The notes below the pieces were generated by a model. It had not been told where the DNA came from. It was given only the letters and a program-made list of their open reading frames with translations, and made no database searches. From NCBI GenBank assembly GCA_937942165.1, contig CALDFW010000088.1:1-40099 (forward strand): a DNA stretch of 40,099 nucleotides, written 5' to 3'. Numbering within the stretch: the stretch's first letter is position 1; every line of letters starts with the position of its first letter. Of this stretch, positions 1-40,099 are shown one piece after another. The position numbers were made by a program, and so were the translations under genes. This stretch comes from an uncultured bacterium (lineage in GTDB: Bacteria; Latescibacterota; UBA2968; UBA8231).

Positions 1-314
1 AGTGTCACGCCATGGCCCAGCTCGACTCGACCTCTGATCACTATCCCTTCTTGCGCTTGGGCGTCGATGCGGCCCACCTGTGGCGCTGGCGCTTTCACGG
101 TCGTCACGCCGATTCAAACTACCATCACGAGGGGGCTGATACGCGCGATAAAATTAACGTGCGCGAGCTCAAGGAATACGCGGGTCAACTAGCTCGGATT
201 CTGCTGCGCCTATCGCACGTGCCGCCGCAGGAATGGCCGGACAATCCGCAAACAGAGCAGACGGTTGCGGCTCGCGTAGAGGCCGAGCGCGGTCAGGTGA
301 TTCGCGTATACTAA
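1..314 (+). CDS. M28-family zinc peptidase, C-terminal end (partial)
   Basis: The reading frame is open to the left edge, so this is the last ~104 residues of a longer protein. A Met codon at 12 is internal. The segment S-D-H-Y-P-F, then a hydrophobic strand, then Y-H-H-E-G-A-D-T-R-D-K-I is the usual end of M28 aminopeptidase-type domains. There the His of the YH..DT..K motif is a zinc ligand, and a helix (here L-K-E-Y-A-G-Q-L-A) closes the domain. The rest of the metal site (H, D, E, D) lies outside the window, so activity cannot be judged. The gene ends 3 nt before the end of the convergent methyltransferase gene, with no hairpin between. An M28-like domain without peptidase activity is also possible. 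Confidence 0.75.
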   Translation, partial: CHAMAQLDSTSDHYPFLRLGVDAAHLWRWRFHGRHADSNYHHEGADTRDKINVRELKEYAGQLARILLRLSHVPPQEWPDNPQTEQTVAARVEAERGQVIRVY

Positions 315-317
315 GGA

Positions 318-1454
318 TCAGTCCGCGCTTTTTTGGGCAGAGAGCACGACAAACTTTCCCGTCTGCTCTAGTGTGCTACAGTGACCGAATATCTGTTTGA
401 TACGTCCGTGATGTTTGAGTCCACTGTTGCCGACTACCAGCAGCTGGCCACCGGGTTTGAGCGCCCGTTTAGCCTGGGCGAACATGCGCCATGGCACCGT
501 CTGATCTATGGCCTGTTGTCGGTGAAACGGCGGATTGGAGAGGACTAGGTCGAGGCTGTCGGGGGCACGTTCCGCTAGTCCATCGCCCGCGATAAAGGAA
601 GCGATGCGCCCTCTAAAGGCGCGCTGAAAATTGGCGCGGGCAGAGGAGACGGCCATAAACGACTCATCGACAAAAAGCAGTTCGGCTTGCGGACTGCGCT
701 CGGCGGCTACGAGGCCGATAACGCCGTTACCGCAGCCCAAATCGGCTATCTGGACCGTGCCAGACAGGCTGGGAATATGTCGCAGGAGCAGGCGAGTCCC
801 GTTGTCTAGCCGCTGACGTGAAAAAACGTTGGCCGCATTCTCTAGCGTGAATTCAGTGCCCTGGAGTGTATACGCGGTGGGATAGGGCGACGGACCTACC
901 TCGAGGCTTGTATCCAATGTGCTAAAGATGAGGCGTGCTTTCTTTTGCGCCAGCGAAGTGTGCGTTGGGCCGATTAGGCGCTTGCACAGATCGAGCGTTG
1001 ACGTGTGCACGTCGCGGACCATGCCGGCGCCCACGATATGCGTCTGCGCGTGCAAGAGAGACCGCAGTCGATACAGCTCGTCTTCTAATAGAGCAAGGCT
1101 CTTGGGCACTTTAAACAGGAGCAGATCAATCGAGTCGTCTGGCCTGTCCAACGAACTCAGCAAGCGCACTGCCGCGCTCGCTCGGCCGTTGCGCACTAAG
1201 TTGACCTCCGTGCCTTTGTGCGATAGAAATGAGTCGGATAGAGTCCAGGGGGCCGCGTTGGCTAATGCCGTAGATAGGGCTCCCCAAGCATCGTTGAGAA
1301 TGAGTGTGCGGCAGCCTGTAGCGGGTAAGCCCTCCGTGCCCAGATGGTGCAGCAGGTACTCGTCGGCTGCATCCCACGCACGCAGAGAGTCGCGCTTGTT
1401 TTCGGGATAGCGCGCGAGCGTGAACGTTCCCTGCGCTACGCTTAGCGTTTGCAC
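318..1454 (-). CDS. rlmG: 23S rRNA (guanine-N2) methyltransferase RlmG
   Basis: This 378-residue protein has the length and two-domain layout of E. coli RlmG, which methylates 23S rRNA G1835 at N2 using SAM. The N-terminal degenerate methyltransferase-like half carries A-W-D-A-A-D-E-Y-L-L (26-35), L-N-D-A-W-G-A-L-S (53-61) and K-V-P-K-S-L-A-L-L-E (115-124). The catalytic half has the SAM loop D-L-G-C-G-N-G (238-244), F-V-D-E-S at 261 and the base-binding N-P-P-F (307-310). These blocks match RlmG better than RsmC, the closest alternative. The start is GTG at 1454-1452. Its G is also the last base of the upstream enolase-superfamily stop (TAGTG), so the two genes are translationally coupled. 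No functional link between them is obvious. Confidence 0.85.
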   Translation of the reverse strand: MQTLSVAQGTFTLARYPENKRDSLRAWDAADEYLLHHLGTEGLPATGCRTLILNDAWGALSTALANAAPWTLSDSFLSHKGTEVNLVRNGRASAAVRLLSSLDRPDDSIDLLLFKVPKSLALLEDELYRLRSLLHAQTHIVGAGMVRDVHTSTLDLCKRLIGPTHTSLAQKKARLIFSTLDTSLEVGPSPYPTAYTLQGTEFTLENAANVFSRQRLDNGTRLLLRHIPSLSGTVQIADLGCGNGVIGLVAAERSPQAELLFVDESFMAVSSARANFQRAFRGRIASFIAGDGLAERAPDSLDLVLSNPPFHRQQAIDQTVPWRMFAQAKRALKPGGQLLVVGNSGLKHHGRIKQIFGHCSTLEQTGKFVVLSAQKSAD

Positions 1455-2698
1455 TAGCTTCTATAGCGGGCACACACGGCCTGTTCGCGCTCCTGGGCGC
1501 GCGCCCACGCATGGGGAAAGCGCGGATTGGCCAGCGTGTTTGGACCGGGCATATAGGGAAACTTTTCGGCAAAGTCGTCGATGAGTTCCATGCCGAACCC
1601 GGGCTCGTTTCCTAGTGTTATGCGCGACTGATGCGGCCGGTAGGGTTCCTTAAACAGGCCGTAGCGAAAGTCGGATGGATACATGAAAAATTCGCACATA
1701 TGGCCACCGGTGGCCGCCACCAGATGCGCATTGCACATCGTGCCCAAGCTCGTACTCCAGTTGTGCGGCACCATCTTGACGCCCGCTGCGCGCGCCCGCT
1801 GTGCTACGCGCCAGTTTTGCGTTAGGCCCATGTGTAAACAATCGGACTGCACGGCGTCGTAAACGCCTTCGCGTATCCAGGGTTCGGCCTCTTCGTACGT
1901 GCGAAAGCGCTCGCCGCCCCACAGCATAACGCGCGGCATACGTTCCTTTAGGGTTCGATAGTCGGCAAATTGGGTGGGGCCTTCGTCTCCCATGGGCTGT
2001 TCAAAAAAGTAAAATGCCAATTCGTCGATAATGGGTGCGATGGTCAAGCACTCTTCAAAGGTCCATGAATCGTAGCCCTTTTTCTCTAAGCCGAGTCGGA
2101 ACGATGGACCGACGGCTTCGCGCAGCTGTCGGCATATTTCGCCGAGTTTGTGCGGGTCGATGCCGGCCTCCTGCCAGTCGGTTCCCGGTCGCCATTTGAA
2201 GGTGTCGAATCCGAGTTCCTTATAGTGCAAAGCCTCTTCTATCAGGGCTTGAGCCCCCCACGAAGATCCGTCGCCGCGATCGTAATAGGTCCACATGACG
2301 CCTCCGCTGGCGTATACGTGCACGCTTGGATCGGGCTCTATGTCCAGCGCCAATAGGCGGTATACAGGCTGCCCGAGCGCGCGACCGACCAAATCCCAAC
2401 AGGCGACGTCAATGCCGGGCAGGATTTCTGTACCCAAGAGGTCGTAGGGATTCTTACCCACCAAGTGGTCGTAGCTGTGCTGTGCATCGCCTGCGGCACC
2501 TGGCCCAATGCCCTTTAGGCCCTCTTCGGTCCAAATTTCTACAATCGACTCGTCGCGTTTGCTCAAGATGACGGGGCCACACTCGTGGATGGGCGAACCG
2601 TCGGCGGGTCGGTAGGTAATTGGCGTGACGCGGATATCGCGGATGGTTAACTGGGGGCGTTCGACGCGATCGAGTAGGTTGCGGATATCATCGGACAT
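1454..2698 (-). CDS. Enolase-superfamily (mandelate racemase/muconate lactonizing) enzyme
   Basis: A 414-residue protein of the mandelate racemase subgroup, which abstracts the proton alpha to a carboxylate, usually to racemize or dehydrate sugar acids. The capping domain is ~17-130 and the barrel follows. On the strands are K168 (F-K-W-R, with Arg where a second Lys of KxK would sit), candidate Mg ligands E205 (L-G-L-E), E233 (F-E-Q-P) and E263 (G-G-E), and the D286/H312 pair (Q-S-D and V-P-H-N-W). I chose the ATG at 2698 because it begins a normal N-terminus. An upstream in-frame ATG at 2776 would add 26 low-complexity residues. The ribosome site is weak. The substrate is unknown, most likely an acid sugar. 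The gene is first in a two-gene unit with rlmG and diverges from the lactonase gene. Confidence 0.85.
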   Translation of the reverse strand: MSDDIRNLLDRVERPQLTIRDIRVTPITYRPADGSPIHECGPVILSKRDESIVEIWTEEGLKGIGPGAAGDAQHSYDHLVGKNPYDLLGTEILPGIDVACWDLVGRALGQPVYRLLALDIEPDPSVHVYASGGVMWTYYDRGDGSSWGAQALIEEALHYKELGFDTFKWRPGTDWQEAGIDPHKLGEICRQLREAVGPSFRLGLEKKGYDSWTFEECLTIAPIIDELAFYFFEQPMGDEGPTQFADYRTLKERMPRVMLWGGERFRTYEEAEPWIREGVYDAVQSDCLHMGLTQNWRVAQRARAAGVKMVPHNWSTSLGTMCNAHLVAATGGHMCEFFMYPSDFRYGLFKEPYRPHQSRITLGNEPGFGMELIDDFAEKFPYMPGPNTLANPRFPHAWARAQEREQAVCARYRS

Positions 2699-2875
2699 GG
2701 TCGATTTACTTTCGCTAGGAGCCTGGGCAGACGTGGACAGTAAAATTGCGCAGCGGTTGTGCCGCGTTGCTGGCAAGAGATCCTCTGCGCGCTGCGCATG
2801 TGTCTTTCGACCTCAGGCAAAAAAGCACATATTCATCGGGCTGACAATCCCACGTACGAATCAGAGGAGCTATGT

Positions 2876-3889
2876 ATGGCTTATCACGTTTATATTTCAA
2901 ATGCCGCGAGCGCTTTTTTCTCCTATTTCATAATGGACGAAAGCAGCGGTCGTCTTCAGCCGCAGGTCGACATTCAACTGCCGGCCGAACCCGGTGCCGT
3001 AGCGGTCAGTCCCGATCAGTCGCATATGTTTGTCGCTCTGCGATCGGCCAAATATTTGGCGAGCTATCGCATTGATGCAGCGTCCGGTCAGCTTGCGCAG
3101 GTTTCTACCAGCGGACAGGAAGAGGGGCCACCCTATCTATACGTCGACAAGACGGGTCGCTTCCTGCTCTCTTCGTACTACGGCGGTGGAACCGTTAGCG
3201 TGCACGGTATCAACGATGACTACAGCCTTTCGTCCGAGCCGCTGCAGACGCTTGAAACGGACGGCCACGCGCACAGCATTCAAACGGATCGGGCCAACAA
3301 GTTTGCCTTCGTGCCACATACCAACCCCGCCAATGCGATCTATCAGTTTCGCTTTGAAGAGCGAACCGGGGTGCTGTCTCCCAATGACCCGCCGAAGGTC
3401 GAGCCGGAAACGCCCGAGGGCCCCCGTCACTTTGCGTTCCATCCGCATAAGGACCTGCTTTACTCGATTAACGAAAATGGAAGCACGGTGTCCGCTCATC
3501 GCTTTGACGCGCAAAACGGAACGCTGGAATCGTTTCAAGTGATTTCGACGCTTCCCGGCGGCCGCCCCGTCGAGGGCAATACCACGGCCGAGCTCGACAT
3601 CACGCCCGACGGTAAGTTTCTCTACGGATCGAACCGTGGCCACGATTCACTGGCGCTCTTTTCCATTGCAGAAGACGGAACGCTAGAGGCCCAAGGTCAC
3701 TTTCCCACAGAGAAAACGCCGCGCTTTTTTGCCATTGATCCGAGCGGCCGGTTTCTCTACTCGGTTGGGCAGGACTCGGGTGGCCTACAGTCGTATGCAA
3801 TCGACTCGTCGACCGGTGCGCTCGAGCCGTTAGAGCAGCACGAAGTGGGCGATAGCCCGCTGTGGATTACCTTTGTGAAAAAGCAGTAG
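2876..3889 (+). CDS. Lactonase family protein (6-phosphogluconolactonase-like seven-bladed propeller)
   Basis: The 337 residues are built of repeated beta-propeller blades, each of the type P-D-G-K-F-L-Y followed by S-x-x-x-x-G-x-L (for example T-P-D-G-K-F-L-Y-G-S-N-R-G and D-P-S-G-R-F-L-Y-S-V). Length and blade motifs fit the YbhE/lactonase family, which hydrolyses 6-phosphogluconolactone or related sugar lactones in the cytoplasm. There is no signal peptide. The ATG at 2876 has AGGAG at 2865-2869, six bases upstream. A longer frame from 2759 lacks this. The other ATG at 2872 is out of frame. It diverges from an enolase-superfamily gene, consistent with sugar-acid metabolism, and ends in a strong terminator. 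The exact lactone is not determinable, so no symbol is given. Confidence 0.85.
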   Translation: MAYHVYISNAASAFFSYFIMDESSGRLQPQVDIQLPAEPGAVAVSPDQSHMFVALRSAKYLASYRIDAASGQLAQVSTSGQEEGPPYLYVDKTGRFLLSSYYGGGTVSVHGINDDYSLSSEPLQTLETDGHAHSIQTDRANKFAFVPHTNPANAIYQFRFEERTGVLSPNDPPKVEPETPEGPRHFAFHPHKDLLYSINENGSTVSAHRFDAQNGTLESFQVISTLPGGRPVEGNTTAELDITPDGKFLYGSNRGHDSLALFSIAEDGTLEAQGHFPTEKTPRFFAIDPSGRFLYSVGQDSGGLQSYAIDSSTGALEPLEQHEVGDSPLWITFVKKQ

Positions 3890-3911
3890 AAAACCAGCGG
3901 TGGGGAAGGTG

Positions 3912-3948
3912 CGCCCTGTCGGCCCTTGGGCTGACAGGGCGTTTTTTT
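3912..3948 (+). terminator. Rho-independent terminator after the lactonase gene
   Basis: A 9-bp perfect stem, CGCCCTGTC (3912-3920) with GACAGGGCG (3933-3941), encloses a 12-nt spacer that can pair further and is followed by seven T. It lies 22 bases after the lactonase stop. The inner arms GCCCTGTC/GACAGGGC recur in the pdxS-pdxT hairpin. Confidence 0.85.
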
Positions 3949-3958
3949 CTATTAGAGC

Positions 3959-5065
3959 CTATGGACGGTCGTTGTCCAATCCAACGGCCTGTCCAATCGC
4001 CTCCAATCCATCGCGCTCGAGCAGACGGACGAGACCTCGGTTGATTTGCTGAACTAGCCCGGGTCCGCGGTAGACTAGCGCCGTGTAAATCTGCACGAGG
4101 GAAGCGCCGAGGCGGATCTTCTCGTAGGCGTCTTCAGCCGTGCGCACGCCCCCAGATCCTATGATGACGTGGCGCTGGCGGTCTATGTGGCGATACCAGA
4201 AGCGCAGCGCTTCGTTCATGCGATCTTGCGTGGGAGGACCGCAGAGCGTGCCCGGCATGGGGTCTACGACGTGGGCGGGCGAGCGCAGCGGATAGTTCGC
4301 GCCCGGCGGCAGATTAAAGATGAATCCCCTTACAAAGCTGCAGCCCTCTATGGCGCTGAGCGTATTTTCCATGCGGTGGCCGTCTGCGTGAGCCGTGAAC
4401 TTGAGAAAGACCGGTGGTAGATCTCGAATGCGTCCATACTCGACCATGAGAGTGCGCAGCACGTCCGGGGAGTCGAAGGGGCTGCTCCCTCCGGTCGTGT
4501 TGGGGCAGTTTAGGTTGAGCGTGACGTAGTCGACCTTGCTGCAAAAGGGACGTACAGCCTCGACAAATTCTTCTATAACGGCGTCATCCTCTAGCGCCTG
4601 TCCCGTATTGGTTTCGACTAGGTTAACGCCTAATGGACCGTCCGTGCTCCATTTATGCATGCGCTGCGATACGGCCTGTGCTCCTCCGTTGGGAACCCCG
4701 TAATTGACGATGATGGCCTCGTCCGCTGGAAGGCGGAAGAGACGCGGCTTGGCATTGCCAACGGAGGGATACGCCGACACGGATCCGACTTCGACGGAGC
4801 CGAAACCCAGCGCATCTAGGGCGCGAACGGCACGACCGTTTTTGTCAAAACCGGCCGCTAGGCCCAAGGGGTTCGCAAAGTGCAGTCCAGCCACCGTGCA
4901 GTGCAGGCTGGGGTGGTTGTATTTAAAGAGCGTGCGCAAGAGGATGCGCCCCACGTGCGTTGCGCCCAGCGCGGCGCCGGCATCCAGCGTCCGGTTGTGT
5001 ATCCACTCGGCGTCGCACGAAAAGAGCAGCGGTCGAACAAGGGTTCGGTATAAGTCCATTTCCAT
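3959..5065 (-). CDS. pyrD: Dihydroorotate dehydrogenase, class-2-like with an atypical active-site Cys
   Basis: A 368-residue flavoenzyme of pyrimidine synthesis, oxidizing dihydroorotate to orotate. The N-terminal helical extension (residues 1-50, L-Y-R-T-L-V-R-P-L-L-F) is the quinone/membrane element of class 2 enzymes. The FMN barrel has N-P-L-G-L-A-A-G-F-D-K-N-G (65-77), V-E-V-G-S-V (91-96), P-R-L-F-R-L (107-112) and I-I-G-S-G-G-V (301-307). The catalytic loop reads N-L-N-C-P-N-T (184-190). Cys187 sits where class 2 enzymes have Ser and class 1 enzymes have Cys. The later class 2 T-N-T motif is also absent (G-F-I-F-N-L-P-P-G at 247-255). Start is ATG 5065, or ATG 5059 two codons later. 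Its stop lies just beyond the lactonase terminator, convergent with that gene. Confidence 0.82.
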   Translation of the reverse strand: MEMDLYRTLVRPLLFSCDAEWIHNRTLDAGAALGATHVGRILLRTLFKYNHPSLHCTVAGLHFANPLGLAAGFDKNGRAVRALDALGFGSVEVGSVSAYPSVGNAKPRLFRLPADEAIIVNYGVPNGGAQAVSQRMHKWSTDGPLGVNLVETNTGQALEDDAVIEEFVEAVRPFCSKVDYVTLNLNCPNTTGGSSPFDSPDVLRTLMVEYGRIRDLPPVFLKFTAHADGHRMENTLSAIEGCSFVRGFIFNLPPGANYPLRSPAHVVDPMPGTLCGPPTQDRMNEALRFWYRHIDRQRHVIIGSGGVRTAEDAYEKIRLGASLVQIYTALVYRGPGLVQQINRGLVRLLERDGLEAIGQAVGLDNDRP

Positions 5066-5146
5066 AACCTATGCCGTTCGTTCGGGTTGCGCTACATTGC
5101 CGGGTCGAGATGCGCTATTTAGTATAACACGAGAAAGAGAGCGAGT

Positions 5147-6043
5147 ATGCTAGGACTCATTGGATTGGGCTTGGTGGGCACGGCGCTGTGCGAACGGTTT
5201 GTGCGGGCAGGATGGACCGTGTGTGGGTTTGACGTGGAGGGGGAAGCTAACGATCGCGCTCGACGGCTGGGTGCACACATAGCCGATTCGCCGGCAGACG
5301 TGGCGTCGCGTGCGCGTTTGACCGTGCTATCTCTTCCCAATTCGGACGTAGTGCAACGCGTGGTCGAAGGGGCTGACGGCATGATAGAAGGGCTGCGCAG
5401 CGGAGATTTACTGGTCGATACGACGACGGCTGATCCGCTGTCTACCACAGCCTTGGCAGAGCGCCTGCGGCAGCGCGGCGCGCGCTTTGTAGACGCGACA
5501 ATCCTCGGCTCGAGTCAGCAGGTGCTCGAAGGGGAAGTCTTGGTAATGGCCGGCGGAGAGGTGGATGACGTGCGCGATAGCGCCGACGTGCTCAACGCCT
5601 TCGCCCGTCAGACCTTTCACATGGGAACAAACGGCAAGGGAGCTGAGGCTAAGCTCGTCGTCAACTTGGTCCTCGGTCTCAATCGGTTGGTCCTTGCAGA
5701 GGGGTTGGTGCTGGGTGAACAAGCCGGCATTGATGCCAATGCGCTGCTCTCGGTGCTGCGCGCAGGGGCGGCCTATTCGCGTGCGATGGATCATAAGGGA
5801 CAGAAGATGATCGAGCGCGAGTTTGCGCCGCAGGCTCGTTTAGCCCAGCATGCAAAAGACGTCGAGTTGATGCGGGCTCTGGCCGCCCGCTGCGGCGCCG
5901 AGCTGCCGCTGAGTGCGGTGCATGCGCAGATCTTGCAGCGAGCTATCGCAGAAGATATGGGCGACTGGGACAATGCTGCCGTGGTTCAGGTGCTGCGCCT
6001 CATGGCGCAAGAGAGCGGTGAGCCTTCGGATGCGGCGCGGTAG
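5147..6043 (+). CDS. NAD(P)-dependent beta-hydroxyacid dehydrogenase (3-hydroxyisobutyrate dehydrogenase family)
   Basis: A 298-residue two-domain dehydrogenase. The Rossmann fold opens with G-L-I-G-L-G-L-V-G (residues 3-11), and L-P-N-S-D and D-T-T-T-A-D-P follow. The substrate loop is D-A-T-I-L-G-S (usually D-A-P-V-S-G), and the catalytic Lys is in G-K-G-A-E-A-K-L-V-V-N, followed by the all-alpha domain with H-A-K-D-V-E-L-M. Relatives oxidize 3-hydroxyisobutyrate, tartronate semialdehyde or L-serine-type substrates. The altered substrate loop makes the substrate uncertain. The ATG at 5147 follows a purine-rich tract (GAGAAAGAGAGCGAG). The FKBP gene starts 24 bases after its stop, so the two are probably co-transcribed. 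Confidence 0.85.
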   Translation: MLGLIGLGLVGTALCERFVRAGWTVCGFDVEGEANDRARRLGAHIADSPADVASRARLTVLSLPNSDVVQRVVEGADGMIEGLRSGDLLVDTTTADPLSTTALAERLRQRGARFVDATILGSSQQVLEGEVLVMAGGEVDDVRDSADVLNAFARQTFHMGTNGKGAEAKLVVNLVLGLNRLVLAEGLVLGEQAGIDANALLSVLRAGAAYSRAMDHKGQKMIEREFAPQARLAQHAKDVELMRALAARCGAELPLSAVHAQILQRAIAEDMGDWDNAAVVQVLRLMAQESGEPSDAAR

Positions 6044-6067
6044 GCACTCAACTTTGGGAGACGGATT

Positions 6068-6550
6068 ATGCATCCAGTATTAGCCTCTACGCTTATTCCA
6101 CTCGCAGCCGCACTGTGGGGCTGTGGAGATCCCTGCGCAGAGCAGGTCGATGCTGCATTCCTCGAAGCGGCCGCTGCCGTGCCTGGGGCCGTGCGCACGC
6201 CGTCTGGCTTGGTCTTTGAGGAGCTCAAGGCCGGTTTGGGCCCGAGTCCAGGACCCGCGGACAAGGTTTTTGTGCGCTACACTGGCATGCTTACCGACAG
6301 CACTGTATTTGACTATACGGCTACCTATCGCAGTCCGCGTAAAGTCTCTTTAGAAAAGGCGATCCCAGGGTGGGTAGAGGGGTTGCAGATGATGAAAAAT
6401 GGAGGGAAGGCAAAGCTGACGATTCCCCCGGCGCTGGCCTACGGTAAAAAGGGCAAAAAGTTCAATATTCCCGGCTGTGCGGTGCTGGTCTTTGAGATCG
6501 AACTGCTCGGCATAGAGTCGAACGTGGTCGAGCCGGAGCAGGACCGCTAG
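6068..6550 (+). CDS. FKBP-type peptidyl-prolyl cis-trans isomerase, putative lipoprotein
   Basis: A 160-residue protein with an export-like N-terminus and L-W-G-C (Cys19) resembling a lipobox. The n-region has no Lys or Arg and W is unusual before GC, so lipidation is uncertain. The FKBP domain spans ~60-150, with V-R-Y-T-G-M-L, the F-D motif (V-F-D-Y-T), V-S-L-E-K-A-I-P-G-W-V-E-G-L, K-L-T-I-P-P-A-L-A-Y-G and the closing V-F-E-I-E-L-L-G-I. It would speed prolyl isomerization of envelope proteins. GGGAG at 6056-6060, seven bases before ATG, supports the start. The C-terminus meets the convergent leucine-rich-like gene: the shared CTAG at 6547-6550 supplies both stops. Confidence 0.88.
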   Translation: MHPVLASTLIPLAAALWGCGDPCAEQVDAAFLEAAAAVPGAVRTPSGLVFEELKAGLGPSPGPADKVFVRYTGMLTDSTVFDYTATYRSPRKVSLEKAIPGWVEGLQMMKNGGKAKLTIPPALAYGKKGKKFNIPGCAVLVFEIELLGIESNVVEPEQDR

Positions 6551-7647
6551 TTCCCGTTATTTAAAATGGATACGTCGCTCTGCGCTACGCGTGCGGCGAG
6601 TTCTTCGACCTCAGCGGTCGGTAGACTCGGGTTGTCTACGACAAAGAAATTGCCTCCAACGCGCGCCAATGCGGCCAGTCCAGCTACGCTCTGAAGTCGA
6701 TCGTTGCCGTAGATGTTCATATCGCTTCCCACCTCTATCAGCGCATCTAATCCCTGTAGCTTGGTGAGCTTCTCATTGTCGTACACGTTGAGGTTGCCGC
6801 CTACGGTTTGCAGCGAGGAGAGGCCACTTACGCTGGTGAGTCGCTCGTTGCTGTAAATGCTTAAATGGCCGTTCACCCCGCTGAGGCGACTCATATCCTC
6901 TATGCGATCGAGGGTAGCGTTGCCGCCTATCCGCAGGTCGCCCCCCACCGACTCGAGTCCCGAGATATCCTCGATAATCTCCAGAGCAAAGTTGCTCTCG
7001 ATGACGAAGTCACCGCCGACTGTGGCTAGCTTGGAAAGATCCTCGATGAGTTCGACGGCGGGGTTAAACTCAATGCGCAGATGCCCCCCTACGCTCTCGA
7101 GGTTAAACAGATCTTCCACGTGAGCCAGTCGCGTATTGTTGTGAATGCGCACATCGCCCCCAACGCTGACCAGTTTCGACAGAGCGCCGATGTCCTGTAG
7201 CTTTTCGTTGTGGTGGATGTCCACGCTGCCGCTGACGGTTTGGATAAAGAGGCCTTCAATCGAAGTGAGCTCCTCGTTGTCGTATATGTAGACGTTTCCG
7301 CCAATCGTCGTTAGGTCTTCCAATCCATCAAAGCTCTTTAATTCCTCATTATTATAAATGCGCACGTCGCCGTTGACCGTGCTGAGGTCGGGCAGGCCGT
7401 CCAGCGTTTTTACCAATACTTCTGTTATTACTAGGTCACCTGCAATGGCATAGCTACATCCGCCGGCTCGCTCTAGGGCATCGATGTCAAGGACGGAGCG
7501 TATAATTACGTCGCCTGTGAGAATGCGCGTTTCGCAGCCGCCGCTATTCCCGTCAATGGAAGCGCCCTTTTGTCCGCCACAGCCCAAGGCTATTGCGGAT
7601 AAGAGCAGCCAACAAACGGGCCAACTCGCTCTGTGGAAAATACTCAT
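6547..7647 (-). CDS. Leucine-rich/receptor-L-domain-like repeat lipoprotein
   Basis: A 366-residue exported protein. The signal segment ends in A-L-G-C (Cys23), a good lipobox, so it is probably an anchored lipoprotein. Residues ~88-350 are eleven tandem units of 23-24 residues with the consensus L-x-T-V-G-G-D-V-x-I-Y-x-N-x-x-L-T-S-I-E-G-L. This is a beta-solenoid of the type annotated as receptor L-domain or bacterial leucine-rich repeat. A short less regular region with two Cys (38 and 64) comes first and may form a cap disulfide. No enzymatic motif is visible. A surface binding or adhesion role is an inference from the fold. The gene is convergent with the FKBP gene and shares its stop tetranucleotide. 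Confidence 0.8.
   Translation of the reverse strand: MSIFHRASWPVCWLLLSAIALGCGGQKGASIDGNSGGCETRILTGDVIIRSVLDIDALERAGGCSYAIAGDLVITEVLVKTLDGLPDLSTVNGDVRIYNNEELKSFDGLEDLTTIGGNVYIYDNEELTSIEGLFIQTVSGSVDIHHNEKLQDIGALSKLVSVGGDVRIHNNTRLAHVEDLFNLESVGGHLRIEFNPAVELIEDLSKLATVGGDFVIESNFALEIIEDISGLESVGGDLRIGGNATLDRIEDMSRLSGVNGHLSIYSNERLTSVSGLSSLQTVGGNLNVYDNEKLTKLQGLDALIEVGSDMNIYGNDRLQSVAGLAALARVGGNFFVVDNPSLPTAEVEELAARVAQSDVSILNNGN
6598..7386 (-). repeat. Eleven tandem 69-72 bp coding repeats (23-24 residue units)
   Basis: The DNA encodes eleven successive units, ten of 24 residues and one of 23, each carrying V-G/N-G-x-L/V-x-I-Y-x-N. The units differ enough at the nucleotide level to suggest old duplication followed by divergence. 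Confidence 0.75.
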
Positions 7648-7690
7648 CTCGCTATTCTATCCGTCGTGATGACCATAGCGCAGCCGCAGG

Positions 7691-7720
7691 TTGCGTCTGC
7701 TGCGTAGTATTGTGTAGAAT
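7691..7720 (+). promoter_or_regulatory. Candidate sigma70-type promoter upstream of the first PhyH gene
   Basis: TTGCGT (7691-7696) and TAGAAT (7715-7720) are separated by 18 bases, about 100 bases before the PhyH start. The match is moderate, and this is a prediction only. Confidence 0.3.
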
Positions 7721-7818
7721 GAATCTGAAAGGGCAGGCGTTGCATAGGGATAAATGTAGGGACTGGTCTGAGATTAGGCACATTCGTCTCGGTCCAGCCC
7801 ATAGCCTTGTAGGGAGTT

Positions 7819-8619
7819 ATGACCGGAAAGAGAGATACTGTGAACGAGTTTGCCGAGCGCTACGCGACGTCGGCTAGCGCGCCCAGCACCGAGCTGCGCC
7901 GACAGTATGAGGAGGAGGGATTTATCCTCCTCTCCGGTCTTATCGACGATGAGACTAGTCGTGCAGCCGCCGCACTCTTGGGCGAGCTGCCGGGGATGGA
8001 CGGCGATGCCGAGGCCATCGAGGCTCCCCACTTGTTTAACGAAGAGCGCGGTTTAGTAGAACACTACGCGCTGCGCGAACAGGTCCTACTAGACTGCTTT
8101 GGCTGCGCGTTTACAGAGATGACTCGCATGCTGTCCGATGGGACCGATCTGCACGCACCGCGGGCGGCGCAAACGCAGAACCTAATTTTGCAGGAGCGGG
8201 CATGGCAGCCGCCTGGTCCGCATATTGACGGTATCCCCAAAGTCAATCGTCACCGCACGTTTCCCGGCCCGTACGAGATTGCCTTTATAGCGTATTTGAG
8301 CGACGTAGAGCCGCGGGGAGGTGGCACGGTGGGATGGCCCCGTTCGCACCGCGCCGTGCGCGCTCTGGCCGAGTCTGACAGGGATCGTTATGCGTATCTG
8401 TATGATTTGAACCGGGCCATTGGCCAACTCGACTTGGAGTCGCCCGTCGAACTCTTGCCCAAGCGAGGTGATATCCTCTTCTTTCAGCACTTATGGGTTC
8501 ATGGAGCGCCGTTCAATACTCGACCGCAGCCGCGCCTAGCCCTGCGTCCACTCTGCGACTGTGCGGCGTGTAACGGGCGCTGGTACAAGCGAGATGGATG
8601 GAGTTTCTGGCAGCCGTAA
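7819..8619 (+). CDS. Phytanoyl-CoA dioxygenase (PhyH) family oxygenase 1
   Basis: A 266-residue Fe(II)/2-oxoglutarate dioxygenase of the PhyH family. The metal triad is H135-x-D137 (P-H-I-D-G) and H228 (L-W-V-H-G-A), with R239 or R243 as the 2-oxoglutarate anchor (R-P-Q-P-R-L-A-L-R). The N-terminal Y-E-E-E-G-F-I-L-L-S-G-L is the usual PhyH opening. Members hydroxylate diverse small molecules and bacterial substrates are mostly unknown. AGGGAG lies only two bases before ATG 7819. The in-frame GTG at 7840, preceded by GGAAAGAGAG, is an equally plausible start and would give 259 residues. A C-terminal Cys cluster (C-D-C-A-A-C, 246-251) is unusual. It opens the plus-strand cluster of oxygenases and isomerase-like proteins. 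Confidence 0.85.
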   Translation: MTGKRDTVNEFAERYATSASAPSTELRRQYEEEGFILLSGLIDDETSRAAAALLGELPGMDGDAEAIEAPHLFNEERGLVEHYALREQVLLDCFGCAFTEMTRMLSDGTDLHAPRAAQTQNLILQERAWQPPGPHIDGIPKVNRHRTFPGPYEIAFIAYLSDVEPRGGGTVGWPRSHRAVRALAESDRDRYAYLYDLNRAIGQLDLESPVELLPKRGDILFFQHLWVHGAPFNTRPQPRLALRPLCDCAACNGRWYKRDGWSFWQP

Positions 8620-8750
8620 CGGCTCTCTGCTAAAGGAGTACGGGGTGCCGAAGATGCGTCGTTAGACGGTAGCGTTTCCCCCGGTTATATTTTGGCCTCA
8701 GCAGAGGTATTCATACGCACAGTAGTGCACTGTAGAAGGGGGTAGCGAGT

Positions 8751-9503
8751 ATGGCCCATTTGACGCTTAAAGACAAAAGTTTCTTTAAGGAGAACGGATA
8801 TCTAATTAAGCGCGGCGTGCTAAGTAATGCACAGGTTCAAGCTGCGCGCGACGCGCTGTGGGACGGCATAGAAGCGGATCGCAATAAGCCCGAGACGTGG
8901 GTACAGGCCGGCCCGCGCGTGCCCTGTCCGGGCAGCCATCCTGCCATTCGTGCCACGGTGCAGGAATCGCCGGTTTTTTCCATGATGGAAGAGATGGTGG
9001 GGGTTGGTCAGCTCAACGGAGGGGGACCGGGTCCTCATCTGGTTTTTCCGTCTGGAGACGACGAGTGGACCGGGGCTAAGCACGGCCATTTGGACGGATA
9101 CTACACGCCCACCAACGGCGTGCCAGAGGGCACCGTGGGGTATATGACGATCAACGTGACCATCTACGTTGAACACATCGAACACCGAGGGGGCTGCTTT
9201 ACCGTGTTCCCCGGCACGCACCGGATGGCCCACGAATACTTTAAAACGCACTCGCTGCTTTCTGTGCAGGGGGGATCTTCAAATCGAATCTGGAGCGACG
9301 AGGAAATGCCCTCAGCGCTTGAGTTTGAAGGAGCACCGGGAGACGTGTGCTTCTGGCACGGTCAGATGGTTCACACGGGAAGCAAAAACGTCAATCGGAA
9401 TATTCGCATGGCGCTCATTGGGCGGTTTTCGCGCAAGGACAGCAACGACATTCGTTTTGAGACGCCGGACGATATGTGGGCAGACTGGGAGGGATTGCGG
9501 TAA
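8751..9503 (+). CDS. Phytanoyl-CoA dioxygenase (PhyH) family oxygenase 2
   Basis: A 250-residue PhyH oxygenase, clearly different from its neighbour. The iron triad is H113-x-D115 (G-H-L-D-G-Y-Y) and H208 (Q-M-V-H-T-G-S-K-N), with R219 or R216 for 2-oxoglutarate (N-R-N-I-R-M-A-L). F-F-K-E-N-G-Y-L-I-K-R-G-V-L near the start and G-G-C-F-T-V-F-P-G-T-H before the jelly-roll core are typical. AAGGGGG precedes ATG 8751 at a workable distance. Its TAA stop overlaps the ATG of the isomerase-like gene by one base (TAATG), so the two proteins are made together and may act on one substrate. The 131-base gap upstream holds only a possible -10 (TATATT, 8686-8691) and a short palindrome at 8719-8733. Confidence 0.88.
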   Translation: MAHLTLKDKSFFKENGYLIKRGVLSNAQVQAARDALWDGIEADRNKPETWVQAGPRVPCPGSHPAIRATVQESPVFSMMEEMVGVGQLNGGGPGPHLVFPSGDDEWTGAKHGHLDGYYTPTNGVPEGTVGYMTINVTIYVEHIEHRGGCFTVFPGTHRMAHEYFKTHSLLSVQGGSSNRIWSDEEMPSALEFEGAPGDVCFWHGQMVHTGSKNVNRNIRMALIGRFSRKDSNDIRFETPDDMWADWEGLR

Positions 9504-10273
9504 TGGATCTGGTATTTAGTCCGACAGCGTGTCCTGAGCTGGAGCTGCCACAGGTGCTGGAACTGGCTGCCGATAGCGGATTCAAACGCATCCAGCTGTT
9601 TCGCGACGCGACGGAAAGCAGCCCGGTGCACCCCAATACGTCTGTGCCGATGGTGCGCGAGCGCATTGCCGCCGCGGGCTTTTCTCTGGCTGGGTTGAAC
9701 ATCCGCAATCTCACGGGTCGCAAAGCCGACTCGGACGAGCACAACCTGCCCTATAATCTGCGTCAACTAGAGTGGGACATTCATCTTGGGCGTGCCCTGG
9801 GGCTGACGGAGTTTAATCTGAGCGGAGGCGCGCGAACGGACGAAGCGCAGGAAGACCTGATTGAGGGTACAAACGAGCTGTTGGAGCGCCTGCCGGGCGT
9901 CAGGCTCAACTTGGGTAATCAGCAGGGCAATTGCCTGCAGGGTCTGGCAGACTTCCAGGCGGTTTTACCCGCGTTGGACGAGCGCGCGCGCGTCTTGCTG
10001 AACACGGGCCATTTACTGACGGCAGGCGAAGATGTGCTGGCGTTTGCCGAAGCGTTTGTCAACCGGATCTCCGTGGTGCATTTGCGCGACCAACAGGGCG
10101 ATCGCCCCGTGCCTTTTGGCCAAGGCGACCTACCCTTCTCTGATCTCTTCTCGATTCTAAAAGGCGCACACTACGCCGGAGACTTTGTTGTAGAACTGGA
10201 AAGCGTCAATTGGGCATCCCCGTGTGACGCGCTGTCGGCAGCGCGTGCCTTTGTAGAAGAGGCCTGGAACTGA
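9503..10273 (+). CDS. Xylose-isomerase-like TIM-barrel protein with altered metal site
   Basis: A 256-residue protein of the sugar phosphate isomerase/epimerase (AP endonuclease 2-like) superfamily. The fold is recognisable from V-V-H-L-R-D (191-196), the G-Q-G-D-L-P-F loop (206-212) and F-V-V-E-L-E (228-233). Of the usual E/D/H/E metal ligands, the first is Gly138 (L-N-L-G-N) and the second is Asn167 (N-T-G-H instead of D-T-G-H). Only H193 and E231 are kept. The protein may therefore bind sugar without isomerizing it, or use a different chemistry. ATG 9503 shares a base with the PhyH stop, with GGGAGG at 9490-9495 upstream. An in-frame ATG at 9476 inside the PhyH gene is rejected as the start. 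Confidence 0.8.
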   Translation: MDLVFSPTACPELELPQVLELAADSGFKRIQLFRDATESSPVHPNTSVPMVRERIAAAGFSLAGLNIRNLTGRKADSDEHNLPYNLRQLEWDIHLGRALGLTEFNLSGGARTDEAQEDLIEGTNELLERLPGVRLNLGNQQGNCLQGLADFQAVLPALDERARVLLNTGHLLTAGEDVLAFAEAFVNRISVVHLRDQQGDRPVPFGQGDLPFSDLFSILKGAHYAGDFVVELESVNWASPCDALSAARAFVEEAWN

Positions 10274-10332
10274 GCGTGTGGCGCACTCCATAGAAAACGA
10301 TCCATTGTGCATTACTGCAGGAGACCACGAAT

Positions 10333-12222
10333 ATGAAGAAGATAGCGTTTACCGACTTTCGCACCTGGACACGAGATCGGTTTGTCGATGCACAGACGCG
10401 CCGCAGCGCTCGCTTGGCACCGACGTATCTCATCGCACATGAGAGCGGCGTCGAGGGAGGAATGCACGATGCGCTGAGTGCGGCCGAATGGTCGCGCGTT
10501 TGTTTTGATCTCTATTCGGGTGCGGTAAAAAGCGCCGAGCTACTTTTCTACGTGAACGCCTATGACGGCACGCGAGATACGCCCATGCAGGTGCTTGTTA
10601 ACGGCCATGCGCTCACCCACCGTCAAAACCGAGAGAAAATGCTGACCGGTGGCTGGGATCGAAAGCGCATCAACGCGCGCTACCTGCAGGAAGGTAGCAA
10701 CGAATTCGTCTTTTCTCATCACGGCAGATTACACTACGACCCGCATCAGGACGGTCACGCCGATGTGCGCGTTAGTCACAGCGGGAGAAGCTTTGATGGG
10801 GGTAAGAGCTGGCATGGGGACGCCCTGGGTCCCGGCCGCGATACGCGCGGTGAATATCTCGTGCGCCTGCGCATTAAAGGGCATCCGCCAGCGGGGCTAC
10901 TCACGTCGCCGACAATTGATGTGGCCGATCCGGACGGCAGCGGGTGCATCGCCCCGCAGATGGGACTGCGCAGAGTTGATCTGGCTGTGCAAGCGGACAC
11001 GCCGGCCGGAACGTCGATCGAGTTTGAGATGCGTTCGGGCTCCACGCCGGCTTTTGATCCGCGGGCGTGGACAGCTTGGTCAACAACGATGCGATTGGAA
11101 TGGCCGGGGCGCTTTGTCCAGTTTCGCGCCGTCCTGCGCACCGATTCTTCGGACGTTACGCCGGTTCTCAAAGGAGTGACGCTCGGGGTCGAGAGTAAGG
11201 AGAATGTCAAGAGCACAGCAGGCATGGAACTCGTTGAACTCGACCATCCCGAGCTCGCGTATAGCTCCTATCCGTTTGCCTATTTGGCGCCGCATGCGCG
11301 ACTCGATCGTCTGCGCAAGCAGCATCGGCTTGACGATGTGATCGCAGAGGGTTCCACAGAGTTAGAACAGCTGGCGCTGCTGCGGGATTGGGTGCACAGC
11401 CAGTGGTTGGGCTGGCAGTCGCAGAAGTATCCGTACTGCCCGCCCTGGGATCCGCTGGAAATACTCGAAACGACCAAGGGCGATTGGGGTTTTGGTATGT
11501 GCACGCACTATGGAGCGACCTTTGCCGGCTGTGCAAGCGCACTGGGCTGGGTGGCGCGCGTGCTTATTGTCGATCATCACTGCCTAGCGGAAGTGTGGAG
11601 CGAGCAGCTGCAGAAGTGGATTTTAGAAGATGCCGGTCCCTGTCGAGAATACGATGCGACCTACGAAATCGACGGCGTGCCAATAAATGCGCTTGAACTG
11701 CACGACGCCCTGCTGGCCGGCCAGCGCGACAAGATTATGTCGAACAAGCTGCCGCAAAATAGGCTTGACCCTATGGATCGCTACGTGGAGACGTTCTGCC
11801 GCTTTGGCATCCCCCTGCGCAACAATCATCTGACGCATGCAGAGCCGGCTGAACTGCGCCATGGAAACCGGCAGTATCACTACAACGGCTATCTGTGGTG
11901 GTCTGATCAGATTGATCCCACCTACTCAGAGTATTCTCTGCAGACGACGCGTCCGGCGGATTTTTACTGGTCTATTAACCAGACGCGCATATACCTGCAG
12001 GCAGCGGATCACAGCGGCGTTCTGCACGTCCTACTCGAGCATACGATGCCCAATTTCTCGCACTTTGCCGTGCAGGTCGACGGAGCAGAATGGCAGGAAC
12101 TGCGCGAAGTCGAGATGGAGTGGAAGCTGCAGCCTGGACCGAACCGGCTTGCGGTGCGTGCGGTCAACGTGTTTGGCAGAGAGGGCCGCACCTCCCACGC
12201 TGAAGTTGTCTGTGAGGGATGA
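10333..12222 (+). CDS. Large transglutaminase-fold protein of unknown function
   Basis: A 629-residue protein without signal peptide or membrane segment. A transglutaminase-like core lies at ~340-440: G-F-G-M-C390 starts a helix (T-H-Y-G-A-T-F-A-G-C-A-S-A-L-G), followed by H415/H416 (V-D-H-H-C-L-A-E-V-W) and D433 (K-W-I-L-E-D-A-G), a complete Cys-His-Asp triad by position. The first ~290 residues look like beta-sandwich domains, including a strand-rich part with R-F-V-Q-F-R-A-V-L-R-T-D ... T-P-V-L-K-G-V-T-L often seen next to carbohydrate-active domains. The C-terminal ~100 residues are again beta-rich. AGGAGA at 10319-10324 supports ATG 10333. A TIM-barrel gene starts two bases after the stop. 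Peptidase, amidase or transferase activity are all possible. Confidence 0.7.
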   Translation: MKKIAFTDFRTWTRDRFVDAQTRRSARLAPTYLIAHESGVEGGMHDALSAAEWSRVCFDLYSGAVKSAELLFYVNAYDGTRDTPMQVLVNGHALTHRQNREKMLTGGWDRKRINARYLQEGSNEFVFSHHGRLHYDPHQDGHADVRVSHSGRSFDGGKSWHGDALGPGRDTRGEYLVRLRIKGHPPAGLLTSPTIDVADPDGSGCIAPQMGLRRVDLAVQADTPAGTSIEFEMRSGSTPAFDPRAWTAWSTTMRLEWPGRFVQFRAVLRTDSSDVTPVLKGVTLGVESKENVKSTAGMELVELDHPELAYSSYPFAYLAPHARLDRLRKQHRLDDVIAEGSTELEQLALLRDWVHSQWLGWQSQKYPYCPPWDPLEILETTKGDWGFGMCTHYGATFAGCASALGWVARVLIVDHHCLAEVWSEQLQKWILEDAGPCREYDATYEIDGVPINALELHDALLAGQRDKIMSNKLPQNRLDPMDRYVETFCRFGIPLRNNHLTHAEPAELRHGNRQYHYNGYLWWSDQIDPTYSEYSLQTTRPADFYWSINQTRIYLQAADHSGVLHVLLEHTMPNFSHFAVQVDGAEWQELREVEMEWKLQPGPNRLAVRAVNVFGREGRTSHAEVVCEG

Positions 12223-12223
12223 T

Positions 12224-13051
12224 ATGCATCTTTCTATTTTTACAGATGAAGTGAGCCCCAATCCGCAGCGGGCCATGGCGCTAGCTGCTGCTTGGGACAT
12301 CCGTGCCGTTGAGGTGCGCAACCTGCCCGGTGGCCGCTTCCCGCGCGCTGCGGACGGCGAACTGGCCGAGTTTGGTCGGTGGGTTGAAGCGGCTGGACTG
12401 CGCGTGTCGGGCGTTTCTCCCGGCCTGTTTAAATGCGCATTGGACGATCCGCAGGTGCGTGAAGGTATCGACAGGCTGCTGCCGCGTTCGTGCGAATGGG
12501 CGCAGCGCTGGGGCACGAATTTAGTTTCTGTATTTGGTTTTTTTAGGGACGACGGCACGGTGCCAGAAGGAGTCATCGAGTACTTAGCGCAGATGGCTTC
12601 TATTGCGGCAGAGCACGGATGTCAGTTGGTCTTAGAGAACGAGGCCGTGTGCTGGGGCAACACGGGAAGAGAGGCGGCTGATATCGTGCGGCGGGTTGAT
12701 CAGCCCAACTTTTCTCTGCTGTGGGATCCCGGCAACTCAGCCCGTGCCGGTTCGCGCGACGCGTTCCCGGGTGAATACGCCGAGCTGCGCGATCTCGTCG
12801 AGCACGTGCACGTGAAAAATTTCCATTCGGACAGGGATGCGTGGTCTCTCATGGCCGACGGCATCGTTGACTGGGCCGGTCAGCTAGCCGCGCTGCAGGC
12901 CGATCAGTATGCGGGATATTTAGTAGTGGAAACGCACGTTAAGAAACGTCCACCGGGTCTGCAGATGCGCGATGGTCTGGACGGTTTGGAAAGCAATAGC
13001 TTGGACAACCTCGACTGCTTGCGCACCCATTTACAGCGTCTCGCTGATTGA
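12224..13051 (+). CDS. Sugar phosphate isomerase/epimerase (xylose-isomerase-like TIM barrel)
   Basis: A 275-residue TIM barrel with the canonical metal ligands of the family: E138 (L-V-L-E-N-E), D168 (L-L-W-D-P-G-N), H196 (H-V-H-V-K-N-F) and E236 (L-V-V-E-T-H). The N-terminus M-H-L-S-I-F-T-D-E-V-S is typical of the group. Family members epimerize or isomerize keto-sugars, inosose or hydroxypyruvate-type compounds. The substrate is not readable here. ATG 12224 lies just past the TGA of the transglutaminase-fold gene, whose last codons contain GAGGGA as a ribosome site. The same frame stays open back to 11837, but that part overlaps the upstream gene and does not resemble a protein. The stop overlaps the flippase start. 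Confidence 0.85.
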   Translation: MHLSIFTDEVSPNPQRAMALAAAWDIRAVEVRNLPGGRFPRAADGELAEFGRWVEAAGLRVSGVSPGLFKCALDDPQVREGIDRLLPRSCEWAQRWGTNLVSVFGFFRDDGTVPEGVIEYLAQMASIAAEHGCQLVLENEAVCWGNTGREAADIVRRVDQPNFSLLWDPGNSARAGSRDAFPGEYAELRDLVEHVHVKNFHSDRDAWSLMADGIVDWAGQLAALQADQYAGYLVVETHVKKRPPGLQMRDGLDGLESNSLDNLDCLRTHLQRLAD

Positions 13052-14481
13052 ACGCACCGTCTCTAGCCACGCGCGCGGTGCGCGGTTTTCTATGGAATGG
13101 CAGTGCCTCGCTCGTGCAACTGGTAACGATCGTCGCGCTCTATGCGCTGCTTGAGGTCGAAGAGCTGGGCAGCTTCGAATGGGGTCTCTCGCTGGTCATG
13201 CTCCTCGCCATTATCGGTGACTTGGGCCTAGGGGCTGCGCTCGTGCAGCGCCCCGACGCGGCCGATGCTCACTTTGATACGGCATTCTGGACAAATATTG
13301 TGTGGGGCCTGCTGTTGACGGGGCTAGTCATTCTGAGCGCCCCGGCCCTTGCAGGCGTATTGGGAGGCGAAGATCCCGTGCTCTTTGCGGGCGTTGTGCG
13401 CACGCTGTGCTGGCTGGTGCCGTTTGCCTCTGTCTCGGCCGTCTTTCGCGCTCGCCTACAGCGCGACCTCAACTTTTCTGCCGTTGCCCTTTCGGAAGTC
13501 GTTTCATCGTTCAGCTTTGCCCTCGTAGTCGTGGTGCTTCTTTGGATGCGTCCGGACTGGGGCGTCTACGTCCCGGTTGTGGCCTCGGTCTTTCGCGAAG
13601 TGGGCCTCCTTTGCAGTCTCTGGTATTCAACGCGCTGGCTGCCCGAGCGCCGCTGGCGCGCCGCTGCGCTGCGCGACCTGCTCCGCTTTGCGCTCAATTT
13701 TACCGGCGCCCGTTCGGTTGCCTACTTCAATACTAAAATCGCACACTTCTTTATTTTTCCACTGCTCGGGAGTGCTGCGCTGGGCTACTATGCGATCGCC
13801 GAACGGCTGACGTTGACGCCGCTGACGCGACTGGCTACCACCATTAATCGCGTTTCGTTTCCCGCATTTTCTACGATTCAAAACGACGATGCGTTGCTGC
13901 GCAGGGGATATATGCAGTCTGTGCAGAGCCTGTTGGTCAGCATGGGACCCTTACTGGCCGGCGTCTTTGTATTCGCGCCTGAGATACTGTCTTTGCTGGG
14001 CAAAGAGCCCGCGCGCAGCGCCCTGCGCCTCTTGGCCCTAGCCACGCTGTTTAAAGTGGTGGGGACTATGGTGGGATCGATGTTTATGGCCAAGGGACGC
14101 ACCGATTGGTCTCTGTACTGGTCGCTCTTTAGCGTTGTGGTATTGGTCCCTTCTATGTATTTGATCGGTATTCCTCGCGGTTTAATGGGCGTTACAGGCG
14201 TTATAGCCGCCTCTTCTCTGCTCTTTCTGCTACTTTCTCAGCAGCTGGCCAACCGGCTAATTGCGCTTCCGTTTCTCGAGTATGCGGGTCATTTACTGCG
14301 CCCGATATCCGTTGTCTCAATCGTGTTCGCCGTCCTGTGGTTGACGCGCCCTCTGCTGTCTGGCAGTTCGTCTTTCGTGCTCCTACAGGGGGCGATCTTG
14401 GGCGGGCTTACAACGCTATTTTCCCTGCGCCTGCTGGCCTGGGAACTGTGCTCAAGCTACTGGCGTCGCCTGCGCGGCTAG
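13048..14481 (+). CDS. Polysaccharide/lipid-linked oligosaccharide flippase (MOP superfamily, Wzx/PST type)
   Basis: A 477-residue integral membrane protein with about 12-14 hydrophobic segments. Family marks are G-F-L-W-N-G-S-A-S-L-V-Q-L-V near the N-terminus, I-G-D-L-G-L-G-A-A-L-V-Q-R and Y-Y-A-I-A-E-R-L-T-L-T-P-L in the middle. Such proteins move undecaprenyl-linked or other lipid-linked glycans across the inner membrane. The TTG at 13048 overlaps the upstream TGA (TTGA) with no clear ribosome site, pointing to coupled translation. A GTG at 13078 is the alternative start. No glycosyltransferase gene is adjacent, so the cargo is unknown. Its place at the end of the PhyH/isomerase cluster suggests, without proving, export of a product of that cluster. 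Confidence 0.85.
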   Translation: MNAPSLATRAVRGFLWNGSASLVQLVTIVALYALLEVEELGSFEWGLSLVMLLAIIGDLGLGAALVQRPDAADAHFDTAFWTNIVWGLLLTGLVILSAPALAGVLGGEDPVLFAGVVRTLCWLVPFASVSAVFRARLQRDLNFSAVALSEVVSSFSFALVVVVLLWMRPDWGVYVPVVASVFREVGLLCSLWYSTRWLPERRWRAAALRDLLRFALNFTGARSVAYFNTKIAHFFIFPLLGSAALGYYAIAERLTLTPLTRLATTINRVSFPAFSTIQNDDALLRRGYMQSVQSLLVSMGPLLAGVFVFAPEILSLLGKEPARSALRLLALATLFKVVGTMVGSMFMAKGRTDWSLYWSLFSVVVLVPSMYLIGIPRGLMGVTGVIAASSLLFLLLSQQLANRLIALPFLEYAGHLLRPISVVSIVFAVLWLTRPLLSGSSSFVLLQGAILGGLTTLFSLRLLAWELCSSYWRRLRG

Positions 14482-14518
14482 GTCGGTTCAAAAGCGTGTA
14501 AAATCTCTGTCCCATCCT

Positions 14519-14547
14519 TTGCAAAGTAACAACTCTTGGAGTATGTT
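14519..14547 (+). promoter_or_regulatory. Candidate promoter for pdxS
   Basis: TTGCAA (14519-14524) and TATGTT (14542-14547) are spaced by 17 bases, about 45 bases before the pdxS start. Each hexamer has four of six consensus bases, and this is a prediction only. Confidence 0.3.
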
Positions 14548-14591
14548 CTCTACGATTCGGTCTACTATTTTGGAGTATAAAGGAGCTCAAG

Positions 14592-15500
14592 ATGAGTGAG
14601 AAAAATGGACACAGCAACGGCCACACCGGCACGCTGCGGTTAAAAACGGGCTTGGCAGAAATGCTTAAGGGGGGCGTAATCATGGACGTGGTTACGGCCG
14701 ACCAGGCGAAGATTGCCGAAGATTCGGGTGCGACCTCTGTGATGGCGCTGGAGCGCGTGCCGGCCGATATACGGGCCGAAGGAGGTGTGGCGCGTATGTC
14801 TAGCATCGAGCTGCTGCGTGAAATCATGGAAGCGGTTTCGATACCCGTGATGGCCAAGTGCCGCATAGGCCACTTTGCCGAGGCGCAGATGCTGCAGGCA
14901 TTGGGAGCCGACTACGTGGACGAGAGTGAAGTGCTGACGCCGGCTGACGAGCACTTCCACATCGACAAGTTTGCCTTCGACGTGCCGTTTGTCTGCGGCT
15001 GTCGCAACCTCGGTGAGGCGCTGCGTCGCATCGGTGAGGGCGCCGCGATGATCCGCACTAAGGGCGAGGCGGGTTCTGGCAACATCGTCGAGGCCGTGCG
15101 CCATATGCGCACCGTTACGGACGAACTCCGTCGCCTGACAACGCTCCGTCCCGAGCAGCTCATGACGGCGGCCAAGGACTTAGGTGCCCCTTACGAAATC
15201 GTGCGCATGGTCGCCGAAAGCGGCAAATTGCCCGTGCCCAACTTCGCTGCAGGGGGCGTAGCGACGCCGGCCGACGCTTCGCTGATGATGCAGCTGGGTG
15301 CGGAAGCGGTTTTTGTCGGCTCCGGCATATTCAAGTCGGGCGATCCGATTGTCCGGGCCAAAGCCATCGTCGAGGCGACGACGCATTACGAGGATCCCGA
15401 CGTGCTAATTCGCGTGTCGGAAAACTTGGGTGAAGCGATGGTGGGGATCAATATCGATACGCTTGAAGAAAAAGATAAACTGCAGACGCGCGGCTGGTAG
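14592..15500 (+). CDS. pdxS: Pyridoxal 5'-phosphate synthase, PdxS subunit
   Basis: A 302-residue TIM barrel that builds PLP from ribose 5-phosphate, glyceraldehyde 3-phosphate and ammonia. D32 (M-D-V-V-T), the Schiff-base lysine K89 (V-M-A-K-C-R-I-G-H) and the second lysine K157 (I-R-T-K-G-E-A-G) are all present, with the long conserved block [11 protein letters not shown]. PdxS forms a dodecamer that docks PdxT. AAGGAG at 14579-14584 gives a strong start at ATG 14592. The N-terminal ~14 residues ([12 protein letters not shown]) are polar and longer than average. pdxT follows after 68 bases. Confidence 0.97.
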
Positions 15501-15522
15501 GCGCGGCGTAAAGCGAATCGCA

Positions 15523-15552
15523 GGCCCTGTCTCCCGGAGCGGAGACAGGGCC
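15523..15552 (+). other. Perfect 12-bp hairpin between pdxS and pdxT
   Basis: GGCCCTGTCTCC (15523-15534) pairs perfectly with GGAGACAGGGCC (15541-15552) around a 6-base loop. The tail is TTATATAG, not a T-run, so it should not terminate efficiently. It may stabilise the pdxS message or lower pdxT expression. It ends about 16 bases before the pdxT ATG. Its GCCCTGTC/GACAGGGC arms are shared with the lactonase terminator. Confidence 0.7.
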
Positions 15553-15568
15553 TTATATAGAGAGAGCT

Positions 15569-16144
15569 ATGGCGGTGGAATTAGGCGTATTGGGACTGCA
15601 GGGAGACTATGCTGCGCACGGAGCTATGTTGGACCGGCTTGGTGCGACTTGGCACGTAATTAAGAAGCCGAGTCAGCTCGACGGTATAGACGGGCTGGTT
15701 ATGCCCGGAGGTGAAAGCACCACGCTGATCAAGCTGATGGATTCATCGGGGCTCTGGAAGGCAATCGCCGATTACGCGGCGTTGGGAAAGCCCGTCTTCG
15801 GGACCTGCGCAGGGATGATCTTGGTGGCAAAAGATGTGATCAATCCGGCACAGCGATCGCTGGGGCTGATTGATATAGGCGTTGAGCGCAACGGCTACGG
15901 CCGTCAGATTGACAGCGCCGAAGTGGGCGGCATTTTTCGAGACGCAGAGGGAAATCGCCCCATGGATATGGTGTTTATTCGCGCGCCGCGGATTACGCGG
16001 TTGGGGGACGGGGTTGAGGCACTGGCTGAATGTCGAGGCGACGTGGTGATGGCACGACAAGACCGGGTGGTGGTTGCTTCGTTTCATCCAGAGCTCACGG
16101 ATGATCTAACTGCTCATCGATACTTTGTGGAAATGGTGGCCTAG
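15569..16144 (+). CDS. pdxT: Pyridoxal 5'-phosphate synthase glutaminase, PdxT subunit
   Basis: A 191-residue class I glutamine amidotransferase that frees ammonia from glutamine and channels it to PdxS. The glycine-rich M-P-G-G-E-S-T-T (45-52), nucleophile Cys80 (F-G-T-C-A-G-M) and the H173/E175 pair (S-F-H-P-E-L) complete the triad. L-G-L-Q-G-D-Y-A-A-H is the usual N-terminal block. AGAGAGAGCT precedes ATG 15569. Transcription probably runs on from pdxS through the intervening hairpin and stops at the terminator 27 bases after the stop codon. Confidence 0.97.
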   Translation: MAVELGVLGLQGDYAAHGAMLDRLGATWHVIKKPSQLDGIDGLVMPGGESTTLIKLMDSSGLWKAIADYAALGKPVFGTCAGMILVAKDVINPAQRSLGLIDIGVERNGYGRQIDSAEVGGIFRDAEGNRPMDMVFIRAPRITRLGDGVEALAECRGDVVMARQDRVVVASFHPELTDDLTAHRYFVEMVA

Positions 16145-16170
16145 CCTGCTGTGCTCCACCTTAGGTTGTA

Positions 16171-16212
16171 AATACCCCGTGCAAAACGCCGTTTGCACGG
16201 GGTATTTTTTTT
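16171..16212 (+). terminator. Rho-independent terminator after pdxT
   Basis: A perfect 15-bp stem (16171-16185 with 16192-16206) closes a 6-base loop and is followed by T through 16212. It is the strongest terminator in the window and separates pdxT from the convergent barrel gene. Confidence 0.93.
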
Positions 16213-16236
16213 ATGCGTGTTGGTGTTTGCTCTGCG

Positions 16237-16833
16237 CTAAAAGTCGAACCGCACTTTGGCCGACAGGCGATTAATGCCGATCGAATCGTCAGCAAAGATA
16301 ATGTCGCGCTGCAGATGAAGACCCACGTGTAAGCGGTCGTTCAGTCCCACTTCAGCGCCTATGCCGGGCGCAAGAGCAAAGTAGCTGTCGCTGGCAGCAG
16401 GAGCGTAGATCTCGGCGTCAATGGCCAGGTAGTATGCAAAGGGACTCGCGTCAAAGACTGAGCGCGTTCCGGCCGATAGCAGATGGGCGTCTTGGTTGGC
16501 GATTCGCGCGTAGCCGACCTGAAAACCCAGCCAGTTCTCGATTTGATACCCAAGATACAGACCGGTAAATAGGTCCGTCTCTTCCGTTTCTAGGCCATTT
16601 TCATATTCTGTAGAAACGGTTGCCGAACCGAGATGTCCTTCGACGTAGAGTTGGCCCTCGCTGCGAAAGCGCCCGTAGCCGCCCCTGCCATACTCGCTGC
16701 CCTCAGGACCGTCGGTGCGTCCGGGCTCTGCGGCGTATAGGACCAGGCTGGGGGGGGGCGAGCGGCGACCTGAGTCGGCGGCCGAAGCCGCTGTAGCCAG
16801 TGCCAGCATCGCAATAGTTGTCCAGCGTAGCAT
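16237..16833 (-). CDS. Outer-membrane beta-barrel protein
   Basis: A 198-residue protein with a clear signal peptide (cleavage probably after A-A-S-A-A, ~19). About eight amphipathic strands follow (for example E-N-W-L-G-F-Q-V-G-Y-A-R-I and L-H-V-G-L-H-L-Q-R-D), and the end is K-V-R-F-D-F, whose terminal Phe and alternating pattern match the BAM recognition signal. An early Pro/Gly-rich segment (residues 24-58) precedes the barrel. It resembles small OmpA-like/OmpW-size barrels, but no specific family motif is seen. AAAGGAG shortly before ATG 16833 is a strong ribosome site. It is the last of four minus-strand envelope genes, 12 bases after the LpoB-like gene. Confidence 0.75.
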   Translation of the reverse strand: MLRWTTIAMLALATAASAADSGRRSPPPSLVLYAAEPGRTDGPEGSEYGRGGYGRFRSEGQLYVEGHLGSATVSTEYENGLETEETDLFTGLYLGYQIENWLGFQVGYARIANQDAHLLSAGTRSVFDASPFAYYLAIDAEIYAPAASDSYFALAPGIGAEVGLNDRLHVGLHLQRDIIFADDSIGINRLSAKVRFDF

Positions 16834-16845
16834 GACTTATCTCCT

Positions 16846-17442
16846 TTAAAAGCCGATACTCTGCTTTTTGAAGTGCTTGGTTATTTCCTTGTGGTCGGTC
16901 CACACAATTTCGGTTGTGGCAATGTCCGTCAATTCAAAGGTCGCCTTGTAGTAGACTACTTTCTGGCTACCGACTTGCTGTATGGTCGAAGTAATGACCC
17001 CGCCCATCATATAGCGGGCACCGCGCTGGTTGCCGGGTCCTTGGGCCTCGTCTTCGCGCACGTAACCCGACCCCTGATACTCATACTCTTCGGCGATTTC
17101 CTGCCGCGCCGTTTTGTCCAAGAAAGTGAACTTACCGCTCTGGATAAGTGCGGTTTTTACGTGGTCGTAGAGCGCCTGCATGTCGATGTGTTCAGACGTT
17201 CGATTGCGCGGCACTTCCAAGATGACGACCGGCTTCTCCACGGCGCGACCGTCGATCCAGCCTTCCATGGAACCGATCATCTTTTTGGCGACCAGCTGCA
17301 TGTCGTTCTGGTTCCACTTGTCGTCGAGCATGGAAATCTCATTGGGATCGCCATATTCTCCGCGGGTAAAGGCTCTGGGCCCGCCGCAGGCGCTTAGGAT
17401 GAAGGTCGCCGCTAAGGTTAGACCTAATGCCCATGTCTTCAT
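16846..17442 (-). CDS. LpoB-like lipoprotein (penicillin-binding protein activator family)
   Basis: A 198-residue lipoprotein with lipobox L-S-A-C (Cys19). The domain matches the LpoB family: D-M-Q-L-V-A-K-K-M (47-55), K-P-V-V-I-L-E-V-P-R-N-R-T-S-E-H-I-D, A-L-I-Q-S-G-K-F-T-F-L-D, A-R-Y-M-M-G-G-V-I and a closing V-W-T-D-H-K-E-I-T-K. In E. coli LpoB reaches through peptidoglycan to activate PBP1b. Homologues beside COG3014-type genes occur in many bacteria with unproven roles. AAGGAG lies close upstream of ATG 17442. There is no penicillin-binding protein gene nearby. It is third in the four-gene minus-strand unit, 27 bases from the upstream periplasmic-protein gene. Confidence 0.87.
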   Translation of the reverse strand: MKTWALGLTLAATFILSACGGPRAFTRGEYGDPNEISMLDDKWNQNDMQLVAKKMIGSMEGWIDGRAVEKPVVILEVPRNRTSEHIDMQALYDHVKTALIQSGKFTFLDKTARQEIAEEYEYQGSGYVREDEAQGPGNQRGARYMMGGVITSTIQQVGSQKVVYYKATFELTDIATTEIVWTDHKEITKHFKKQSIGF

Positions 17443-17469
17443 GTGTGTTCTCCTTATGCGTAGCGTGTT

Positions 17470-18309
17470 TTAGTCCCACTCGCACTGAAAGTTTGTCCGC
17501 TTCAAATGCCACTTATCGCTGAGCATTTGATCCTGTCGGTAGAGGGCCTGTAAGGCGCAGTAACTCTGCAGGGAGCTAGAGGGATAGGTGAAAGCGTATT
17601 CGCTGGCGGCTTCGCGCTCGCGCGCTGTAAGGTCGGCTGATCCGTAGATATTTGGTCGCGTCGAAGTAAAGACCAGCACCTTCTTTGGGCCGTAGGTCTT
17701 TAACGGCACGTCGGCGGCAAACGTCACGCGTCGAACCTGTTTAGGTAAGAGCAGGTCGCTGTTGTCCACCTGTCCGTCGCGCTGCCAGCGTCCGGCTAAA
17801 ATCTGCTGTAGGTTGCCTACGAAAACGCGTTCGCGCTGGCCGTCGGGCACGATTAGGTAGAGGTAGCCTTGGCGCGCTTGAGTGGAGAGGGGTTTGTTTC
17901 CGCCCAAGCCCTCAAAGTCCAGATGGACCGTCAGCTGCACCGAGCGGTTGGGAGAGAGAGCGTGTAGGGAAAGTGCCTGTAGCACGGCCTCCGATACTCC
18001 GGCTTCCTTGAGGTCGATCAGCGCGTCGACCGACGCATCGCAGGCGCAGCGTCGCTCCTCGAGCATTTTGATAATGGCGCCCTCGCTAAACTGGCTGGCG
18101 CTGAGCTTTTTTACGTCGTCTGGTCTCATCGGCAGCTGCTGGGAGCGTTCGTAGCGTTTGGGCAGCGCACCCCCATCCCAATCGACGATGTTGACGATCT
18201 GTCCTCGCGCTAGCGGATCCACGCCGCTGGCGGGCGTGCTCTGCTGTGCGGTAAGTGCCTGTGCGCCGATCAAGACGGTAAGCACTGCCGTAGCGATGTG
18301 TTTTTTCAT
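17470..18309 (-). CDS. Exported protein of unknown function in the LpoB-like/COG3014 unit
   Basis: A 279-residue protein with an Ala-rich signal peptide (cleavage near A-L-T-A-Q, ~21) and no lipobox, so probably soluble periplasmic. I do not recognise a family. A mixed region with R-R-C-A-C-D (~86-91) and a helical V-D-A-L-I-D-L-K-E-A-G-V-S-E part resembles short helical repeats that bind partners. A beta-rich middle (V-Q-L-T-V-H-L-D-F-E-G-L) follows. Cysteines at ~88 and ~90 and two near the end could form disulfides. GAGGAG sits before ATG 18309, and the upstream stop is only ten bases away. Its position implies that it works with the two lipoproteins. Confidence 0.75.
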   Translation of the reverse strand: MKKHIATAVLTVLIGAQALTAQQSTPASGVDPLARGQIVNIVDWDGGALPKRYERSQQLPMRPDDVKKLSASQFSEGAIIKMLEERRCACDASVDALIDLKEAGVSEAVLQALSLHALSPNRSVQLTVHLDFEGLGGNKPLSTQARQGYLYLIVPDGQRERVFVGNLQQILAGRWQRDGQVDNSDLLLPKQVRRVTFAADVPLKTYGPKKVLVFTSTRPNIYGSADLTAREREAASEYAFTYPSSSLQSYCALQALYRQDQMLSDKWHLKRTNFQCEWD

Positions 18310-18319
18310 GGTGTGCTCC

Positions 18320-19747
18320 TCAGTGAAAAACGCGCGTGCTCAAAAAGGTTTTGTTCCCTTCCGTTTGTTCAACGTGGGGAAGGGCCTGCGTGTGCACTAC
18401 TCGTCCCTGTGTATCTAAGACTTCGATGTGCCGTGATGCGGCATCGCCTCCCTTCGGAAGGCGCGCGATGTGAACGGCGCGCGGTAGCGACAGCCAACCG
18501 CGCGTATCCGCAGCCTCTGTTGCGTTGCCGAGTAGGCTGAATAGGCCACCGACTAATTCGCCGAGTCCTTTGTTGAATGCCCGATCGTCTTCGTCGTCCC
18601 CCGCATTTGCTATCGTTTTCTCTATGCTCTTAGACGCTAAATACTTGGCGGTTGCACGCGCAACGGTGCGCAGCAGGATGTGATCAAATTTTTGCTCCAA
18701 CGTGCGGCGCGCAATGATGTCTAGATCTTCGGCTAATACGCCCATGGCGCTGGTCTGGCTATCGCGTAGACGCACGGCTCCGAGGGGAGGCGAGGTGGTT
18801 TTGTAGTGGGGCAACGCCAGACTTAGCCAGTAGTCAACCGCATAGTCGTGGTATACGTAGTGGTTGTTGTAGCGATCTACTGCCCGTTCGGAGAGCGCCC
18901 AAATGGCGTCACCTCGATCGTCTTTAAGAATGGGAATACTCATTTCGTTTTGCTCTTTGCGCGGCACAAAGCCGCTCTCAACAAAGACGATTATTTCGCC
19001 ATTCGGCGGCAGTTTGATCTCCTCTGGGCGCAGGCGGTATCGTTCCGTATACAGCCGCACTTCGTCGCTATAGCCTAGCTTTTGAGCAACGCGCACCAGA
19101 TCGATAAGAAGCATGCGCGGCACGCTGGTGCCAAATGCCTCTCTGTATGCACGATAGCCTTTTTCGGCATCTTTATACGATATGTAGGCATCGTTCCACT
19201 CGCCTTCGCTGTCGAAGAAGAGGCCCGTTACATATTGCATAAAAGCATCGTTTTTGTAGCTCAGCTCGTACTCGGACTGCTGGGCGTAGGATGCGAGTTT
19301 GAGATTGGCTTTGCGGCATTCGACCAGTACGGCCTGACGATCGCCCAGTCGTTCGTAATTTAACGCGCGGAAATAGTGAATGAATACGCGCTCAAACTCT
19401 TCGCCGCGATAGGCGACAATTGCATCGTTGGTCAAGAAGGCTGCGGCTTCGCGCGAGACGGACCGGGTGTATAGGCGGTCAATGAGGCGTTCGGCGCGCT
19501 CAAATTCTGCGTTGGATTGGGCATACAGACCTTGGTAGTGAAATATGAGCCCGCGCTCCAAGCGATAGAGCAGCATATTGGTCTTGCCGTTGGGCTTTTC
19601 TAGCCGGTCCAGCGCATCGACGTAGTTTCCCTGTCGCAGCTGGCTGAGCGAACGCGAAACGTAGCTAGAATAGCTGGCCGCGCAGCCGCTGAGAGAGAGA
19701 AGAAGCGCACTGCAAATGGCGATGCGCAATGATAGTAGGCTTCTCAT
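18320..19747 (-). CDS. COG3014-type TPR-like lipoprotein
   Basis: A 475-residue lipoprotein with lipobox L-S-G-C (Cys22). Residues ~30-240 are helical hairpins of tetratricopeptide type (L-R-Q-G-N-Y-V-D-A-L-D-R-L, F-H-Y-Q-G-L-Y-A-Q-S-N-A-E-F, Y-F-R-A-L-N-Y-E-R-L-G-D). From ~250 a beta-containing part starts with N-G-E-I-I-V-F-V-E-S-G, and the C-terminal portion has R-G-W-L-S-L-P-R-A-V-H-I-A-R-L-P, all as in the COG3014 family. These proteins are commonly encoded beside LpoB-like lipoproteins, with no established function. It heads the minus-strand envelope unit. The ribosome site is weak: GGGAG lies 12 bases before ATG 19747. Confidence 0.82.
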   Translation of the reverse strand: MRSLLSLRIAICSALLLSLSGCAASYSSYVSRSLSQLRQGNYVDALDRLEKPNGKTNMLLYRLERGLIFHYQGLYAQSNAEFERAERLIDRLYTRSVSREAAAFLTNDAIVAYRGEEFERVFIHYFRALNYERLGDRQAVLVECRKANLKLASYAQQSEYELSYKNDAFMQYVTGLFFDSEGEWNDAYISYKDAEKGYRAYREAFGTSVPRMLLIDLVRVAQKLGYSDEVRLYTERYRLRPEEIKLPPNGEIIVFVESGFVPRKEQNEMSIPILKDDRGDAIWALSERAVDRYNNHYVYHDYAVDYWLSLALPHYKTTSPPLGAVRLRDSQTSAMGVLAEDLDIIARRTLEQKFDHILLRTVARATAKYLASKSIEKTIANAGDDEDDRAFNKGLGELVGGLFSLLGNATEAADTRGWLSLPRAVHIARLPKGGDAASRHIEVLDTQGRVVHTQALPHVEQTEGNKTFLSTRVFH

Positions 19748-19905
19748 CTATCAGGGGTACTCCCGCTCCAAGGTCCACCTATTGGATGCGCTGAGTTGGC
19801 AATTGTTCCCAAGGGGATTGGGGCTTTCAATTGGGTGAAGGTGGGAAAGAAGCTGCACGTGCGCGCTCTCTTTCCCGTTGCAGAGACAGGGGGGATGGCA
19901 GGGAA

Positions 19906-20277
19906 TCACTCTGCGCGAGCGACGCGTATGGCGATGCCGTCGCGCACGCTCGAGAGCGCGCGCGGATCTCCTTCGATACTGCCGATAACGTTCACCTCCG
20001 TCACAAGGCGACATTCGTCCCCCTGAGACGCGGGCGTAGGGCCATAGGGTAGGGCTAGTGAATTGCCGCCGGTCCAGAAGCACACGGTGCCCGGATCAAC
20101 CACCTGACGGGCGTCGTCCTCGAGCTCTGCGCGCACGGGCAGTTCAAAGTAAACCTCTTCTCCCCAAGTGCTGGCCGAGGCGGTGTGGGGCAGCGCTTCC
20201 CAAACTAAACGGGCCGTGGGCGTGTTGTTTAGTATCGCCGTAAGGTGGCCGCTTTCCCAGCTGATTTCGATGCGCAC
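19906..20277 (-). CDS. Cyclophilin-like fold protein (TM1367 type)
   Basis: A 123-residue protein whose sequence follows Thermotoga TM1367, a cyclophilin-like fold protein (Cyclophil_like family): W-E-S-G, L-V-W-E-A-L-P near 24-30, T-W-G-E-E-V-Y-F-E-L-P-V, Q-V-V-D-P-G-T-V-C-F-W, G-G-N-S-L-A-L-P-Y-G-P-T-P and V-N-V-I-G-S-I-E-G. Isomerase activity has not been established for the group. The GTG at 20277 is chosen because the protein then starts V-R-I-E-I-S-W-E-S-G, level with the family N-terminus. A TTG at 20295 would add six residues. Both have weak ribosome sites. It diverges from the Gfo/Idh gene. The 158 bases downstream, up to the COG3014 gene, show nothing clear. Confidence 0.8.
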   Translation of the reverse strand: MRIEISWESGHLTAILNNTPTARLVWEALPHTASASTWGEEVYFELPVRAELEDDARQVVDPGTVCFWTGGNSLALPYGPTPASQGDECRLVTEVNVIGSIEGDPRALSSVRDGIAIRVARAE

Positions 20278-20306
20278 TTCGAGTCTCTTTTGCAAGTGAG
20301 TGAAAT

Positions 20307-20335
20307 TTGCTTAATGGTATGACCAGATGTAATAT
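20307..20335 (+). promoter_or_regulatory. Candidate promoter for the Gfo/Idh-methyltransferase-ClC unit
   Basis: TTGCTT (20307-20312) and TAATAT (20330-20335) are 17 bases apart in an AT-rich divergent gap. An overlapping TATAAA (20333-20338) is an alternative -10. Confidence 0.3.
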
Positions 20336-20388
20336 AAATAGTCGTCGAACGACCTCAAAACACACCCCTTTACATGTGCAGAAACAGG

Positions 20389-21429
20389 ATGACTAAGCCC
20401 AGAGTTGCCGTTGTTGGCTATGGATTTGCAGGACGCTGTTTTCACACGTATTTGGTCGATCTCGCAGAGGGACTAGAGCTCTATGCGCTTGCCAGCAGCC
20501 GTCCGGAAGCGCGTGCCGATGCCGAAGAGCGGTTTGGCATCAAGACCGTGGAAACCTTTGAAGAGATTCTCGCCGATGAGGCGGTTGATCTCGTCGTGTT
20601 GGCGACGCCTAACGACCTCCATGCACCGCAGGCTATACGGGCCATGGAAGCGGGTAAGCACGTAGTGACCGACAAGCCCATGTGTCTGAGCCTGCGCGAG
20701 GCCGATGCGATGATTGCGGCTAGTCGAGAAAATGACCGCCTGCTCAGCGTTTTTCAAAATCGTCGCTGGGACGGTGACTTCTTAACGGTCAAACAAGTGT
20801 TAGACGAAGGATTGCTTGGAGCGCCTTTTCTCATCGAGATGTTTTGGGGCCAGTACGGCGTGCCGCGCGGCTGGCGCGGCGATGCTGCGCACGGTGGGGG
20901 CAAGTTTTTCGATCTGGGGGCGCACTTGGTTGATCAGGCCCTTCAGCTGGTTGACGCGCCGGTTGAGCGCGTGTATGCTGCGTTTCACACTCCGCCGGGC
21001 TGGTCGCGCGATATTGAGGCGCATGCAATGGCGAGTATTCGCTTTGCCAACGGCGTTGAGGCGCGCGTCGAGAATTCTTCCATGGCAAAAAGTCCGAAAC
21101 CGCGCTGGTATGTATTGGGCACCGAAGGAGCGCTTGTAAAAGAGGGCATTGATCCGCAGGAGCCGGCGATGATTGCCGGTGATATAGACGCTGCGCGCGA
21201 GGCGCCAGAGCACTACGCCCGGCTCTTTCACAGCGCGTCTGGACAGGCCGCCGAAACGGTCGTCGAGACGGTGCCCGGTCGCTGGCGTTCCTACTACGAA
21301 AATATTGCAGAGGCATTAGCAGATCGCTCCAAGCTGGCGGTCACTGCCGAGAGCGCGCGCGCGGCACTGGCCGTTATTGAAGCGGCCCGGGAGGCTGCTG
21401 CGACGGGCAAGGCAGTTGACTTAAAATGA
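20389..21429 (+). CDS. Gfo/Idh/MocA-family NAD(P)-dependent oxidoreductase
   Basis: A 346-residue dehydrogenase. The N-terminal Rossmann fold has V-A-V-V-G-Y-G-F-A-G and L-A-T-P-N-D-L-H. The family Lys is in T-D-K-P-M-C-L-S (a DKP form of the usual EKP), and the C-terminal half has G-G-K-F-F-D-L-G-A-H-L-V-D-Q, with the catalytic-site His. It is close to the YdgJ/YvaA-like subgroup acting on inositols or sugars, and the substrate is unknown. An in-frame ATG at 20374 would add five residues. Neither start has a good ribosome site, but 20389 gives the normal N-terminus. The stop overlaps the next gene by four bases (ATGA). Confidence 0.88.
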   Translation: MTKPRVAVVGYGFAGRCFHTYLVDLAEGLELYALASSRPEARADAEERFGIKTVETFEEILADEAVDLVVLATPNDLHAPQAIRAMEAGKHVVTDKPMCLSLREADAMIAASRENDRLLSVFQNRRWDGDFLTVKQVLDEGLLGAPFLIEMFWGQYGVPRGWRGDAAHGGGKFFDLGAHLVDQALQLVDAPVERVYAAFHTPPGWSRDIEAHAMASIRFANGVEARVENSSMAKSPKPRWYVLGTEGALVKEGIDPQEPAMIAGDIDAAREAPEHYARLFHSASGQAAETVVETVPGRWRSYYENIAEALADRSKLAVTAESARAALAVIEAAREAAATGKAVDLK

Positions 21430-22016
21430 AGCTAAAGCCGGGGAATTACGGTAAAGAGACCACGTTTGAAGTGCGCAACTTCGACGCGGCGATTTCCTCA
21501 GAGGAGTATGCGCGTCTCGGCAAGCACCCGCTCTATTTGGTGCTAGATAATCTGCGCAGCGCCTTTAACGTCGGAGCCATATTCCGCACCGCAGACGCCG
21601 CCCGTATTGCGGGGGTGTTGACCTGCGGTTACACGGCGCATCCCCCCCATAAAAAGCTGGATAAGACGGCGCTGGGCACGCTGGATTTTGTTCCGACGCG
21701 CCATTTCGAAACGTCCTCTCACGCCCTGGACTATCTGCGAGACGAAGGCGTCGCCGTGTGGGCGTTGGAGACGACCTCCCACAGCGTATGCTATACCGAA
21801 GTCGACTATCCACAGCCGCTGGCTCTCGTATTGGGAAACGAGGCGCTAGGCGTCGAGCGCGCGACGCTGGAGCGCTGTGATCAAATGCTGGAAATACCCA
21901 TGTATGGGTATAAGAACTCGCTCAACGTAGCCGGTGCTGCAGCCGTCGCCTGTTTTGAGGTGCTTCGCCAGTGGCGCACGTGTGGTTTAGTCCAAGATCC
22001 CACCGTTCATGGATAA
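21426..22016 (+). CDS. SpoU/TrmH-type RNA 2'-O-methyltransferase
   Basis: A 196-residue knotted (SPOUT) methyltransferase. The three motifs are visible: D-N-L-R-S-A-F-N-V-G-A-I-F-R-T-A-D-A, L-A-L-V-L-G-N-E-A-L-G-V and I-P-M-Y-G-Y-K-N-S-L-N-V-A-G-A-A-A-V, which bind SAM in the knot. An extended RNA-binding domain such as that of RlmB is absent, so TrmH- or TrmL-like tRNA targets or an uncharacterised target are all possible. It overlaps the Gfo/Idh gene at the 5' end (ATGA) and the ClC gene by eight bases at the 3' end, so the three are one coupled unit despite unrelated functions. Confidence 0.88.
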   Translation: MKLKPGNYGKETTFEVRNFDAAISSEEYARLGKHPLYLVLDNLRSAFNVGAIFRTADAARIAGVLTCGYTAHPPHKKLDKTALGTLDFVPTRHFETSSHALDYLRDEGVAVWALETTSHSVCYTEVDYPQPLALVLGNEALGVERATLERCDQMLEIPMYGYKNSLNVAGAAAVACFEVLRQWRTCGLVQDPTVHG

Positions 22017-23838
22017 AAAAGTATCCCTGCTCCGAGCGCTTAGAACGCACCTGCGCGAGCGTGTATCCATCGAATTTACCTCGCGCATCTACCTATACAG
22101 TGCCCTTGTTGGGGTGATTTCTGGTCTAGGAGCGGTGCTGTTTACGTATGGCTTGGAGCTAGCGCGCTTTGTGCTTGTAGAAAAGCTGGCGGGGTTTAGG
22201 CAGCTGCATCCCGATGGAGAAGTGCGCGTAGACTTCTCCTTTTGGGGGGAGACCGTATACGATGAGCGACTTTGGCTGCTGCTTCTATTGCCTGCACTGG
22301 GCGGTCTGTGCAGCGGATATATCGCGCATCGTTTTGCACCAGAAGCGGAAGGGCCGGGCGCCGATGCAATGATTGACTCCTTTCACAACGGACGTGGCAT
22401 TATCCGCCCAGTCGTCGCTCCCGTCAAAGCACTGACGACCATCATAACGTTGGCTTCTGGTGGAGCGGCCGGACGGGAAGGACCGCTTATTCAAATCGGT
22501 GCCAGTTTGGGCTCTTGGCTGTCGGCGCGCCTGCGTCTGTCGGCGTCTCAGCGACGCATACTGCTGCTGGCGGGAACGGCCGGTGGGCTGGGCGCTATTT
22601 TTCGCGCGCCGCTGGGTGCGGCCATTACCAGCGTTGAGATTTTATACCGCGAGGACTTCGAGAGCGACGCGCTTATTCCCTGCGTTATAAGTTCGTTCGT
22701 TGCCTATTCCATCTACGTTTTTACCTTCGGGTTTTCTCACCTATTCACTCTGCCATACCTGTCTTTTACAGACGTTCGCGAACTACTGTTCTATCTGCTC
22801 TTAGGAGCGGTGTGCGCTTGTGTGGGCGTTTTTTACATACGGCTGCTGCGCTGGGGAAATGCGCAGTTTGCCAAGCTGCCGTGGCCGCGCTACCTCGTCG
22901 TCGGTTTTGGGGGACTGCTTGTTGGAGGCATCGCGCTACTCGATCTGCGGGCGTTGGGCAGCGGCTTCGGCGTGCTGCAGTTGGGTATTGACGGTCAGCT
23001 TGGTATAAAGGCCTTTATAGCGCTGGCGACACTCAAAATATTTGCCTCTATGTGCACGGTTTCTAGTGGGGGTTCCGGCGGGCTCTTTGGTCCGTCGATT
23101 TTTATAGGCGGTATGCTGGGTGGGACCATTGGCACGCTAGGGCAGAGCTATTTTCCAGAAGTCGTGCAGCAGCCCGCCGCCTATATGGTAGTGGGCATGG
23201 CCGCTTTTTTCGGTGCCGTCGCCAACACGCCGCTGGCCGCGCTGATCATCGTAACGGAGATGAGCGGCGGATACCATTTGCTGCCTCCGCTGATGGTAGT
23301 GGGCGCGCTTGCGCTTATTTTTACGCGCAGCTATCACATGTACACCAATCAGGTGCAGAATAAATTTCATTCCCCGGCGCACGTAAAAGATCTCACGGTC
23401 AACGTGCTGAAAGGGCTGCGAGTAGCAGACGTATTTGCTCGTCTAGACAACACGTCGGAAGCGCTTGTTAGCAATATCTTGCCCTATTTTTCCCTGGCGG
23501 CACTCAGCAAGAAAATGGGCCACGTACACTTTGTCGTCGTCGACGATGCCGAGCAGCTGCGCGGTATGATCAGCTTAGAGGATCTAGAGCTGCCCGAGGA
23601 TGATTTTATGCGCAATCTCGTGCTGATTGAAGATATGGTGGTCGACGATGTGAAGCCGCTCGACGCGGAGGATAACCTGCACGAGGCGCTGCAGAAACTG
23701 CTCGACAGTGGCTACGACAAGCTGCCGGTCGTACGGTGCGACGAACACGGGAAGCGCCTGCTGATGGGCTATATGATGCACCGAGACCTGATGCGCATCT
23801 ACCACGAAGAGGTCAAGGCGCTGGAAGATCAGGAATAG
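22009..23838 (+). CDS. ClC-family anion transporter/channel with C-terminal CBS pair
   Basis: A 609-residue ClC protein with membrane helices over ~27-440 and a CBS pair at ~470-600. The gating glutamate is present as E157 (G-R-E-G-P), as is G-L-F-G-P-S (358-363). Two positions differ from E. coli ClC-ec1. The filter motif is G-P-G (115-117) instead of G-S-G. The residue equivalent to the internal proton glutamate E203 is I211, following E210 in A-P-L-G-A-A-I-T-S-V-E-I. The first change recalls the nitrate-selective plant ClC-a, and the second is expected in proteins that do not couple protons. ATG 22009 lies within the methyltransferase end and has no separate ribosome site. Confidence 0.93.
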   Translation: MDKKVSLLRALRTHLRERVSIEFTSRIYLYSALVGVISGLGAVLFTYGLELARFVLVEKLAGFRQLHPDGEVRVDFSFWGETVYDERLWLLLLLPALGGLCSGYIAHRFAPEAEGPGADAMIDSFHNGRGIIRPVVAPVKALTTIITLASGGAAGREGPLIQIGASLGSWLSARLRLSASQRRILLLAGTAGGLGAIFRAPLGAAITSVEILYREDFESDALIPCVISSFVAYSIYVFTFGFSHLFTLPYLSFTDVRELLFYLLLGAVCACVGVFYIRLLRWGNAQFAKLPWPRYLVVGFGGLLVGGIALLDLRALGSGFGVLQLGIDGQLGIKAFIALATLKIFASMCTVSSGGSGGLFGPSIFIGGMLGGTIGTLGQSYFPEVVQQPAAYMVVGMAAFFGAVANTPLAALIIVTEMSGGYHLLPPLMVVGALALIFTRSYHMYTNQVQNKFHSPAHVKDLTVNVLKGLRVADVFARLDNTSEALVSNILPYFSLAALSKKMGHVHFVVVDDAEQLRGMISLEDLELPEDDFMRNLVLIEDMVVDDVKPLDAEDNLHEALQKLLDSGYDKLPVVRCDEHGKRLLMGYMMHRDLMRIYHEEVKALEDQE

Positions 23839-23839
23839 C

Positions 23840-25015
23840 TCAGGGTTTGTTTGCGCTGTAGGGCGTTTTTATATAGCGCTTGGCGCGGTCGTGACTGTCG
23901 CTGTGCGCGGGCAGAGAGAGAACGCGGGCGTAGCGTTGCTTGGCTTCCGTCGGGTCGCCGCTTAGGTCGGCCAACATGCCGAGATAGAGGTTGGCTAGTG
24001 CACCATAGGCTAAGTCTCTCTCTCGGTCCGTATTTTTTAGCAGGGCATCAGCTGCGCGCAGGTGCGGCTTGGATTCGTCGAACCGGCGTTTAAAAAAGGC
24101 GTAGCGTCCAAGGTAGTATAGCGCTTCGATGCGCCCGTGCACGTGGTAGCCCGTATGCTCTTTCCGGCTGCGGTCGACGTAGCTCTGATAGAGCGCACAG
24201 CCCTCGCTCCAGCGCCCAACTTCGATCAGGTTGCGGGCGGCATAGCGATGAAAGAGTGCGTTGTCTGGGTACTGCGCGTAGAGCGATTGGAGATAGGGCA
24301 AGGCCGCGCGGTCGTCCCGCTCGAAGATGCGGTAAATCTGCGCTAGGAAGTAGGCGGCCTCCGCGCGCGCGTAGCGACCGTGCTCAGCCACTTCGCGCAG
24401 CTGGTCCAGGCCGCGGTGGCGATCTCCGTCTGGCAGGAAGGCCATCACGGGACGAATAATGGCGTGGCGCTGCGGCATGACGTCTGCAAAGTAGTTATAG
24501 ATACCCTGACCAAAGAGAATGTCTCTGTTGTGGGGTTCGAGTTGGCTGCTTTTTTCGAGCAGAGGGAGCGAGCGTAGACCGTCGCGCGCCGCCTGTAAAT
24601 ACTGTTCGCGATCTCCGCGCAGTCGTCCGCGAAACCCGATAGCGCCTCCCTTGAATAGGATGGCGTCAAAGTTGAGCGGATCCTCTGCAAGGGTTTGATC
24701 GCAGACCTCTACACAGCGGGCCAGCTGGGCGTAAAACGCTTCGTCGTGGCTGCGGTCATCGAGGTCGATGAGGACGCGCCACCAGGTGACCATAGCTCTG
24801 AAGAAATAGCCGAGCGGGTTGTCTGGCTCGGCTGATATAACCGCTGCAAAGTGCGCATCGGCCTCGTCAAAGCGGAGGTTGTAAATCAGGTCTATGCCGA
24901 GTTGAATGCGTTCGTCTTCGTCGCGCAGCGTATAGGCTGAATCGGCATTGGCCGGCAAAAGAGCGAGCAGTAGAATCAGCGCAGCGGAGTGTGAGACGAT
25001 TGATACGCGGTGCAT
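23840..25015 (-). CDS. Exported tetratricopeptide-repeat protein
   Basis: A 391-residue protein with a signal peptide (L-I-L-L-L-A-L-L-P-A-N-A, cleavage ~24) and no lipobox. Helical TPR hairpins run through most of the length: Y-N-L-R-F-D-E-A-D-A-H-F-A-A-V (46-60), N-P-L-G-Y-F-F-R-A-M-V, A-A-L-P-Y-L-Q-S-L-Y-A-Q-Y-P-D-N and G-R-Y-A-F-F-K-R-R-F-D-E-S. Such proteins act as periplasmic or cell-surface scaffolds, and no partner is indicated. A G-I-Y-N-Y-F-A-D-V-M-P segment in the middle is not TPR-like. Its stop is one base from the convergent ClC gene end, with no terminator between. The start shares a divergent 140-base gap with the flavin reductase gene. Confidence 0.78.
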   Translation of the reverse strand: MHRVSIVSHSAALILLLALLPANADSAYTLRDEDERIQLGIDLIYNLRFDEADAHFAAVISAEPDNPLGYFFRAMVTWWRVLIDLDDRSHDEAFYAQLARCVEVCDQTLAEDPLNFDAILFKGGAIGFRGRLRGDREQYLQAARDGLRSLPLLEKSSQLEPHNRDILFGQGIYNYFADVMPQRHAIIRPVMAFLPDGDRHRGLDQLREVAEHGRYARAEAAYFLAQIYRIFERDDRAALPYLQSLYAQYPDNALFHRYAARNLIEVGRWSEGCALYQSYVDRSRKEHTGYHVHGRIEALYYLGRYAFFKRRFDESKPHLRAADALLKNTDRERDLAYGALANLYLGMLADLSGDPTEAKQRYARVLSLPAHSDSHDRAKRYIKTPYSANKP

Positions 25016-25155
25016 GAGGTGTCTAATGGCGATCCGATCCTTGGACGTGTTTATGTGAGAGCACGCGATACCCTTTTAACTGTGCAATACAATGGGCGGC
25101 AAGGCGTTGAGTGCCCGCCGCATAGGACCTATAAAAATACTAAGTTGAGGCCGTT

Positions 25156-26532
25156 ATGAAAAAACACGGTGTGGTTGTTATTGGCGGGGGATCCGGTGGC
25201 TATGCCGCCGCGCGCACTGCGCACGAAGCGGGAGCGGACGTTGCGGTGGTGGACTGTGGACCGCTAGGAGGGTTGTGTATTCTGCGCGGCTGCATGCCGA
25301 GTAAGGCCATTCTGCGCAGTGCTGAAATAATGGAGCACATGCGGCGCGGTGCGGAATTTGGTTTGCTAAACTTGTTTCCCCAAGCTGATTTGGCGGCGAT
25401 TATGGAGCGCAAAGATCGGCTTATCAAGGAGTTTGCCGATTATCGCATCGAACAGCTGCGCGACGGCCGTTTTACGCTGTATGAAGAGCGTGCAGAGTTT
25501 GTAGCTCCAAACCAGATTCGCGTCGGTGATAGCATTGTTGAGGGGGAGTATTTCATTATTGCTACGGGATCGACCGTCCATCGCGCGTCGATACTGGGAT
25601 TGGACGAGGTCGGCTTTATCACGAGTGACGAAGCGCTCGAATTGCGCACCCAGCCCGCGTCGATGATCGTGCTGGGTGGCGGTCCGATCGCGTTGGAGTT
25701 AGCTCAGTTTTACCAGCGCATTGGAACGCAGGTACACCTCATTCAGCGAAGCGGTCACGTACTGTCGGCGGGCGACGAGGATTTGGCGCTTCCCCTGGAA
25801 GCGCGTCTGCGCGCTGAGGGTATGCACGTATACACCGACACGCAGCTGCATCGCTTTGAGGAGATAGATGGTAAGAAAGTGGCGCATTTCTCATACGCAG
25901 GCCAGGAGCACAGCGTCTCAGCCGACGAGGTGCTACAGGCGCTAGGACGCCGTCCCAATACCGATGGATTGAGTTTGGAACAGGCGGGCATTGAGACCGA
26001 GAGAGGACGCGTGGTCGTCGATGCGGAGATGCGCACCAGTCAGCCGCACGTTTTTGCCGTGGGAGACGTCAATGGCCTACACGAGATCGTGCACATAGCC
26101 ATTGAGCAGGGAGAAGTAGCGGCTTACAATGCGACTCATCCCGACCGTCCCGCGCAGCGGACGGATGATCGCTTGGCCGTGCAGGTTACCTTCACCGATC
26201 CACAGGTTGCCAGCGTAGGTCGGTCGGAAAAGGAGTGCGCAGAAAATAACATCCCCTATTTAGTGGCGTCTTATCCCTTTGACGATCACGGTAAATCGAT
26301 GTGTCTGGGCGAGACGCACGGTCACGTTAAACTGCTTTGCGCGCCGCACTCAGGCGAAATCATTGGTGCGCATATTGTAGGTCCCGAAGCGGGCGAGCTG
26401 ATTCACGAGCTTATTGCCGTTATGTATTTTCGCGGCACGGCCCGCGATCTGATGCAGATTCCGCACTACCATCCCACGCTTGCAGAGATTCTCACATACC
26501 CGGCAGAAGATATCGTGGAGCAGATGGAATAA
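25156..26532 (+). CDS. Pyridine nucleotide-disulfide oxidoreductase (dihydrolipoyl dehydrogenase/mercuric reductase-like)
   Basis: A 458-residue FAD enzyme of the class I disulfide reductase family. The FAD loop is V-I-G-G-G-S-G-G (8-15). The redox pair is C41/C46 in G-G-L-C-I-L-R-G-C-M-P-S-K, where most relatives have G-G-T-C-x-N-x-G-C. An NAD fold follows (V-L-G-G-G-P-I-A-L-E), then V-F-A-V-G-D-V and the C-terminal H439/E444 pair (H-Y-H-P-T-L-A-E). It could be a lipoamide dehydrogenase paralogue, a mercuric reductase-like protein lacking the extra Cys, or another thiol reductase. No lipoyl-complex genes are adjacent. GAGG lies about five bases before ATG 25156. A bidirectional terminator follows. 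Confidence 0.85.
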   Translation: MKKHGVVVIGGGSGGYAAARTAHEAGADVAVVDCGPLGGLCILRGCMPSKAILRSAEIMEHMRRGAEFGLLNLFPQADLAAIMERKDRLIKEFADYRIEQLRDGRFTLYEERAEFVAPNQIRVGDSIVEGEYFIIATGSTVHRASILGLDEVGFITSDEALELRTQPASMIVLGGGPIALELAQFYQRIGTQVHLIQRSGHVLSAGDEDLALPLEARLRAEGMHVYTDTQLHRFEEIDGKKVAHFSYAGQEHSVSADEVLQALGRRPNTDGLSLEQAGIETERGRVVVDAEMRTSQPHVFAVGDVNGLHEIVHIAIEQGEVAAYNATHPDRPAQRTDDRLAVQVTFTDPQVASVGRSEKECAENNIPYLVASYPFDDHGKSMCLGETHGHVKLLCAPHSGEIIGAHIVGPEAGELIHELIAVMYFRGTARDLMQIPHYHPTLAEILTYPAEDIVEQME

Positions 26533-26556
26533 GCATCTACAGATACGCAACAAAAC

Positions 26557-26596
26557 AAGAGAGCGCCCGAACCGCATAGGTTTGGGCGCTCTCTTT
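26557..26596 (+). terminator. Bidirectional terminator between the flavin reductase and inositol-phosphate synthase genes
   Basis: AAGAGAGCGCCC (26557-26568) pairs with GGGCGCTCTCTT (26584-26595). The inner bases extend the stem (one G-T pair) to a 5-base loop. The plus side ends TTTGTCTCTCT. Read from the other strand, the tail is TTGTTTTGTTG. Both convergent genes can end here. Confidence 0.87.
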
Positions 26597-26645
26597 GTCT
26601 CTCTACTGTGATCGCGCGTATTTATCGGTCGGTGAGCAGCCTATC

Positions 26646-27959
26646 TCAATCGTAATACTCTTGCCCCAGGTGGGTGATTAGGTCTTCGCCCATCATGAAG
26701 CGCAGCGTATTCTTCAACTTCATTAGCTGGATAAAGATATCGTGTTCGGGATACAGATCGGGTGCGGCCTGCGGGCTCTTAAAGTAAAACGAGAGCCACT
26801 CTTGAATACCGCCCCAACCGCAGCGCTGTGCCAGGTCCGTAAAGAGCACTAGGTCGAGAACGAGTGGGGCTGCCAGAATGCTGTCGCGGCACAGGAAATC
26901 CACCTTAATTTGCATCGGGTAGCCGAGCCAGCCAAAGATATCGATGTTGTCCCAGCCCTCTTTCTCGTCGCCGCGGGGCGGATAGTAGTTGATGCGCACT
27001 TTGTGATAGATATCGCCGTATAGCTCTTTGTGCAGCTCAGGTTGTAAGATGTACTCGAGCACGTCGAGTTTGCTTACCTCTTTGGTCTTAAACGAATAGG
27101 GGTCGTCGAGGACCTCGCCGTCGCGGTTGCCGAGAATATTGGTGGAGAACCAGCCTCGGACGCCGAGCATACGCGCTTTGAAACCGGGCGCTAGGATGGT
27201 CTTCATCAGCGTCTGACCCGTCTTGAAGTCTTTACCGCCAATGGGCACGCCCTGCTGTTTGGCCAATTGGATCATGGCGGGGATGTCAACCGTCAAGTTG
27301 GGCGCGCCGTTTAGAAACGGGACTCCTTCTTGGAGCGCTGCATAGGCGTAGATCATGCTCGGCGCAATTGAGGTGTGGTTTTCCTTGATTGCCTTTTCCA
27401 AGCTCTCAATATCATTGTGCACGGGGTTGGGCTCGAGGAAGATCTCCGTGCTGCCGCACCAGATCATTACGAGCCGATCGACGCCGTTGTCCTCTTTAAA
27501 GCGCTGAATGTCCTCGCGCACTTCCAGCACCATGCCCCATTTGTCTTTGCCCGATTTGATGTGCGATCCTTCCAGGCGGCGCACGTAGTCGCGATCAAAA
27601 ACGGCTTTCATTGGTTTGACCGTGCGCAGGCGTTCCTCGATGGCGTTGAGCGTGTCTTTTTCTAGGACGCCGGCGTGCGCGGCAGCCTCATACGCGTCGT
27701 CGGGGAATACGTCCCAGCCACCAAAAACGAGATCGTCGAGTCCGGCCAGAGGGACGAAATCCTTGATGAGCGGTGAGCGGCCTTCGGTGCGCTTGCCGAG
27801 GCGTATAGTGCCCATTTGGGAGAGCGAGCCGATGGGCTGGCCGAGGCCGGCTTTGATAGCTTCTACGCCGGCGATTACGGTGGTTGCTACGGCTCCCATA
27901 CCCGGCATGAGTATGCCGAGTTTGCCGTTGGCGGGCTTGATTGTGCTAGGTTGGTCCAT
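26646..27959 (-). CDS. ino1: Inositol-3-phosphate synthase
   Basis: A 437-residue NAD-dependent enzyme that cyclises glucose 6-phosphate to inositol 3-phosphate, the first step to inositol and inositol lipids or solutes. The NAD loop is M-P-G-M-G-A-V-A-T-T near 18-28. Family blocks include W-C-G-S-T-E-I, N-G-A-P-N-L-T-V-D-I-P, the catalytic K-D-F-K-T-G-Q-T-L-M-K-T, S-T-N-I-L-G-N-R-D-G and V-D-F-L-C-R-D-S-I-L-A-A-P-L-V-L-D. Length agrees with the bacterial form. AAGGAG precedes ATG 27959. The promoter candidate (TATAAT) is 70 bases upstream. No inositol monophosphatase gene is adjacent. The Gfo/Idh gene in the window could act on inositols, but this is only a guess. Confidence 0.95.
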   Translation of the reverse strand: MDQPSTIKPANGKLGILMPGMGAVATTVIAGVEAIKAGLGQPIGSLSQMGTIRLGKRTEGRSPLIKDFVPLAGLDDLVFGGWDVFPDDAYEAAAHAGVLEKDTLNAIEERLRTVKPMKAVFDRDYVRRLEGSHIKSGKDKWGMVLEVREDIQRFKEDNGVDRLVMIWCGSTEIFLEPNPVHNDIESLEKAIKENHTSIAPSMIYAYAALQEGVPFLNGAPNLTVDIPAMIQLAKQQGVPIGGKDFKTGQTLMKTILAPGFKARMLGVRGWFSTNILGNRDGEVLDDPYSFKTKEVSKLDVLEYILQPELHKELYGDIYHKVRINYYPPRGDEKEGWDNIDIFGWLGYPMQIKVDFLCRDSILAAPLVLDLVLFTDLAQRCGWGGIQEWLSFYFKSPQAAPDLYPEHDIFIQLMKLKNTLRFMMGEDLITHLGQEYYD

Positions 27960-28027
27960 TGTTAACTCCTTGGGTCAAAGATCGCTTTTTATAGAAAGAC
28001 GCATAGAATGATGTATTTGAAAAATGA

Positions 28028-28033
28028 ATTATA
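28028..28033 (-). promoter_or_regulatory. Candidate -10 box of the inositol-phosphate synthase promoter
   Basis: A perfect TATAAT on the minus strand sits in an AT-rich gap about 70 bases before the start codon. No good -35 hexamer is found at 16-18 bases, so an activator or another arrangement is possible. Confidence 0.4.
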
Positions 28034-28109
28034 GCTATAGTACCTATAAATTTATCTTATGGAAGAGCCGGTGAGTGCTCTCTGCGTAAAGCGCGCGAGG
28101 TAAAAATTC

Positions 28110-28604
28110 CTATTGAGGGTGGACTCCGAGCGTAAGTCGGAGATGTAGCGCGGCGCTGGGCACGTGCGCAATGTGATGACGGAGCGCGGCCAGGTCTACG
28201 CCCATATAGGTTTCGCTCTCCGTATGCAGCGTTAGATTGTCGAGCGATTTAACGCGCAGTTTCTTCGCTCCCCGCTCGTTGCCACTGCGGATCTTTATAT
28301 GCATCGCCGCTAGCTGAATGAGTCCCTGTAGAAAACGGGCCAATACGGTCGATCGCGATGTGGTTTTCCACAGGTCTTCCCAGGCTTCGTGCGCTTCCCA
28401 GTAGTAGCCGTGATTAAATAGATCGACGCCGTGTAAATAGGCACTGCACTCAGGCCACGTCTGCTCTGAGAGCGAGGGGCCTGCGTATTCGGAGGCGCCG
28501 TAGCTGTGTCCTTCGGGGTGGGTGCGCGGATGGGGCGTCTGGCCCGGTTGGTGGGCGTAGGGAGGAAAGGGTAGGTCTGGGGCGTATCGCTTGGGGGTGA
28601 TCAC
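28110..28604 (-). CDS. DUF309-domain protein
   Basis: A 164-residue protein with the DUF309 domain in its second half: F-N-H-G-Y-Y-W-E-A-H-E-A-W-E-D-L-W (63-79), then F-L-Q-G-L-I-Q-L-A-A-M-H-I-K and G-N-E-R-G-A-K-K-L. Conserved His and Glu residues in the HEAHE-type motif suggest a small helical metal- or ligand-binding protein, and its function is unknown. The first ~50 residues are Pro/His-rich and low in complexity. The GTG start at 28604 overlaps the TGA of the Dus gene (GTGA), so translation is coupled. The gap to the inositol-phosphate synthase gene (27960-28109) is AT-rich and carries that gene's promoter. Confidence 0.85.
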   Translation of the reverse strand: MITPKRYAPDLPFPPYAHQPGQTPHPRTHPEGHSYGASEYAGPSLSEQTWPECSAYLHGVDLFNHGYYWEAHEAWEDLWKTTSRSTVLARFLQGLIQLAAMHIKIRSGNERGAKKLRVKSLDNLTLHTESETYMGVDLAALRHHIAHVPSAALHLRLTLGVHPQ

Positions 28605-29590
28605 GCCGCGATGCGCTCAGACTCACGCAGTTCCAGCAGGCGATCCATGAGGGGGTTGAGCTCCTTGTATGCATTCAGCTCGGCGCGCAGCTGTGAAGCG
28701 CCGCGCAGTCCGCGAAAGTAGCCGCTGTAGTGCCGGCGCATGCCCAGCAGCGCATAGCGCTCAGCGTCGTGTTCCATGCAGAGCTGGAGATGGTGAATGC
28801 ACAGGTCGGCCCGCTCTTTGAGCGTGGGTTCGGGGAGCAGTTGGCCCGTTTCGAGAAAGTGGCGCGCGTCGCGAAAAATCCACGGGTGGCTGATGGCGCC
28901 TCGGCCGATCATCACGCCGTCACATCCCGTCGTATCAAAAGCGTCTCTGACGTTTTGCGGTGTGACGACGTCGCCGTTGAGTACTACCGGCATGGAGACG
29001 GCTTCTTTTACGCGGGCAATCCACGAATAATCGACAGCGCCCTTATGGCCCTGCGAGCGAGTTCGGCAGTGAAGGCTCAGTGCGCGCACGCCGAGGTCTT
29101 CTAACATGCGCGCCACGTCGACAATTTGGATGCTGTCCCCGTCCCAGCCGAGACGAGTTTTGACCGTGACCGGAAGGTGCGTGGCCGAGATGACGCGGCG
29201 GACTACTTCTTTCATCTGCGGCAGATCGCGGAGCAGCCCCGCGCCCGCGCCGCGCAGGGCTACGTTGCTGACCCAGCAGCCACAGTTGATATCGATTAGA
29301 TCGGGATTTTGCTCCGTGGCGATTTCGGCGGCGCGCTCCATCGATAGCGAAGTCGCTCCGTAGAGCTGTATGCCTAGCGGACGCTCCTCTTCGAGAAAGC
29401 GGAGCTTGCGAAACGTGCGGCGCGGTCCATCTGCATCCTCGCGCAGCAGGCCTTCTGCGTTGACGAATTCGGTGTAGACGATATCGGCACCTAGCTCTCT
29501 GCAAATAAGGCGGAAGGGCAGCTCGGTTACGTCTTCCATAGGAGCCAGGAGCAGGCCGTGTGCAGCGCGTATATCGGCAATCTGTAACAT
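28601..29590 (-). CDS. tRNA-dihydrouridine synthase family protein with a GCW active-site variant
   Basis: A 329-residue FMN enzyme that reduces uridine in tRNA D-loops. The barrel begins L-L-L-A-P-M-E-D-V-T (13-22), G-I-Q-L-Y-G follows, and the catalytic Cys105 lies in D-I-N-C-G-C-W-V-S-N-V. Most Dus proteins read G-C-P. Here the Pro is Trp, and the downstream R-G-A-G-A-G-L-L takes the place of K-G-A-G-S-A-L. V-K-T-R-L-G-W-D, L-H-C-R-T-R-S-Q and the G-D-V ... M-I-G-R-G-A phosphate loop are normal. DusB is the nearest type. ATG 29590 is used. It heads a two-gene overlap with DUF309. The 191-base gap upstream (29591-29781) shows no supported gene. Confidence 0.88.
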   Translation of the reverse strand: MLQIADIRAAHGLLLAPMEDVTELPFRLICRELGADIVYTEFVNAEGLLREDADGPRRTFRKLRFLEEERPLGIQLYGATSLSMERAAEIATEQNPDLIDINCGCWVSNVALRGAGAGLLRDLPQMKEVVRRVISATHLPVTVKTRLGWDGDSIQIVDVARMLEDLGVRALSLHCRTRSQGHKGAVDYSWIARVKEAVSMPVVLNGDVVTPQNVRDAFDTTGCDGVMIGRGAISHPWIFRDARHFLETGQLLPEPTLKERADLCIHHLQLCMEHDAERYALLGMRRHYSGYFRGLRGASQLRAELNAYKELNPLMDRLLELRESERIAA

Positions 29591-29781
29591 AAACAGTCGT
29601 GTCGGGTTTCCGCAGCGTAAGAGTGTGTCTTTTAATAATAGGACATGTCGCCTATTCTACAATCCCGAGTATAGCGAAACTTATTCCTCATTTTGGGCAT
29701 GCCACGTGGTCCAAAGTGAGCGGTCTGCGGTGATCTTTGAGCGGGCCAACTCCGATTCTCTTTGGGTGTGGCTCGGCTGGA

Positions 29782-30090
29782 TTACCGAATCGTCGAGTAG
29801 GGTAATGACTTCATGATGCGCACTTCGCGCCGGCGGATGGTCGGGCGCAGTGTATCCACTATTTTCGCCCATTCGGGGCTGCTGTAATAGGCTTCGATTG
29901 CTTTGTCACGCGCTTTTTTATTGGCAAAAGAGCGAAGCCAAATAAACTCATCATCGCGGTCTGGATTTTCCCAGGCGGCGACAAAGGTCACGCCGTATTG
30001 GGCCATGAAGCGCTTCGCTTTTTTAAATTCGCGAAGAAAAACGCCTTTTTGCCCTTCGTGAAAGCGATATATGCGCAGTTCGTAGATCAT
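29782..30090 (-). CDS. NIPSNAP-family small protein
   Basis: A 102-residue protein with the NIPSNAP ferredoxin-like pattern: M-I-Y-E-L-R-I-Y-R-F at the start, G-V-T-F-V-A-A-W-E-N-P, D-E-F-I-W-L-R-S-F-A and a closing P-T-I-R-R-R-E-V-R-I-M. Family members form dimeric alpha/beta barrels, and bacterial functions are mostly unknown. ATG 30090 is preferred over a frame running back to 30132, because CAGGAGAG lies just upstream and M-I-Y-E-L-R is the family N-terminus. It overlaps the cyclo-ligase stop by four bases (ATGA). Confidence 0.88.
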   Translation of the reverse strand: MIYELRIYRFHEGQKGVFLREFKKAKRFMAQYGVTFVAAWENPDRDDEFIWLRSFANKKARDKAIEAYYSSPEWAKIVDTLRPTIRRREVRIMKSLPYSTIR

Positions 30091-30716
30091 GGTGTCTCTC
30101 CTGTGTAAATGGACTTTTCGGTGATAATCCAATGCATGCCTTCGTCATGTGGATCGGCGGGAAGGTCATCGCAGAGCTGGCTCTCAAAGCACAGGCCCAC
30201 GCGTCGTGCCCGCAGGTGCGACAGCAGGCGATCGTAATAGCCGGCTCCGTAGCCAATGCGCTGACCGCGAAGGTCAAAGGCGATTCCTGGAACCACAGTT
30301 AGATCTATGCGCTGCCAGTCGTCTAGCCAGCGCGCCGTGCGTAGAGCGGGTTGGGGGATGTTCCAGTGTGCGTCGTTCAGTTCGTCGATATGCTCAATGC
30401 GCGCGCAGGCCATTGCGTGTTGGCCTACCTCTATGCGAGGACGTGGAATCAAAGCGTGAGATCCCAATGCGGGGACAACGATCTCTTTGCCCGCTTTGAG
30501 CGCATACTCGAGCAGGGGCCGCGTATCTAGCTCATTGTCTTTGCCCGTCGCGTAGACGTGGATACAGTGGGCTCGTTGAAACGAGGAATGTGCACACAGG
30601 ATCTGGGCGGCCAAGCGGCTGTATGCCTCGACGTCGCGGCGGCCTAGGGACCTGCGCTGTTTCAGGTAGTGCCGACGAATGTTCGCTTTACTCTGGGGAT
30701 GTTCTACGCCGTTCAT
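30087..30716 (-). CDS. 5-formyltetrahydrofolate cyclo-ligase
   Basis: A 209-residue enzyme converting 5-formyl-THF to 5,10-methenyl-THF with ATP. The N-terminal K-A-N-I-R-R-H-Y-L-K-Q-R-R is the usual Lys/Arg-rich ATP-phosphate segment. The C-terminal signature V-P-G-I-A-F-D-L-R-G-Q-R-I-G-Y-G-A-G-Y-Y-D-R is complete. ATG 30716 gives a normal length. A frame open to 30788 would add 24 residues without homology. No ribosome site is evident. NIPSNAP follows by overlap. It diverges from uppS over a 143-base gap containing no clear promoter hexamers. Confidence 0.9.
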   Translation of the reverse strand: MNGVEHPQSKANIRRHYLKQRRSLGRRDVEAYSRLAAQILCAHSSFQRAHCIHVYATGKDNELDTRPLLEYALKAGKEIVVPALGSHALIPRPRIEVGQHAMACARIEHIDELNDAHWNIPQPALRTARWLDDWQRIDLTVVPGIAFDLRGQRIGYGAGYYDRLLSHLRARRVGLCFESQLCDDLPADPHDEGMHWIITEKSIYTGETP

Positions 30717-30859
30717 GGCGCCATAATAGGCCGCTCCACAGGTCGTGTCAAGCACCTGTATTTCTTGACGTATTATAGGCCAAACCATAGATTCAAGTTG
30801 TTAAAAAAATGTGACTTAAATAGTGCGCGGTCGGTGCCTGACGCGTTGGAAAATCAGGA

Positions 30860-31657
30860 ATGGATTCACTCGAGGCCTCGCCGCAAGAGTACGCTCCGGT
30901 AGCCGCCCTAGACCCGGAAGAAGATCGGCACATTCGCCAGCAGCTTAAAGAGCAGGGCGGGCTGCCGCGCCATATCGCCGTTATAATGGACGGCGATCGG
31001 AGATGGGCGGTCGAGCGCAATTTACCCAAGACAGAAGGACATCGCTACGGTCGTGAGTCCGTGCGCGATATTGTGCGCGCCTGTGGGCAGCTCGGCATTG
31101 ACGTCCTCACGCTCTACACGTTCTCGACGGAAAATTGGTCGCGTTCCAAAGACGAAGTGCGGACGCTTATGCAGTGGCTGCGCGAAAGTTTGCGCGATGA
31201 GGTGTCGGAACTGCACCAGAACAACGTGCGTCTCAACGCCATTGGGCGCACAGATGGGCTGCCTGCTCCCGTGCGGATGGCGCTTAAAAACGCGCTGGCC
31301 AAGACCAAAGACAACACGGGCTTGTTGCTGAATCTGGCGCTGAACTATGGCGGACGCAGCGAATTGGTCGACGCCTTCCGCCATTTGGCTACGCAGGTCC
31401 GAGAGGGCCACCTAGATCCGGACGAAATAGACGAGGCGCAGATTAATCAAGCCCTCTACACGTCCGGCATGCCCGATCCCGACCTGCTGATTCGCACGAG
31501 CGGTGAAATGCGCCTGAGTAACTTTCTGCCTTGGCAGATGGTGTACACGGAGATCTGCTTTGTGTCTGAGGTCCACTGGCCCGATTTCCGTCGCCAGCAT
31601 CTCTATGAGGCCGTCGCTGCATACCAGCGTCGACAGAGGCGTTTTGGCGGAGCCTAG
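30860..31657 (+). CDS. uppS: Isoprenyl (undecaprenyl) diphosphate synthase
   Basis: A 265-residue cis-prenyltransferase that makes the lipid carrier for cell-wall and glycan assembly. Present are H-I-A-V-I-M-D-G-D-R-R-W-A (38-50) with catalytic D44, T-L-Y-T-F-S-T-E-N-W-S-R, L-N-Y-G-G-R-S-E and the diphosphate-binding R-T-S-G-E-M-R-L-S-N-F-L-P-W-Q. In the first motif the usual Asn after D-G is Asp46 and the next Gly is Arg47. DGN-R-R is common in relatives, but the N-to-D change is less so. The first ~36 residues are a polar extension. The ATG has no clear spaced ribosome site. cdsA overlaps its end. Confidence 0.94.
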   Translation: MDSLEASPQEYAPVAALDPEEDRHIRQQLKEQGGLPRHIAVIMDGDRRWAVERNLPKTEGHRYGRESVRDIVRACGQLGIDVLTLYTFSTENWSRSKDEVRTLMQWLRESLRDEVSELHQNNVRLNAIGRTDGLPAPVRMALKNALAKTKDNTGLLLNLALNYGGRSELVDAFRHLATQVREGHLDPDEIDEAQINQALYTSGMPDPDLLIRTSGEMRLSNFLPWQMVYTEICFVSEVHWPDFRRQHLYEAVAAYQRRQRRFGGA

Positions 31658-32510
31658 TCGCGCTGGTTCCGCTGCCGAATCCGGCGCGGGGCGTTCGAAT
31701 CTGACCCAGCGCGTTCTGTCTGCTATCGTCTTTGTGCCCGGCGTACTGGCTCTGGCCGTCAGCGGCCGCTGGACTCTGTTAACGCTCGTTCTCTGCATAG
31801 CTGTGCGCAGCGCATGGGAGTGGTGTTACCTCAGCGCCCAGGTGGGATATCGTCCCAGCACGTGGCTGGCGTTGGTGCTGGCGGCCGGGACCGTGGGCGT
31901 GAGCGCTGCCGCCTCCGATTCTGGCATGGTCGTCTACCTGTCTTTTGTGGCAACGATCTTTTTTGCCGAGGCGCTGCTTCGAGGCACCGAACGCTATACC
32001 GCCAACGCTCTCTTAGGGCTTGGTGCGGTTTTATACGCCGGGCTATTGGGTAGCGCGCCGCTGTCGCTTGTTCGGGTGCTCGGCGGTCAGAGCGACGCCT
32101 ATTTGCTTGTCGGCGTGCTCTTCGTGTCGATATGGTTGACGGATGCGTTGGCCTACTTTAGCGGTCGGCAGTGGGGCCAAAAGAAGCTGGCACCCACAAT
32201 CAGTCCCAAAAAAACGGTGGTCGGTTTCTTGGGTGGGCTAGTTGGCGCTATGCTGCCGCTTCTGCTGAGTCCTTGGTTAGAAGTGATGGCAACGATTGAG
32301 TTGGCGGGCCTGTTTATGTTGGTTGGGGTGGGAGGACAGGTGGGAGATTTGGTTGAATCGGCGATCAAACGCGATATGGGAAACGCCAAAGATGCGCCGG
32401 CGTTGATACCGGGCCACGGTGGCATGTTAGATCGCTTTGACTCGTATTTCTTTGCCTTTCCGCTGGCCTATGTATATGCGGAATTGCTCATTGTTTTTCG
32501 CGCTCTGTAG
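31644..32510 (+). CDS. cdsA: Phosphatidate cytidylyltransferase (CDP-diglyceride synthase)
   Basis: A multi-pass membrane protein, 288 residues from the proposed start, that makes CDP-diacylglycerol for phospholipid synthesis. It has about eight hydrophobic segments and the C-terminal CdsA signature: S-I-W-L-T-D-A-L-A-Y-F-S-G-R, S-P-K-K-T-V-V-G-F-L-G-G, then D-L-V-E-S-A-I-K-R-D, P-G-H-G-G-M-L-D-R-F-D-S. TTG 31644 with AGAGG at 31635-31639 is preferred, giving ~20 residues before T-Q-R-V-L-S-A-I. The frame is open back to 31560, with an ATG at 31605 as the alternative. It overlaps uppS by 14 bases and rseP follows after six. Confidence 0.92.
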   Translation: MAEPSRAGSAAESGAGRSNLTQRVLSAIVFVPGVLALAVSGRWTLLTLVLCIAVRSAWEWCYLSAQVGYRPSTWLALVLAAGTVGVSAAASDSGMVVYLSFVATIFFAEALLRGTERYTANALLGLGAVLYAGLLGSAPLSLVRVLGGQSDAYLLVGVLFVSIWLTDALAYFSGRQWGQKKLAPTISPKKTVVGFLGGLVGAMLPLLLSPWLEVMATIELAGLFMLVGVGGQVGDLVESAIKRDMGNAKDAPALIPGHGGMLDRFDSYFFAFPLAYVYAELLIVFRAL

Positions 32511-32516
32511 AAAGCT

Positions 32517-33821
32517 ATGATCACGATACTCTCTTTTGTAATCGCGCTCGGCATATTGGTGTTTGTTCATGAACTAGGCCACTTTTTAGTGGCTAAGTGG
32601 TCTGGTATTCGCGTGGAGCGCTTCTCCGTCGGCATGCCGCCCAGAATGGTGGGCTTCAAGTACGGTGAGACCGATTATTGTCTCTCTTGGATTCCTTTTG
32701 GCGGCTATGTGAAAATGGCGGGCCAGGCGGATGTAGGCAGCGATGAAATAACCGGTGCGCCCTGGGAGTTTCCCTCGAAATCCGTTTGGACGCGGATGGC
32801 CGTCGTTGCCGCCGGTCCCTTTATGAATTTTCTATTCGCCTTTGTCGCGCTGGCTTTCCTGTATGCCGCATATGGCATTGATACATCCGAAAGCACGGTC
32901 ATCGATCCAGAAGAAAATTCCGTAGCCCAAGCCGTTGGTTTGCTCCGCGGTGACGAAATAGTCAGCGTGGACGGAGAGAAGACCGATAATTCGTACCGCC
33001 TGATGGAGGCGCTAGAGGGAGCTGCGTCTGGTCAGGTGCAACTCGTCGTGCAGCGCGAGGGCAAGCTCTTTGATTTTACGCTGCCGGCCATTGGAGAAGA
33101 GGGATACGGGCTTCGTCTCATGCTGCCGCCGACCGTTGGGCAGGTGGTGCAGGGCGAACCGGCCGCTACAGTCGGTCTTTTGGAAGGAGACGAGATCGTC
33201 GAAGTAGACGGAGTGGCCGTGATCAGCTGGTCCGATATGAGCCGGGAGATTCGCCGCCATCCGGATCGCCAGATCACGCTGGTTTGGGAACGCGCCGGCG
33301 TGCGGATGCAGGGGCTTATTACGCCGCGCAGCTTTTCCGAGGGCGATTCAGAGATTGGTCGCATCGGCATTGGTCTCCAAGAGGGCATTCGGCATCACGT
33401 GGGCATAGGCCGGGCCCTCGAGCTGGGCTTGCTCGGCGTGTATACTTCTTCATTAATGATCCTCGATTTCCTCGGACAGCTCTTTCAGGGAGATCGTTCG
33501 ACGGAGGAACTGGGCGGTCCATTGCGCATTGCCCAGATGGCAGGTGAGACGGCCGAACAGGGGGCCAAGTCTTTTATCAGCTTCTTGGCTATGCTGTCCG
33601 TTAATCTAGCCATTATTAACCTGCTGCCCATTCCCGTACTCGACGGCGGACACCTAATGCTCTTTTCCGTTGAAGCGATTATGCGTCGCCCCCTGTCGGT
33701 GCGTCTGCAAGAGCGCATTCAAACGGCGGGTGGAGCCGTCATGCTGTTCATTGTTGCGCTGGTTTTGTTTAACGATCTCAATCAGATGGTTTTCCATCAC
33801 ATCGTCGAACTCTTCCAATAG
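32517..33821 (+). CDS. rseP: RIP site-2 metalloprotease RseP
   Basis: A 434-residue intramembrane zinc protease. Zinc ligands are H18 and H22 in F-V-H-E-L-G-H, plus the Asp in N-L-L-P-I-P-V-L-D-G-G-H near the C-terminal membrane part. Two PDZ domains (about 120-190 and 200-270) carry G-L-L-R-G-D-E-I-V-S-V-D-G and G-L-L-E-G-D-E-I-V-E-V-D-G. In E. coli it cleaves RseA and signal peptides. The substrate here is not shown. In many genomes dxr lies between cdsA and rseP, but here only six bases separate them. The rseP stop is followed by a terminator that runs straight into queG. Confidence 0.96.
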   Translation: MITILSFVIALGILVFVHELGHFLVAKWSGIRVERFSVGMPPRMVGFKYGETDYCLSWIPFGGYVKMAGQADVGSDEITGAPWEFPSKSVWTRMAVVAAGPFMNFLFAFVALAFLYAAYGIDTSESTVIDPEENSVAQAVGLLRGDEIVSVDGEKTDNSYRLMEALEGAASGQVQLVVQREGKLFDFTLPAIGEEGYGLRLMLPPTVGQVVQGEPAATVGLLEGDEIVEVDGVAVISWSDMSREIRRHPDRQITLVWERAGVRMQGLITPRSFSEGDSEIGRIGIGLQEGIRHHVGIGRALELGLLGVYTSSLMILDFLGQLFQGDRSTEELGGPLRIAQMAGETAEQGAKSFISFLAMLSVNLAIINLLPIPVLDGGHLMLFSVEAIMRRPLSVRLQERIQTAGGAVMLFIVALVLFNDLNQMVFHHIVELFQ

Positions 33822-33855
33822 CGCAGAGCGCATCCGCGCTCAGTCCCGGTTAATG

Positions 33856-33880
33856 GAGCCCCTGCGGGGGCTCTTTTTTT
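33856..33880 (+). terminator. Rho-independent terminator after rseP, abutting queG
   Basis: GAGCCCC (33856-33862) pairs with GGGGCTC (33867-33873) around a 4-base loop TGCG, followed by seven T (33874-33880). The queG ATG is the very next base. Confidence 0.88.
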
Positions 33881-35020
33881 ATGGATCGAACCAAAGATAA
33901 AATTCGCGAAAAAGCGCTTGCGCTGGGGTTTACGCTTTTTGGCGTGACGACGGTTGACCCGCTGCAGGGTGCCGGATTCTACGCGGAGTGGATTGAACGG
34001 GGCTACGCCGGCACGATGGACTATCTGAAGCGGAACGTCGATAAGCGCGGCGATGTTCGAGCGCTGGTGCCGGGTGCGCAGAGCGTGCTGAGTTTGGGGA
34101 TGGAGTACTGGCAGTCGACGCCTGAAGTGGAGGACGATGGCAGGCCGCGCGGCCGCTTTGCCGCCTACGCGCGCGGCGACGATTACCACGACGTGATGAA
34201 AGAGCGACTTTTTGCCCTGTGGGACTTTATTCGAGAAGAAGTCGATACCACCCTAGAGGGGCGGGTTTACGTCGATACGGCGCCGGTCTTAGAGCGCGAA
34301 TTGGCCCAGCGTTCCGGATTGGGTTGGTGGGGTAAGAACACCTGTTTAATCAACAAACGGAGAGGGTCGCACTTTTTTCTGGCCGAGGTTGTTTCGACGC
34401 TTGCTCTGCCACCGGACGGACCGGCCACCGACCACTGTGGAACCTGCACGCGCTGCATGGATGCCTGTCCGACGGATGCATTCCCCGAGCCCTACGTGCT
34501 CGACGCGCAGCGCTGTATATCGTATCTGACAATTGAACTGAAGGGAGCGATACCGCGGGAGCTTCGAAAGGGCATGGGCGATTGGGTGTACGGCTGCGAT
34601 ATCTGTCAGGACGTCTGCCCGTGGAATCGCCGCGCTGAGCCGGCCTGCGAGCCGGCCTACGAGAGCCGAGCCGGCTTCGAGCGACCCGACCTAATCGAAT
34701 GGATGGCGCTAGACCGCGAGGCGTTTAACAAGACGTTTCGTCGAAACCCAGCTAAGCGGCCTAAGCGTCGCGGTCTGCTGCGCAATGTAGCCGTCGCGTT
34801 GGGAAATAGCGGCGATCCGCGCGCCGTTGCGCCGCTGATTAGCGCGCTCGACGACGAGGAGGCTCTGGTGCGCAGCCATGCGGCGTGGGGCTTGGCACGG
34901 CTCGGGGCAAAGCAGGCCTGCGCTGCGCTGCAGGCCCGTCTGGCGGTTGAGGAAGATGTGGAAGTTTGCGAAGAGATCGAATGGTCTTTACGTCAGCTCG
35001 AACGGGAAGAACGTGCGTAG
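33881..35020 (+). CDS. queG: Epoxyqueuosine reductase
   Basis: A 379-residue cobalamin/Fe-S enzyme that performs the last step of queuosine synthesis in tRNA. The catalytic Asp132 sits in V-D-T-A-P-V-L-E-R-E. The two 4Fe-4S clusters are given by C-G-T-C-T-R-C-M-D-A-C-P and C-D-I-C-Q-D-V-C-P-W-N. W-W-G-K-N-T-C-L-I and the HEAT-like C-terminus (D-P-R-A-V-A-P-L-I-S-A-L-D-D) are also typical. ATG 33881 gives the family N-terminus. It begins one base after a terminator T-run and has no Shine-Dalgarno, so a leaderless or readthrough mRNA is likely. A dispersed ribosome site cannot be excluded. Confidence 0.96.
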   Translation: MDRTKDKIREKALALGFTLFGVTTVDPLQGAGFYAEWIERGYAGTMDYLKRNVDKRGDVRALVPGAQSVLSLGMEYWQSTPEVEDDGRPRGRFAAYARGDDYHDVMKERLFALWDFIREEVDTTLEGRVYVDTAPVLERELAQRSGLGWWGKNTCLINKRRGSHFFLAEVVSTLALPPDGPATDHCGTCTRCMDACPTDAFPEPYVLDAQRCISYLTIELKGAIPRELRKGMGDWVYGCDICQDVCPWNRRAEPACEPAYESRAGFERPDLIEWMALDREAFNKTFRRNPAKRPKRRGLLRNVAVALGNSGDPRAVAPLISALDDEEALVRSHAAWGLARLGAKQACAALQARLAVEEDVEVCEEIEWSLRQLEREERA

Positions 35021-35048
35021 AGAAGCCGAATGCCGAGGAGGTCGTTAG

Positions 35049-35894
35049 ATGGATGCAGAGAATGGACTGCGGATTGCGCATATGACCGATGTGCACATAC
35101 AGGCTGAGCGGGGTGGAGACGATGGGTTGGTGCAGGCCCTTGAACATATGCGGGCTTTGGACCGGCCGCCTTCGCTCTTGCTAACGGGCGGCGATGCGGT
35201 TATGAATGTTACGGGTGAGCCCCCCGAACGCGTCGACGCTCAGTGGACGCTCTGGCAGCGCGCCTTCGCTGCGGCCTGCGATCTTGAAACGTTTCACTGC
35301 TTGGGCAATCACGACGTGCTGAGCTGGGACGCGGATGACGGCGTGGCAGCGGTGCACAAGGAGCGCGCGCTGCGCGAGTTAGGCATGGCAGACCGGTTCT
35401 ACAGCTTCGATCGAGGCGGGTGGCATTTTATCGTGTTGGACAGCTGTCAGCCACTGAACGGCGGCTATACGGCCCACGTAGATTCGGCGCAGTGGGCGTG
35501 GCTGAACGCCGATTTGCAGCGGGCGGGGAACGCGCCCACGTGCATCGTTTCGCACGTGCCTATTCTCAGCGTGACGGGTGCGATTTACGACGACGGCCGC
35601 GTGCAAGATCACCACTGGCAGATTCCCGGAGACTGGATGCACACGGACGCGCACGCTCTGCAGGCGCTTTTTGTAGAATATCCCAACGTGCGTCTCTGTC
35701 TGAGTGGCCATATGCACCTGCGTGATCGCTGCGAGTACAATGGGGTAACTTATATATGCGACGGAGCCCTATGTGCGGGTTGGTGGGGTGGAGATTGGGC
35801 GCAGTGCGACGAGGGATACGGCCTGCTCGACCTGCGTTCGGACGGCTCGTTCGACTACGAGTATGTCCCCTTTGATTGGCAGGTGCGCGACTAG
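35049..35894 (+). CDS. Metallophosphoesterase (calcineurin-like phosphoesterase family)
   Basis: A 281-residue binuclear metal hydrolase. Ligand motifs in order are T-D-V-H (13-16), G-G-D-A-V, G-N-H-D, S-H-V-P and G-H-M-H. The spacing fits CpdA-like class III phosphodiesterases, whose substrates range from cAMP to UDP-sugars and phosphodiester lipids. The substrate is unknown here. GAGGAGG at about 35035-35042 supports ATG 35049, 28 bases after queG. The stop shares CTAG (35891-35894) with the convergent dioxygenase gene. Confidence 0.9.
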   Translation: MDAENGLRIAHMTDVHIQAERGGDDGLVQALEHMRALDRPPSLLLTGGDAVMNVTGEPPERVDAQWTLWQRAFAAACDLETFHCLGNHDVLSWDADDGVAAVHKERALRELGMADRFYSFDRGGWHFIVLDSCQPLNGGYTAHVDSAQWAWLNADLQRAGNAPTCIVSHVPILSVTGAIYDDGRVQDHHWQIPGDWMHTDAHALQALFVEYPNVRLCLSGHMHLRDRCEYNGVTYICDGALCAGWWGGDWAQCDEGYGLLDLRSDGSFDYEYVPFDWQVRD

Positions 35895-36718
35895 TAGCGC
35901 AGGTCGGCAACCCAGGCTTCGTCAGGGTGCCCATCCCAGTGTTCGCGCAGGGCCACTTCGTTGGCGAGGAACTGTCCGCGATGGCGCACTCCGCCGTGTG
36001 AAATATTGAGGCTGAATGCGGGGCGATCGTCACCGGCCGTTACCCAGTGCGGCGTTAGTAGCTGGTTCCACAGCACGTCACCCGGATGCATTTCATAGGA
36101 GAGCATCTCGCTGGTTTCGACGTGCGGTATTTCCGTAGTGCGCGGCGCATTTCCCCGTTTCACAATATGGGCAATGGGCGCGTGTCGCTCCGGATCGACA
36201 AAGCCATTAAAGGTCTTAATGCCGTCCAACTGCCAGGCGACTACGTGCGAGTAATCAGCGTGAAAGGTCGAGGAAATGCCCGGCATAGAGATGAAGATAT
36301 ACGGTGCACAGCGCTGCCAGGTATAGCCGTTTTGTGAGAGAAAGGTGCGCCAGGGAATCATGATCTTATCCTGTAGTTCGCACAGAAACTGGCCGGGGCC
36401 GTAAAAGCGACTGAGCTCAAAGTTGCTCAGGCCAAAACATCCCCTCTCCAATACTTCCTCAATGGCAGCCGTGCGAACCCAGCGCGTGAGTTCGCCCTCG
36501 TCATCCTTATGTTTTTGCTGTGGACTGCGCACTTTTGTTTCGTCGTCGCGACGGAGAATGTCTATTACCTCTTCTACCGGCGGCATATCCATCTCAAAGG
36601 GAAAGAGTTCGGCCGCGATCAAGAAATTCTGCGTTTGACTCAAATGAGTGAGAAACTGTTCTGGGGTGCGGGCTATGCGCTGCTGCGCTGTGGGCATGAC
36701 GGTTGCGGTGTTGAACAT
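35891..36718 (-). CDS. Cupin/JmjC-type Fe(II)/2-oxoglutarate oxygenase
   Basis: A 275-residue protein of the JmjC-like (Cupin_8) oxygenases. H153-x-D155 (T-F-H-A-D) and H224 (T-P-H-W) would bind iron. H-P-G-D-V-L-W (211-217) and F-S-L-N-I-S-H-G-G are the usual jelly-roll strands. It lacks the G-F and R spacing of the PhyH enzymes at 7.8-9.5 kb, so it is a separate family. Known relatives hydroxylate proteins or small molecules, and the target is unknown. AGGAG seven bases upstream supports ATG 36718. Its stop lies in the CTAG that also ends the metallophosphoesterase gene. Confidence 0.82.
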   Translation of the reverse strand: MFNTATVMPTAQQRIARTPEQFLTHLSQTQNFLIAAELFPFEMDMPPVEEVIDILRRDDETKVRSPQQKHKDDEGELTRWVRTAAIEEVLERGCFGLSNFELSRFYGPGQFLCELQDKIMIPWRTFLSQNGYTWQRCAPYIFISMPGISSTFHADYSHVVAWQLDGIKTFNGFVDPERHAPIAHIVKRGNAPRTTEIPHVETSEMLSYEMHPGDVLWNQLLTPHWVTAGDDRPAFSLNISHGGVRHRGQFLANEVALREHWDGHPDEAWVADLRY

Positions 36719-37022
36719 GGTGGACTCCTATACGTGCGGTCGGACAGGCCCGGTAAAGACGGTGAGGCGGCGGCTGTAAGCGGGCTCGACGCCCACTAAT
36801 GTGTCCAATTGAATGCGCGAATGCAACGGTGTGCGTACGGGGCATTCAAATGGGTCTATTTGTTCTCTGCTCGGCGGCCTGCTGCAGGCTATATGTCGTT
36901 CCACAATAATGATATATATTTCTATCAGTTGCGCGGCGTCCAATCTGCCCAGTGCGTTAGACGTGCGTCTACAAGCATACCGTTAGATATACAGATTCCG
37001 TTTATGGAAAGGCATGAGAACA
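36719..37022. other. 304-base intergenic region upstream of acnB
   Basis: No convincing coding frame lies here. It holds the dioxygenase ribosome site on the minus strand, an AT-rich stretch at about 36904-36924, and TAGACG-TG-CGTCTA (36958-36971), a perfect inverted repeat 51 bases before acnB that could be an operator. No promoter with sound hexamers and spacing is seen. Confidence 0.4.
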
Positions 37023-39824
37023 ATGAGTGCTTTTGAAGAATACATCGCCGAGATCGAAGAGCGCAAAGCGCAGGGATTGCATCCCAAGCCAATTGACGAC
37101 AGTGCATTGCTCAGCGAGATCATTGCGCAGATTAAAGACGTCGACCACGCGCATCGCGAAGACTCGTTGAAATTCTTTATCTACAACACGCTGCCCGGCA
37201 CGACGAGCGCCGCTGGAGTAAAAGCGCAATTTTTGCGGGAGATCATCCTTGGGGAAGTTGAAGTAGAGGAAATAGCTCCCTCCTTTGCCTTTGAGCAGCT
37301 CTCTCATATGAAGGGCGGTCCTTCTATCGGAGTGTTGCTCGACCTAGCGCTGGGAGAGGACGAGGCTATTGCAAGGGAAGCCGCCGTCGTTCTAAAGACT
37401 CAAGTCTTTCTCTACGAGGCCGATACCGATCGTCTTGAAAAAGCGTTTAAAGCGGGTAATCCCATTGCCAAAGAGATTGTCGAAAGCTATGCACAGGCCG
37501 ATTTTTTCACACAGCTGCCGGAAGTGGAAGAAGAGATTCGGATTGTCACTTACGTAGCGGGCGTAGGCGATATATCCACGGATTTGCTGTCTCCCGGCAA
37601 TGAGGCGCACTCGCGTTCGGATCGCGAGCTGCACGGGAAGTGCATGATCTCTCCAGAAGCACAAAAAGAGATCGAAAGCCTGCAGGCTGCTCATCCTGAC
37701 AAGCGGGTGATGCTGATTGCCGAAAAGGGTACCATGGGCGTCGGCTCGTCTAGGATGTCGGGTGTCAACAACGTGGCGCTGTGGATCGGCCGGCCGGCCA
37801 GTCCCTACGTTCCGTTTGTCAACATCGCGCCCATCGTCGCGGGTACCAATGGGATCTCACCCATCTTTCTGACGACGGTTGACGTTACGGGGGGAATTGG
37901 TATCGACCTAAAAAACTGGGTCAAGAAAGTGGACGGAGACGGGAAGCCCGTGCTGGGCGATGACGGTGAGACCGTTTTGGAAGAAGCATACTCGGTCGCC
38001 ACGGGCACGGTTCTCACGATCAATACGAGAGAGAAGAAACTCTACCACGGCGGGGATGAGCCCGTTGACATTGCGCCGTCATTCACGCCACAGAAGATGG
38101 AGTTTATGAAGGCCGGTGGTTCGTATGCTGTCGTCTTTGGCAAGAAGCTGCAGACGTTTGCCGCTGGCGTGTTGGCAACCGACCTTCCGCCCGTATTTGC
38201 CCCAGCTAAAGAGGTCTCGCATCAGGGGCAGGGCCTTACGGCTGTGGAAAAGATATTCAATCGCAATGCAGTTGGTTCGACGCCGGGCAAGATACTGCAC
38301 GCCGGATCCGACGTGCGCGTGCAGGTCAACATCGTCGGGTCTCAGGATACGACCGGTTTGATGACTTCGCAGGAGCTCGAGGCGATGGCGGCCACGGTGA
38401 TTTCGCCCGTTGTCGATGGAGCCTATCAATCGGGCTGTCACACGGCTTCGGTGTGGGACGCAAAAGCGCAGGCCAATATTCCCAAACTAATGAAGTTTAT
38501 GCGCGACTTCGGACTGATTACGGCCCGCGATCCGCAGGGCGGGTATCACGCGATGACGGACGTAATTCACAAAGTCCTCAACGATATCACGGTAGACGAT
38601 TGGGCGATTATCATCGGAGGCGACTCGCACACGCGCATGTCTAAGGGCGTTGCCTTTGGCGCAGACTCAGGCACCGTTGCGCTTGCGCTCGCCACCGGTG
38701 AAGCGGCCATGCCGATTCCCGAATCGGTGAAAGTTACGTTTAAGGGGACGATGCGCGACTATATGGACTTCCGCGACGTGGTGCATGCAACACAGTCTCA
38801 GATGCTGCAGAAATTTGGCGGTGAGAATGTATTTCAAGGGCGGATCATTGAAGTGCATATCGGCACCTTGCCCGCCGACCAAGCTTTTACGTTTACGGAT
38901 TGGACGGCCGAGATGAAGGCCAAGGCGTCCATTTGTATTTCCCAAGACGATACGCTAGTCGAGTCGTTGGAGGTTGCCAAGGCGCGCATTCAGGTCATGA
39001 TCGACAAGGGCATGGACAACGAGCAGCAGGTCTTGCAGGGGCTCATCGACAAGGCCAACGGACGCATTGCGGAAATTCAGTCGGGCGACAAGCCCGCGCT
39101 GGCACCCGATGAGAACGCCCAGTATTTCGCCGAGTTCGAGGTTGATCTAGACGTGATTGCGCAGCCGATGATCGCCGATCCAGACGTGCACAACGAAGAC
39201 GTCTCCAAGCGCTACACGCACGATACGATTCGCCCGCTCTCCTACTACGGCGGCGAGAAAAAAGTCGACTTGGGTTTTGTCGGTTCCTGTATGGTGCACA
39301 AGGGCGACCTCAAGATCTTGGCACAGATGCTGAGAAATGTCGAGGCTCAGAAGGGCAGCGTTGAGTTTAATGCGCCTCTAGTCGTGGCTGCGCCGACCTA
39401 CAACATCATTGACGAGCTCAAAGCAGAGGGCGACTGGGATGTGCTACAGAAGTACTCTGGCTTTGAGTTTAATGACGACGCGCCCAAAGATACGGCGCGA
39501 ACGGAATACGAAAACATGATGTATCTTGAACGACCCGGCTGTAATCTGTGCATGGGCAACCAGGAAAAAGCGGCCAAGGGCGACACGGTTCTCGCTACGT
39601 CCACTCGCCTGTTTCAGGGACGCGTAGTGGCGGATTCAGAGCGCAAAAAAGGGGAGTCACTGCTGGCCTCCACGCCGGTAGTCGTCCTCGCTGCGATGCT
39701 CGGTAGAACGCCGACAATAGACGAATATGAAGCCGCGGTCGTCGGCATTGAGTTGACGCGTTTTGCCCCGCCAAGCCGCCAGTTGAGCACGGCACCATCG
39801 CCGGATCATTTACTCGTCTATTAG
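37023..39824 (+). CDS. acnB: Aconitate hydratase B (bifunctional aconitase/2-methylisocitrate dehydratase)
   Basis: A 933-residue aconitase of the B type, with an N-terminal HEAT-like domain (F-E-E-Y-I-A-E-I-E-E-R-K at the start) and domains in the order 4-1-2-3. The 4Fe-4S ligands are in F-V-G-S-C-M-V-H-K-G-D and the paired G-C-N-L-C-M-G-N-Q. Substrate-site blocks include G-G-D-S-H-T-R and S-R-M-S-G-V-N-N-V-A-L-W. It interconverts citrate and isocitrate, and often 2-methylisocitrate. It is longer than E. coli AcnB (865), partly from an inserted K-V-D-G-D-G-K-P-V-L-G-D-D-G-E-T loop. ATG 37023 is ten bases after AAAGG. ATG 37014 is an alternative start. Confidence 0.96.
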   Translation: MSAFEEYIAEIEERKAQGLHPKPIDDSALLSEIIAQIKDVDHAHREDSLKFFIYNTLPGTTSAAGVKAQFLREIILGEVEVEEIAPSFAFEQLSHMKGGPSIGVLLDLALGEDEAIAREAAVVLKTQVFLYEADTDRLEKAFKAGNPIAKEIVESYAQADFFTQLPEVEEEIRIVTYVAGVGDISTDLLSPGNEAHSRSDRELHGKCMISPEAQKEIESLQAAHPDKRVMLIAEKGTMGVGSSRMSGVNNVALWIGRPASPYVPFVNIAPIVAGTNGISPIFLTTVDVTGGIGIDLKNWVKKVDGDGKPVLGDDGETVLEEAYSVATGTVLTINTREKKLYHGGDEPVDIAPSFTPQKMEFMKAGGSYAVVFGKKLQTFAAGVLATDLPPVFAPAKEVSHQGQGLTAVEKIFNRNAVGSTPGKILHAGSDVRVQVNIVGSQDTTGLMTSQELEAMAATVISPVVDGAYQSGCHTASVWDAKAQANIPKLMKFMRDFGLITARDPQGGYHAMTDVIHKVLNDITVDDWAIIIGGDSHTRMSKGVAFGADSGTVALALATGEAAMPIPESVKVTFKGTMRDYMDFRDVVHATQSQMLQKFGGENVFQGRIIEVHIGTLPADQAFTFTDWTAEMKAKASICISQDDTLVESLEVAKARIQVMIDKGMDNEQQVLQGLIDKANGRIAEIQSGDKPALAPDENAQYFAEFEVDLDVIAQPMIADPDVHNEDVSKRYTHDTIRPLSYYGGEKKVDLGFVGSCMVHKGDLKILAQMLRNVEAQKGSVEFNAPLVVAAPTYNIIDELKAEGDWDVLQKYSGFEFNDDAPKDTARTEYENMMYLERPGCNLCMGNQEKAAKGDTVLATSTRLFQGRVVADSERKKGESLLASTPVVVLAAMLGRTPTIDEYEAAVVGIELTRFAPPSRQLSTAPSPDHLLVY

Positions 39825-39855
39825 CGCGCTGGCGTTTGCCACATAACCATAGGTT

Positions 39856-39897
39856 GAGCAGGGGTGTCGGATCGTTCCGTCGCCCCTGTTCTTATTT
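39856..39897 (+). terminator. Probable terminator after acnB
   Basis: GAGCAGGGGTGTCGG (39856-39870) pairs with CCGTCGCCCCTGTTC (39877-39891), with one mismatch and two G-T pairs around a 6-base loop. A moderately T-rich tail (TTATTTC) follows. Confidence 0.6.
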
Positions 39898-39922
39898 CAC
39901 GTGACGCATAAAGCAGGCTGTT

Positions 39923-40099
39923 ATGACGCGCTTCGTATATCTATCTGATACGCACTGGGGCATAGAGACGCCCGGCTATACCATGCAGGCATCGCAGCCC
40001 TCCCGACTGCCCGAATTGCTCGCAGCGCTGGAAGCGTGGATGGACGCGCATGGCCCCGTAGACTTTGTCCTGCACGGTGGAGATATGATTGATTCTACC
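39923..40099 (+). CDS. Metallophosphoesterase, N-terminal part (cut by window end)
   Basis: Fifty-nine codons are visible. F-V-Y-L-S-D-T-H-W-G and L-H-G-G-D-M-I-D are the first two metal motifs (D-x-H and G-D) of the calcineurin-like phosphoesterase fold. The rest lies outside. It differs in sequence from the enzyme at 35.0-35.9 kb, so it is not a recent copy. ATG 39923 is preceded by only a weak GCAGGC, and the acnB terminator lies just upstream, so the gene probably has its own promoter. Confidence 0.75.
   Translation, partial: MTRFVYLSDTHWGIETPGYTMQASQPSRLPELLAALEAWMDAHGPVDFVLHGGDMIDST

Follow-up and report, generated by a model that had tools for sequence, protein, structure and literature searches.

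The PhyH family has been reported to be expanded in Poribacteria, where function could not be assigned to most members (PMC3909097). PhyH-family enzymes (PHYHD1/FJS), one of them from Poribacteria, can demethylate 2′-O-methyl nucleosides (PMC12709175). A paper on Latescibacterota from sponges does not mention phytanoyl, isomerase or transglutaminase (PMC12993501). The literature searched, mainly non-subscription papers, contained nothing specific on PhyH in Latescibacterota or on the PhyH2-TIM1 pair examined here, and described no PhyH-family member with a stop/start-coupled TIM barrel.

The window is the whole 40,099-nt stretch of DNA analysed in this study, and it belongs to a Latescibacterota MAG of 3.46 Mb with 74% completeness. 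A first-pass annotation had proposed six adjacent plus-strand genes as one undescribed pathway. All six ORFs were present in the sequence, and the features of the locus are as follows.

7819..8619, + strand: PhyH1, Fe(II)/2-oxoglutarate (2OG)-oxygenase-like protein, HID and H..R motifs visible
8751..9503, + strand: PhyH2, Fe(II)/2OG oxygenase of the PhyH family (PF05721, 1.1e-12)
9501..9505, + strand: TAATG stop/start overlap of PhyH2 and TIM1 (1-nt overlap at 9503)
9503..10273, + strand: TIM1, xylose-isomerase-like (XI-like) TIM barrel (PF01261, 5e-21)
10333..12222, + strand: transglutaminase-fold (TG) protein (Transglut_core profile, Cys-His-Asp triad)
12224..13051, + strand: TIM2, XI-like TIM barrel (PF01261, 1.5e-28)
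13048..14481, + strand: MOP-superfamily polysaccharide flippase with a TTG start (PF13440, 1.2e-50)

The junctions described earlier were exact: TAATG between PhyH2 and TIM1, a 4-nt TTGA overlap between TIM2 and the flippase, and a single base between the TG stop and the TIM2 ATG. PhyH1 and PhyH2 are separated by 131 nt, and TIM1 and TG by 59 nt. The starts of TIM1 (9503), TIM2 (12224) and the flippase (TTG, 13048) are backed by overlaps or orthologues. Promoter and terminator scans gave counts barely above those of shuffled sequences, and the operon boundary was not clear from them. The families had first been assigned by motif. PhyH2 (49.2 vs a gathering cut-off of 22 bits, PF05721), TIM1 and TIM2 (75.9 and 100.6 vs 31.1 bits, PF01261) and the flippase scored above the Pfam cut-offs, whereas PhyH1 (18.9 vs 22 bits, PF05721) and TG (20.4 vs 23 bits, PF01841) fell below them with their motifs intact. 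PhyH2 is, judged from an alignment of 24 proteins, an Fe(II)/2OG oxygenase with an intact active-site motif; the HxD...H facial triad and the 2OG-binding Arg (H113, D115, H208 and R219) are conserved.

Genomes of this lineage are rich in both PhyH and XI-like genes. A profile search of the window's genome gave 109 PhyH and 31 XI-like hits, and the near-complete relatives G018 and G030 gave 149/59 and 153/59, respectively. The hits were shuffled at random over approximately 3,450 genes (gene number estimated). Three XI-like genes touched a PhyH gene in the window's genome against 2.0 expected, and at least three contacts arose in 33% of the shuffles. Six consecutive genes that include two PhyH and two XI-like members occurred in approximately 1.4% of random gene orders, a post hoc value. 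Plain adjacency of the two families was rejected as pathway evidence because its frequency in this genome is at chance level, and the evidence must therefore come from orthologues. The GTDB relatives of TIM1 are nearly all MAGs named Latescibacterota or carrying older 'Gemmatimonadetes' labels, seemingly the same lineage. Their habitats, taken as sample type from record titles, are marine, sponge-associated, lake and groundwater.

The orthologues showed that PhyH2 and TIM1 form a conserved pair. TIM1 relatives were present in 37 genomes. In 23 of these, which represent three families, a full-length PhyH2 lies directly upstream of TIM1 on the same strand. PhyH2 is truncated beside TIM1 in three genomes (G001, G045 and G046), inverted and 65 bp away in one (G025), and absent in two (G027, and G031 at a contig edge). 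The remaining eight genomes, from genus g9, carry TIM1 alone plus a separate diverged PhyH2-TIM1 pair (1.5 kb apart in G030). At the GTDB loci, PhyH2 adjoins TIM1 in 27 of 33 cases, and the other six, all from one genus, are without PhyH2. Some overlap of the two genes was found at 18 of 24 loci, comprising the exact 1-nt overlap at 14 (the window and 13 of 23 further loci) and a longer overlap at 4. The neighbours outside the pair vary between families, and the adjacency, orientation and overlap of PhyH2 and TIM1 are conserved beyond local synteny. We infer translational coupling of the two genes from the stop/start overlap.

The PhyH2 and TIM1 trees have 8 of 21 splits in common, compared with 0.2 expected for random pairing, and the correlation of their distances is modest (0.39). 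The TIM1 copies of family f4 (G038 and G040) are nested in genus g7 with an SH-aLRT of 94 in one quick tree, which hints that TIM1, perhaps with PhyH2, was transferred between families. The six loci without PhyH2 and the decayed PhyH2 beside an intact TIM1 in G045 and G046 indicate that TIM1 can be retained alone. Two long ORFs (L099 and L101) were rejected as PhyH2-TIM1 fusions, because a frame check by hand showed that they are TIM1 frames open upstream into PhyH2. Armatimonadota matches to TIM1 (L162 and L163, 29%) were left out, as the TIM1 motif was absent and PhyH was not recognised next door.

AF2 models TIM1 as an XI-like barrel (pLDDT 94); UlaE is its closest match (TM 0.82), and TM-scores are approximately 0.8 to both UlaE and Art22. 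The profile alignment places the metal Glu of UlaE on G138 of TIM1. This Glu coordinates the metal in UlaE, and DTE-type epimerases use it as one of their two catalytic Glu. All 29 orthologues have Gly or Ser at position 138, and the four-ligand Glu-Asp-His-Glu set of UlaE and DTE-type enzymes, with its two catalytic Glu, is incomplete in TIM1. The replacement of the metal Glu makes a two-Glu epimerase mechanism unlikely for these sequences. Asp167, His193 and Glu231 are kept in most TIM1 proteins (Asn167 in the window), and since three of the four canonical ligands are kept in most of them, TIM1 may still be a metal enzyme. Several genera are without one or more of the Asp, the His and the last Glu, yet keep segment 61–130. 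The identity of this segment to the window is 51–76% where that of the C-terminal half drops to 31–48%. The best-conserved stretch is the beta3 loop (residues 66–94), in which R68, N85, Q88 and D92 are invariant. A new motif in this loop, IRNLTGRKADSDERN..YNLRQ.EWD.H, is nearly invariant in TIM1 orthologues. The loop is rich in Arg and Lys, and such a pocket suggests an anionic ligand.

The six genes do not co-occur as a set in the other genomes examined. The window and genus g7 have the order PhyH2-TIM1-TG-(TIM2)-flippase-PdxS-PdxT, with an insert after TIM1 in some genomes. G012 has PhyH2-TIM1-TIM2-flippase-PdxS-PdxT without TG, whose orthologue sits elsewhere, and TIM2-flippase-PdxS-PdxT without TG was found in G003, G004, G007, G008, G014, G017 and G001. 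This TIM2-flippase-PdxS-PdxT module is confined to the window's family (f1). A TIM2 match at E ≤ 1e-15 was absent in seven g7 genomes (G016, G018 and G020–G024), which retain PhyH2, TIM1, TG and the flippase. PhyH1 was not seen at any orthologous neighbourhood and is present at the locus only in the window. Its best orthologues (64–65%) are at other sites in G006 (two copies) and G019, and it is probably a lineage-specific insertion and not part of the module.

The neighbourhood splits into modules, namely PhyH2-TIM1, TIM2-flippase-PdxS-PdxT, TG and PhyH1. The losses of TIM2, the relocated TG and the absence of PhyH1 in relatives leave an obligate six-gene pathway, running in order from oxidation through isomerisation and acyl chemistry to export, unsupported, and the whole pathway was rejected on gene-order data. 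Parts of the earlier proposal survive: the PhyH2-TIM1 link is robust and the TIM2-flippase link holds in one family, but the other genes are separable. PhyH2-TIM1-TG-flippase neighbours were likewise found in genera g1 and g7, but TG orthologues are off-cluster in G012 and G001. Reading a substrate from the neighbours was also rejected, as those in f3 (spermidine synthesis), g7 (UbiD, amidase and UxuA-like) and g5 conflict.

The Cys390-His416-Asp433 triad of TG is invariant in 21 relatives. In the model of TG (pLDDT 84), beta domains lie N-terminal to the TG core and a further one lies C-terminal to it. On triad and fold, TG belongs to the transglutaminase-like superfamily despite its Pfam score below the cut-off. 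Orthologues with at least 57% identity were found in 13 genomes of family f1, and TG and the flippase are neighbours in ten genomes of genera g1 and g7. TG lies between TIM1 and TIM2/flippase only in two genera and elsewhere is beside unrelated genes; distant homologues adjoin MreBC (mreB by eye) and AXE1 acetyl-xylan esterases. TG is a well-defined multi-copy family in the phylum, without a special tie to PhyH or TIM1. TIM2 carries all four ligand positions (E138, D168, H194/H196 and E236), which are invariant in 16 proteins. It is linked to the flippase in family f1. In family f4 the cluster around TIM2 is a different one and looks catabolic; it holds isochorismatase-like hydrolases, an M20 peptidase, a GFO/IDH/MocA oxidoreductase, a further PhyH and, judged by eye, a PfkB-like kinase. 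No glycosyltransferase was recognised immediately around the flippase in the window.

We hold with moderate confidence that the functional unit is the co-translated PhyH2-TIM1 pair, not the six genes, and that the two proteins act jointly on an anionic small molecule. TIM1 would be made from the same message as PhyH2 via the stop/start overlap. PhyH2 would hydroxylate or oxidatively demethylate a small anionic compound resembling a sugar acid or a cyclitol. TIM1 would bind the product and catalyse the next step by one-base or hydrolytic chemistry. The shared substrate, the reaction type and the direction of the pathway are putative. TG, TIM2 with the flippase, and PhyH1 would be neighbours through local genome history.

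PhyH2, TIM1, TG, TIM2 and the flippase could instead, at least in g1 and g7, belong to a single pathway in which a glycan-like compound is made or modified and exported. The order kept in the window and in g7 is consistent with this. A leftover TIM1 3′-end adjoins TG in G022, so the TIM1-TG adjacency predates the insert there. However, inserts of up to 5.4 kb part TIM1 from TG in several genomes, seven g7 genomes keep the rest without TIM2, and G012 and G001 have TG elsewhere, with the other four genes together in G012. The flippase is tied equally to PdxS/PdxT. We regard this pathway as improbable. We give similarly little credence to a non-functional neighbourhood, in which shared ancestry and chance meetings of abundant PhyH and XI-like genes would explain the locus. 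The hit numbers and the chance-level adjacency given above agree with it, and unrelated genes (OmpA-like, LpoB and PdxST) are also syntenic in the region. Against this, PhyH2-TIM1 and its overlap persist in families that share none of the other neighbours.

A further alternative concerns the role of TIM1 within the pair. TIM1 could be a sugar epimerase by origin that no longer catalyses a reaction and serves as a subunit of PhyH2 or as a scaffold presenting its substrate. The first metal Glu is lost throughout TIM1, and the genera that have also lost the Asp, the His or the last Glu while keeping segment 61–130 point the same way. Most orthologues nevertheless keep three of the four ligand positions, and a pure subunit would not explain TIM1 without PhyH2 in one genus, which makes this role rather unlikely. 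A little less doubtful, but still tentative, is the possibility that PhyH2-TIM1 is an undescribed two-component oxygenase of Latescibacterota, in which the barrel has lost its metal chemistry and a new beta3-loop site acts on or presents the oxygenase substrate. The coupled pair acting on an anionic small molecule is the reading we prefer.

PhyH is hugely expanded in Latescibacterota (approximately 150 per genome), and nearly all members are without a substrate. A PhyH tied to one partner by conserved translational coupling offers a far better starting point than the other PhyH, because PhyH2 and TIM1 can be co-expressed and assayed as a pair. TIM1 is also a testable case of active-site relocation, with the epimerase site broken and another site strongly constrained.

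The locus can be compared with known systems gene by gene. The flippase resembles the MOP flippases Wzx, TuaB and WzxC in its PF13440 match and in its matches to the PRK10459 and TuaB models. It differs in scoring under the NCBIfam equivalog cut-offs and in being followed at orthologous loci by PdxS/PdxT, the PLP synthase genes. TG matches TG2/TG3 in fold and, at the profile level, peptide N-glycanase 2F4M (5e-6), whereas its multi-domain architecture differs from both transglutaminases and peptide:N-glycanase, with whole-chain TM-scores of only 0.16–0.19. TIM1 has the fold and the PF01261 domain of the XI-like epimerases and isomerases UlaE, Art22, IolE, IolI and D-tagatose 3-epimerase, but differs from them in the Gly/Ser at the first metal/catalytic Glu and in a longer conserved beta3 loop. 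PhyH2 has the H-x-D...H and Arg motif of human phytanoyl-CoA dioxygenase (2A1X) and SnoK (5EPA), but is only distantly similar in sequence to the solved PhyH members. The mass expansion of PhyH in Latescibacterota resembles that reported for Poribacteria (PMC3909097).

The six-gene run of the window is flanked by the following features:

1454–6043, upstream of the run, genes for proteins resembling enolase-superfamily dehydratases, 6-phosphogluconolactonase and 3-hydroxyisobutyrate dehydrogenase
6547–7647, minus strand, protein bearing Receptor L domains (PF01030, 7e-17), probably a lipoprotein, immediately upstream of PhyH1
16237–19747, inverted block of OmpA-like and LpoB genes and two unassigned proteins, downstream of the flippase gene
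26646–27959, myo-inositol-1-phosphate synthase (PF07994, 5e-105), downstream of the flippase gene

The inverted block showed synteny downstream of the PLP synthase genes PdxS/PdxT in several genera of the window's family. The annotations of the genes at 1454–6043 suggest a role in sugar-acid metabolism, and none of this gene set was seen at the orthologous loci.

Some relatives' loci carried inserts between TIM1 and TG. At L046:1180–3710 (genome G022), TG is adjoined by a 3′ remnant of TIM1, which an inserted gene separates from the intact TIM1. TIM1 and TG were parted by similar inserts at L034 and L039.

Four loci of family f4 (L115, L117, L120, and L122) shared a conserved cluster around a TIM2 homologue, comprising PhyH, two isochorismatase-like hydrolases, GFO/IDH/MocA, and an M20 peptidase; one of these clusters also contained a PfkB-like kinase. 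In family f6, the genomes G048, G052, G056, and G059 each had approximately 18–22 matches to the TG-fold protein, several of them in tandem on a single contig.

In genus g9, six clustered PhyH-type genes were conserved across L103:3900–18300 (G030), L104, and L105, of which three were typed by Pfam and three by homology (two PhyH2-like, one PhyH1-like). A GmrSD-type restriction enzyme gene lies within the cluster at L103:7292–8995, and L105 also has one. Two sulfatases of the SGSH type and a BD-FAE esterase are encoded alongside the PhyH-type genes, as are a cupin and a protein resembling 3-hydroxyisobutyrate dehydrogenase. The cluster looks like one for sulfated-compound catabolism employing several 2OG oxygenases.
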